Assembly: GCA_903813345.2 (NCBI GenBank)
Contig: CAIIXF020000002.1
Span: 25,374,455 to 25,438,454, forward strand
Source: Owenia fusiformis
Lineage: Eukaryota > Annelida > Polychaeta > Sabellida > Oweniidae
Length of the DNA stretch: 64,000 nucleotides
Reading direction: 5' to 3'
A program made the translations under genes and the position numbers. The notes beneath the pieces are model-generated. The model was not told the origin of the DNA and did no database searches. It was given only the letters and a program-made list of their open reading frames with translations. Positions 1-64,000 of the stretch are shown piece after piece. Position 1 is the first letter of the stretch. Each line of letters opens with the position of its first letter.

Positions 1-1512
1 AATCAGCTCTAACTATTTCCATATTATTAAGATTAGATGGACTGATATCATTAATACGTGTTCTAGGTTTATGAAATATCAGTTCATGACTTTTTCTGGT
101 TTAAACTGTAGTTTCCAAGTAGTTGACCATTGTTCAATGCCTTCTAGGCTTGACTTAACAGAATCATCAACATTAGTGGGGTCTTTTGGATCAAGTTTAA
201 AATGTAAAGAGGTATCATCAGCATAGATGTAGCATTGGCCATCCAGGTTGTCAGGAATATCATTAATGTACAAGATAAATAGAATAGGCCCTAGAATAGA
301 CCCCTGTGGGACGCCACAGTTAATAAAATTAGTATCAGAAAGTTTTGAAGATTCGCCAACTACATTAACAAAGAATTTTCTGTCATTCAGATAGGATTTG
401 AGTACATTGAGCAGTTGGCCTTGGATACCGTAAGATTTAAGTTTAAGCAATAGAAGATTATGTGGTACGCAATCAAAAGCGGCCGAAATATCAAGGAATA
501 TTGATTTAGAGGCTTTGCCTTCCTCGAAAGTGCATTGCAGGTAGTGCTCAATAGCTAAAAGTTGAGAGTGTGTACTGTGGCCAGGCAGGAAACCAGATTG
601 ATGTTTAAAAAGTAAATCATTTTGTATAAGATGTTTTTTAATTCGATCAGCAAGAACTTTTTCAAAGAGCTTTGATAGAGTATTTAGGAGCATAATTGGT
701 CTATAATTTTTTATATTTGTCTTATCATCTTTTTTAAAAATTGGACAGACACTACCAATTTTCCATGTTTCCGGGAAAATATTTTTTGTCAAAAGCTTAT
801 TGAATAATTTAGAGAGTGGTTTTGAAAGTGTATGGGCTGTTAAGTTTAACATTTTATTGGTTATGTTATCAGGACCGCATGTTTTTGAAGTATCTAGGTT
901 AAGTATAAGTTTCATTATCTCATATTGGTTGGTAATTGCAGATATAATGAAGGAATTTGTTCTCGATGGAAAGTTTGGTAGTGTGTCGTTGTTGTTGATC
1001 TCCATGTGATTTTTACCAGAAAAATATTTCATAAAAGAATTGGCTATGTCCAGGTTTTTATTAATTGGGATACCAGTTCTGTCATCTATAATGCATGCTA
1101 TTTCTGATTTCTTAAAATTGTTTCCAAGGAAAGATCTAATAATTTTCCAGTAATTCTTATCATTCTTGGTCATATTATCAATAGATTTGATTAGATTTTG
1201 GTCATGGTCAAGTTTGGTTTTTTTAATTAAATTTGTAACTTTTGTTGCTTGCTGATCATAAAGTATTTTATTTTGATAAGTAGGATGTTTTTTCATTGAA
1301 TTGAAGAGCTTTTTTTCTTTTTCATTTCCAATTGAAGAAAGTTATTAAACCAGGGTTGGTCATTGTATTTAGGTTTGATGATGTATGTGTTTTTTGTAAA
1401 TGGACATTAGTTTATCAACAAAATTTGTGGTTACTGTATTCATATCTAGGTCACCATCTATGATAGTCATCCAGTTAAAGTTTCTGATTTCAGAGTTTAA
1501 TTGTTCAATATT
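1..1512 (-). mobile_element. Non-LTR retrotransposon fragment (Jockey/CR1-like), 5'-truncated
   Basis: A minus-strand LINE whose 3' part runs off the left edge. Besides the reverse transcriptase region, the minus strand from about 1500 to 1300 still reads as the linker normally found upstream of RT in these elements (an Asp/Asn-rich stretch, then Lys-rich sequence with a WF pair), but in several frames. Similarity fades near 1512, where AT-rich unique sequence starts, which fits 5' truncation during target-primed insertion. No target-site duplication can be tested because the 3' end lies outside the window. Confidence 0.85.
79..1296 (-). pseudogene. Reverse transcriptase domain of the LINE, frameshifted
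   Basis: A 405-codon open frame with the landmarks of a LINE reverse transcriptase: a KNYRP motif near residue 197, the LDISAAFD metal-binding motif near 269, GVPQGS near 328 and the catalytic YADD box at about 358-361. The family is Jockey/CR1/L2-like from the style of these blocks; no endonuclease domain is in the window. The frame stops at 79, yet RT-like sequence continues in another frame leftward from about position 95, so a small indel in the T-run at 91-96 breaks the domain. A second break lies upstream near 1300-1400. It is a dead copy. Confidence 0.85.
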
Positions 1513-2010
1513 CTAAATTATAAATATTCTAAAATTGAAACAATTTATTTGTTTGCCTGCCTGCCCGCTAAATCTAGATCTGATTCTCTCTTTAATTTTC
1601 TATTTTATTTATCGTTTTAAGTTGTATCTTATCTAGTATTATTTAACCTGTTGTTTCCTACTTATTTCCATTTATTTTTTCCTATTTCGCCTATTGTTTC
1701 CAATTACTTAATTATTTGAGTTTAGCTCGATTTCAAATAGAATATTATGCTTCAGCTTTCAATCTGTAATAGTTCGCAAATATAGTGAAGCTCAAACACT
1801 CGATATTGATTGTTCAAAGAACGGTCAATAATTTTAACTGTTCAACAAGCAAAACAAATGTTGTTGCCGATTCGATTTAATGTGACATCAAAATAACGAA
1901 ATCCGTACCAAAAATCGACGGATTCTCCTATATAAATGCTCAATTAAGTTATTGAAGGAGTTCTTTTATATCTTTCTGACTACCAAAGCAATTATAGACT
2001 ACTTCATTAA
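1513..2010. other. AT-rich intergenic sequence, nothing recognised
   Basis: No coding potential, repeat or structured element was seen between the LINE end and the 97-bp array. Confidence 0.5.
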
Positions 2011-2503
2011 TTTGACTGTCAAAGTGATATCCCCACTGAAATGCTGAACCTTAAACGTAAGACATTCATCTGACCATGGACCTGTATCACCAAGGACCTC
2101 TATCCCCTTTGACTGTCAAAGTGATATCCCCACTGAAATGCTGAACCTTAAACGTAAGACATTCATCTGACCATGGACCTGTAACCCCAAGGAGCTCTAT
2201 CCCCTTTGACTGTCAAAGTGATATCCCCACTGAAATGCTGAACCTTAAACGTAAGACATTCATCTGACCATGGACCTGTATCCCCAAGGACCTCTATCCC
2301 CTTTGACTGTCAAAGTGATATCCCCACTGAAATGCTAAACCTTAAACGTAAGACATTCATACCATGGACCTGTATCCCCAAGGACCTGTATCCCCTTTGA
2401 CTGTCAAAGTGATATCCCCACTGAAATGCTGAACCTTAAACGTAAGACATTCATCTGACCATGGACCTGTAACCCCAAGGAGCTCTACCCCCCCCCCCCC
2501 CCC
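2011..2503. repeat. 97-bp tandem repeat, five copies, ending in poly-C
   Basis: Copies start with tttgactgtcaaagtgatat at 2011, 2108, 2205, 2302 and 2396. The period is 97 except for the fourth copy, which lost 3 bases in the catctgacc segment. Copies differ by only a few substitutions, and two variant endings occur (gtaaccccaaggagctc versus gtatccccaaggacctc), so the array is young. The last copy runs into 16 C residues at 2488-2503. Confidence 0.95.
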
Positions 2504-3097
2504 ATTATATTTCTAAACATGACAAACACCTATATTTTACCCAGTCTCTATTCTCTGATCATATAGTACATTCCAGCCAGAGGTATTGCAAAATTACTGC
2601 CTTTTATATTCGGGTTTATTTCCGTTCAAAGTTGACTGACTTCACTGTCAGAATTACTTTAATCAAGGTTTATTTTGCTTAATGGAAAATAGAGTAGTAT
2701 ATGATTATTCAAGAAAGTAATGTATAATTATTAATTACTAAGAGAGTTTAATATCAACACGACTGAATCTGTTTCTTTTTTTCCCCAGTTCTCGTTAACT
2801 TTCAATAAGACGGATCTGTATTGTCAATCCCGTGTAGTGTGAAATACATGTACATGGTAAAGCTTATATAATCATAAAACACTATAAAACACTATATTTC
2901 AATGTACCATTGTTTTGAAATTACATAAGATTATCAAATGATATAAGCTTATACATATTTCTTACTGTAAGTTTGAGTGATTTTTCTTCAAAGGTACACT
3001 TATTAATTCCGGGGGAATAAATGACAAGAATTTCATGTACACATCTTTTATATTTCCGAATTTATTGACACTTTAGTTCTACATTAGAGAATGACTA
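2504..3097. other. Gene-free; contains a small inverted repeat
   Basis: AT-rich sequence without coding signal. An inverted repeat lies at about 2858-2955: aagcttatataatcat on the left is answered by atgatataagctt on the right around a loop of about 60 bases. It may be a short foldback-type MITE. Confidence 0.4.
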
Positions 3098-3902
3098 CTA
3101 ACCCTACTATCACACCAAACTAGTTCTCACTACGTTCTCAAAAACGGGCTTCAACTGTGTACGAACGGACTGGACCTACTAAGAACCGTTTGGGAACTAT
3201 TAACAAACTTTATCGAACGTACTCGAACGGGTAGGTCCTCTAGAACTTAGACAATGCTCAAAATGTTCTCGTGGTCGTCACGTTCTACAATTAGAACGAG
3301 TGACAACGTACTAACGACGAGCTGGACGTACTACGAACGGAACCGTCGTACTTCAATCCTACTAGGGACGTTTTAACAACGAGTTGAATTGTCTGAGGAC
3401 GTGTTGAGAACGAGATAGAACTAATTGCAAACGGGTTTAAACTGATTGAGAACGTATTTAACACTGCTTATGAACGAGTTAGCAAAAATATAGCTATCAC
3501 ACCAAACAAGTTGCCACTGCGTTCTTCAAAACTGTGTGCGAACGGAATGGACGTAGCTACAACTTTCTAAGGTCTATTTACGAACTTTATGATCGTTCTC
3601 AGACAGGAATGTGATTTTAGAATTTTGAATCGATTCAAAATTCGATGGCGACCATAACGTTCTGTAATAAGGTCATGTTGACCTTCTAGACTAAGGGACG
3701 CGTTCCACTACGTTGCACACCGACGTGGTGCGACCTGAACGAACTGCGAACGAGAAGGACGTATTGAAGACTATTTAAGAACGAAGAAGCTAATTATTTC
3801 AGACATATTTCCCGACCACAGCCAGATTGAGCCCGTTTTACGACGTTTTCGTAGGACTGGCAAGAACGGGTAAGAACGAGTTTGGTGTGATAGGGGGGTT
3901 AG
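3098..3902. mobile_element. 805-bp inverted-repeat element with internal duplication
   Basis: The ends are inverted copies: ctaacccta then ctatcacaccaaact on the left, and agtttggtgtgatag then gggggttag on the right. The left terminal motif ctatcacaccaaac recurs inside at 3494, followed by the same gttctt/aactgtgt/gcgaacgg blocks, so the element looks like a head-to-tail dimer of a unit of about 390 bp. The interior is strongly enriched for acgaacg, gaacgag and cgttct motifs, unlike its AT-rich surroundings. No ORF and no convincing target-site duplication were found, so the superfamily is unknown. Confidence 0.7.
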
Positions 3903-4553
3903 GTATTAAAAAGTTATTCTTAACCCCCACTCCAAATCTACTTCACCAACACAATACTTGTGTAGTTAGGGGGGAGGCACAATGGTTTGTAGTTTAACAA
4001 GATTATTAGTATACTGAAGATAAATATTGAAAGAATGTTAATGCTGATAGTAATCACATGGGCTTTCAACTAAGGTAGAAGCGCAGGAAGTATGTTAGAC
4101 AAAAGAAGTTTACAGAATCACAAGCTGTACACAGGGTATGATTAATGTCAAAATGACAAAAAAATATCAAGCCTTATCTAACAGATCGCACGATGTAAGT
4201 AAAGATACGTTTATTCAAGTCAGCTCTTGTATTACTATTTATATTTGGAATTCAACGAATTCAATTATGTCAATCCAACAATCATATAAAGAATATTAAT
4301 GTGCCATGATACGTTTTCCCAATCATGTACTTATCTAAGGGGCTTGGGAAATGTGGAATACATCAAATGTGGTAAAAAAACGACATATGATATTTTGTTA
4401 CGAAGCCCCTCACCCTGTCCCCCCCCCCCTCCCACACACTTGGTAGACTCAGGTGACGTTAACATAAGCCAACACGGGTCCATTGTAAACATTGCTCAGC
4501 GTCATCCTAGTACCTAAGATAAGATAAAACAGTGCAGTGACTTAGATACCTAC
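3903..4553. other. Gene-free stretch left of the KCNMB-like exon
   Basis: No further exon of the gene at 4554-4895 could be recognised here. An 11-base C run occurs at 4419-4429. Confidence 0.4.
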
Positions 4554-4895
4554 CCTTTGATCAGTATCAGAGGCATATTTCTTTTGAGTATCACTAGCGA
4601 AGACGGGTATCATTTTACTCCACTGACCATTCTCTAGGAGCACTGTTGTATGAATCAGGAGGCATGGGTACCTTGAGGCACATGACGTCACACAGTTCAT
4701 TGTGGCGTCACAGAAGTACGTCATTGTGTAGACCGATGACGCGATTGTACAGTTTGTGTGCAGGTAGGACATCAAGGTCAAGTGCGGATGTGCATATTCT
4801 AAACACATAATGATTAAGATCCCTAGTGATATACCAGTTAGTATGAAAAACAAACACGCGATGTATGATGTCTTAAAGTTTGAGCATCCCTTCAT
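4554..4895 (-). CDS. BK-channel beta-subunit-like protein, first coding exon
   Basis: A 114-codon exon. The ATG at 4893-4895 is the first in frame, and a good donor (AGG|GTAGGT) follows at 4553. The predicted protein has a short cytoplasmic start, one hydrophobic membrane segment at about residues 10-33, then a cysteine-rich outer domain with Cys 49, 62, 68, 72 and 78. The NCT at 48-50 and the YPC at 76-78 match the spacing of the NCT...C...C..YPC pattern in vertebrate KCNMB extracellular loops. KCNMB proteins modulate calcium-activated BK potassium channels and have a second membrane segment near the C-terminus. That segment would be on a later exon, which I could not find; it may lie left of the window. 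Another two-pass invertebrate family is possible. Orthology is inferred from pattern only. Confidence 0.5.
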
Positions 4896-7800
4896 GTGTA
4901 TGCATGAACTTATCAATCCCACGTCATAATTGTAAATCAATCAATCTTGCATCGACGTTATTCACTAATCCATTTTAGGAATCGATCGTTCATAACTGTG
5001 GACAAATGAATCCAATCTTTCAAACATTCGTTCATTTAACTCTCAGAATCTATGAATGTTTTGTACATCAGATATGTAATTTCAACGTTTGCAACAGCTT
5101 TATTGAATTACTAATTACTTCATTTCTTGTGTTGCGAGGATATCCAATATTGTCAAATCAGCTAATTACTAAGCCATTCCCTATTGCTTTAACATACAAA
5201 CAATAGTTAAACATTGCCCTTGTGATTCCTAACATAAAACTATATTATATTATATTCACCATTAATAATAACACCTGCATTCTGTCATACATATTTAACA
5301 ATGATTGTTGCAACAGCAGCATTATTAATACTGTAAAACTTCACTCTGGAGATTATAATTGTAGATATCTGCCCTTTATATGCAAAATGCTTCAATCCTC
5401 GTTGAATCATGGACGTATATTATCTGGGTTGATATAGGCCCATGGTTGAATGTATTAGTTTCCATAAATCCACCTCATATGAGAATAAGCCTTAATCATA
5501 CGTGGAATGCATTTTATGATGTGTTCCATTCCGTGGTCGTGCTGTTAATAGCTTAGCGAAAATGATGTATTAAAGAATATTGCTTCGATTTAATTGTTAA
5601 CAGAATTAATTGGTCCTCGGCATCAGTTTTCTGATATGCTTACGAGGCTTTATAGCCATTACCTCGAGGAGTACAAAGATTCATCCATGTGATTTCTAAT
5701 GTCGATGCTGTGATAAGTCTCAATTCTGTGAAATGTCTTCATGAATCAAAATGAACTACAAGTATCTGATGCACTCTTGCAATCGAACTGGTCTGCATGT
5801 TTTGCTTTCACTCGTTGCAGTCGCCAATATACCATGTAACAAATCTATAAAGTATAGTATGTTGCAATCCTCAGGGGCAACTTGTATCACAACTGGCTAG
5901 CTACAGTGAAACCAAAAAATGTGAACAGTCATCACTATAAAGTTAAAGTGTGACTGAAATATTGTCACTGGGTTTACAACATTCAAATTGCAGGGGGTGG
6001 AGTATTTTTTATAGAGTGCAACGGGATATACATTATATCTAGTACTACATATAAGCTTACAACGACTATTCTGCTTTTTCTTGAATCCTAATTTATTTAT
6101 ATTTGCATTGTACTTGATCACGCGATACTAACTTTGACTATTAATTTGATTTTTTTACAGCACCGTTTTTCTTCAAACTTGTCCCTTTCAAATAAAAAAT
6201 GCCTTTCTGTCGGTGCCAACAGAAACAGATTTTCAAACATCTGGTAGGTCAAATACCGGTATCCAAATTAACTGTCGAAGTTAGTACCGCGTGTTGATAA
6301 GCTTTTCAATGTATTTTAAATGTAGGCACTACTACAGCCGCCATTTTGTTTTTCACAAAATACTTGAATCTTGTTAAAATTTTCATTTCACTGTTTTGCA
6401 TGTAGACATAGCTGTCCAGTCGTACAGTCTTTTCTTTGTAGTGATCGTAAATGAAGGCATGTGTACCTCTGAATGATCCAGTGTAAGTTATTTGTAAAAT
6501 AGCTATAATAGATATATAAAGTATGCAACGGTTATTAAACAACCAGCTGCTTGCATAATGTACAATAAAATGTTCATTGTTGATTCCAAAGAACCAATTA
6601 CAAGATCAAATTAAATCTGCTTTTTATTCTCAACGTCTAAACGTCTTCCAACGTACGTTCATCCAATCATTGTATACAGCAGGCTCCTGAATTTATTCAA
6701 TGGTTTGGCTTTGGGTTGACTTCATAGTATCTATGCATCCAAATAGCAAGATCCATCAATACGGGAAAACATTGTAGAAAAGTGAATATTGATAAAGTAG
6801 AAATCAATCTATTGGATATCTTATCTACCCAGTAGTCTTTTGTTTGGGATTTATTTTGATTACATTCCAATTGGTCAAATGAGTGACCTTGAAAAACAAG
6901 CAAGTGTTCAGTATCGACAGCTTAGAAAAACTAAATGGATGACTGTCAATTTGTAACATTTCCACTCACCGATGAACTAGGAACAGTATTAGCCCATTTC
7001 TGCCCAGGTAAGAAAAATACTACAAAAGGTTTATAGATTGACTACCAAATGAAATTATTTAAAATGTATCAAGAAAATCACAGCTGTCATAGAGTATTTC
7101 CTATTGTACTCTCCAAATATACGCCAGGCGTTTCCACCCCCTGATTTGGAGAGGTGAGTTTTAAACAATTGCTGGCACAAATCATGGTAATTTGTACTGT
7201 GGATATTGGTACTTTGGAATCGCTTCAAATTGATGACCATCAATGCATGCAAATACAAGTAAAAGATAAACAATGAACCTTGGATATTATGTGAAATGAT
7301 AGCCAATGGCCGACAGCGAAAGCGAAATGTATATCTAAATTAAACCTCACACTGATTCTTATGAAAGTGAAATGGCCCATGATCCAATCCGGAAAAATTG
7401 ATTGCTTTTGTATTGACAATTCAACTGAATGAATTGTGGGTTGCTATATGTAAGTGAGTGAGTGAGCTAGTGCGCTACAATTAATTCAGCTAAGTGTAAA
7501 CATTGAGCAATTTGCCTTTTGTGCCACACTGGTTTTGAATATTTTGCCAAGTATGCATTCTTTAAAAAGAATTAATAAAATAATGCACTCCTCTTTGTTA
7601 CAGCTGGATATTCTGTGAAGTAAATCTCGGCTCATTCTATTGTGTTGCCACCTAAGTGAGGTTTAACTGTTTATAATGGACCTTTAGGGTTGGTACTCTT
7701 AACAAGAATGCTAAGTAATTAGTACGTGTAGTCATTCATAATATACTCATTACCATACTGCATAAATGGCGATTAATAGATTCCCGAGGTTGATATTAAT

Positions 7801-8195
7801 TGTTTCCTACTCTTCCAAATCACAAAAGATTGATTGGCATTGCCGATATTTCCCAGTGGTTTTCAAATCAGTTATATAAATATAGTTTGAAAATTCATCG
7901 ATATTTTTATATCCTAAGTTTACACCCAGAAATATCCCGATAACAAATTGTTATCGTTCTTGTCAATGGATTTCCAGGAGATCAGTGTTCTAATTTATGT
8001 GTAACGGATGCCGACGTTATGGCGTTTATCTCTTACGTTAATGAAAGTCATAGATACACGTTAATCCCTCTTAATAGCAATATCAGAATAGATTAGGTAT
8101 TACGATAGTTAAGCATAAGAATATCTCTCTATGCTATCATATTGTGATGAATCGTGTTAGTATGCATGTTACATCGAAATCGTCAAGTTTCATCT
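4896..8195. other. Gene-free intergenic sequence
   Basis: Only short ORFs without domain signals. No RNA gene or tandem array was recognised. A small (gagt)n stretch occurs near 7453. Confidence 0.4.
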
Positions 8196-8200
8196 GTAAT

Positions 8201-8402
8201 CAGGGACGGATATGAAAATCAAGAGGAAATGGGCCAAAAAATGTCCGCGGAAAAATGCTGACCACAAAATCTGAAAATTCGGCTCAAGTATGCTAAAAAA
8301 TAAATAATAATGCACAGCAATGCCAGTTTATTACCTAATGCGGGGCACCAATTTTTGGGAAGGGCAGGCCCCTGCCTCCCCTGCCCCCAAGATCTGCCAA
8401 TG
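8201..8402. mobile_element. Short TIR element, CAGGGGCGGATC type, with TSD GTAAT
   Basis: A 202-bp element whose left end cagggacggat is inversely related to its right end gatctgccaatg. It is flanked on both sides by the 5-bp direct repeat GTAAT (8196-8200 and 8403-8407). The end sequences match the element at 32719-32934. It has no coding capacity, so it is a MITE mobilised in trans. Confidence 0.75.
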
Positions 8403-8407
8403 GTAAT

Positions 8408-9218
8408 AATAGGAAAAACTTCTACTTTTCTTTGAAATCTGCTAATTCCGTTTACTCTAACTCATCCAGTAGTTACGTAAACAAACAGATTCATCATCTT
8501 AGAAACGGAAACCAAAGATGCACTATTATCACTTAGCTTTAAACAGCTGATAAAAAACCATTTGCATAATAACATTACCTTCATGTTGACAAATATTTTT
8601 GTTTACATAAACGCAGAAAATGTAAAATATTCTCCAGAACCCCCTGTTTAATTGTACCTTTTAGTGATGACACCATCAAACGGTTGAATCAACTATTCAA
8701 TTCTAGCGTGGAGGAACAAATTATTTCGTGAATTATTGATGGTCCTTAAGCTTCCTAAGGTTTATTGCAAATACCATTTTCACAATTTTTCTGCCATTGT
8801 TATATTTGAGAACGAATCCAAATTAATCAATTGATCAACGATTTTTGCGGAATAGAGTACGATCATTCTGATTTATCAGAGTCTCTCTTTACCTAACGCT
8901 TTTGAGAGAGGATAGTAAAGGCTGTGGATCCCACAATGGAGTACGATAGCAAAAATTCATTCAATTCATTAGGTATTCTTTGTTAATTTCCGGCCAATCA
9001 GAACACAGTATGGCCATTCTATATTAAAAGATTTAAGTCCAGGACTCAATGCATTGTAGGATGCTTTAACAATGAATGTGTTTCTATGAATGTTCATCTC
9101 TCTGGTAGTAATGTACAAAAGTACAAAATTGAATGTGTTGTTTCCAGACCTTTGAATGAGTGCGGCATATTTCATGAGATGGACAAGACATCAACATGAT
9201 AAAATGTCAGAACTTTAG
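8408..9218. other. Gene-free intergenic sequence
   Basis: Nothing beyond short random ORFs was seen. Confidence 0.4.
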
Positions 9219-9310
9219 TTATTGCAAATTGTTACAGACGCCTAACATCGTCCACAAAAAATTGGAGACTGTAACAATATGTCACGACACCACTTCTGGT
9301 GGTGACATAA
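9219..9310. repeat. Dispersed TGTCACCACC-family repeat, copy 1
   Basis: Shares the core ttgttacagacgcc...cgtccacaaaaaa.ttggagact.taacaatatg and the right end ggtggtgacat with copies near 38130, 52276, 52721 and 55539. The ends of better-preserved copies are inverted (ATGTCACCACC), which suggests a tiny palindromic MITE. Confidence 0.6.
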
Positions 9311-9837
9311 TAAACCACGGAGTCTTGTTTATCATTTCCAGGGTTATCTTTGTTTTGATTATTTCCCCGTGTTGTATAACCTTTAATTTCCTTGGCGCAC
9401 AAGTCGCTGTACTTGTATGTTGAATAATATACACCACCTACCGTCGACTTGTCTGATAGTACATTCTCATTTATATAAGAAGTTATAATGAATAATTAAA
9501 TGATTGAGTCAAATACAGAAAATATTGCGCCATGGAAAGTCTTATTTCACACCATGGCCATGGGCAAGTCAGATTGCAAAATGTCACCATTATAGTGAGT
9601 ATAGACCAGTGATATTTTGATGTCATTTGGATATTGAAATGTCATTTCGGTCATTAACAGCATCAAAATCAATTGAGTGCAATATAACACATAACACACC
9701 GTGATAATAAGCCCTTTAATCTACCCTTGTTACGTGGAGAGTCATGATGAATTACAAATAAACTCCGACGGAACAAATGAAATGAATTATCAACCAGGAA
9801 CGGAAAACTAGCTTGAATTTCTGAGTGGGTTGCAAAT
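9311..9837. other. Gene-free sequence left of the 36-bp array
   Basis: Nothing recognised. Confidence 0.4.
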
Positions 9838-11452
9838 TGATCTTGCTAGTTAAGGTAGGCCAGGGAGTATAAGTTATATTGCTAGTTAAGGTAGGCCAGG
9901 GAGTATAAGTAATCTTGCTAGTTAAGGTAGGCCAGGGATTATAAGTAATCTTGCTAGTTAAGGTAGGCCAGGGATTATAAGTAATCTTGCTAGTTAAGGT
10001 AGGCCAGGGAGTATAAATAATCTTGCTAGTTAAGGTAGGCCAGGGAGTATAAGTAATCTTGCTAGTTAAGGTAGGCCAGGGAGTATACGTAATCTTGCTA
10101 GTTAAGGTAGACCAGGGAGTATAAGTAATCTTGCTAGTTAAGGTAGGCCAGGGATTATAAGTAATATTGCTAGTTAAGGTAGGCCAGGGAGTATAATTAA
10201 TCTTGCTAGTTAAGGTAGACCAGGGAGTATAAGTAATCTTGCTAGTTAAGGTAGGCCAGGGATTATAAGTAATATTGCTAGTTAAGGTAGGCCAGGGAGT
10301 ATTAGTTATATTGCTAGTTAAGGTAGGCCAGGGAGTATAAGTTATATTGCTAGTTAAGGTAGGCCAGGGAGTATAAGTAATCTTGCTAGTTAAGGTTGAC
10401 CAGGGAGTATAAGTAATATTGCTAGTTAAGGTAGGCCAGGGAGTATAAATAATCTTGCTAGTTAAGGTAAGCCAGGGAGTATAAGTAATATTGCTAGTTA
10501 AGGTAGGCCAGGGATTATAAGTAATATTGCTAGTTAAGGTAGGCCAGGGATTATAAGTAATATTGCTAGTTAAGGTAGGCCAGGATGTATAAGTAATCTT
10601 GCTAGTGAAGATAGGCCAGGGAGTATAAGTAATCTTGCTAGTTAAGGTTGGCCAGGGAGTATAAGTAATCTTGCTAGTTAAGGTAGGCCAGGGAGTATAA
10701 GTAATCTTGCTAGTTAAGGTAGGCCAGGGAGTATCAGTAATCTTGCTAGTTATGGTAGGCCAGGGAGTATAAGTAATCTTGCTAGTTAAGGTACGTGTAA
10801 GTCAGGGAGTATAAGTAATCTTGCTAGTTAAGGTAGGTCAGGGAGTATAAGTAATCTTGCTAGTTAAGGTAGGCCAGGGAGTATAAGTAATCTTGCTAGT
10901 TAAGGTAGGTCAAGGAGTATAAGTAATCTTGCTAGTTAAGGTGGGCCAGGGAGTATAAGTAATCTTGCTAGTTAAGGTAGGCTAGGGAGTGTAAGTAATA
11001 TTGCTAGTTAAGGTAGGCCAGGGAGTATAAGTAATCTTGCTAGTTAAGGTAGACCAGGGATTATAAGTAATCTTGCTAGTTAAGGTAGACCAGGGATTAT
11101 AAGTAATATTGCTAGTTAAGGTAGGCCAGGATGTATAAGTAATCTTGCTAGTGAAGATAGGCCAGGGAGTATAAGTAATATTGCTAGTTAAGGTAGACCA
11201 GGGATTATAAGTAATATTGCTAGTTAAGGTAGACCAGGGATTATAAGTAATATTGCTAGTTAAGGTAGGCCAGGGAGTTTAAGTAATCTTGCTAGTTAAG
11301 GTAGGCCAGGGATTATAAGTAATCTTGCTAGTTAAGGTGGGCCAGGGAGTATAAGTAATCTTGCTAGTTAAGGTAGACCAGGGAGTATAAGTAATCTTGC
11401 TAGTTAAGGTGGGCCAGGGAGTATAAGTAATCTTGCTAGTTAAGGTAGACAA
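9838..11452. repeat. 36-bp minisatellite array, about 45 copies
   Basis: The unit is roughly ttgctagttaaggtaggcc followed by agggagtataagtaatc, repeated head to tail with period 36. Variants alternate at a few sites (taatctt/taatatt, ggcc/gacc, gagt/gatt). One unit near 10791 is 42 bp long. A rare variant block (caggatgtat followed by gtgaagatag) occurs at 10581 and again 546 bp later at 11127, which is fifteen units including the long one and shows a block duplication. Period 36 is 12 codons, so open frames across it are incidental. Confidence 0.97.
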
Positions 11453-11702
11453 GGTTGACAGAACTGTCAATTATGAAAAATTGATAAAAGTTAAATAAAC
11501 CAAAATTTACATTGCAGCCCTGCAGCACGCTAGTCAATATCGGGAGAAGGTTAAATGACGTTACTTTTTCAAATTGAGGGATTGTAAATGTCCATTTCGT
11601 GATTTTTTAATTTTTAGAGAAATAAACCTTGTTGCATTGGACGTTAATATTATACTGCAGAAGTCTATGAGTTTGTAGATACTAGATATCAAGCTTGTTT
11701 CC

Positions 11703-11918
11703 CAGGCCCGTAGCCAGGGGGGGGGGGTTCGATGGGTTCGAGCGAATCCCTCCCCCTGGCCCAAAAATCTTTCAAAATCATGCAGTTTTTCACCATTCTG
11801 CGCATTTTTTAAGTGATTTTGGCCATTTTTGGACCAAAATTGTCACAAGTGAACCCCCCCTGGAATTTTTCAAAAAGTGAACACCCCTCCCCCTTGGCAA
11901 ATTCTGGCTACGGGCCTG
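11703..11918. mobile_element. 216-bp MITE, CAGGCCCGTAGCCAG family, TSD TTTCC
   Basis: Perfect 15-bp terminal inverted repeats: CAGGCCCGTAGCCAG at the left and CTGGCTACGGGCCTG at the right. They are flanked by the direct repeat TTTCC (11698-11702 and 11919-11923). Diverged copies are at 13916-14132, 40231-40455 and probably 53769-53982. The interior has G- and C-runs next to both ends and an A/T-rich centre (tttcaaaatcatgcagttttt). There is no coding capacity. Confidence 0.88.
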
Positions 11919-12272
11919 TTTCCCTACTTTGAATCACGCTTTGTACTTTCCTCTCCTGGTTTCCTCTATCTCCTGAATCAGGAAAAATAGAATGAACGCG
12001 ACCTTTCTTGCAATACAAACCTATTAATTGTAATTTTAGCACTATGTTATCATTCTCTTTGTGATCATAATGCCATTTGCTATTTGTAAATGAGAGATCC
12101 TGATGAATCCTAATGAATTGCAATATATTGAAAAAATAACTATCCTTATGAGCTATTTTTGCCCCCTGAAACACGATTGAGTGCAAATGCTTTTTGATGG
12201 ATTTCCCAATAATGCTGTCATGATAATTATGTTGTTTGGTACCGCTGTTTGGTACCGCTGTTTCCTAATCTT

Positions 12273-12346
12273 GCTTCCAAGACCCTGGACTATCTACTCT
12301 AACAACTCAACCAGTGGTTAGAGTAGATAGCCAGGGTCTTCAAGCC
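12273..12346. repeat. Near-perfect hairpin, 24-bp stem
   Basis: The left arm (12279-12303, starting aagaccctgg) is the reverse complement of the right arm (12317-12340, ending ccagggtctt) apart from one base, with a 13-base loop. Weaker pairing extends outward (gcttcc with caagc). It could be a foldback relic; no function is implied. Confidence 0.7.
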
Positions 12347-12491
12347 AGACTACCTGTTCCCAAACAAAAGTAGCATTTCGGTATTTCTGATTTTCAGAAC
12401 CATGTTAGAACGTTGTTTATAAACGTTGGATACTAAAACCTAATAAATTGACCAGTCTAGTACTATAGTATATCCTAGGTTCTTTGGAACA

Positions 12492-12725
12492 TCTATAGAT
12501 GGCAGGGCTTATGGGAAAATGCTCTTGGATTTTCGAGGAGTAGATCGTTCCGAAAAACCCTGCCACGTTTTGATATATCAGAAAAGCTATGATTAATTGG
12601 CAAAATTTATGATGTCATAGATTTAAGTAAAAATCTCACCGTGAAAAAACAGAATTAATTTATTGCTATTTTTGAAAAATAACCTATGACATCATCAAGC
12701 TAGCCGATATATCGAAGTTTCTCTG
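12492..12725. repeat. Two adjacent short inverted repeats
   Basis: ggcaggg near 12501 pairs with ccctgcc near 12557. Immediately right, gatatatc plus atgatgtcatag pairs with ctatgacatcat plus gatatatc ending near 12714. These look like remnants of short foldback elements. Confidence 0.4.
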
Positions 12726-13915
12726 ATGTATATTGTTGTCGTTCGTGCTAAGCTATTGTATACAAAACATGCCCTATATCACCTGATGGGACATATCTGC
12801 TCTCGAAATTACGAGGGATGTCCAAGAAGTCTTGAAATTGTTACTCCAATCCACTGTCGTGATGATGCTAAAACATCGTATAGATGTAAAAATTCAATTA
12901 AAAATTAACGAACAATACAAAATCTAGATCTAGACTAGTTCTAACTTCACGCGAAACTAATTAACGATCTACCTTCGACACTTTTGTCTCCAACTATAAT
13001 TTCTTTCGTGTTCAAGACAATTAATGATTTTTCAACAGTACTTCGAAAAGCTCAGATTACATTCTGATATTGGATCTACTTTCGTCACGTATACTAACTA
13101 GATTTTTGATTTATTAATCCAATTGATAATCGCTTTGATATGTGGTAATTGAATCAAGCAAAGATTAAAGAAAAGAAATCTATTACATGGCGAACCTATC
13201 TTTATCTTTATTTATCTTTTGTCGGATTCTCCGTCTGAGAAGACGATCGATTCCATCATGCTTTTGCCCGTTCCCTCCATTTATTCAATACTTATCTAGC
13301 TTGATTGGGATATTCCTAACACATTGTTGTGGAATTCATATCTTTACGTTCTGTTTCTGACAAGCTTGTGACAAATATTTCAGAATGAAGATGATGAAAC
13401 AATAGGGTAGTGAGTGATCGTAATTTGAAATGTATTGGTCACCTGATCATTTCATAACAGTTATGTGCTGCCATCTATAGAAGCCAATCAAGAACGATGG
13501 TGGGTACTAGTGACATCTATATTTTAGACAAAATCGAATTACACGTTCATTTAGAGTAGTCCCGTTTATTTTTATTTCATTTTTAAATTTATCTTGAATT
13601 ATAGAGGTCAGTGTTGTTTAGAATTTATTCAAGTAGTATTATCATAAATATTTATTTAAAAGAACTCTCAAGTTGAGCCCTGGAAAATATTAGACCATAT
13701 GCAAGTAAGAATAATCTTGATCTGTCATTAAATGTTCAAAATTAAGTCAACGCGATATCATATTTGAAGGTAATAAGGTTTCTGGAAAAAAACTGAGAGG
13801 AGTATCTGGAAGTTTATAATTCTACACGTTCACTTACGTACTCTTAAAACGATTTGAATGCCCGAAGCAGTATAGCGCTTCTGGATGCATTTTCTGAGGT
13901 TTGGGCAAGAGCATG
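12726..13915. other. Gene-free intergenic sequence
   Basis: No coding or structural signal was recognised. Confidence 0.4.
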
Positions 13916-14132
13916 CAGACCCGTAGCCAAGGGGCATTTCGGGGCAGGTTCGAGCAACCCCCCCCCCTCCCCCCCCCCCCCCCCCCCCCCCCCCCCCTTG
14001 GACAAAGTCTTTCAAAATCATGCAGTTTTCACTATTCTGAGCAGTGATTTTGGGCCAAAGTTGTCAAATGTGAACCAAAGGGATTTTTTTGAAAATTGAG
14101 CCCCCTTTAACAAAAGCTAGCTACAGGCCTTG
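13916..14132. mobile_element. MITE, CAGGCCCGTAGCCAG family, with long C-run
   Basis: Left end cagacccgtagccaagg and right end agctacaggccttg are diverged inverted repeats of the 11703 element, and the centre shares tctttcaaaatcatgcagtttt. The poly-C next to the left end has grown to 10 C, one T and 29 C (13958-13997). The target-site duplication is not clear. Confidence 0.8.
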
Positions 14133-17100
14133 ACTGAAAACACTAAAATACAATTCATCAATCATTCTGATCCACCCCTTCACTCCACTCGATAACTGTC
14201 TTCGAGTATTTTATATTTTGTGGATTGATAATTTCAAGAATAAGAATTAGATATAGGGCTTACATTGTAATCTTATCCTATTTTCCATAGCCTAGAACAT
14301 TAAGTAAAGAATTATTTTAGGAAGTAGAGCCCCCCCCCCCCCCTACCAATCACGTCCAACGTATTGCACAGTACAAGTCATACATGTATTATGCACCAAC
14401 TACTTTATATACATGTAAATCGTATACCATGGGTGTGATTTTCTTTTCGAATATAACACAGGAACAATGAAATGATGTATTCAGATTAATACGCGCTTTC
14501 GTCGTGGAATAATTAATTTTAATTAGTTGCACCGAATCTCTCATTATGTCATTTTGGCAGTCAAATGTAAATCGGACCTCAAACTTCTTGTTCGTTGTGT
14601 CAGCGCTTGTGTCACTTTCGCCATTTTGCCAGGTATAACAATTCTAATTGGATCCGTGTCAGAATGTCAGTCAAACATTATCACTGAAATAATTTCACGG
14701 CGTATTCTCAGCCCGAGGATTAACATATAAATACGTGTTGAAGCCTGGCGTAATTTGACTCTGACACGTGAAATTGAGCGCGGATGTTATTTCATTCCGC
14801 GAAGCAGCATTTTTGCATAATTCTTGTGCGATTCTCTAAATGCTAATGAACTCAAAGATAAATCGGTTTCGTCTTGTTGGTATTATCAGATTATGGGACA
14901 TTGAGTACATTTTAAATCTAACTTTTTGAGCATAAAAAACTATTTTTAAAATTCGGTTATTACTTCTTCACATATGATATAAAGACCTTTTTCAGGGACT
15001 ATTTTACGCGCAGTTCGACGAAAATTCTCAGTTCGCCTTTCTTGGGTTAAAACTGCTTCAGATGTAAGCTATCTTTCTTCAAACAGATCCAATGAGTTAT
15101 ATAAATAAACCTTAATTCTTATCACGGATGACTTAATAGCCTAGACAAATGTTTTAGATGCTGGCTAAATCATTTGGAGCCTTGTCAAAACAAAATAGGG
15201 TTGCGAGGGCACATTTTCTTTACGTTTTCCTTGGAGGTCTTGGGATTAAGATTTCATCACGGTGATAAATTTGACATTTGAGTGAAATTCACACCGACAT
15301 GGACACCGATTTTGCAATTTTCTAGAATCATATTTCACCTTTGAGAGCTATGTGGAGACATTTTACTGTAGTCCTTTTCGTTATCTCAGTTAGACCCTGA
15401 ACCCGTGTGGTTAAAATTAGCAGAGAAATTCTTGGTCATATTATTTAGCAATTAAACCGCTCGGATTTCGTGTAACATCTTTAGGGGCTTAGATACGCTT
15501 GTATTGATAGGACTTAGTGGCGTAGAATCAGCACTGTAAAGATTGAGGTCTTTGATTTAGCGATTGGTCTCCCTCATAATCCCAGGTTTAGACTCCGTTT
15601 GAATCGTTAAAGACTTAATTAGTCTAAGATTAGATCTGAATGTATCTATTTTACGTTCAATTTTGGGTTTTATTTTCTTCGTGGTATCTTTGTTGTTTTT
15701 AGTTTCGCTTTTTATGGTTTATTGAAAGTTTACTTATCAGGTGAGTTTAAGTTGAAATCCACGTTTTAGATTAAAGTTGTATGATCATTTATTGATATTA
15801 AAATCATGGATGTGAACGTGGGAAATATAATGTGCAGTGTTTTTTTAAGTATCTGCAATAAACTGTGATGCGGTTTTGCATGTCGTCTCCTGGTGTCATA
15901 GCAACCGCATATATTGTATTCTTCATTGAAGTCCGAACGAGCTTATCGCATAGCGGGAGATTATCGGAAATTATCAAAACTGGTGTAATTTAGATATAAA
16001 CAATTATCCTACTCTGACGTTAAATTAGTAGTATGGTTTAGACGGTTTAGGCACATACTTCTATTGGCGTCAGCGAAGTCATTATACATTGGTTTGTTTA
16101 TCCTTAGTATTTCCTTTTGGTGAGAGAACTTACAAGCGCCGACCTAATCCTAAAATTTCACTTTACACTCATTTTCTCTGTGAATTATTAATAAGGAAGC
16201 ACATTGAATGATACCAATTTCTTGTTTAACAAAAGAGCGACGATTTTTAGTATTTTTAATTTTCGTTTGCTAATTCCGCTTTTTCCAAACCATTTTGATT
16301 GTAAAATGACGCACGCCGTCGTGGTTTATCTGCGGGTAAGATACAAGAGCCGTGAATTAATAAAACTGAAGACTAATGTAAAATAATCACTTGGAATTGT
16401 TTCACACGTTATGATATGTCTGTGTTTTTTCAATATCTTGATAATTCATGATTTTGTGTATTCTCAACTTCCTGTAACAAGAGTGAAAGAAAATTGAAAT
16501 AGATTTTCTTTAATTGATGACTACTTGTGGAAAACTTTCATAACAGTTTTTATTTCATCACGAAATTAAAAATAGTCCATGATAAAACAGCCCCAGATAA
16601 GACCACCTTCAAATGTGTCTTACACACGGGTATTAACAGGGGCATCGACACCATAAACAATGAACGTGACTTAGATCTAGATGCGGAAATGTAAAATAAA
16701 TTAAAATGAAGTATTGTGCTTTATAAACAAATAGATAAATTTCTTTCAGGTTCTTAGAACTCCGAGCCAACTTTATTCTTGCATCGAATTAATGTGGCCG
16801 GATTACTGGGGTTATATATAATTAAATGACAAAATTCACTTATCCAGAATACCATTACATAAAAGATAAACGCTGTAAGTTTTTTACGGTAATAGGTCCA
16901 TTGTACTACAACTTATAACTAACAGAGTAGTGTGTTTTTCATTCACTCCTGGTTGGTGTATTCCTATCTGGAACACGTGCCTCTGGCTCCGCACTAAGCT
17001 ATGTTTATTTGAAAATAATCAACTCTAATTAAGTAATTGGCTAAGCCGACATCAGAATGACTAAGACGTTACAATAATCTGTAATTAAGGTAGCATCCGT

Positions 17101-18204
17101 TCTCTTCTATAAATATTTTAAATAGGACTTGATTGCTAAATATAGCCAGCAAATAAGGCAAATTACGAGAAGGAACAAAATAGAACATATTTTGGGGAAT
17201 TGTGTTGATTTTGGAGGGTGAAGGGAGGGGTATTTTAGGTTTGTCCCTTTGTTCATTGTGCTCCTATTTTTACATATTTTTCCTTTTCACTTATCATCTT
17301 GGCACTTATAAATATAAAGGTAAGGAAGATGAAACTGGAACAAATGAAACGTCCTGCAGCTGAAAGTAGGATGGATATTCTTTTAATTTTTTCGGTCACC
17401 ATGAAATGTTTTTTAAAAATCCAAAGCCTTGAAATATCACTGATTTTGGGAAGGATTTCAAAATTATTTTTGTGTTCTTTCAAACAAAGGTTTGCTGTTA
17501 TTGAATTATCCATGTTGAGCACACAACTAATTAAAAACAACCCCTGGAAACCATATGTTCACCGATGTACAAGCCGAGAATTGCACAAAAGGTTATTCCT
17601 GTTAAGTTAAGGAGGGTTGGTTTAAATGGACGATCAAGATATTTTTCGATTTTTGTAAAGATGTTACGTAAATGTAAAACTCCGAGAAGCTACCAACATA
17701 AATTTGTATTTTAGGAGCGTTTGTTTAAATGGACGATTGAGATATGTTTTCTCATTTCATTAGTAAAAGTAAACCTCCCAAAAGCTACCAAACTATGTCT
17801 GTATTTTTACTAATCGCAGTACAATTTTGATTAATGTCAAAAAATTCAACTTAGTATTCTTATCTTTTCTGTCTCCATTAAATTCCTGGTGCGCGTGTTC
17901 CAAGCCTAAAAAGTGACTTCTTGGGTAACAAGACCCATTTTACTTTCACATTGACATGTCAGAAAAATGCCACCGTGGAAAGAACCCATAAATTTTCTGC
18001 CATAAAGTCCGGACTAATTTGATTTAAAGTCCCAGAGGTAGGGTAAGGTTCCCTTGGCATGTGGGTCCGAAAAGTAAGCATTTTAGTCCCCCTTATTGTA
18101 ACGTAACTGTAATCCATCTACTTTAGTATGTTTATAAGGACTGAAAATAGGCTAAGATATCGGAGACAGTAAACCTCATTATGTACTGAGAAAAACAAAA
18201 TCCG
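14133..18204. other. Gene-free region upstream of HAND
   Basis: No exon was recognised. It holds a 14-base C run (14330-14343) and the imperfect tandem duplication at 17610-17806. As the 5' flank of a developmental regulator it is a plausible place for enhancers, but no specific site can be claimed from sequence alone. Confidence 0.35.
17610..17806. repeat. Imperfect tandem duplication, unit about 100 bp
   Basis: gtttaaatggacgat...gagatat...agtaaa.ct...gaagctaccaa...tttgtattttt appears twice in a row, with starts near 17617 and 17721. The copies are about 75 percent alike. Confidence 0.55.
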
Positions 18205-18211
18205 AGCATTT

Positions 18212-18247
18212 GATTGGTCGTTTCATGACATATCCTCAATATATAAT
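18212..18247 (+). promoter_or_regulatory. Candidate HAND core promoter (CCAAT and TATA)
   Basis: An inverted CCAAT box (gattgg, 18212-18217) lies about 20 bases before atatataa (about 18239-18246), some 310 bases upstream of the HAND ATG. The spacing suits transcription starting near 18270 with a 290-base leader. This is prediction from motif and position only. Confidence 0.35.
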
Positions 18248-18558
18248 CGTCCATCTGGTACTACACAGAAAATTAAACGTCAGAGATCAAACTATCAAAC
18301 ATCAAATATTTAGCAGTGATTCTAATACGAACCAGAGACAGTAAATTGTAGCATTTTGAGTGTTCGGTGCAGGTTTATACAAGTATCGGAACCAGAGGAG
18401 AATAAGCCAGTGTGTAGCTAATAAAGAGAACAGTTTACCGCTGAGTAGTCGTGTTTTCCGTCCTGATACAAGTTATCCAGGCGAGCCCACTAGAGATACT
18501 CCACTTCGGACAAGATAGCAAGAAGTACTTCAAGGGGAGATATATATAAGACTTCAAG

Positions 18559-19128
18559 ATGAGTTTGGTGGGTGGTTATCCCCAAAACTTTCATTCTACA
18601 GGGCCACATCACGAGTATTACGCAGCCTATCCACAAACCAGGTACCAAGAATCGCAGTTCGCGCACACGCATTCCGAACCTTATTTCCAGAACTGGATGG
18701 TAAGTCCCCCTGGACTAAGCCCAGATATGCCTATTTCGGAGAACGTGAACGTTTATGGGGGATACACAAATTCACCGTCTCCCGGGGGAGATCCTAATTG
18801 TCAAATGGAAGCTATGCATCGTATGGGGTACACTATAGGCCCCGATGGACAGATTGTACGCGTGGTGAAAAGAAAAAATACAGCAAATAAAAAAGAACGA
18901 AGAAGAACTGTTAGTATAAATACAGCTTTTGCAAATCTTAGAGGGTGTATACCAAATGTACCCTCAGATACAAAACTGTCTAAAATCAAAACTTTAAGAC
19001 TCGCAACCAGTTACATTGCATACCTCACAGACGTTTTAAATAAAGAAGACGATAAAAATGTCGAAGAATTCAAAGCTGATTTATCCAGGAAAAATGAAAG
19101 CAGGGAGGAGAAAAAGCGAAAAGAAATG
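18559..19128 (+). CDS. HAND: HAND coding exon 1 (N-terminus and bHLH)
   Basis: 190 codons from the ATG, ending AAA GAA ATG before the donor gtaaga. Read-through into the intron adds only five residues before a stop, which supports the splice site. It contains the whole DNA-binding and dimerisation domain. Confidence 0.95.
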
Positions 19129-22100
19129 GTAAGATTATTTTGGTAGTTTATGGATACTGTATATAATTATCTTTAAAAATAATGTTCTCTATCCTTAAAA
19201 TTACACATATCCACTCGTTTGAGTCAAAATTATCAAGAACAATTCCACTTTATATTTATTTATTTACATTTTCATATCTTAATTATTTCTTCTTCATCCA
19301 TCGATCTCTGCCACTAAATGTAATTTAATTAGAATTAGAATTTAATTAGAAATAAACATGACAGTATTGAATCAATAATTGATACATTATTAGCTTCAAT
19401 TTTAAATAATTTGGGAAATTTATGCCTTGTGAATTTAACCTTGTAAAATTAATACAAAATTATATTTAGTCTATCTAGTTTAAGAGAAAATTCGATGCAA
19501 AAACACGATTTAATAAATAATTTGGAATATTTGACGTCATTTTAGATAATCTGAACTTCAATGGGACACCAGCAATCTATTAGAATAAATTAATAAAATA
19601 TTGATTTAATTTAATGAAATCAAAAGGCCACCATATATTAATGATCAGGAAGTTACATGTATTAATTAGATAGGCTGTTAAAATATTGTGCGCGGATTAA
19701 CAGATTATTAGATCATCTTCTGAAGTTTCTTTGATCTTTATGGATAATGGGGGATTTGGGGACGATAATCCAGGAAACAACAGAGAACTTGATTCATGGA
19801 TACCAGACTTTATTGACCATTTAACTGATAAGAACGTCTTAAATTATTTACACTTTGAAATTGTTTCAGATGTTTTGCAGATGGTTTGAAATTTAACTAC
19901 TGGTGAAAACTTAAAAGATTAAACATGTTTACAAAATAGATTAAATAAATATTATTTAACCAAATTGAATTATAATCAAAATAATATTAACAATTATTAG
20001 GAATATCTCCTAATATGTGATGAGAACATTGAATGTAATTAAATTAAAAATATTGATTCAAATTAAATTATTATTTAAGTTATAGTATCAATAATTGTTT
20101 TGTATTTACGACTTGATTTGCCATGTTGATATTAACTTTCTAAGCTCTCAAAAAAGGAGTTAGTTTATCGAAATCAAAATAAATTAGTATACGCTTTACG
20201 ATTGTTCAAATGTAAATATTATAAATGTTCAGATTTCAATTTGTATAACAATAGCACAAAGTAGTTAATTATAGTAACATACGCTCGCAATCCTGAGAAA
20301 GTAGAATGTTTAGAGTTGTTTTTCTTTGATGGCTTTATTCTAGTATTTGTTCCCCTTTGCTAATTAAAATACCAATAATTGCTCGATAGAAATCGAAAAA
20401 GTACAAGTCCCGTAATTCGCCAATCAATCACTCTTTCGGAACTTTCTCTGTTGATCATTAATTAGAATATGATGCATTTTGAAAAATCATAATTCAACTA
20501 TATCAATGCAACAAAGGGAGCCATGAAGACACTAGAATTGCACATGAGAATATCCGATTTGAAATACGCTTTACTTGTTGTGATCAAGTGTCTATGATTG
20601 ATCATTAAATAGATGGTTATAAGAGATATTAAGATATCACTCGACGATGGCACACTCCTGCGAAAGTGAAGCGTCCCGATCAAACATTTTGAAATTCTCC
20701 AACAGTCGTGAAAACACTCTTGATATATATCAACAATAATATTAATGATTGGGTATTTTTTCAAAAATGTTGTAATATGTATGGGGAAAAGCAGTTTCCA
20801 AATTTCTGTTTACATGGTGTAATTCATATTATGCTTCGTGAAATTATTATTTTTCCTGGAGGGGTTTTGCATCCATGCTTGAGTGCGTCTAATTTACTGC
20901 ACGTGTGTCAAGAAAACAGAATCACATTGTTGCAAACTTGAAACATTTAGATACATTTATTTCTTTTTCAAATTGTTCCACATCGATGTAATAAAGATTC
21001 AAGTGATATAATTCTAATACCATTTTAGTACTGAATGAAATGAATTTTTAAGTTGTCCTCCTGTTTGGGAATTAATTCGTCCATTAAGCGCATATAGAAG
21101 GTTTCAGAAATATAGCTAAGGTTGACATGGATATCTTTAAGAAATATTTCATTTTATATTGTTATAGGAGGAGGTACTCTTACTTAGTTGTGTCATGCAA
21201 TATCCACACCAGGGTAAAGCAGAGTCGATTATCGTATTAATCTCTTCCACAAATAATCAGTAATTAGACAATAAGATTAAAACCACTTTGAACTTTGAGA
21301 AATAATATTTGGCATAGAATCGGGTAAGGGTCATTTACCGCTACCACAAATAACAATCAGTTATTAATTAATAAGCAATTAATAACCAATTAGACAATAG
21401 GGTGATATGGCCTAGAGCGATGTTTGCTCGTCATTCAATCCTGAAATTTTCCAGTTGGTAAACTCTGTAGAAATCTTGGCGTTATTTAATACTCTATTTT
21501 TACCAAAAGAGATAATTTAATTAAATCTTCTACTCTAAACGTATCTCAAAAACAGGAAATACGCCGGATATTGTCGTAATTTACCTATAGAACTAATGAT
21601 GCGCAGAGACCAGACTACTTCATGGTAAATTGTTTTTTGGAGTTCGCTTCACAAAACAAAACAGCATAGTAAAAACTAAATCGTCTCGTTAAAGTATTGC
21701 TCTATTATCAGTATCTATTTAGTAGACCTGAGGCCATTAATCTCAGCAAAGAGCATAGGGTTGTAAAGTCACTCAAGTAAAAAATGCTTCAGAAAGATAC
21801 ATGTTGATCAGTTTGTGAGGTCCTATATCTTATCAAAAAAAGACTTCATGATTTCAAATGATTGTGTCATGAAACGACAATAATATCGTATAATAATCGC
21901 CCTAATATTTCATTGCTAAAGTATAGTATCTGTTTGTCAACGTTATCCATACGTACAAAATACAACTTGTTACTTTTAAATAACGTATGTATGAGTTAGA
22001 AAAAACTAATAAAAATTGAAGGGAAAATTCAGTCTGACAGCCTGGCTAACTCGTATCATCATACTGGCGTCTTCTGGGGAAACTCTCGACCGAAAAGTTT

Positions 22101-25100
22101 TTTAGTCGCCATGATACGATGTAGTTTGTAATTTCCCAATGATAACAATAAGCGAAATATCTATACAGCGTTCAAATGTGAAGATAAAATATATTCTATA
22201 ATTGAGTACAAACATGTTAAATCTTTGAAACACATTTTACATCCAGACAAGACTTCTTTTGATCGTACACGTTTATATTTTATAATTTTATTCACTTGCA
22301 AAGTAAGTTTATTTTCATCCAACACGATTAGTTCTTTATAATTTTATACCATTTTAAATTATAGGAAAATATATTTAATATATTTGTTAAAGGGATAGCG
22401 TATTTTATTCTTTTAGCTCAAGAAGCAAATGTTCTGTTCATATCGATCAACTTCTTAAAATCACTTCAAGAACTTCTGAGAAAATCTCTGGGAGTTTGTC
22501 TGATGAGTCTCGGCATTATCTTCCAAAATTATCTTCCAACACCGCAGATAAATAAACAGTTTTATAAGATGACCATTTAATGAACAAACTTTATCCCAAT
22601 GTCTTCTAGGTCTAGTCCCCTAAATAGGATTGCGTTGGATCCCAGCTGCAAAAAATAATTATTACGGAGCATTTTAGGAGACTAGGGTACTTTTAGCATG
22701 TGGTGATAGTAAAGTGGAGACGGTTTTGTCTTTGCTTGGCATTAGAAGTTGTTGTATTATCGTTAAACTTGTATTTACTATAACAAACGCTCAACCGTGA
22801 AATGACCACCAAGTCGGATAAATAAACAAACGACATGAAAGTACGCATTAATTACCCAATAAAACGAATTCTTTAATTGTTGCAATTGTTTATGATTGTT
22901 CAGAATAATGGTTATAATTTTAATCGAAATATCGCTTATCAAATAAAAAAATAATTTTTGTGCATGATGCAACAGAAATGTAAATTGTTTTATTTCGACG
23001 AAATAGACAGCATGGGATAAGTGACGAGAGGTTTCTTGGTACAAAATTCCAAAATTGAATATGCATATTTACAGTTATATATGTCAGCAAATTTTGGGAC
23101 TGAATCACTCTTTAGGGGAAGTGATATTCAATGATCGAATTTATTTGTTAAAGTTAACCGAGTCTGATTCATGCCTATGTATCATACCGTATGAATGATG
23201 TCGATCTCAAATAAGACCGATAGAAAATAACTTGTCGAAAGTGTGAGGCAAGTCACCCAAATGCCTCACTAAAATTTTACAGAAATATAGTTTCCCGACG
23301 TTTTTTAACTAAAACTGAAAATTAAGTCTAAATGAATTACTATACCCGTCCCCACTTAGCCTAAATCTGCCTTGCCTAATTTTTTATTCCGGCTCCGACC
23401 CTGACTACACACTTTAAGTTATTAGCCTGATTCACTCATTGGGATTTACGGTCTACAATGGGCGTCAGTGTGTGTAGAAACAGTATTTAGAACAGTTGAT
23501 ATCCTCATTTAGCCCTACAATACATCTGTTCATTTTTCTCACACAAACAATTCATAAAGAGAGGCATCCTATAATGACTATCTGACAAGTTAGCTAAACA
23601 ATGCCATAAATATGAACCCACTAACACCTTTATAAAATAAACGTTCCATTTGCATCCTCTTTTGTTTGAAATAACAGTAATATAAAACATTGAGTTATAA
23701 TAGGAACCCGGATGAAATTACGTACGGTAAATTTCACGAGAATTACGAACATTTGAGATAGTGTTTTAAAGAATTTTGTCGATTTATCAATGCACGATTT
23801 GCAAGGTTATATTGAAAATGTTTGTCGATAACAAAAACAACGGTTCCTCATTACGATATTCTTAACTGTAAAGGTCCATTATATTAAAAAAATTAATTAA
23901 TTACCTTATGTTACTTCGATATTGTTTATGAAATGTTCCGTGTTTTATTTACGAAAGAAAAAATGGTGGATAAAACTCAACCATAAATAGATATTATCAG
24001 TTCGATCTCTTTCAGTTTACATGAGAAAATTTTTAAAGATTTTGCTCCGGATCCATTTTAAGGTCATTGGAACGGTTAACTAGATGGTTAATTTGGGCTA
24101 TTTCTTCGAGTCTTAATTATAAGGACAATACACAAACTTGAATACTTAATTTTTATGATTTCCAAGATGATGACAACGTATCGTTTCTTAAATGAGAACC
24201 TATTTCAGCATCAAGTAAACGAAACATATGTATCTTTGTAAGAACAGAATGTTTGACTTAATGATACGCATCTTTATTAGGCTTGTTACAAATCATGACA
24301 TTCATCATACAATTATCAATAATTACAAACCGGGAATAAACTGTTATAATTGAGGCGGAAGATCATAATTTAATTAATTGGAATTTATGTACATTTATTT
24401 TACGATCAAATGCTACTAATTCAAGAGTTAACAAATCATCGGGGAATTATCGGAATTCATCGGGGATAGTTTCCACCATCGGTTGCTCGTTATTAAGATT
24501 GCTAACAAGGGGTGTTATTTTCCAGATGCGCAATAATATGATTATGACTTTCTTATACAGTTGTTTAATTTGATAAAATATTCGATTTTCTCAATCGGGA
24601 AATATATTTCTCGATACATAATTATTACCATGTGATACAATAAGTGTGATTCAGTGCTACACGGTCTCTCCCATGGACAAGTCCAATTTTCTTAAAATAG
24701 CGTTAACTTTAAAACTTGTTCTCAATACTCATGGGCATAGTCCATATCCAAGTATTTTATAAAACTGATGTGTCCTATGAAATCAACCGAAAAATGTGAA
24801 CTAATATCTGAACTCAAATACCCAGGAAAATTCAACAATCACGCCGTTTTGTTAAACGTAAAATGAAACAATTCAGTCATGCCACTATCAAATGTACGTC
24901 ACCCCATTTGAAATTCTATAACACACGACGTTGTCACCCCACTAGACCCCAGGATGGTGTCACCCCATTATACCTCACGACGGTGTGACCCCACTAGACC
25001 TCACAGTGTAATCAGCTCTCTATCAGTACACCAAAAACTGCACCGCCAACATCAATGGTGGCATGAGAAACCCCATCTACAACACCACCGTTGCCATATG

Positions 25101-26003
25101 CGATCCAGGGGCGAGCCATCCATATACCCCGATAAATAGTTCACACTTTAAGTGTAATTCAACTTATCCTCTAAAACCAGATGCGGACAATTATGATAGA
25201 AAATATAAAATAATGCGTGAGAAAATCTTTACTTCTCAATTGCCACTTGAGCTTCCCAGTCATAATACGAAGCTACCGAAAACTAGAACACTCTTGGAAT
25301 TTGATAATATCTTAGATCTTTTGATGATATTCAAACCCCGCAAGTTTAAAAAAGATATCATGTTTAAATATGTTAAGTAGGCCGCTCGGGGTGGTTTGGA
25401 CCAATATCCTAAGTATCAATATTATATTTCAAAATAGGACGCGATCGCCTGATTTTGAGGGGTACAGAGATTGATATTATATCGATATAAAATCCCGCTA
25501 TGGTCATTAATTTCATCATACTGGATGGTTGTAAAAATTAGCCTTCGTGTAACATCAAAGAAATTTTTTTGTAACACACTGTCAATTAAAAATCAGCCTT
25601 TTAATATTTATTATCTGTAAACTATTGTTTTAACTGTCAAACTGTTAAACAAGTTTAGCAAAAGTAATCTTCATATTATCCATTTATCATGTTTATGATT
25701 TGATCTTAATTATATGCCTTCATTGTTATCATATTCAGTAACTTGGCTCCTTGTGAGACCTGTGGGCACCTGCCGTGGGTCGGGTCGCTGTTATTCTGCG
25801 GCCATCTGATGCCACGGCTTATCCCAAAGACTTAAAAATCCCCAGCTCTGTGTATAAGCCATTATTTTAAATACTGTATACGTTTCTACTTGCAGGCGCT
25901 CTTGAGTTCTGATCTAGAAAACAGTAACACCTCAAGTTCAGAAAAGAAAAACAAAGGAAGGACTGGGTGGCCTCAGACTGTATGGGCACAAGAACTGAAA
26001 TGA
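18559..26003 (+). CDS. HAND: HAND family bHLH transcription factor, two exons
   Basis: The coding exons are 18559-19128 and 25896-26003, joined by a GT-AG intron in phase 0, giving 225 residues. It starts with MSLVGG, as vertebrate Hand proteins do. The Twist-family bHLH spans about residues 108-161: basic region NKKERRR, helix 1 INTAFANLR, loop [12 protein letters not shown], helix 2 [14 protein letters not shown]. The RRRTVSIN segment keeps the Thr and Ser (T117, S119) that are phosphoregulated in vertebrate HAND1/2. The second exon carries the Hand C-terminal signature [19 protein letters not shown] binds E-boxes as a heterodimer with E-proteins in the nucleus and specifies cardiac, visceral mesoderm and neural-crest-type tissues in animals. 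The N-terminus has Tyr/Pro/His-rich sequence instead of vertebrate alanine runs, which argues for an invertebrate. The intron position between bHLH and tail matches known two-exon Hand genes. Confidence 0.96.
19129..25895 (+). other. HAND intron, 6.8 kb
   Basis: Starts gtaaga and ends tttctacttgcag. It is very AT-rich, with many attaat/ttaatt runs, especially at 19300-20100 and 21240-21400, which would suit homeodomain binding, though base composition alone could explain them. No internal gene was recognised. A 26-bp tandem repeat lies at 24931-25008. Confidence 0.8.
24931..25008. repeat. 26-bp tandem repeat, three copies
   Basis: Units of the form g.tgtcaccccactagacc.ca start at 24931, 24957 and 24983, inside the HAND intron. 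A related gtacgtcacccca precedes them near 24894. Confidence 0.7.
25896..26003 (+). CDS. HAND: HAND coding exon 2 (C-terminal tail)
   Basis: 35 codons plus TGA after the acceptor ttgcag. It encodes a Ser/Lys-rich linker and the conserved GRTGWPQ tail typical of Hand proteins. It is short and invisible to ORF-length filters. Confidence 0.95.
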   Translation, partial: ALLSSDLENSNTSSSEKKNKGRTGWPQTVWAQELK

Positions 26004-26024
26004 AACACAACATAAACATTATGA

Positions 26025-26030
26025 AATAAA
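26025..26030 (+). terminator. Polyadenylation signal AATAAA
   Basis: A canonical AATAAA begins 22 bases after the HAND stop codon. It could end a short transcript form; a longer 3' UTR is also possible. Confidence 0.35.
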
Positions 26031-26930
26031 GTTAATTATTTGTGTACACATGCCCCGGGACAAAACGTTACACTTGGAAATGTGATAGCAAACAACATGG
26101 TGGACATCGGAGATGTTTCGTCCAGTGTGATTCCATAACGAGGCTGTTCTATCATCGGCCATGTATGCGACAGTGCTTCCCCCTGGAGGTAGCCAATGAA
26201 GATAGGTTAACGTAAATAATTACCACTAAGCTTTATATGACAGGAGATTCTACTTGCCTTGGTCAAATTTTTACATTATATGGACAGAACATTGATATCC
26301 ATTATCTTGGACTTCATTTGGTACAGATACAAATCAAGACCAGTTGTCTCATTTGTCCGTGTTCCGAAGATAAAGTATAATGTACGATGTAATAAATCGT
26401 CAATCAATGATCCACGCTTGCTTGGATATCTGAGTGACACTGTCAATACAGATTGCAATATCACGACTGTGAACAATGTTAAAATTAAAATGTCACATAT
26501 TTTGAAATTTTTATCTAGTCGTGGTCAACCTTAATTTGTACAATTGAGATGTCATTTTCAAGCTCTTACAAGAAGTGTTTCTGCTTTAGATGTTCCCATT
26601 AGGAAACTTTCTTTTTTATTCTCATTAGATTTTCTGAAATCTAATTTATAAAACTGTGTTTCAGTGAGTAGCTTGCAATAGTCTATGCCTAGTCAATGAT
26701 TAGGGTAATTTAAATAAATTAAGAGTTATGTATTTTATAAGGGATGGTTTATCCTTAATCGAACTTTATTAGCTGAAGTTAATTTTTGAAATATTTTCTA
26801 ACATAAGCACGCTATTTCCCCAAGGTTTTTTTACAGGGTGACCATTCATATTGGAATCATAATTTATGTAAGTCAAACAATTTAACTGTTTAATGTTAAT
26901 TGCAACATGTACTATTATATATACAGGCGA

Positions 26931-26956
26931 TGTATGTATGTATGTATGTATGTATC
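26931..26956. repeat. (TGTA)n microsatellite
   Basis: About six perfect tandem copies of tgta. Confidence 0.9.
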
Positions 26957-27849
26957 TTTTATTTCCCAATTTGTAATTGGAGTTTTGTTTACAAACTTGT
27001 TAGAAATGCAACCCAATCTATGTTTAATTATTCAATTTTAATGCACCGAATAACAACATTCAAATAAAGGTTACAATTTATACTCAATCTTTTATATGAA
27101 GGCGATATATGTACAGTACATACACTTTAATATGGGACACCCTGTATTGCTCGGTATATCGCTCAGTAAAACGCATTTTTTCAATGATGTTGTCTAGCCA
27201 CATTATAATCATAGGGAGTCAAGTTTCGGGTTTTTTAAGCAAAACACGAGACGACCATTAGATGGCAATCTATGCTCTATCTTATCAGCGATGCGATCTT
27301 GTAGTTCCCTAAATTTAAATGTCTCTAATCATCACCATAAAATACAAGCAGGAAGGGGTGCCGCTCTTACTAGGCTTGATTCATGACTTTAAATGATATT
27401 TTATTTAATTAGCGGATATTTTTGGAGAAAAAGTTAAGCCGCAATCTGATTGGTTAGTAAAATAGAACTCAAACAGTTTAATGATACTGGCATTGTAAAT
27501 GAACATGTCGAATCTACAAATAAAATACCAAAGATACTAAAATATTATTGTCTGTTTAGTTATCCTGTATGTGAAGTGTACTATCTTACTCATATATTAT
27601 AAATAAGGAATAACCCAACGTTTTTAAAGGTAGACTTCTACTTCCCATTAAGAAGTTACATTACACCATTTTCCATCGTTGCAGCAAGGGTACCTAGTAT
27701 ATAGTATTAATATATAATTTTATTCTGAATTTAAGCATAAATTAAGTCCTTTGAAGAAAGATGACCATTTTCAGGAACATTAAGTTTTTGCAAAATGGAA
27801 TTATTTGAATAAAAGATTGAAACAATATTTCACAAATTGTATATATAGG

Positions 27850-28290
27850 GGTTATGCACTGGGAGGTTTTGGATACAGGGAATATCCCGAGGGATATACA
27901 ATATATCTTCCCGAGGGACCTTTTCTACCTTTTTCATATGACAAGATATTTATATTTAACATTTTCGTACTATTCTTTTTGTTCAATACAATTAAATTGT
28001 AACATTTAAACTTAAAAAAATTAAATTTTAAAATTAAAAAATTAAAACTTTTGATATTTAAACTTTTGAAAAATTCCCGGGAGCGGGATGGATATATTAT
28101 ATCTGCCCGCATTTGGCCTGGAGCGGGACATATACAGTATATCCTGCCCGCTCCTCAGATACGATATATATTCCCGGGTGATATCTACCCCAAACCCACT
28201 CAAGTATGAGATACACATATATACATCCCATACACAAACCCCGAATAATCCCGCCCAGTATATCCCGCATCAACCTCGTATTCATCATGA
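27850..28290. repeat. Cluster of degenerate TATATCCCG motifs
   Basis: Motifs such as gaatatcccgaggg, atatcttcccgaggg, ttcccgggagcggga and tatcccgc recur in both orientations. A hairpin near 28121-28154 has gagcggg answered by cccgctc around tatacagtata. GC-rich CCCG blocks alternate with AT stretches. The origin is unknown; it may be a decayed inverted-repeat element with an AT-rich insert at 27960-28070. Confidence 0.5.
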
Positions 28291-31200
28291 ATAAAATATT
28301 TCACCTTTTCAACTAATTTTAACTTATTAGGGTCCTTCTGTCATGGGCTAAAAGCGGTATTCATTGGTGGGGATTGTACCTTGGCCTTATCCGGGTTGGG
28401 GTGATATGGTAACACAAAATATCACACAACAATAGCTATAGGAATAACATTCCTTACTTCGAATAAATTATATACCCCCTACCACAATCTAAAATTGAAA
28501 AATATTTCAGAGGAATTAATGTACATAAATAATCTTGAGGAAATAATTTATCCTGAATTTATTAGTCCATAATATTTCGCCGCTTTATAGAACGATAACT
28601 GATGTGCAAGCTATTGAATTTAGGTGTTGTCGAGTTACTTTCATAATCATTCATATTCATTTTATCGACTATCCTATCAAACACATTGACAAAAATGTTA
28701 TTTCTGAAAAAATCAGTGAGGTTCGTTTTCTCCAAATGTGATCAACAAGATTACGTGCAAAAATGTGATATTGCAACTTGGATAATTTAAATGACATATC
28801 CACTTGAGCAATAATACACAAAATTCCCATGCAAACGATTTTTAGACGTTCTGTTTAGAGCTTATAATAAATCATTGCTCATTAGCGACTGTTAATTCAA
28901 TTAAGAGAGAGTCATCAATTACGTCTCCCATGAGCACATTGAACCGGGGGTCAAGTATCTCTGTATGAATGCTCCAGCGGGACCCACATTCGACGTGGTG
29001 GCCGGGTGCAAGTTTCATTTTCTCATATTTTGACGTAGCGAGTCAACATTTAAAAGAAAAAAACAAACTCAACTCTTTTTAAATAAACAAACGGTATTTT
29101 TCATACAAAAGGAATTTTTCATATGAAATTAAAGAAATAACTCAACAATAAAACATGATCATATGCATAAAACTTAATATAATATTTGTAATTGTATAAC
29201 ACAAAATGAGATTCATCATAATTATGGCAATTATCACTTCTTGAGAAAATATTGACACATCTTCTTTTTATTATTGGTCATTTTTGTTTACTTTTAACTG
29301 AGTTAAAACATATTTCATGCTTTAATTATATTCTACATTGATTTTCTTCATGGTGATACTAAAACATATACATTTATTCAGTACTCATTGAAAGATATGA
29401 TCAAAAAGCCAAGTGTAGCAATACTCATTTTGAATTTTCATGTTTGTAACACAGAGTAGAATACCATTCTTTTGAAAGACCGTGAAAAATGTTATATCCA
29501 ATCGTTCTGAGACCGCATGGCGTCATGTCAGTTTTTCTAGAAACGTACACTGCTTGTCTCAAAACAGAATGATATGAGGAGTATCAGAAAGGTCTTTCAA
29601 TATTGTCTTACTAAAGTAAATGTAATAATTTTCCCATACTTAAAACGTTTATCTTTAGAGTTTTCTTGAAAAACATGACTTTCCTGTATCGTTCCGTGCA
29701 TGAATGATTATTTTGAAATGACAACTTTTTGTTCTAACAAAGTTAAAATCACTTTAAGATTTTAAATGGCGACGTCATTTTAGAAATTGGACCATGGCAT
29801 TTTATGTATTCAGTTTCTTGGCATACGCTTGGACATTCATGGCTGAGAAATATATTGGTGTGGAGGGTCTTAGATTTCTAACGAGCTTGGAATTTGTTTC
29901 TCCTATTTCTGTCTCATTCCCACGACATTGCAGACTCATTATTTTATCGCAAACGTTGATTACAATTATTTTTCACTGCATTATCTTTATTTACGTGGAA
30001 GGCACTTTACTTGCCATCATTGCACACTGGCACCATAGAATTGTCACCACCGATATATAATGCTAAAAATAAAACTGGGAAGATGATTCATGGTTCGGTT
30101 TTCATTTACGTAATTTGGCGTATTTTGGCGTATTTTTACGTAGTTTGGCGTGAAAATGAATGCCAATCTGACGTTTTCGGAATTATTATATTGTATATCA
30201 TAATTGCTTTTGCATCTAACTGTTAAGGTAAACACAATACTACTGGACGGCCGGACTTGTAAACTGTTTTCGTCATCATCTCGTATCCCGGTTATCTTTT
30301 TCATCATAATATCGTCATTTTGTAGCATCATCGTCCAACTTCTTTACTCTTTAGACATCAGCATTTTATGAATGACCAGAATTAATTAAATTATCAGAAA
30401 AAAACATGGCATTTTTGTAAAATCAATTAGTCAAACTATGCCTCACTTAAAACACTTTTTGAAATATGTGCGTCTCTCTAGACCAGCGCCTTGTCCAATT
30501 TCTCTTTTCAATTCTTGATCGATGATATTACTAGCGTACTGAAATATAAAATTCAAAACAAAGAGGAAGAAAAGGCCTGGGCGCCAGACTTGTGTTTTTA
30601 GGAACAAGTGTTCAAAAATGTATTCTGAGAATGTAATTTGGAAGTGGCAGAGACCTTATTTTAATTAATCATGCCCTTTTTTACCGGTGTTTCGAGCGTA
30701 ATCTGAACAAGATGCGGGTTTGCTTTGCATCTGTCTTCCACCACACCTGGAGGAAGTATTTCTCAGACATTTTATGGATTGGAATAAAAGATGAAACATT
30801 TTTCGCTGATTGGTTTATCCGGATTACATTGCTTACGATGAATCGTTGAAATAGCTGCAGCTATATCTGTAAATGCCCTTGCGGTGTATCGATGGTGACC
30901 GCTCAGGATCAACTTCACTGGGCGGACCTTTTTCAATGATACATTAGATGAAATATATGCCACATATAAAACGTTCAGAACTTATCATTTCAAAACGTAT
31001 ATTAATACGCATAGCCGAATCACAAATTTAGAAATTCCCCTAGATTGGCATTAATTTCGTGAGGTTGGTGCCCCTCGTCTTTTATTCTGTGCTATCAGGG
31101 AATAAATAGTCTTCAGATATCCCCTTGCGATTGGGGTTAGTAGGTTTGTTGATAAGATCCGAAACTTTATACCAAAATCTCTTACTTTTTGAAACGTTTA

Positions 31201-31500
31201 TGATAGCTTCAAGACTAAAGATCAGAAGTTTAGTTGATGATAAATTCTACAATTTGATTACCCCCGCACCTGTGTGTAGCGACGATATAGACAAGGGTCG
31301 CCTGCAGTCGTTTGTTTTAAAGAATGGTAATGACAAAGTAGTTCGAAAACTAATGATTCCGATGCATATTCTCAGGCGTGCAACTCATTCTGAAGACCAT
31401 GCGTGATCATAAATATGATTATTTTTCTAGATATATTGAATATTTACCGTTGAACATGTATCTATTTACCCCATTGTTTCATCTGCTAGGCGAGTCCGAT

Positions 31501-31950
31501 CCGGTACTCAAGCTTTCTTATCAATTGAATGGGGTACTCACTCTATTTAATCAATCCAATCGGGTACTCAAGCTATTTAATCAATTAAATATGGTACTCA
31601 AGCTATTTAATCAATTGAATCGGGTACTCAAGCTGTTTAATTAATTGAATCGTGTACTCAATCTATTTAATCAATTGAATCTGGTACTCAAGCAATTTAA
31701 TCAATTCATTCGGGTACTCAACCTATTTTATCAATTCAATCGGGTACTCAAGCTATTTAATCAATTCAATCGGGTACTCAAGCTATTTAATCAATTCAAT
31801 CGGGTACTCAAGTTATTTAATCAATTCAATCGGGTACTCAAGCTATTTATTCAATTCAGTCGGGTACTCACCCTATTTAATCAATTCAATCGGGTACTCA
31901 AGCTATTTAATCAATTCAATCGGGTACTCAAGCTATTTAATTAATTAAAT
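31501..31950. repeat. 30-bp minisatellite, 15 copies
   Basis: The unit cgggtactcaagctatttaa + tcaattcaat repeats with exact period 30 (ten codons). Outer copies are more diverged than the inner ones at 31740-31945, which is typical of array homogenisation from the centre. The plus frame reads NRVLKLFNQF over and over. It is broken once by TAA near 31642, and no coding context surrounds it. Confidence 0.95.
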
Positions 31951-32718
31951 ACAGAGTTCCGATTTGGTGCTACGTGTACCTTTTTCCGTGAAAGTCAAAA
32001 TAATGCTTATTATCATAGCTAGCGGATTTCGTCTTGCTAATACTATCATAGACAAAGCAAGCAGGTTTGATAGGGAACCCCTTGAAACAACTGGGAGCGA
32101 GTCGACCCCCCAAGATTTCTAGAAACCGAGATATTTGATACTCTAGACTCTGAGTCGCCTTGCACAGATAATTCGGGGATAAATCTTATGATATTTGAAT
32201 TTCTTTAACTCATACACACGTGTTGTTTATGGACCGTATCCTCTTGTTTATATCAGTTACCATTGTTGTTTTAGAAGATGCTGACGCGAAAATAGAGATT
32301 CACATATATCTACTGCACAGAAATACCGAACAAACGAATATACGCAATTGACAATCAGAATAATAAACAAACCATCATGACAAGCGAAATATAAACAATA
32401 AAAACAAAAAACAACCAATGTCAAACACCTAAATCTGCATCTCGCAAAGGTGACACCTAGAATGAATAATAAAAACATATTTTACGCGTCATGTTCCTAT
32501 TGGTTAGGCCTATATTTAAAGAGATTGATAATATTTGGGACCCGAGAGAATGACTACGCCAGATTTTATTATGTCCTCATCCGAGCACCTCTCTTATCCG
32601 AACACCTATCAACATGAACACTTTTTTCGGTCCCATTGACTCAAATATTTTAAAAAACTGAAATGTGAACATCTGCTGATGCGAACACCTCTGACCGGTC
32701 CTAAATGGCGTTTGGATT
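31951..32718. other. Gene-free intergenic sequence
   Basis: Nothing recognised between the minisatellite and the next transposon. Confidence 0.4.
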
Positions 32719-32934
32719 CAGGGGCGGATCTGGGAACCAATAAGGGGGGGGGCAAAATTCAGGTCAGAGAAAAAAACTTCCGGACCCCTAAAACCCAATA
32801 GTGGGCCCAAAATTTGAAATTTTGAGGCCCATTTTCTGTAAAATTTGGCCTGAAATTAAAAAATAAGACCAAAAGGCTCACTTTTTGGAGCCTGAAGGCC
32901 AAATATCTTTTGCTTCCCCCCAGATCCGCCAGTG
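32719..32934. mobile_element. 216-bp TIR element, CAGGGGCGGATC type, TSD GGATT
   Basis: Left end caggggcggatctggg and right end cccagatccgccagtg are inverted repeats, flanked on both sides by GGATT (32714-32718 and 32935-32939). The interior is rich in ggcccaaaatt-like palindromic words. It is the same family as 8201-8402, and a fragment lies at 41583. Non-coding. Confidence 0.85.
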
Positions 32935-33266
32935 GGATTTGACTTGTTTTTCTAAGCGCGTGCGAGTCAGCATTTTGGAGAAGGGCAAAATTGTGTACAT
33001 TCCAAACCCGTAATTCTACTTGGACTAATGCAATGTATCATTTCTTCCCACTTATTTCCCATTGCTTTCTGAGTGTTTATAGATCTTGTATAAACTAAGC
33101 TTTTATTTAAGGTAACGCAATAACAGCTATATTAAGTTAACCACTCTTGAGTGTTTTGCTAGAACGAACTGGGCCACCAATGTAGAATTAAAAATTTTAA
33201 ATATTTTTTTCAATTCCTTTCTAACTTTTGTCAATCCATTTGCGCGTGACTATTGAAATGTATGTC

Positions 33267-33481
33267 CGTGGGCGTCCCCAGTGGGGTGCGACCGCACGCC
33301 CTTTTTGAGCCAATCCCGGGAGGTTTATTCATGCTGCTGAGAAGGAATGACTCAGAGGAAAGAAGAACAAATGGCGAATGGGATGGAGAAGCTAGCGGAG
33401 ATGGAGAAGTGCAAGTTATGATAATGGAGACTTTTTAAGATGTAGACGCACCCTCTTGGAAAATTCCTAGGGACGCCCCTG
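33267..33481. mobile_element. 215-bp TIR element, CAGGGGCGTCCC type
   Basis: Left end cgtgggcgtcccca and right end agggacgcccctg are inverted. Flanks ATGTC (33262-33266) and GTGTC (33482-33486) look like a 5-bp target-site duplication with one change. Its size and end style (CAGGGGCG) match the other families here, although the interior is different and purine-rich. Confidence 0.7.
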
Positions 33482-33486
33482 GTGTC

Positions 33487-35139
33487 ATATACAAGCATAC
33501 ATGTTAAGGGTCCAATTAAGCTACATTTGCAAATTTTTCATAGACCTGTCTTATATCATGAGAACAAATATTGTAAATCTTTATGAATAATTTGAATACG
33601 CAGTCAGCCAAACTACCTATTCTGCTAGACCTGTGTTATATCATACGTACAAAAACGTGTTAAACTACATAAATAAGAATGCATAGTACACATATTATTA
33701 TAGAAATGTTATTGTTCAAGTTAATTTTTGCAAATTTATCACTTTTACAGATGAAGGTTATTTTCTTCATCCTAGGTTCAAGCATGGTCACATATTATGA
33801 TAACCCCCCCCCCCCCCTCCCCAATACCACCACCACGTGCTACTGTGCAGATATCTGTTTTTATTGAAACAAAGAAATGGGGTAATTTTCTAGAATATTT
33901 AATTTATTCATACCATTATCTAGTTCGACAAAAAATTGAATCCGTATTCGTCTTTGGGGGGCTAATTCCAAATGATGCATTTTATATCTCCCACTGGTTC
34001 GATTCCATGTCACAACGACGATTGTTTTGACATTTTTTATAATTCTGAAGTCTCGTTTCATAATTATGTACATTAAATCAGATGTTAGCATTGCGGATAT
34101 TGTTATTCCCATTGTATTTATAAAAAGTGTGCTTATTTATCTTATACCCAAGAGTTCCTGAAAGTTTTTTTTATAATGTTATGACATTCTAAAATGTAAT
34201 TGCCCAGATATTTTACATTCTTATTCTAAGCTAAGTATACCGAACAGCTACGACAACAAATAAACACGATTCTTACACAAACAATTGATTTTTCACTGAG
34301 CAAGCTTTGGAATACCACCCCAGAATAGTTCACACTGATCTAGTATGGCTTTTGTTTTTTATTAAGTAAACGTTTTTAAGAGTCCGATTGTAAACAATTT
34401 TTTCGTTTTAACTTTCAAGATACATTTTTTGTTTTGTATGACTTGTTGTATTAGACTTGAAAAATTACCACAAGTATTTAAGATTTATTTCAAAGGTTTG
34501 GTAAACTACAGGTCTAGTCTGTAATATGGAGCTAAACCAGTATCATAGGGGTGATCTTCCTATGAAAACAAAACCAGAACTAGAAGAGTGTGGTATAAAC
34601 GCCCATCCAATTAGCTAATTTGACATACGGAGCAACTGGCCTATTTCACATTCTCAGTTTGAATCCATTTTGATATCTTCATCCAGATGTCTAAATAAGT
34701 ATTATATAGTTATATCTTGAAAAGTTAAACAAGAAAATTTTAAACTCCATTGTTGGATCTAAGAGGCGTATGATTGGTTAATATTAAACGCACATCACTA
34801 AATCTAATCAAATTGGTTATTTCTAACAATTTTTCAAATGTTTAACACATATGGGTTACTTTACGTGATATTTTGAATAGTCTAAGAGGTTTCAATGGTG
34901 TAGATGCTGGTGTAGATACAGCGTACGGGAATTCTACTAGTTACTTTGTCATGGAAACTTTATTTACACTTTACTGACGCCAGTCCCTATTAGACTCCGA
35001 TCTTCCCTACACAACGCCATTCTTTGCATCTGCGAGGGGGCGTCTCGCAAAGAAATCGACTGCCTTGAGTGTAGACAATTTCACCTAATTAACCTTTCGA
35101 TTTGTTTGAATTTGCCTCTTTTATGAGCGCTTCATTTAC
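33487..35139. other. Gene-free intergenic sequence
   Basis: Contains a 14-base C run at 33804-33817. No exon was recognised. Confidence 0.35.
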
Positions 35140-35286
35140 CTTATTACTAGGCTCTGATACGTATACTCTATGTATAAAAGTATGATTTGCGCCAATAATT
35201 GCATCTTGTATATAATCCATCCAGTAGATTAGTCGTTCGTCTTTATTGTGCACTACTTCAAAATTTGTAAATATAATTTTCATCTC
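35140..35286 (-). CDS. Possible exon with one YWTD beta-propeller blade
   Basis: A 49-codon minus-strand candidate exon between an acceptor (gatag before GAGATG) and a donor (AAG|GTAAAT), phase 0 at both ends. It encodes RLIYWMDYIQDAIIGANH, which resembles a blade of LDL-receptor-type YWTD propellers (the form VFWTDxIxxAIxxAN). Such blades occur in LDLR/LRP, nidogen and ROS1-like receptors. No neighbouring blade, EGF or LDLa exon was recognised, so this may be an isolated exon of a large gene, a pseudogene fragment or chance. Confidence 0.25.
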
Positions 35287-37074
35287 CTATCTAAAAATAA
35301 ATTTTAATCTATTAAATCATATACAATAGTAGTAGCTAATAGTATATAATCGTAATTTATGTACGTGGTTTTTGAAAGACATAACATAAAAACAGAGAGA
35401 AAATAAAATTATTTTTTCACAAATTCGGAAACATTTTGAGAATCTCCCCGTATCTTTGATCAGAATCTCTCGGTGGTTTCAGTGTTGAAGGTCTAGAGAG
35501 GCAGATCTGAAGGACCCCTTTGGCGATCAAAACACATGTTTGTAAATAAAATAAGTCGAGAAAAGTCCTCTTCCAGGTTGCACAATCCGTAAAACTCACT
35601 ATTGAGTGCCGTACCAGTGTTTCGGTTTCAATAGCTGTCTGAGCAGTCTAGGACGCCTGTATTATCTTGCAAAATCATAGATAAAAAGCTAGATCATTTC
35701 GTTCGGGGAGTTTTTTTCTGGGATCGCGCAAATGTTGTTTTTATTTGAGACATATTTGAAACTGGCAATATTTTCACTCCGCTGATTAGGAATCAAAATA
35801 AAGCAGGGCTCAATTTCGTGATATAATGAACGCTGTCTCTGTTTTGTCTCCAGCGTTAGCCATTTTACACACATCACATTAGACGGCTGATTCTCAATGG
35901 TGTTCGATTAAACTTAAATTAAAACAAATCATTTCAGGATGTTCAAAATGATGTTTATACCAAGCAGCTTTGACGAGTAATTTATTAGATTTGATTCCAA
36001 AGCCGGCGGCGTCACACAAGGGTGTATACTACGTTACTAGTTAAATAATTAAGGTAGGCAACGTGTAGGAATCTGGCTAATTAAGCCAAACATACACCAA
36101 TGGGGCACGATGGGACCTCCATAGATTTAGAATTGCGTGGGACCTCGTGAGACTTCATGGGATTTTGTCCCTTTGGTGTATATTGGACCGTGCTTAACGG
36201 CCGTGGACGACTGAAGTACGTATATTTGGAGCCATGACGTCATGTACAAATATTCAAATATCGCCCAAATAGATCCAACATAATTTATTGATGGAGTCTG
36301 TGGTAAAATCAGGTTAAAATACATTGGGTCCAGGCTATGTTTAACCTTGCGCAGCGTGTGGTTACACAATACCCCTTTTAGTTTAATTCAAATTGCCGGA
36401 GGGAAGCATATGGAAACACTGATTCGAAAGTTAAAGGATAATCGAATTTTATATTTCAAATATGATGTAATAAAGCCATGGAATCAAATCCACTAGCAAG
36501 AAAGACATTGATTACACTCCCTGGGCAAGCAAATCCACAAAAATGGTTTGATTGTTGCTCAATATTGAAATTCATATTTTATTTTGGCTCTGTGCTGAAC
36601 TGAAAAGTACCCAGACTTTGCAAATACAAAGCCTATCCAGTATCTAGCTATAAGCCCATGGGGTATTATAGATGGATACCATGGCTTCTCATTCACGTTG
36701 TCCTCATGTATAGCTGAGATGACCTCAAAATAATTGTAAATACCAAACTAAGTCAGTGCTCGATTTTCATTGGTCAAAAATCTGTACATACTGGTAATTT
36801 TATTGTATCTTTTTGCAGTCCACCTCAGGCGGGACTTCAGGAATGGTCAGTTGTATTTCCCTAGATCATAATTTTATCCCTTCATCACCTTTCCCCTCAA
36901 ATATCTTTCAGTTGCATTATTGTACAGCAGCAACTGGTAATGTAGGCCTTGGTTTGATTCTATCGTCAGTTTTGGTTTAGGATAGCTATACAAACAAACA
37001 TGACAGGACCTCTAGTGCTTTCAATCGGATTCCAAACAACCTTAAGATAATACATAGACACTAAAACTTCATCG
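35287..37074. other. Gene-free intergenic sequence
   Basis: Short ORFs only. No exon could be linked to the candidate at 35140-35286. Confidence 0.35.
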
Positions 37075-37081
37075 TATTACA

Positions 37082-37364
37082 CCAAAGAGGATTGGCTCCC
37101 AGAATGCATTTTCGATTTTTTCCAACAATGAATCCGATCTTGAAGGATGTCATGATTTTCACATCAAATTTTGAATCGCGAGTTTTGGTCTTATTACGCA
37201 AAAAGAAATTCATAACACAAAAAAGTTATCAAGCTATTAGCTCAGATCTTTTTGATTGCTGGTTATGAATTTATGTCTAGTTTAATGACAGACAGTAACG
37301 ACATTCTGACATTTTCACTTTTGGAAAATATCGAGATTGCATTCTGGGAGACAATCCTCCTTGG
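37082..37364. mobile_element. 283-bp MITE, CAAGGAGGATT family, TSD TATTACA
   Basis: Inverted ends of about 40 bp: ccaaagaggattggctccca on the left and tgggagacaatcctccttgg on the right. Pairing continues through gaatgca and cgat...ttttcc. The element is flanked by the exact 7-bp direct repeat TATTACA (37075-37081 and 37365-37371). A second copy is at 58352-58651. No ORF. Confidence 0.9.
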
Positions 37365-37371
37365 TATTACA

Positions 37372-38129
37372 GCTTACATCTGCTTCCGTTGTAGACTAAC
37401 CCCTTACTTGATATAGTTGTCGGCATATTTACAATAATTGAAGTAATATTAGATTTAAATATTGTACCATTTCGTATTTTTTATTTTGGAAATTGTTGAT
37501 TTGATATAATAATGATACAATGATTTTGACATAATGTTGGTAATCGTAATTACATTTTGTAACAACTACGTACGATTGGACGTGCCGCTTTTGTTCTGGA
37601 TACTTGTTTGGTTTTAATTTGTATGATTTCCCAATGAAATACCAGTTCTTTTACGATGAAGATTTTCCGACGGTTGTTTAATTAAAGGTAAGTTCCAAAA
37701 TTAGAAGTTGATGCTGCATATCAGTATCTCTATTTCAGAAAAATCGGCTCTAATTTTTCACCGACCTAGACAAAGTAAGATATCTGTCGACAGTAAATTA
37801 GCGAACGGGGGATTCATTATTCACTGACATGTCGGAGAAAGTTTGGAACATTTGTTTGAAACTCGTGCCTCCCATTCAAGCAAGCCGTTACTTGAAAACT
37901 ATACTTTTTCGATTGGTTCGTATCATATGGATCTATTTTTTCAGATGCCGCAATGATCCCATCATATTTATGGCGCGATTTATGGTCAGTATGGTCGGCG
38001 ATCTGACTGCACGATCTGGCTGATCTGATGAATGATTTGAGGAGGGATAACCATGCAACAGTAATTTTTCAAAAGCAATTTATAACAAATTTTTAATGCT
38101 CTGGATTCTGGAATGCAATGACAACGAGG
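37372..38129. other. Gene-free intergenic sequence
   Basis: Nothing recognised. Confidence 0.4.
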
Positions 38130-38257
38130 CATTAACATGCAGAATGTCATCACCTGCCATTTGTTACAGACGTCGAACGGCGACCGCCGAACAGCGTCCA
38201 AAAAATGTTAGAGACTATAACAATTTGTCAACACTTCTGGTGATGGTAACGGTGACC
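38130..38257. repeat. Dispersed TGTCACCACC-family repeat, copy 2
   Basis: Shares catttgttacagacg, cgaccgccgaaca and cgtccaaaaaatgttagagac with the copies in the ALPK1 introns. The right end tctggtgatggtaac is diverged. Confidence 0.6.
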
Positions 38258-38507
38258 TAAAATTCATAAATCTCGTGTTATATCCATGATTCCTCAATTC
38301 GTTATTAGCTTTTTGGGTTATTCGTTTGAAAGCTCATGCACATTTATAGCACACGACATTCGAACAACTCGGTACTTAAATTCATGGGAATTTGAAATAT
38401 ATTATATATTCCTGGGCCTCAAATAAAGTGCATTGATTCGTAATTGTAAAATGATAACGTTGATCATTGGTTTTGGGATTCTGGGGTTAGTTTCTCATTT
38501 GACTTGT

Positions 38508-38640
38508 TGTTCTTTTAAACTTTTCTTTTTCTAACTTTGTAGTACTTTTAAACTTTTCTTTTTCAAATTGTGTTGTTCTTTTAAACTTTTCTTTTAAACT
38601 TTTCTTTATCTAACTGTGTTGTTCTTTTGAATTTCCCCCT
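38508..38640. repeat. Short tandem repeat, unit about 40 bp
   Basis: gttcttttaaacttttcttt followed by ttctaactgt recurs about four times with small indels. Confidence 0.7.
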
Positions 38641-38939
38641 TTCTTTTTCTAGCTGTACAAGTTAACTAATTTTTGATTTTTCTGTACTTATATAATATCA
38701 AAAAACGCAGAAAATGTGTGTGCACCTAAACATTCTGAATAATCCTTCTGTAGTTATTAAAATGCTCCTGTTTCGTCGCGTATTTACTTCAAATATAGAA
38801 TAACAGTCTTATGGACATTATTTCCACAAATATAAACCATAGCTGTTTGATTTTGCCTATGTAAAAGAGAGTTTCATGGATATAATAATAATGTAGAGCT
38901 CATATCCAAAGTATTATACACGGCACGACATGATACGGT

Positions 38940-39238
38940 ACAATACCATTCAATGTCATACAATACAATACACCACAATACAATACATGACAATAAAATA
39001 TATCAAGACAATTAGACAATATAATTCAGCATAATTCACTATAATACAACACAATACAATAAGATGGAATACAATGCAATGCAATACTATACAATACAAT
39101 ATATACAATATAATGTAATGTAATACCGTGGCAATAAAATACAATACAATGCAATACTATACAATACAATACAATACAATACAATACAATACAATACAAT
39201 GCAATACAATACAATACAATACAATACAATACAATACA
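38940..39238. repeat. (ACAAT)n pentanucleotide repeat
   Basis: Degenerate on the left and nearly pure from 39161 to 39238. Open frames here on both strands (YCIVL-type reads) are artefacts of the repeat. Confidence 0.95.
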
Positions 39239-39239
39239 G

Positions 39240-40225
39240 ATTTAGATACATTTTATACTAATATTATGGGAACCAATGGGAATGTTATTTCAGGTTATTG
39301 TAGGCGTAGTCGAGCAACTTTTGGATTTTGCGCATGATGATAATAACATCACAAAAATTGTGTAATTTACAATACATGTAGATGCTAGTCAATGGGTCAG
39401 ATTTAACTAATTGTAACCCATTCATTTGATGCAAAATTAGATATTTGTGTTGTATGCATTTGAATTATCAGAATCAACAAAATGGACGTGCAGAAATTAT
39501 AGCAAATGTTGCGCTTCCTTGAAGCCTGATCCGTGAAGCCCTAAGATAACGTACGTCACAGTTGAAACTACCCGTATGTAAATTACACTCGATCAAATTG
39601 CTTTATGATCATTTATCCATGAACTATGATTAAAATCATGAATTTTTCTTCATATCAATGAAGGTTATTATATAAACCTCGGGCTTATTCAGTTTTGCAC
39701 TTGCAAATTGTACGTTTCTTTGCTTTATTGTGTGTAAAAGTTTGACTACTATGACATCATTACTCCGGGAAGTCATTAATATCGTGATCACATATTACTT
39801 CCCGAGTTAGCGATACGGCTTCTAAATACTTATAAATAGGAAAACAGTAAGATAACTTTTGACCCTAAACTCTTTTTTACAAAGTTCTCACCATAGTTTA
39901 TCTAGAAGTTGATAATTTAATGACAAGTTTGGCGACGATTGTTTTAACTACTAGGTGGTCGAATCGAGATTAAACGAAAATAAAAATTTTATGTAATGTA
40001 ATTCTGTGATATATGCGTAAACTGTTAAAGAAATACAAGTGGAATAGTACAGTGTAGCTTGTGAGAAAGTTGTTGCAAGTGTTTGTGTAGTAGGGTGATA
40101 GCCGTTGAGTCTCGACATCTTCTAAACAAACACGACTTAGCTTCAAAGAAGATGGTTAGTTCTAAGTAACACATAGTAATTCTGTAGTAGATGTAAGATC
40201 TCGTATGATTCTGTGCCATTGTAAG
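39240..40225. other. Gene-free intergenic sequence
   Basis: Nothing recognised. Confidence 0.4.
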
Positions 40226-40230
40226 TACAT

Positions 40231-40455
40231 CAGGCTCGTAGCGATGTGGTTCAGGCCTCAGGGGATGCGAGCGACCACCCTCTCAAACCTACGGCCCAAA
40301 ATTCTTTAAACATCATGCAGCTTTTCACCAATCTGAGCAATTTTCAACTGATTTTGGCCCAAAATGGTCAAATGCATGAGAACCCCTTGGATTTTTAAAT
40401 ATTGAAATATTGACCCCCCCCCCCCTCCCCTTGGCAAAAGTTGGCTGCGGACCTG
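40231..40455. mobile_element. MITE, CAGGCCCGTAGCCAG family, diverged copy
   Basis: Left end caggctcgtagcga, right end ttggctgcggacctg. The centre shares catgcagcttttcacca.tctgagcaattt and gattttggcccaaaatggtcaaatg with the 11703 copy. Flanks TACAT and TGCAT look like a 5-bp duplication with one change. A C-run is at 40414-40425. Confidence 0.8.
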
Positions 40456-40500
40456 TGCATTTAAAAAATAATTACCGTTGGTCGAGAAGCGTGAATAATC

Positions 40501-40597
40501 TTGGGGTCATTAACAAAAAAGTTTAGAAATCCCAGTTCCATTGTTATACATTTGTTTTGCGATTCTTATTATTTTAAGTTTTTGTTAATGACCCCTG
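40501..40597. repeat. Inverted repeat, about 17-bp arms
   Basis: ggggtcattaacaaaaa at 40503-40519 is the inverse of tttttgttaatgacccc ending at 40595. The loop is about 60 bp. Confidence 0.7.
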
Positions 40598-41582
40598 GTC
40601 AAACCCGGGACGTTATATGGAAAAAATGGCATTATGTCGTCAAAGTTGGCTCATATATAGAAGCATGTATGACCCATCAATAATAAATTATAAAAAATGT
40701 AGACCTAAATTCACATCTATCGCTCGCAATCATATTTTGGGATTCTAAACGAATATGTCAATTAGCCGATTTTAGAGGAATTGATAAGTGGGATGTTTTT
40801 TACATTTTTCTAAAGCGTGTCCTTAAAAATATCATTTGTGTCGTCATAGTTCGATTCTTTTCACTACAAAGATGGATGATGTGGAGGTGGAGTCTATTTT
40901 CCAGCCAGACGTATTTTATCTTTTACTGGCGCGTTGTAGTTTCAGGTTCATGTGATTGGTTCCCGACCGGGGGCCACCCCCGCAAGTCTCACCTATTTGT
41001 TTTTATCCTAAAAGGGTAACCACCGAAAACGTTACAACCCTGGCTGCTGTCAGCCATTTTTTATTTTTTCAGTTGATAGTATACGTAACGTTACATCAGT
41101 TTTGTCAAAGAATATCAAGAAGTAGGGGGTAGTGAACTCCCTTTTATTCGGTATAGTCTATGGTCTGGTCTCAATTGTAATTGATACATGAGGATAAAAA
41201 ATGAAATCGAAGTAATAAGTCATAGCATTTTATCTATTTCTTGGAGATATGCGTCAGACTGAGTTGCTCACAGTTCAGTAAAAGAAAAAGATAATAAACG
41301 AAACCAGAATCGAACCTATCATTTTAATGCATGTTGTCATGGCATCCACTGTAATCAAAGCAATTTTACGAAAGAGATAATCCAACCTCAAGCCATCAAC
41401 ATTCTCCCTGTTTTGCCTTCTACTGTTACAGGTGAAGCAGCCTTTTATCTTATGTTAATAGAAGAGAACTATCTTATTGATGGACAATGAATCTTGCCTT
41501 GATGCCTTACTACAGGTCTTTGCTACACCCCCTTCGAAAAGTGTGAGGCTGAAATTCCCAAGTCTTACATACCCCCCCCCCC
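40598..41582. other. Gene-free intergenic sequence
   Basis: Nothing recognised apart from a 12-base C run at 41572-41583. Confidence 0.35.
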
Positions 41583-41700
41583 CACTGGTGGATCTGGGGG
41601 ATCCCCTTGGGTGGAAAAATAATTGGGCCCAAAAAAATATTGGGCCAAAAAGGCCTTGTGGCCCCAAAAAGTGTGCCTTTTTGGTCATTACTGGGCCATC
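41583..41700. mobile_element. Fragment of a CAGGGGCGGATC-type element
   Basis: Begins cactggtggatctgggg, like the right terminus of 32719-32934, and continues in gggcccaaaa/ggccaaaa words typical of that interior. The opposite terminus is missing, so it is truncated or rearranged. Confidence 0.5.
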
Positions 41701-43679
41701 AATGGTTGTAAGGGAGGAGAAAATCTACCTGACACTGTCTAACATATAATATGCGGGATAGTTCAAACCCCGTTTTCATTTCTTTAGCTTCATACTACAA
41801 ATGTTACTGGTCCCTAGCCATTTTATCACAGTCCTATGCTTACGTCATCTTTGATCCAAAGCAAGTGCTAGATCGGTGTGTTATTCTCTTTTGGCATAAA
41901 ATCTCAGCTGCGCGATCTTCATGGAGCAAAGTTGATGACATTTAATTAGCTTCACTTGACAGTGACACCCCCCCCCCCTCCCCTAATATTCAAATGTCAG
42001 TTGGAAGATGTTTGTTCAAATGTAAAATAAGACTCCTTGGTGAAATCTTTATTCTAATACATCAATTGGATTGGCCATGTTTATTATCGTCATGCCATCT
42101 TTTAAAACACTGGTAACCATTTGTTTGTTTAGAGATGGGACTAAAATTTATGCTGCCATCTATTCATAGTGCTGGCTAGACATTTCAAGACAATCTGGGA
42201 AAGGCATCCTTCTTCAAAGGACTTCATTTATGCTTAAATTCAGGGAAAATTAAATTATATACTTGTAAAATACCCTTGCAGCAAGGATGGGGAAAGGGGC
42301 AGAAATACGATAATGACCATATTTCAATGGTATTCTGTTTATATCAAAAATACTCCAAGATAATTATACATTTTCAGCGTTTTGGTGTAACAGCTGTAAA
42401 AGTCCATATGACTGAAGAGGTATGATGAACTACGATGAACAACGATGGAATATGATGATGAATATTCTCTTCAAAATCAAGATACAAAATGACTAGAACA
42501 ATTTATTTTCAATGAAGCTTTTTGCAAGGGTCAAGTTGGCAAAGCATCAATTTCAATATGTTATCCAAGTTTTCACCTTGACAACCATACAGCATATGCG
42601 TTATTGGTAATACAACGCAGAGTCATATAATCATATATAAAAACAGGAGATAAATGTACTGGTAGATGTGCAACGCCCTTAAGAGAACAAGTAGAAATAT
42701 CAAGTATTAAAATTATATTTTTGTTCATATTTTTTATTCATTTAAAAATCTTAAATAAAACAACATATAGTACACAAAGGGTGTTTATGGCTACCTCGCA
42801 GAAAAGGGACTCATGCCATTATTACTATACTCTATACTTGAAGCAATCTTAAAATGATGCGAAATCTAACTATTTCATACGATCAACATTATAACATATA
42901 TCCCTTGTTGTAATACTGTTTGTCCTCGGTTTTTACCAAATTTTGATTTATGTCAATTTATAGCTGCAAGTTTTTCATACTATGTACATATATTTGTTGT
43001 ATATATCAAATGAAAAAATGGCAAGATCTATATATGATGTCATGATTTGCCGGCAAAATACTTGTAAACAAAATTGCAGATCCTGTCTCTAACATGAAAC
43101 GCTATAAGAAAGACGTCATATCCAATAAGTCACATATTAATTTACTTTACTGGTCACGTGAGAAATGACGTCCTTTCATCAAATGTTCCATTTTAGATTT
43201 TTTCTAGTTTAAAACGAAGATGTGATAAGTATCAGAATGCGGATTTCAAGCATTTTCAGTCGAGAAGGTCTCATTAGCAACACAAATGAAAAGCACATAT
43301 ATAACACATTGCAGTAAATACCAGTCGCTTTGATGGAAATACTGATTTAAATATCTTTATATGTACATCAATGAATAACTTAACCACGTATATATTCTTA
43401 ATATCATTGTTGTGTCTGTCATACTTTCAATGTGATTTAGGCCCTCCTTGAGCATTCACGATTTCAGTAATAATATCAAGGTAAAATATTAGAGATCTGA
43501 GAATCTAAACTTGCGATCCTCCAAGGATTTCTTCCGCGCCGAGGACACATAATTTACATGCAAAACCCGACTCAGATATCAAATGAAGTCCATGGCATAT
43601 CTTAGTTAGCTGCATAAGTTTGTACCCATTATGCCGATTTTCATTGTTAGTTTTAGATTGTGGAACATTGTCTCGGCTC
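41701..43679. other. Gene-free intergenic sequence
   Basis: Includes a C-run at 41968-41978. No exon was recognised. Confidence 0.35.
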
Positions 43680-43686
43680 AGCTAGA

Positions 43687-44879
43687 CAAGGGCGTTACAA
43701 TACCCGGGAATTTATCGGTTCGTGCAGTACTTGTTTGTGATAGCGCCCTCTGTAGGTCACTGTGCTTATAGCCTACAGTAATACGGGGTAGGATATCGGG
43801 AATTCGGTCAGTTTCTATCCGTCGATTTCGCTATGAATTGAAGCAAGTGTGACCACTTTATCCACTTAAACAATTTGATAATTGATTAAATCTTTAAACA
43901 AAATCGATAAACACGTTATACACTTCCTATCTCCTTAGAAATTAGCATGTATTTATGGATTGTGTTTTCGAACAAGGCTCGACCCATAACCAATAGGGAA
44001 ATCCTTATGCTAATTAGTATGACGTCATATTTTCCTGGGGAATCCTAGATTTCAAAGCCTCAGTCTGTTATTGTGTCAAATGTAAACGCTCTTTTGCAGA
44101 CAGAAAATTGACAGATTAGCTTTTAACTTTCAGCTTTGATGTTTAAATATTCTGTATTTCTACCGGACTTCTTGCTGAATATCATATAATGTTATAACTT
44201 GATTTGGACCATTGCCTGATTGATCATTCTGAAATTTTGATTGTGATTTATGATTGATTGGCAAGAAAAATAATTCCTATTGTTTTCCAGCGAAGTCAAA
44301 ATGTTACAGCATGCGTTATAATGTCGAGTTTGCATCATGTTAAATTCTGCTAGTGATTAGAAGTCCATGCACAAGCATACACATAAGAGACAAACACACC
44401 CAGGCTCCAGGCCCTGGATGGAAATATAAAACTATTTAAGGCACAAACTGGTATTAATAGACCGATATGTAGTGTCTGCCATTTATTGAAGGTAAACCAA
44501 TCTGCATTATTAATGTTTCTTCTATCAATACATGGATTGTGCAATAGAAAAGCAATGGCACAATCAAAAATGTGCATATAAATCGTGAATATCTCTCGGT
44601 TCAAAGCTTATTTCCAACAGAATCGTGTCAAAATATGTGTCTGAGTAACAGTTATACATTATAAGATCGCAAACTCTTACCAATTATCAGCCGAATGGCT
44701 CATTTTCAACGAAATGTCCTTAAGACAACAGCCCTGGGTCGCGCCTGAGACCAAAAACTACTTCAAATAGCCCTCCCCTAATTATATTGGATAATCACAT
44801 TTATGCGTGCGCGCGCAGCTCATCCACTGAACGAAACGCCACTTCCCGCTGAAATCACCGGGTATTGATCTTTCCCTTG
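43687..44879 (+). mobile_element. 1.19-kb non-autonomous DNA transposon, copy 1, TSD AGCTAGA
   Basis: An element of 1193 bp that is about 99 percent identical to 47025-48218. The left end CAAGGGCGTTACAATACCC and the inverted right end CAAGGGAAAGATCAATACCC are imperfect terminal inverted repeats. The 7-bp direct repeat AGCTAGA flanks it (43680-43686 and 44880-44886). There is no transposase; the longest frame is about 85 codons and unremarkable. A 7-bp duplication with CAAGG-type ends might suit a P-like element, but the superfamily is not established. It sits about 255 bp downstream of the TIFA-like stop codon, probably in or just beyond its 3' UTR. Confidence 0.93.
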
Positions 44880-45135
44880 AGCTAGATGTCAAGTTCATAG
44901 GTTCTGGGCCGATATAAAGATGGCAGTACCAGAAAGAATCCAACATTTCTATCGACCTTAGCCTATGGTCTATCTTTAACTTCGCCTGTTGGCTATTCGA
45001 TTATTTGCTTCTCCCCATTAGTTTGACAAGGCGTTAGAAATACCCACATGGCACATACTTTATAATCGGAAGCTCTTGAAGCTATTCTCTGAACAAAAAG
45101 AATAATAAAAATCTCGTTCATCGTTATGCAAAATC

Positions 45136-46473
45136 TCACTTTAATATGATTACTCTTTCATCCGACTCCTCGGGAAACCTGTCTGGCATTTCTTGAGGTG
45201 ATCTATGTCGAGCCCCCAGCGCCATGGCCAATGGGTGACCGTCACAGGGACCACGTGGTGCTGACGAGTGCGGCTGCGTGACATAGGGGTCTTGGTGACC
45301 TTGACCTGTGTGGGGGTCAGGTGGACACCGACATTGATCACCAGAGTAACCAGACTGGGCATGCGCACTAGGATAAGGCTGACCTTTATATGATGAAGGA
45401 TGCTGCACGTGACCACCTTGGTGATAATGTTGTCCTTGAGGGTTTTGATACCTCTGTTGATTCATTTGATTCTGCGCTCCTTGTGTTTGATAATATATCT
45501 GATGATCACCAGGGTTCGGTGGATTCGGATGTTGCGGGCCATACTGATTGGCATTATAAAGTTGGTGTCTCTCATTTGGCCGCTGGTAGAGCTGTTGATG
45601 CGGTGCGGGGATGGGATATTCTGATTGGGTGAAACGGGTAGGAGGTTGACTTGGATTAGAAAACCCGAATCCATTACTAGGAGGGCCTTGTAGTGGTAGG
45701 GGGCTGTTGACATGACCAACGGGCTGGCCATCACTTCCCATACGATAGGGGAACGACTGTGAAAATGAAGACTCGTTGGAAGAATTCTCCGACCCTGGGA
45801 ATGACATACTCGACACTGGTCCAGGTATAGCATCAGTACCAGTTGAAAAACTTACACTAGCTGATCCAAATCCGCTTGAAAGTCGTTTCAACGTTGTGTG
45901 CTCATCAGCCTTTGTTACAGGTACACCATTTGTAGGTTTTGGCGTGCCGTTAATGTGAGCTTTGTCAAATATGATTTCCCACTTCTCAGCCAAAATGTCA
46001 CCTTGATTTATAGTGACATTCATTTTGAATGCATCTAGTTTAACGATGTTATTGTCGGTGATTGCTTGTGCGCAATTAGGATTGACTGCATTATCATTGA
46101 TGTAAATAGTCTTAGTTTTACTGATGTTCTTTAACATAAATGTAGGATTGCCTGAATCTACGGAGAAAGTCAATTCAGCAAATTGTCTTGATGCTGTTTT
46201 GTGATTTAATCGTACATCAGATGTCTCCGCGCGTCCAAAACTAACAGACGTATCTTTAGTTCGTACCAGACTTTCAGGCATATATTCTACCATGGCTTGT
46301 GTCACTGACGAATCGGGGAAGCCAAATATGATAACGAATGGTGTGAGAACAGTGTCAGCACATGCGTCTTCTTGTATCGCTAGTTTGTCAGCCGTCGCCT
46401 CCGCCAGTTCATCTACAGTATCAGCGGTCGTGCTAACCTCGACGAACGCGTTCTCTTTCGATTTGGCTGTCAT
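45136..46473 (-). CDS. TIFA: TIFA-like FHA adaptor protein
   Basis: A 445-residue protein in one coding exon; an acceptor (tttaatttcag) lies 6 bases before the ATG, so a 5' UTR intron is likely. The FHA domain spans about residues 46-170. FGR (R81), the SR pair (S95, R96) and KNISK (K115, N116) align with human TIFA Arg51, Ser66, Lys88 and Asn89, which bind phospho-Thr9. Two acidic ADT motifs (T19, T41) precede the FHA and are candidates for the phosphorylated Thr. The C-terminus has two PxExx(acidic) TRAF6-type motifs, PQEMPD (426-431) and PEESDE (434-439). Between them, residues about 190-420 form a Pro/Gln/His/Tyr-rich disordered stretch absent from the 184-residue human protein. In mammals TIFA is phosphorylated via ALPK1, polymerises and activates TRAF6 and NF-kB. 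ALPK1 lies next door, head to head. Identity rests on FHA detail, termini and neighbour. Confidence 0.85.
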   Translation of the reverse strand: MTAKSKENAFVEVSTTADTVDELAEATADKLAIQEDACADTVLTPFVIIFGFPDSSVTQAMVEYMPESLVRTKDTSVSFGRAETSDVRLNHKTASRQFAELTFSVDSGNPTFMLKNISKTKTIYINDNAVNPNCAQAITDNNIVKLDAFKMNVTINQGDILAEKWEIIFDKAHINGTPKPTNGVPVTKADEHTTLKRLSSGFGSASVSFSTGTDAIPGPVSSMSFPGSENSSNESSFSQSFPYRMGSDGQPVGHVNSPLPLQGPPSNGFGFSNPSQPPTRFTQSEYPIPAPHQQLYQRPNERHQLYNANQYGPQHPNPPNPGDHQIYYQTQGAQNQMNQQRYQNPQGQHYHQGGHVQHPSSYKGQPYPSAHAQSGYSGDQCRCPPDPHTGQGHQDPYVTQPHSSAPRGPCDGHPLAMALGARHRSPQEMPDRFPEESDERVIILK

Positions 46474-47017
46474 TGTGATCTGAAATTAAAATGACATCCT
46501 AAGTTTAATCCCATCTGTTTCGTAAATTAATGTCGTATTTTTCCGATGATTTTTTTATACTGAACTAATCATTAATATGGATAACTGCAATAACAAGAAA
46601 ATTATCAAAAAGGTCGAGGATAGATCAATATATAGATTCTATATCAAATGATTGCGTATGGCATCGTTAACACTCCCGTTTCTTGGTAATTAAACAAAAG
46701 TTAGTTAAAGTTTACAAAAATGCTAAAAAGGTGTTGTAATATCCTGCTAATCGATATCTCGTTAGATAAAACGAAAACATATGTTACCATGTTAGGCTAC
46801 ATATAGGGGAGGGGTAAAACTGGATGTGTTGATTATGCATGACTCCAGACTCACCATTTGCCCTATTTACTAGAGTTACAGCAAAAAATTATGTATGGAC
46901 TTTAAAATATTGAAAACAAAAATGTAATATTTATATCGCTTAGATGGGTTATGTAGACGTTAAACAAATGTTTGTTTCGAGACAAAAACTTGATCTCGGT
47001 GTCTTGTTATTTTATGG
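46474..47017 (-). other. Sequence upstream of the TIFA-like coding exon, probably intron
   Basis: The acceptor AG at 46481-46480 (minus strand) implies that this stretch is a 5' UTR intron. The leader exon was not identified. No other feature was recognised. Confidence 0.5.
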
Positions 47018-47024
47018 CGTGGAC

Positions 47025-48218
47025 CAAGGGCGTTACAATACCTGGGAATTTATCGGTTCGTGCAGTACTTGTTTGTGATAGCGCCCTCTGTAGGTCACTG
47101 TGCTCATAGCCTACAGTAATACGGGGTAGGATATCGGGAATTCGGTCAGTTTCTATCCGTCGATTTCGCTATGAATTGAAGCAAGTGTGACCACTTTATC
47201 CACTTAAACAATTTGACAATTGATTAAATCTTTAAACAAAATCGATAAACACGTTATACACTTCCTATCTCCTTAGAAATTAGCATGTATTTATGGATTG
47301 TGTTTTCGAACAAGGCACGACCCAGACCAATAGGGAAATCCTTATGCTAATTAGTATGACGTCATATTTTCCTGGGGAATCCTAGATTTCAAAGCCTCAG
47401 TCTGTTATTGTGTCAAATGTAAACGCTCTTTTGCAGACAGAAAATTGACAGATTAGCTTTTAACTTTCAGCTTTGATGTTTAAATATTCTGTATTTCTAC
47501 CGGACTTCTTGCTGAATATCATATAATGTTATAACTTGATTTGGACCATTGCCTGATTGATCATTCTGAAATTTTGATTGTGATTCATGATTGATTGGCA
47601 AGAAAAATAATTCCTATTGTTTTCCAGCGAAGTCAAAATGTTACAGCATGAGTTATAATGTCGAGTTTGCATCATGTTAAATTCTGCTAGTGATTAGAAG
47701 TCCATGCACAAGCATACACATAAAAGAGACAAACACACCCAGGCTCCAGGCCGTGGATGGAAATATAAAACTATTTAAGGCACAAACTGGTATTAATAGA
47801 CCGATATGTAGTGTCTGCCATGTATTGAAGGTAAACCAATCTGCATTATTAATGTTTCTTCTATCAATACATGGATTGTGCAATAGAAAAGCAATGGCAC
47901 AATCAAAAATGTGCATATCAATCGTGAATATCTCTCGGTTCAAAGCTTATTTCCAACAGAATCGTGTCAAAATATGTGTCTGAGTAACAGTTATACATTA
48001 TAAGATCGCAAACTCTTACCAATTATCAGCCGAATGGCTCATTTTCAACGAAATGTCCTTAAGACAACAGCCCTGGGTCGCGCCTGAGACCAAAAACTAC
48101 TTCAAATAGCCCTCCCCTAATTATATTGGATAATCACATTTATGCGTGCGCGCGCAGCTCATCCACTGAACGAAACGCCACTTCCCGCTGAAATCACCGG
48201 GTATTGATCTTTCCCTTG
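47025..48218 (+). mobile_element. 1.19-kb non-autonomous DNA transposon, copy 2, TSD CGTGGAC
   Basis: 1194 bp in the same orientation as copy 1, from which it differs by roughly a dozen substitutions and small indels. It is flanked by its own 7-bp direct repeat CGTGGAC (47018-47024 and 48219-48225). The different flanks prove two separate insertions and not a segmental duplication. It lies upstream of the TIFA-like coding exon, probably within its 5' intron or the intergenic space. Confidence 0.94.
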
Positions 48219-48225
48219 CGTGGAC

Positions 48226-51043
48226 CATGCACTTGTAACATATTGAACAATTACAGGCACTGGCAAAGTAATTTATGTCGCAAGACGACTGGACTATACA
48301 TGTATATTGTCACTGTGAATACCACTTCTTTCTTGGTCATTCGACCTACACAAGAGTGGGTTAAAGTTTAGACAAATACGTACTCAAACGAAAGGTGTTG
48401 TAATATCTTGTTAATCAATATCTGAACTCATCCCATTGAGATAAAAAAATGAATAAATAAAAATAAATAACCATGTTACATACAGGGGAGGGGTGAAACT
48501 GCAAATCCTGTTGTACCATTTGTACCATTTTCTAATTACGACAACGACAAACCAATTTGTCTTATGTCCAATTTGATTATGTAATATGATCAAACACTCA
48601 TATGGAAAACATAGGAAAGATATGAAGAATTTTAATGAACTTTAAAATTACATCAAATAATGTATCTATAAATTAATAAAATCCCGTCAAAATATCTCTT
48701 TTTATGTAGGCATTTTACAAACAATGGTAAAAATGTTGATGTTGTTGTAACATGTAGGCATGATAAACCCTGCACTCGATACATAGTGAATTACAAATCC
48801 AAGCACCATCTAACGGGTGGAGGAGAAGAAAGCATCAACGAATGCAAAGCACGAATGCAAAGTTAAGAAACAACACACGAGTGGATTAAATATAAATCAC
48901 CCTAAAATTCATTGAGTCCTGGGCTTACATTAATATAGAAGTCTAGTGTTTAGTCTACTGCATGCAATCAGCTCTCTAAATATAACTTGGCATGGTGAAC
49001 CTTGGCTTAAACATTGTAAATGGAAAAGGTTAACGTGAATGTATCGATTATTCCAAGTTCTAAAATCTGGTTATATGGAATCGTTTCTTAGAATCATAAG
49101 GTTGATCGAGTAGTTCTTACCTTGGCCACCTGACCGCTTTCTTTGCTTGTCTTTCAAGTTATCCTAATTTGACCGGTAGTCCATTCAAATATATCCAGTT
49201 AACGATTACATTATCAGTCATATGTTTCAGCTGTGAATCGATAATTAAATAGTGCTTCTATTGAGGAATCTATTACTGTGTTATCGTTTTCTTATCCCAC
49301 TGTTGTTGAGTGTTGTTTGTACTACTGTTACAAGTGTTTCGCTGGAAGTATATGAATGTATGATTCATTTCCTCTGACTTCTTAACGTTAATAAGAAGCT
49401 GTTTGGCTTTGTTCCACTTGAAAGATACATGCTACACAATTGAAGATCAATGGAATTCAGCTGGCAAAAAGGGGATTCCCAGAACTGATTCAAAAATTCT
49501 GAATTTCCAGAAAGTCATCATCATTGCATCAACCGATCAGCTTAATCAATAACCTCCGACAAAAGAGAGACACTAGATTAATCGAGAATTTAAACGCTGC
49601 GTTATTGAGAGGTCATCGCAACCTGTTGTTAAAGGCTATAATCCAGGCTTCATAAGTACCACAGTATGTGATTGTTCATGTGAGTATTAACTTACCAATA
49701 TTCTCATATAAAACATAGAACAGTATAAAGTTACATGTACTTACTGACTTTAGTGAGTTTTTCTAGCTAGCATTCCTGAGTTTATCCACTGTTATGCGAC
49801 CTGTATTCAGTACTGATTATCTGTTTACAAAGTACGTTGTTTTCACTGTTCTTTTTACACTCGATGTCTGTCAAAGTACATGTACATGCCCTGTACAGGG
49901 ACCTATACCACCGTTATACTAACCTTAAGTTATTTACTCCTTATAAAAATCTGTTTCATATCATCTTAACGTTATACACGCAAGAAAATGCTCGTCAATA
50001 TCATCGTTAAATAGCGATGTATAGGCGTGAATTGAAGCATTCAGCCAACCACCACTGAATGGTAAACTTTTGAGAATCATATATCGGTTAATAAACAAGA
50101 TGAACATTTTGTCCGCCTATATTCATTCTGTTATTTAGGCCACTGACTGACTGGAATGCTTAGAGTAAACAACGAAGATTACTTTTATTTATAAGATTCG
50201 AGATAGAATGGTCAAATGTAAAACCTTTGGACTTTCATTAATAGGCTTAAAGACAAGGAAGTGAATTCAACTATTTATTGTTATTATCATTTGTCTAGCA
50301 TTGGCTGGAATTCGACAAAGTTTGGTAAGTAAACACAAGTTATTAGTCCTATATGTGACGTATCCATTTTGATGAGGCCTGCACGAAAGCATGTCAGTCA
50401 TGCTGGTGTGTTAGCATGGATTGGATGTAGCCAGACATATTTTACATTTTTTCAGACTTTTCACCTCAATCCAATGTCGAGATGAAGTTTTAGTATATAT
50501 ATTTAGCTTTATTAACTGTATGTTAGGTAAAATGCCTCTTTACCTCACCACCTTGCCTCACCTATTGAGTTTTGCCTCGCCAAATTCTATGTCCTTAAAG
50601 TAAACAAGCAAAAGTACTTAATTTACCCTGGTTAGTCCCCGGGGGTTAGTCTCAGAAATGATAGTAAACAAGTTCGTCATTGCCGGTAGGGGTCCATGGG
50701 CTTAAATACAATAAAATATGACGAATGTTTCCGGATCATAAAAAACATTGATATCAGTGTACTTTTGGTATCTGATTCCGGTGCTTTGTGAATACTAGAT
50801 AGTATTGCGACATAGCCCAATCTTGATATTTTTTGTATGTTGTTGTTTAGGTATCATGTGTAGGACAGACTTCAGTGACATCTATTAAATGATCTCTATT
50901 CAATCCTTGTCATGCGTGTAGTGATATATTATAATTATTTACACCCATACATAAACTTTAACCGCACAGCTAACGTTATCAGCGTCACGGAAGTGGCAAT
51001 CTGCCCAATTTATCACATCATCTGTATGGCATTTCCATTTCAG
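48226..51043. other. Space between the TIFA-like gene and ALPK1
   Basis: Must hold the leader exons and promoters of one or both divergent genes, but none could be placed with certainty. A consensus kB site is at 49471-49480. No other coding sequence was seen. Confidence 0.5.
49471..49480 (+). promoter_or_regulatory. Consensus NF-kB site GGGGATTCCC
   Basis: A full match to GGGRNNYYCC, located between the divergent TIFA-like and ALPK1 genes. Because this pathway ends in NF-kB activation, a feedback site would make sense. A single ten-base match can also arise by chance in 64 kb. Confidence 0.35.
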
Positions 51044-51103
51044 ACATTAAACTAATGTTCATGTGATTCGCCCCATCAAAACGAGACACCTTCAACATAC
51101 AAG

Positions 51104-53741
51104 ATGGTTCACAAGCCACTGGAGGAATGGCTTGGGATTCTATCCCCAAGATTACGGAAGTTGTTGGATGTCGCGAAGTCAATGGCCTGGCCATTTGTAC
51201 CCGAAGAGTGGCAATATATTGATGACGAAAACCTTACTGAAGAACAAACGGTCAATCTAAAAGACTTGATCCTTTCTAAAAATGCCATCAGGGATGACTT
51301 AAAAGAATGCGACGTTTTAATGGTACGTATATCTTAGAACTGCATTGAACACGTAAGTACTGAGTAGCTGTTACAGAGTTTGTCATGATGACCAGTTCTT
51401 TCTTCTGACTTTTTGCTAACTACAAGAAATAAAAGGTACAGCAAATATTGTCGAATCCGAACGCCCCCTGGGCCTAAAAGTGTTCCGTCGGAATGACAGG
51501 TGTTCAGATTTCAGGTTCTTGTACATAGTATTCTATGGCAGATTAAAAGTGTGACCAAAAATCGTTCATATTTAGGGATTTCATATTAGAGAAGTGTTTG
51601 AATATATGCACACAGGCAACATTGAGATACAAATGCCTCTTATTTTTCAAAGAGGGATAGAGGTCTTTGGCCAAAGAATTTTTCATCTATTTGCTAAGCT
51701 ATTAGAAAGCTGCGATTTCACCAGGGCCTTTTAGAGTTCATTCTTACGTGTTTTATTTGAGGGACTGACGTCTTTGTCCAAATCCAAATCCCTATAATTT
51801 CATATATTTGCTAAGCTATTAGAAAACTGCGATTTAACCAGGGCCTTTCAGAGATCATTCTTACGTGTTACACTGATATGAGAAAGGGAAACGTGAAACA
51901 CGTCTATGTTAGGCTATGCTTGCCAAGAGTTCAATTTTTAGAAGCAGATGTATGTGTGGTACCCTCTTACCCACCGCCATTATTGTAAAATGAGTAAACT
52001 TCAATATGTATTGAATGTACTGCTTGAACTGAAATAAAAATCCATTAAAAAAAGATGATATGAGAAAGACACGAACGATTTTGTTTGATTTGTGCCATTA
52101 TTTTCAGGAATGTGTTGATTCAGCTATAGACAGTGATGACTTTCCGACTGCAGCAGCAGCACTGTTTCTTATAGACAGGTAAGCCTTGTGATGCATCTGC
52201 TATTCCAGTTTTACGGAACTTTGAATAAACTGCACTATTTTATCTGCAGATCAAGTCTCTAAATTGATTCTAGTTATGTCATCACCACATATTGTTATAG
52301 TCAACAACTTTTTTGTGGACGGCGGTCGGCGATCGGCGTCTGTTACAAATGACAGGTGGTGACATTTGCCATGTCAATGCCTTGTGTTCCAAATATTTTC
52401 GTAATTTATACCTAGGTGCTAAGTATGCCACGTGTACCAGTTCAACTAGTATATATTTGTATTTATATACATGTGAAATAAAACTTTGTACCTTTCTTTG
52501 AATCTGTTCAAAGGTTTATGTACTGGTTTGGCGGAAGTCCTACTTTGCTACGGCTGATTGCCACTATAGAGGAAAGTAGTCCCGACACGCCTATAGCACC
52601 ACAGATAATGATACGCAAGGCGAGAGTGAAAAAAGATCGAGGTCAACTCCAGGAGGCCGAGATAATTCTTAATAAAATAACCAACACTTGTAAAGGTAAA
52701 TAATTCATTGACTTGATTTATTACATGTTGCATGTTGTTATAGTCTCCAACTTTTTTTGTGGACGGTGTTCGGCGGTCGATGGTAGGCGTCTGTAATAAA
52801 TGGCAGGTGGTCTTCTAATGGCGTCTCGTATGTTAAGGAAATATACTTTTGATATTTAATTGGTATAATTGCTGTTCCAGGTAAATGGGTGTACCAGGAC
52901 GAACACCAGTACAACTTAGTATGTGCAGTCTGTGTGCAGATCAAGGGCGTCATACGCTATAATCTCGGTATGTACGTGTACGTATACGTACGTGTACGTG
53001 TATGTACGTGTATATGTGTTAGTAATATACCGTTACAAATTATCTGTAAAGCCTGAAAGATAGTTTTTGCATTCTTTAATTTACTTTTTGGCAAATTTCT
53101 TATAGAACTCTGTTGTAAGTTTGAATTTTTCAAACAAGGTTTTTCAAAATTGCAAAACGGTAAAAATGTATACTAGTAACAGGTAGTCGGTTAATCCTCT
53201 GTGGTTTAGAATATGATTCAGAGTACTGAAAACAAAGTCAGGAAGTATTTAGAATTAGCATAGGTTTTAGTCATCATCACTATGATAAATAATGACATCT
53301 CATTTCTTCTCTTTCGTGTGTATAATGGAACAGAAAAAATGCGATGAGTAGCAGAATGGTTACTTGTAGTCATAAACTCATCGAAACACTGCACTAAAAA
53401 CAGAATCTGTAAAAAAAGAGAACCTGTAAACTAGAATTAAACCCCAATCATCCTTATTCAACTAAATATATCTAGGTCTGTGGCATGAGGCAGCACACTA
53501 CATTCTTGACTCCATCATCGGCTACAACAGTCTCCCCATACCAGACAAGAAAGGAATATCCTCCTCTTTGGGAATTCTTTCTGAGATCTACAAGAATATG
53601 TCACCAGCGACGTTCGCTATGCTTAAACGGGAGTACAATCTCCAGAACTGTGTGTGGCATCCCCTGTTGGAGGGGTACTCCAGTGGGAAGGAAGCCGCAA
53701 GGTTGGGGAGACACGAGAAACTCTACTTCTGTCGACATCTT
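51104..53741 (+). CDS. ALPK1: ALPK1 exons 1-5: ligand-sensing N-terminal domain
   Basis: These five exons (275 codons) encode most of the helical sensor domain. Seven residues I recall as ADP-heptose contacts in human ALPK1 (Phe61, Gln67, Arg116, Arg150, Arg153, Asp231, Lys233) align without gaps in their local motifs to Phe31, Gln37, Arg97, Arg131, Arg134, Asp210 and Lys212. Phe295 of the human protein has no clear match. The exons are short (71-266 bp) and hidden among repeats, so length-based ORF calls miss the 71- and 87-bp exons. Confidence 0.93.
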
Positions 53742-56590
53742 GTAAGTAGATCTATTGATTTTGCCTATCAGGCGCCCCCCCCACCCCCCAGACCCCACAA
53801 AAAAAGAAAAAACAATTTTGAATTTTTTTTTGAAAAGGCATTAAGAAATTAGACTTTGAAATGGTTAGAATGCACCATATACAATGTAATTTTTCAACCT
53901 CGGTAACCCCCCTCCTTTTTGGGGACTCTCTTCGCTTCGCCCCCCCCCCCCCCCCTTTAACGATAGCTGGCTACGCTCATGTATTAATATTGTTTAGTGC
54001 AGAATTCTTGACACCTACTCTGTTTTGAGCATTTAGGATTTACCTCAGGTTCCGATTCCTAGACCTGATTCGAAAGAGAAAGCACATTTAAAAATTAATC
54101 GGCACCAATTCAACAGATCAGATTTCAAATTAAACCAAGAATGTAAAATGTTAACTAAATTAATTATTTAAATAGTTTCAAGAAAACATCTTGAGGTCAA
54201 GTCGAGCAAATGTAAAGTTTAAAAACAAGACAACACTCATGATCGTTCTCTTTATTCAATAGAACTGAGCAAAATACTGTTATATTTTTTTTCAGAGAAG
54301 GGCAACAATAAACCTCTGGCTTTACATTAGTATAATATCTGGACGTAACACTGATCAACAACAGCAGCTACAACAAACGTCTTTCCAACAGGCGCTTGCA
54401 GATATCATCAGAAGCTGTGAAAAGTTTAAAGACTTGAATGACTTCACCAGCAAGGAACAGGCCTTTGAGATGGTTTCAGCAGTATTCTATGTGTATCTAA
54501 CGTTAAAAAGTATTAATGAACATCATGAAGATGCTATATCAATAGAACAACGCAAGAGTATTGAGGAAGTAGAACGTTTTGGAGAAATATGCGTTGTCTT
54601 GTACCAGGACTTATGTACAACAGAATCTCCATTTAGGTTTTCTGACAGAGCACAAGATATGATCATTGAAGCTTTTCATCGTATGGGCCACAAAACGTTT
54701 CACAATAGAGACACAGAAGGGACAGTAAAATGTTTGGTTCCAGTTAGTGAACCAAGGCCAACTGACCATTTTGCATACCCATATAGAGCTGGTGCCGATC
54801 TTGATGTTGAATTTAACCAATTGAGTATTAAAGGCAGCAACACAAGTGATGGTGTTGAAACTGTCATGGAGAAACGTGTTGCTGATTCAGAAAATAAGAT
54901 AGGTGTCGCTGATCCATCAGCTACAACAGTGAGCAGTACATCAGACTATATTATCTCTTCAGATGAATCCAGTGCTACAAATACTACAAATGAATCGGAT
55001 ACTAGCTCCATACATACGAAAAGTACTGATGAATCAAGTCTTAGCTCTGGTTACACTTTCAGCAGTGCTTCATCATCCCTGAGCTCAGTAGACAAATCTC
55101 ATAAAGACATACCTAAACTCCAACATGGTTCTTCCGAACCTTTTAGTCAAGATAGTCATGCGCAAGTCAAACCCGACTCTGTTGAACAAGACTTTTTGGA
55201 TGGAACCATCGATCCTGCCTCTATTGATGTCAATGACGATCTAGAGGTGTCCGCAGAACGCTATGGTCTGTATAGCTTGAATATCACAGCTGATGAAGCC
55301 AAAATGGTACAGCGAGGTAGCATAGATGGAGCAATAAAAATGGGTGTCAGTCGTAAGTAAATACTAGTTATAAATGATCACATTTTAAAATGGGCATAGA
55401 ATTTAATTTATTAAATTCAGGGAAAGGCCATTTTGTCTTTTAGAACAGATCAAATTCTTAGGTCAAATTCTTCTTTGGAATCTAATGTTTTATCTGTCAT
55501 GTCATATTATATAATAAAAAAAGTCATTAACATACAAAATGTCACCACCAGTCATTTGTTACGAACACCGACCTTCGAATGTTGAACACCAACCGCCGAA
55601 CACTAACAGCTGAACACTAACCACAGAAAAAGTACAGACCAACAGAATGGCATCACATGTGGTGGTGACATAGACATAGGTCCCTGTATTTTATTTTTAC
55701 ATGATTCTATCTTATATTTACTGCGACAGGGGCAATTCTGTGGAAGTATAACCCCGAGGAAAGTATGTGGTCAACCCAACCTACGTTGCTGTACGTAGGG
55801 GAGGAGATAAAAGTAGCCACCAAGGGGGCACAACGAGATGTCTACAATGTGCAGTATCTGGAACAAGAGGAGCCTTTGTCGAGGTAGTACCTTCAGAAAG
55901 TTTTCAAATACCTGCTAAGAGGCACAAGCTATTTAATGCACTTTTGTTGTGAATTTCTTTAGAACCAAACAGAAGATACCTGTCCACCAATATATGATTT
56001 TATTGATAATTTACAGATATGCTGGAAAGGTGTACCGTGTGAAACGCCCGATACGCCAATATCAACAAGATGTGGTGTGTCAAATGACTGCAAGGTACTA
56101 CACGGCACTGTTTAATAAAGCTCTTCTTGCCAGCCTTCAACTGGGATCGACAAAATCCAGAGAGACTCGAGTCACATCCACTCAGATCCAGTTCCTGCCA
56201 GTTGTTCACGTGCAAACAATAACAGAAAATGGAGAACTTGGGGGCTATATGAACATCGAGCCATTCGTAGATGAGACATTCATAAAGATCACGAACAACG
56301 CAACGTATAGAAATGTTAAGCTTGATGATGGTCTCGCTACCGCGTTTTCGCACTTCAGTTACGTTGAGTCTGGGGGCAAATTGATGGTGGTTGACCTCCA
56401 GGGTTGGCTTGGTAAAGACAACGATGCAGTCGTACTGCTAACCGACCCACAAATCCATTCTGAGACGTTCACACATTTTGGTTCGTCCAATCATGGGAAA
56501 CGAGGATTCAAAGCATTTTGGGAAAAGGTTCACCCTGAGTGCAGCCATGTTTGTAAACAATTGGGTATAGACACAAAACGTGGACATTAA
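51104..56590 (+). CDS. ALPK1: Alpha-protein kinase 1 (ADP-heptose sensor kinase)
   Basis: Eight coding exons with GT-AG borders and consistent phases: 51104-51322, 52108-52178, 52514-52695, 52881-52967, 53476-53741, 54296-55352, 55730-55883 and 56017-56590, giving 869 residues. The N-terminal helical domain (about 1-420) contains WPFVPEEWQY, IDRF, PIAPQIMIRKAR and PDKKG, all close to human ALPK1. A Ser/Thr-rich linker (about 480-540) leads to the C-terminal alpha-kinase domain (about 629-865) with Lys683, Glu760, DLQGW (805-809), TDPQIH, GKRG and the CxxxC zinc pair. Human ALPK1 binds bacterial ADP-heptose in the cytosol and phosphorylates TIFA. An acceptor at 51043 starts the exon holding the ATG, so a non-coding first exon lies upstream. 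A tiny upstream ORF (51055-51066) precedes the start. The protein is shorter than human ALPK1 (1244) mainly in the linker, and lacks about 30 N-terminal residues. Confidence 0.96.
51660..51890. repeat. 117-bp tandem duplication in ALPK1 intron 1
   Basis: ttgctaagctattagaaa..tgcgattt.accagggccttt.agag.tcattcttacgtgtt occurs twice, with matching points at 51691 and 51808. Confidence 0.8.
52276..52365. mobile_element. TGTCACCACC-family mini-element, ALPK1 intron 2
   Basis: Ends atgtcatcacca and ggtggtgacat are inverted. The core gtggacggcggtcggcgatcgg is GC-rich. About 90 bp, non-coding. Confidence 0.65.
52721..52812. mobile_element. TGTCACCACC-family mini-element, ALPK1 intron 3
   Basis: Shares gttgttatagtc.ccaactttttttgtggacgg, ggcgtctgt and aatggcaggtgg with the intron 2 copy, in the same orientation. 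Its outer ends are decayed. Confidence 0.6.
52969..53017. repeat. TACGTG-type microsatellite
   Basis: Runs of tacgtg/tatgtacg immediately after the ALPK1 exon 4 donor. The donor gtatgt is itself part of the repeat. Confidence 0.8.
53769..53982. mobile_element. Probable CAGGCCCGTAGCCAG-family MITE, ALPK1 intron 5
   Basis: A right end gctggctacgctcat preceded by a 16-base C run (53940-53955) resembles the family terminus, and a caggcgcccccccc left end lies about 214 bp away. The interior is poorly conserved. Confidence 0.45.
54296..55352 (+). CDS. ALPK1: ALPK1 exon 6: end of sensor domain and Ser/Thr-rich linker
   Basis: A 1057-bp exon for residues 276-627. The first part completes the helical domain. 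Residues about 480-540 are almost half Ser/Thr with Asp/Glu, so they are probably disordered and phosphorylated. Human ALPK1 likewise has its unstructured middle in one big exon, but that is several hundred residues longer. Confidence 0.93.
55539..55671. mobile_element. TGTCACCACC-family mini-element, ALPK1 intron 6
   Basis: Perfect 11-bp inverted ends ATGTCACCACC and GGTGGTGACAT. The interior carries repeated gaacac.aac.gc units, an expansion relative to the 90-bp copies. Confidence 0.75.
55730..56590 (+). CDS. ALPK1: ALPK1 exons 7-8: alpha-kinase catalytic domain
   Basis: Exons 55730-55883 and 56017-56590 encode residues 628-869. Lys683 in RYAGKVYR matches the catalytic lysine of human ALPK1 (Lys1067 mutants are inactive). 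Glu760 in IEPF is the adenine-side Glu, Asp805 and Gln807 of DLQGW are catalytic, and His791, His851, Cys854 and Cys858 are likely zinc ligands. All core residues are present, so an active kinase is expected. The stop is TAA at 56588-56590. Confidence 0.95.
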
Positions 56591-58343
56591 ATGAGTTAAC
56601 TTGAAGAATACCAGAATGATGAATTACTGTAGCCAGTACATTGTTTCGCTCAAAATGCAGCAATGGTCTATTGAAAATACCAGTTCACCAATATTATAAG
56701 TTATTGAATGATTGAATTTCTGTATTGGCATGAGACGTATGAAAGATGAATTACTAGAGCCGTAGAGTCCTCCAAAATATTGTATTGCTCAAATGGAGCA
56801 ATTGACTCTCGAAACATAACTAGGCATGCATTCCAAATTTCTGGCCTGCATTGACAAAGGCCGAAGTAAGACTTGCTACCAAGTCCTATTGAAATACCAT
56901 GTTTTATTCCATGATGGTGAAATTCCCTACAATCTGGGATACGGTTTACACAATGGTGATCAGTTTACACCAACGCATGCTAATATTTGCATTTTGCTAG
57001 AAATATCTGATTTGAATATCAGGAAATGATACGGTGATCATCACAATTTATAATTTTATGATAAAAAACACACATCTGTGAATATAAAAAGATCAATATG
57101 AAGCATGCACATTGTTTTCATGAACTAGTAAAAAAATTTAAAATCCAATATGGCAGACGAAAGTCGAAAAAACGTTTCGCTACACTGCACTTCCAGCTGA
57201 TGAAATTGAAGAAAAAATAAAGAAAATCAAACGTCTCGTATAATACAATAAAAAGTAAACAAGCCCATAAAGATTTTGACGGAATATCGATGTAAAATAT
57301 CTCTGAGGTGAGAAGGTTGATCTGTTTCTCCGGCCCCAAGCCAAGGGACTTGATTTAAACGAGTTTTATATGGGTAATCATGGAATAAAAACGTTATTCA
57401 ATGATTTCTCGTGAAATACAGAAAATATTCTTCCCTTGAACGTCTGTATTTCACTCTGCTAGCGCATCGTGAAATACAACCTTCTCGGGAAGAATATTTT
57501 CTGTATTTCACTCGAATCATTGAATAACTTATAATATCCATACTTCTTACTGGTACAGAGAATACTCAATTGTGATATTCAATAAACTTCTCAATATGTG
57601 TGTTCGCGATTTACCAGCATTGGCAAAAAATTAAAAGTGGTTATCTTTCTCAGTGCTATGCCCCTCTTTAATAATTCTGTTTAAACCATGCAAACCGATG
57701 ACATGATTTCACCCAATGTCCCCATATTTGTGACTATTCTTTTTAATCCAACCACTTTAATGGTTACCTTTATGGCTTACAATAAATCCAACAATATCTA
57801 TTACATTAAGCTAGATGCAGTATTCCCATACAGTACATATCGAATACAGTGTAATTTATCCAATTCTATTAAATAGATTAATAAATATGTAATTAGGAAA
57901 ATCTCATCATGATGGGCTTCTATTGTTCCTTTCTAATGCCAGTTGAAAGCAGAAAGATATCGGGTCATGACAGGAATCAATTCTGTTTTGTCCCAATTCT
58001 TTGTTTTCTAGAATATGTGATAGGGATACTCAACGGCCACAAAAGGCAAATATCTAGGAATAGATGTATGATTTTTATTCGTATGGCAATCTCTCGGACT
58101 TCCGTTACATTACGTAAATGGCAGTATTTTTACTTGCGATCGAATAATTGCCATTTTTGGCAGAGCTATTTTTAATAGACCTTACCTTTTCCAGAGATCC
58201 CTCTTAAAATGCAGAGAACATGGGAATCATATTGATATTTGCCTGGGATAATATGTATACATAGTTTGTCGAAAAACAGGTCATTTCAAATGCATGAATC
58301 TGATTGGTAAGTTTCAGAAATGAGTCTGTCCGTGATGAGGAAA
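56591..58343. other. ALPK1 3' flank with a short foldback
   Basis: No canonical AATAAA close to the ALPK1 stop was found. A hairpin occurs at 57393-57530: ttattcaatgatt, gtgaaatacagaaaatatt and cttccc pair with their inverse around a centre of about 55 bp. No gene was recognised. Confidence 0.45.
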
Positions 58344-58351
58344 TCCCAGAT

Positions 58352-58651
58352 CAAGGAGGATTAGCTTCCAGGATCGAAACTCATATTTTCCAACAATGAA
58401 AACGTCGAAATGTCGTTATTTTTTTAAATTATAACGACTATTTTAAAATAAACAGTTCAAAAGATTCGATTCAATATCTGGATCATTTCTTGTAAGTTTT
58501 GGAATTTTTCGTTAGGAAATAAGACCAAAATTCATGATTCAAATGTTGAAGTGTACAAAATGGCGGTTGTTTGAATTCGAATTTTGTATCTCGACATGCT
58601 CATATTTGGGACAGAATATCGATGTTGCACTCTGGGAGCCAATCCTCCTTG
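58352..58651. mobile_element. 300-bp MITE, CAAGGAGGATT family, TSD TCCCAGAT
   Basis: Left end caaggaggattagcttcca and right end tgggagccaatcctccttg are inverted. The exact 8-bp direct repeat TCCCAGAT flanks it (58344-58351 and 58652-58659). Interior words such as ttttccaacaatga and gaccaaaattcatga are shared in degraded form with the 37082 copy. Confidence 0.92.
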
Positions 58652-58891
58652 TCCCAGATGGGACATTTCAAATGTAAATTCTGAGTAAATCATGGGATTG
58701 TCTCCAGCAAGAAAAGGACTCGCGCTCAGTCTTAAAGATAGCGAAATCCTATACTCGCATAATATTAATTTCATCTCCGATTTTTCCTGTGTTGAACGCG
58801 TTAAGAAATTATATAATTATGCTCGTAGTGGTATTTTTCTCAAACAACATTCTGTGAGGGAGTCTCTCAGTCACTCGTGTGTAAAACACTA

Positions 58892-59739
58892 CTAAAACCA
58901 TTTGCTACACAACTTTACATCACAGAATTCCCATCTGCTATTACTGTCTGTGGTGTAGCACCACGGACCGTCCGACATTTCGTCAGGATTGCGACAATAG
59001 TTGCTAGCTTCCGCCAAGGTGTCTTCTGGGAAATGTAGGATGTTATTCCAAGTGTGTTGATGGGGATACTGCGCGTCCCATCTCTGACATGTTCTTCCAG
59101 ACTTAGTAACGGATAGCTTTCCAGAGTACCACATGCCCACCGCATCAAATTTACATTCTAAGGATTCAGGTGTCCAATCCCCTGGAAACGAAATCAATAC
59201 ATTATTTGACACCCAAATCTTTTCTGAAACCCAGAGGAACTTTACAAGATAATAAAAACATGGACTGTGCTCTCATTCATTACGTGTATTTGTGAGATCG
59301 TATGAATATATGTAAGGATGTTACGTTGAACACTAAGTTTACATCGTTAATCCTTAGACTTAAACCTACCATATCTTGCATAGTGATCAACATCTTCCGT
59401 TGTATTTCCTGGCGGATCCTGAGTAGCGCTTGGTCCATTCAATTCACAAACTTTCATATGTTTCTCTCCTTCTATTCGCCGAATATTGAACGAGTGACAT
59501 TCGTCTGGTTTTGCGAAACAGCTAGCTGCACATCGCATATCGGACACAACTTTAAACGACTTCAGTGGATTGTCTATGCGTTCTGAAGACGGGTACATTA
59601 CGCAGGTCACATTTGTCATCTGATGTTTCGAGAGATTTATTGAAACGGTCACTGCGTTCGCCTTTGCAAATAACATATCCGAAAATACGGCACAAATTAA
59701 CACCTTTAATATTTTTTTCATTTTAGTTTCTTTATGCAT
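58892..59739 (-). CDS. Secreted PAN/apple-kringle protein, two exons
   Basis: Minus-strand exons 59739-59370 and 59181-58892 join in phase 1 through GTAGGT and tttccag, giving 219 residues. A hydrophobic signal peptide covers about residues 8-29; Met7 is an alternative start. Residues about 44-122 look like a PAN/apple domain with Cys 46, 70, 74, 81 and 98. Residues 133-215 are a full kringle with six cysteines (133, 155, 186, 198, 210, 215) and the hallmarks YSG, TCQRW, NYCRNPD, GPWCYTTD and RWEFC. PAN plus kringle occurs in HGF and plasminogen, but here there is no protease domain and only one kringle, so it is probably a small secreted ligand-binding or matrix protein. tatata at 59776-59781 could be its TATA box with a very short leader. 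Function unknown. Confidence 0.85.
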
Positions 59740-59784
59740 TTAAGTCCTTTCCAGTCTCGTGATTAAAGTAGCACGTATATAGAA

Positions 59785-60614
59785 CATGTATTTGAAATTT
59801 ATATACAAATTGGTTCTTGACAGAAAATGCAGACTTGGCTGAAAGTTCCTAAATGAAGACGTGATTGCACATATCAAAAGTTTCAATTCGAAGTAGCCTT
59901 GTCATCAATGTTTGTTCTCAATATATTTGATATTTTATTGCATCCACTAAATATCGAAATACGACTCAAGGGACAGTTACGTGTAAATTGCACCCAATAA
60001 AGGGACAGCTACATGTATTGTATATTGCACCCAATAAAAGCATGCTTGTCGCGTTCACCTGGTTACGTGTATTTCATTAACGGAATGGTTTGCTAATTGA
60101 TTCCGTACTAATTGTACTGGTTCATACATACCACTATGCGCAATTATTGTCGATTGTCCAAATTGTTTTGTAATTTTGACCGTATGCAGTTCGAAAGAGA
60201 TGGAGCTGTTGATGTCATCGGATGTCACCAGAGTATTTTGCAATCCATGGCCAATCCTAGGGGGTGTTGAGCGCTCATCAATAATTTATACTTCATTCGG
60301 AAAATGCCATAGCTTGGACACCCTTTAAATTACGTCATAAATTACAATTTGCTTTTTCACAGTGTAATACATTTTCCTCTAAGCCCAGGATATTATTTTC
60401 TATATGTTATATTCTTCATACCATTGTAAAGCCCGTCCCAAACTGGTCATAACTGACAGGTTTGAAATAAACATTTATGCACTGACAGAAAATCATGGAA
60501 GTGCCAAAACCCACCTTAAACATGATTTTTCGACAATTTTACGCCTCAAATAGTAGTAGAATAGGATGTAACAATTTTGTTCAATAAACACATTTATACA
60601 TCAAATCTGATATA
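59785..60614. other. Gene-free upstream flank of the PAN-kringle gene
   Basis: Nothing recognised except a repeated gggacag.tac.tgta...ttgcacccaataaa pair near 59970 and 60002. Confidence 0.4.
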
Positions 60615-61344
60615 AAGAAGTGGTATTAATATGGAGAACTTCTTTAACACACGTTTCTCTTAAACCAGTCATAAAAAAAATCTAAAAATTTAACACATCA
60701 TCAATTTAATGGTCATCTTTTGAATGGTAACAATTATAATTCGAAAAATATATATGTACTTTGATCTATATTGTTTTAGAAAACACATCAAATACTTGTT
60801 TTGTTCTTGGTATCATGTTTCCAGAGTGAAATGAAACATCTTTCCGTTCCTCATTGGAACAAAACGACATAAACACAACATGTTTAGGTCTCTCAATATT
60901 GTAATTGTCCAAAGGAAATTTTGGTTGATTTTAAAAAAGTATCTTGTTAATGAAATAAAAGGTTTATCTTGATTTTTACCTATTTTGGCGGATTTTGTTT
61001 TAATTTTTTGAATACCTTTTTAAAATCAACCGAAAATTCCTTTGTATAACTATAATATTTAGAGGTCTAAAAACATGTTGTATATGCTATTTTGTTCCAA
61101 CAAGGTTCGGAAAGACATTTTATTTCATTCTCAAGAATTGGTAGAAAGGAGCAAAAACAATTGCACTAAAAAAAATGTTAACAAAATCAGTTATATAGAA
61201 TATTTCTAAATAACTTTCGCATTAAACTGTTGTCAATCAGGCAACATTACATAAAATAGCCTGTTTCTTACAGAATGTTTTCAATGATTGGTTTAAGAGA
61301 AAAACATTGTTGAATTCAGTTCTCCATATCAATACCACTCCTTT
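60615..61344. repeat. Long foldback A, about 330-bp arms
   Basis: The left arm (about 60615-60945) is the diverged inverse of the right arm (about 61010-61344). Examples: agtggtatt..tatggagaa with ttctccatatcaataccact, tctttccg with cggaaaga, acatgtttaggtctc with gaggtctaaaaacatgt, and tggttgattttaaaaa with ttttaaaatcaacc. The loop is about 65 bp. No ORF. Confidence 0.85.
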
Positions 61345-61502
61345 TGGTATTCATAAGCTACGTACAGGATTACATATTTATGGGTCATTGAGAAAGATTA
61401 AGTGTTATAATTATCTTACAATTTCCAGTTTATTGTAAAATATGTTACCCCTAACCCTAATTTTGAACTGAGAAAAGACCTCTGAATCTGAAGGATATTA
61501 CC

Positions 61503-62220
61503 TCAAAGGAGGAGGGAAATTAGCGCAACAGATTTTGGACAGTCATATGTTGGATTTTGGCCATTTTCTGAGGATTTAAACAATTGCATATGTTAGGCCA
61601 ATGCATTACCTCCAGGAAAATCACTTCTAGAGATGATAAAATAATTTGGACTTTGAGACAGGGTAGATGCAAACAACCCACCCACATGCTTTTTCTGAAA
61701 TGTTTTTCTAATTTTGGACCCCTTCCATCCCTGCTTTTTTAATTTTTTTTGCATCAATATATTGCATTTTGATACATAGTCAACCACTTTAAAGGAATAA
61801 GTGATTCCTTTTGGGGTTTTAAAGATACCCATTATGGGTGACCATACTTAGCTGAAAGCAATGATTTTTCCTATGGGAAAATAACATGGGAAAAGCGATT
61901 TTCCACTTTATCTAAAAGGAATCATTTATTCCTTTTAAGGCAATAACTGTGTGGCAAAACACAACATATTGATGCAAGAAAAATTAAAAAAGCAAGGATG
62001 GAAGGGGTTGAAAATCAGGAAAACATTTTAGGAAAAACATGTGGGTGGGTTGTTTGCATCTACCCTGTCTCAAAGTCGAAATTATTTTATCATCTCTAGA
62101 AGTGATTTTCCTGGAGGTAATGCATTCGCCTAACATATGCACCTGTTTAAATCCCCATGAAATGGCCAAAATCAAACATATGACTGTCCAAAATCTGTTG
62201 CGCTAACTTCCCTCCTCCTT
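61503..62220. repeat. Long foldback B, about 320-bp arms
   Basis: ggaggaggga, gcgcaacagattttggacagtcatatg, taatgcattacctcc... on the left are answered in reverse by ggaggtaatgcatt, catatgactgtccaaaatctgttgcgc and tccctcctcc on the right. The arms also share tctagagatgataaaataat and gggtagatgcaaacaaccc. Pairing reaches inward to aaaggaataagtgattcctttt and its partner, leaving a loop of about 80 bp. Confidence 0.9.
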
Positions 62221-62889
62221 TTATCTCGAAATGGTTGTAATTAATCGGACTTTCATTATACTGATAATTTTCACAAAGTTGTATTGGGTTGAAAACTTTT
62301 TAAAATGGAGTATTCCTCTAAACATAACTAACAATTTAACTTCATGTCTCAGAAGATACCCTTCTTGAGCACATTGCTGATGTCAATTTATGGTAAAAAG
62401 TCACATTCACGATTTTGAGAGTCGTTCTATTCAATCCTTTCTAACTTTTTACCATATTTACGAAATCCTTTGAAATTTTCTCCATTTTGTCAAAGTATAC
62501 GTACATTATACCTCTGAATGTTTGGTATGATAATAACGAAAAAAAGATATGATTGGTAAAGAACAGTGCACCTTTTTTCCTTTCAGAGGGCCTACCCTAG
62601 GTAGTAATGGCATGTAATGTATTTCTTTCACTTTATCCCACAATTCTAATTGATTCTGTTTAGGATATAATTTCATATTGTTTTTCCTGAAGGTGAGACA
62701 TGCGTGTAGACTAATGGTTTATAGGTACAGAAACATGGTTTAAATGCCATTAACAGTTAATGCACCTAATTGAATATAATTGATAAATGTAATCAAACAT
62801 TATTGAAATAATCTGAACTAACATGAAATCAAAAAATATTTGGATGCAGCGTTCATTCAACCTATTTCATGTTCTGGACTAATTTTCAG
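62221..62889. other. Gene-free sequence before the last gene
   Basis: Could be an intron of the gene ending at 63287. No exon was recognised. Confidence 0.35.
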
Positions 62890-63287
62890 GTTTATCCGGA
62901 GTTGGCGAGACAACCTTGGCCTTGAGAAATATATAGCTGGCGATGGTATGCACAATGCCCTACCCGCATAGTCTAGATATAAACCTGAAGTCGAAGCTCC
63001 CTTTTAAGAAGCAAGTCGAACGAATACAAAGTGTGTATACGATGTCGATGGAGATTGTGACTGACAAAATTCAAAGGATTTGGTTAAAATAGATTAAAGA
63101 TTTGGGAAGTCCAGTCAAAATTCTATGAAATATGCTGCTATGCATTAAACAGAACATTTTAGAAGTCTTCTTTCACAAAATATTGAATATGTAAAATGTT
63201 GTTTTTTTCTTTTCAGGATTAACTGGAATCGACAATGCACCCTCCAAGCCAGAGTTGATCATCAAGACTCTGCCAGGAGGTTGTTAA
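62890..63287 (+). CDS. Last two exons of an unrecognised gene
   Basis: Exon 62890-62945 follows aattttcag and ends GATG|gtatgc. Exon 63217-63287 follows ttcttttcag and ends in TAA. Spliced in phase 1 they read on smoothly through LEKYIAGDG and IDNAPSKPELIIKTLPGGC to the stop. Strong acceptors on both, a consistent frame and protein-like composition suggest a real gene whose earlier exons lie to the left, beyond or inside the foldback region. I do not recognise the family. The Cys-terminal end is notable. A minor alternative is a chance pair of frames. Confidence 0.4.
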
Positions 63288-64000
63288 GTTTGGATCAAGA
63301 AGAGGAGACCACCAAATACATACATCTGGGGGAAGTTAAAAAAGACTCTATGGATATTATTACCAGAACCCCTCTTAATTTTAAAACTTTATGATTCATT
63401 TTTCTTACATTTTTTCTTCGATATTGATAAAACATTTGTATGCGAATACGAGTATACCTGCTTATACGAAAGCTTTTGTCCATGGTGGGATCCAATGGCG
63501 TCCGGCGTCCGTCCGTCCGTCTTTTAAGCTTTTGCTTTGATTTTAATGATTAACATATACTTTACTTGTCATAAACACTTCAGGCAAAAATTGGCCAAAC
63601 AAAGCCCAGATGATTCAACATTAATATATAACTCCCACCACAATGATCATCCCCACGAATATACAGCCAAGCAAAACTTTTCGCGTGTTGAAGCATTATT
63701 TAAAAAGTCAATATTTCATGACACTGCGCACAAATCCAACTATTACGTTAATTGAGATGTAATTTCAGTACCTTTGACATTCATTCATTCCCTTGAATCG
63801 ATTTTGTAGAAGTTATGAAACTAAAAGTGAAAACAAAAGTAATCAAGCCATGAAAACGCTTCGGATAAAAATATATATTAATACTTATGATGATTTAACT
63901 TCAAATGGATTTTCGGGAATTTTATCCTAATTTAACATCATATCTGTTAATACCAATTTCATTTTTCCGGATTTAAAATTATGATGCAACATGGAATGAA
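63288..64000. other. 3' flank, nothing recognised
   Basis: A (cgtccgt)n-like stretch occurs near 63500. Otherwise AT-rich unique sequence. Confidence 0.4.

Follow-up and report, generated by a model that had tools for sequence, protein, structure and literature searches.

The closest described relatives of the locus analysed here are vertebrate ALPK1, a kinase activated by ADP-heptose, and vertebrate TIFA with TIFAB. In the human kinase, losses at Arg150, Arg153 and Lys233 abolish activation by ADP-heptose according to the available text of two studies (PMC10723048, PMC11614533), the second of which also names Thr237 as the specificity gatekeeper and describes a Tyr254Phe variant close to wild type. 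As far as the available portions of the sources go, PMC11573728 limits homologues of both ALPK1 and TIFA to vertebrates and proposes that the sensor arose there once deuterostomes had lost heptose synthesis. Similarly restricted to the accessible text, PMC12457700 states that both genes are absent from invertebrate lineages, PMC13143021 speaks of three vertebrate ALPKs, and in two insect papers alpha-protein kinase 1 appears as an annotation in a table or in the text, without analysis.

We analysed a stretch of 64,000 nucleotides from the genome of the annelid Owenia fusiformis (hereafter the window; C2:25374455-25438454). It carries a TIFA-like FHA gene on the minus strand and an ALPK1 gene on the plus strand, which are divergent and about 4.6 kb apart (4630 bp from start codon to start codon); positions 45136-56590 cover the coding span of this pair only (Table 1). 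We read the locus as an invertebrate ALPK1-TIFA-type module, made of a heptose-sensing ALPK1 orthologue and a divergent TIFA-like adaptor, with a probability of roughly 0.78; we infer its lasting linkage and, from the analogy with mammals, its ligand binding, phosphorylation and polymerisation.

Table 1. Features of the gene pair and of the element copies beside it (positions in the window)
Feature	Position	Strand	Basis
TIFA-like gene, 445 aa from one coding exon (open frame 45136-46485; coding sequence 46473-45136)	45136..46473	-	ORF, first ATG, Pfam FHA
Candidate phospho-acceptor segment ADTVLT, residues 39-44	46342..46359	-	Compared with human TIFA ADTEET around Thr9
FHA domain with FGR, ASR, KNISK	46036..46245	-	Compared with human TIFA FGR (Gly50/Arg51), VSR (Ser66), KNMSK (Lys88/Asn89)
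C-terminal TRAF6-type PxExx(acidic) motifs PQEMPD (426-431), PEESDE (434-439)	45139..45201	-	Compared with human PTEMDE around Glu178
ALPK1 gene, 8 coding exons, 869 aa, 0 internal stops	51104..56590	+	Exon model; 7/7 introns GT-AG
ALPK1 exons 1-4 (51104-51322, 52108-52178, 52514-52695, 52881-52967): initial portion of the heptose-binding domain (Arg131, Arg134 = human Arg150, Arg153)	51104..52967	+	PDB matches, alignment
ALPK1 exon 5: PDKKGISSS (Lys212 = human Lys233, Ser216 = human Thr237)	53476..53741	+	PDB match, alignment
ALPK1 exon 6: further N-domain sequence, Ser/Thr-rich linker	54296..55352	+	Gene model
ALPK1 exons 7-8 (55730-55883, 56017-56590): alpha-kinase domain (Lys683 = human Lys1067, Asp822 = human Asp1194)	55730..56590	+	Pfam, PDB, alignment
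Transposon-like element copy between the genes, bounded by CAAGGG...CCCTTG and, by eye, flanked by a 7-base repeat	47025..48218		Genome search
Another copy of this element (98.9% identity), with the same ends and, by eye, a 7-base repeat, beyond the TIFA-like gene	43687..44879		Genome search

Identity of the plus-strand kinase gene

On sequence grounds, the plus-strand gene can be assigned securely as an ALPK1 orthologue. Exons 1, 3 and 5 match the heptose-binding domain of ALPK1 in the PDB (5z2c; E 2e-6, 1.8e-6 and 6.9e-12, respectively), and the kinase exon matches Pfam Alpha_kinase (E 2.8e-32). By phmmer against the PDB, the best match of the kinase exon is the ALPK1 kinase 9j4p (E 1.7e-24, eEF2K following at 1.6e-12), with 90.1 and 88.1 bits for ALPK1 and then 51.1 for eEF2K. 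BLASTP against a human ALPK1 sequence consistent with the printed PDB stretches gave E 5e-48, with identities of 96/229 (42%) for the N-domain and 82/236 for the kinase. The alignment of the N-domain to this human sequence scored 436, while 300 shuffles had a mean of 35, a standard deviation of 5 and a maximum of 59.

The kinase tree is weak, and it is the N-domain that decides the assignment. Under LG+G4 (about 133 columns), the window kinase groups with two ALPK1 rows (support 82/89), yet joining it to eEF2K instead is statistically acceptable (p-AU 0.154), and human eEF2K is its top identity in the tree alignment (39% over 97 columns). A mixture-model tree left the window kinase unplaced and contained an absurd branch length (10); the analysis was redone under the simpler LG+G4. 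We read the gene as ALPK1 rather than eEF2K because it has the N-domain, which eEF2K is not known to carry.

The human genome has six alpha-kinase genes. Our search of the 498-Mb Owenia genome found three alpha-kinase loci (five exon matches, seven candidates scored), and the combination of an ALPK1-type kinase and N-domain was read at one of them, in the window. The locus on scaffold C9 reads as eEF2K. The alpha-kinase domains on C9 and C10 share the DPQ(I/V) motif with the window ALPK1, and no ALPK1-type N-domain was seen in the 8.5-9 kb around each of them. The C10 locus (L030, C10:8215809-8216066) reads neither as ALPK1 nor as eEF2K and appears to be a third alpha-kinase type.

The FHA neighbour

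By its anatomy the neighbouring gene is TIFA-like, and we would put at about four in five that it is TIFA, its sequence alone being insufficient as proof. The predicted protein (Pfam FHA E 9.5e-7) consists of an acidic, Thr-rich N terminus, an FHA domain at residues 77-146, a long Gln/Pro/Asn-rich tail and C-terminal TRAF-type motifs. It resembles vertebrate TIFA and TIFAB in the acidic/Thr N terminus ahead of the FHA domain, in the FGR and KNxSK stretches within it, in PxExx(acidic) at the extreme C terminus, in the adjoining ALPK1 and in its single coding exon, which human TIFA presumably has as well. It differs in its length (445 aa versus 184 aa for human TIFA), in the tail of about 270 aa rich in Gln, Pro and Asn, and in having two TRAF6-type motifs. 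Should the neighbour be TIFA, this long two-motif form would show which parts evolution has kept: the N-terminal Thr, the FHA domain and the C-terminal TRAF6 hook.

The sequence-only reading had noticed TIFA-type details in this protein, and we find such details in the FHA residues and the C-terminal motifs, together with ADTVLT as a candidate phospho-acceptor segment. When the first 60 residues are shuffled, ADTxxT turns up in 1.5% of cases. The TRAF6-binding pattern is PxExx(acidic), and both PQEMPD and PEESDE lie in the last 20 residues; in tail shuffles, at least one such motif falls in the last 25 residues in 1.6-3.3% of cases and at least two in 0.01-0.05%, while SPxEM, common to human TIFA, does so in 0.03-0.04%. 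All these shuffle figures are optimistic, as the motifs were sought after the protein sequence had been read. The FGR, VSR and KNMSK residues of the TIFA FHA domain presumably bind phosphate; KNxS[KR], counted anywhere in the frame, is not unique to the window protein (L013), since it recurs in L020 and L026 and hence in 3 of 27 FHA frames. Fits to the canonical TRAF2 motif, as defined in the available text of PMC12457700, are found at SPQE (425-428, by eye) and AIQE (32), and PGSE (226) fits PxxE, none of them at the human TRAF2-motif sites (Gln150-Glu151; Pro159-x-x-Glu162). The role of human Glu178, around which the TRAF6-type motif is compared, is taken from the accessible part of PMC13283784. 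A single-sequence structure prediction for 190 aa around the FHA domain had a mean pLDDT of 30.2 and is useless for fold comparison.

Similarity searches are less favourable. Human TIFA did not retrieve the FHA gene from the Owenia genome, its one hit, on C5, being at chance level (E 6.38; five candidates scored). Against the PDB, phmmer returned no TIFA at E<=1 for the full-length protein and none at E<=10 for the FHA part, and the latter matched only itself in its own genome. A two-sequence TIFA-only profile ranked the window protein fifth with 2.4 bits (23 rows reported, 27 FHA frames), the best being L004 with 17.0, and a TIFA+TIFAB profile ranked it first with a lead of 0.8 bits over L005 (26 rows reported, 27 FHA frames). 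The reciprocal best hit with vertebrate TIFA that had been anticipated therefore fails, given the missed retrieval and the fifth rank. The FHA tree combines four TIFA/TIFAB rows with 11 FHA frames out of 27, that of the window among them, and has no resolution. It yields neither the outcome that would have refuted the sequence-only reading, a place outside TIFA, nor the one that would have confirmed it; the window row falls outside the TIFA/TIFAB fork, yet constraining it to join TIFA/TIFAB costs 0.72 log-likelihood units and is not rejected (p-AU 0.439), and neither are clades with L005 (p 0.279), L001 (0.211) or L014 (0.385). Among the other FHA frames, L005 and L006 (C1:36565286 and C1:36543275) are near-identical exons 22 kb apart and belong to another FHA gene, probably recently duplicated.

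The lack of significant TIFA similarity, the unresolved FHA tree, the fifth rank by the TIFA-only profile and the long low-complexity tail are compatible with a true ALPK1 orthologue that has an unrelated, fast-evolving FHA protein beside it by chance. We consider such a coincidence unlikely. The genome contains 27 FHA matches (30 candidates scored), a lower bound in which some matches are exons of one gene, and the expectation that one of these 27 lies at most 5 kb from a given locus by chance is 5.4e-4, or 1.4e-4 for a divergent arrangement. In addition, ADTxxT ahead of the FHA domain and the pair of PxExx(acidic) motifs within 25 residues of the C terminus argue for a TIFA-like adaptor, even with optimistic shuffle figures.

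Heptose pocket, pathway partners and proposed mechanism

With vertebrate ALPK1 (5z2c for the N-domain, 9j4p/8zd3 for the kinase), the Owenia protein shares the N-terminal heptose-binding domain, the C-terminal alpha-kinase and the pocket and catalytic residues. It differs from the human protein, which we take to be 1244 aa long, in its 869 aa, its shorter linker and the replacement of Thr237 by Ser. The counterparts of Arg150, Arg153 and Lys233 are identical, which makes three of four with Thr237 counted; the serine at the gatekeeper position retains the hydroxyl. Phe61, Arg116 and Asp231, presumably pocket residues of human ALPK1, are also conserved, as are the ATP-site Lys1067 and Asp1194, the latter presumably catalytic in the human kinase. 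Human Ser277 is aligned with Glu, in a part where the alignment is weak, and Tyr254 with Phe. The description of the gene as a full ALPK1 holds in that the model yields a full-length protein with the heptose-pocket residues, as judged from the domain matches and the alignment of Arg150, Arg153 and Lys233.

These substitutions (Thr237 to Ser, Tyr254 to Phe and, in the weakly aligned part, Ser277 to Glu) might indicate that the Owenia protein, although conserved, senses a nucleotide sugar other than ADP-heptose. This seems improbable to us: serine keeps the hydroxyl, the three basic residues are conserved, and the human Tyr254Phe variant behaves about as wild type in the available text of PMC11614533.

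In the preferred reading, ADP-heptose sensing, the N-domain of ALPK1 would most likely bind cytosolic ADP-heptose (or a close NDP-heptose) of Gram-negative bacteria. By analogy with mammals, the ligand-bound kinase would phosphorylate the adaptor on a threonine of its acidic N terminus, for which Thr41 is the candidate; a second adaptor copy would bind the phospho-Thr through its FHA domain, and the adaptor would polymerise. Its C-terminal PxExx(acidic) motifs would then recruit TRAF6, leading to NF-kB/AP-1 signalling. The two genes would have been together since the common ancestor of Owenia and vertebrates.

Scaffold C6 encodes a TRAF6-like MATH domain (Pfam TRAF-mep_MATH 2.8e-47), which a fragment of human TRAF6 matches with 49% identity at 145.9 bits, the next of 15 matches having 70 bits. 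The TRAF6_Z2 zinc-finger model gave a best genome score of 23.3, below its 27.4-bit cut-off. The "complete module" of the sequence-only reading accordingly stands for the sensor, the adaptor and a TRAF6-like gene as recognised by sequence, while ligand binding and phosphorylation are proposed from analogy. For a bacterial-type HldE nucleotidyltransferase, the genome search yielded only a 32-aa generic cytidylyltransferase match of 27.6 bits, far below the cut-off of 181.5, although split exons could hide one; synthesis of heptose by the animal through such an enzyme was rejected as a candidate. The result fits an animal that senses, and does not produce, the heptose ligand.

Mollusc ALPK1-like and TIFA-like genes presumably exist as automatic database annotations, and invertebrate ALPK1 may already be in the databases, unremarked. 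Among the matches listed by our literature search (titles and the beginnings of abstracts), no invertebrate pair of an intact-pocket ALPK1 and a linked TIFA-like gene was described. The Owenia ALPK1 contradicts the printed claim of a vertebrate-only gene, and is certain enough to question it. An invertebrate ALPK1 with an intact pocket removes the base of the evolutionary account given in the available text of PMC11573728, and allows the origin of heptose sensing to be tested in an animal that lacks adaptive immunity.

Linkage, surroundings and repeats

The open reading frame, the exon model and the Pfam matches bear out the layout first proposed, an FHA protein on the minus strand and a full ALPK1 on the plus strand, divergent at 4.6 kb. 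By eye, a pyrimidine-rich AG acceptor lies directly upstream of the start codon of the FHA gene (TTTTAATTTCAG before ATCACAATG), and another, CATTTCCATTTCAG, ends at 51043 ahead of the ALPK1 start codon. Since such acceptors stand next to both start codons, the 4630-bp gap probably contains 5' non-coding exons of each gene, as judged by eye, and the two transcripts may begin much nearer each other than the start codons lie.

Human TIFA and ALPK1 are divergent, as in Owenia. Their adjacency, which the sequence-only reading had given as known, agrees with the available parts of a human gene list (...AP1AR, TIFA, ALPK1, NEUROG2...; PMC9935865) and of a goat list (...ZGRF1, ALPK1, TIFA, AP1AR...; PMC10763158). 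The pair appears to be kept and the surrounding block not, because AP1AR-like exons and CaMKII lie on another scaffold, C9, and not on C2. The AP1AR-like matches scored 25.1 and 23.2 bits and so fall short of the cut-off of 27 bits. They (C9:13828353-13828472 and C9:13831489-13831638) are 3 kb apart, cover successive parts of the model and probably represent a real AP1AR-like gene. Vertebrates have four CaMKII genes, of which CAMK2D presumably lies near TIFA/ALPK1 in human; one CaMKII locus was found in the Owenia genome. Together with the sequence divergence and the three alpha-kinase loci, this single locus is evidence against a vertebrate source. A search for COX1 gave no match, nor did the molluscan haemocyanin model, which was run with no positive control. 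Conservation of the human 4q25 block as such is unsupported.

Around the pair, we surveyed 50 kb on either side, ranking open frames by codon use and keeping the best 45. A bHLH exon at 18550-19143 (+), 26 kb from the TIFA-like gene (Pfam HLH 5.7e-18; best PDB matches Twist1 and TAL1), is read as HAND from its sequence. A nearby gene with PHD and extended-PHD domains by Pfam (L039) is read as JADE. WDR55 is also near (L040-L041); one piece of an exon matches it in Pfam at 8.2e-49 without reaching the cut-off set for the whole protein. P450 and kringle exons are recognisable as well. We take HAND, JADE, WDR55 and TIFA/TIFAB to lie on human 4q and/or 5q; our literature search on TIFAB, WDR55, JADE2 and HAND1 at 5q31 found no paper. 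With such human positions, the HAND-like, JADE-like and WDR55 neighbours would fit one ancestral chromosome region. Two similar kringle exons stand on opposite strands 3' of ALPK1, at 58892-59272 (-) and L037:645-944 (+), and are perhaps a duplicated kringle gene.

That the wider block is not kept, with AP1AR-like exons and CaMKII on C9, would also be expected if ALPK1 and TIFA had been ancestrally apart and had paired independently in Owenia and vertebrates, or had been linked recently in Owenia. We find this less probable still than a chance FHA neighbour or a different ligand, as independent pairing needs a rare event twice and the HAND-like, JADE-like and WDR55 genes nearby have human counterparts presumably on 4q and/or 5q, where TIFA/ALPK1 and TIFAB lie. 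An ancient ALPK1-TIFA linkage is the best reading and likely, on the basis of one invertebrate genome compared with mammals. Taken to its full extent, with even odds in our view, it would mean that the ADP-heptose-ALPK1-TIFA-TRAF6 pathway did not originate in vertebrates: the divergent pair would already have existed in the common ancestor of Owenia and vertebrates (for an annelid, the bilaterian one) and have stayed linked by selection for joint control amid reshuffled surroundings. Contamination or a recent transfer of the pair from a vertebrate, to which the vertebrate-only statements in the available text of PMC11573728 and PMC12457700 could point, is extremely improbable in view of the 42% identity only, the eight spliced exons, the 35.75-Mb scaffold, the window without N and the flanking element copies shared with many scaffolds of the same genome.

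About 1.19 kb of the 4630-bp intergenic gap is a copy of a dispersed transposon-like element with CAAGGG...CCCTTG ends, presumably hAT-like. The genome search gave 42 matches spread over many scaffolds, C51 and C119 included; 40 of them reach roughly 1,000 bases or exceed it, at 98-100% identity (40 of 596 candidates scored). The element is a young dispersed family without a recognised protein. The 1.2-kb direct repeats on either side of the TIFA-like gene raised the idea that this gene is mobile or arose by tandem duplication, which was rejected, the repeats being two copies of this element. Elsewhere in the window, long frames of short tandem repeats at 9752-11278 (-) and 31357-31944 (+), of the TPWPTLTSKITY and FNQFNRVLKL types, are probably minisatellites, and a reverse transcriptase fragment at 79-1341 (-) (Pfam RVT_1 5.5e-35) looks LINE-like by eye.
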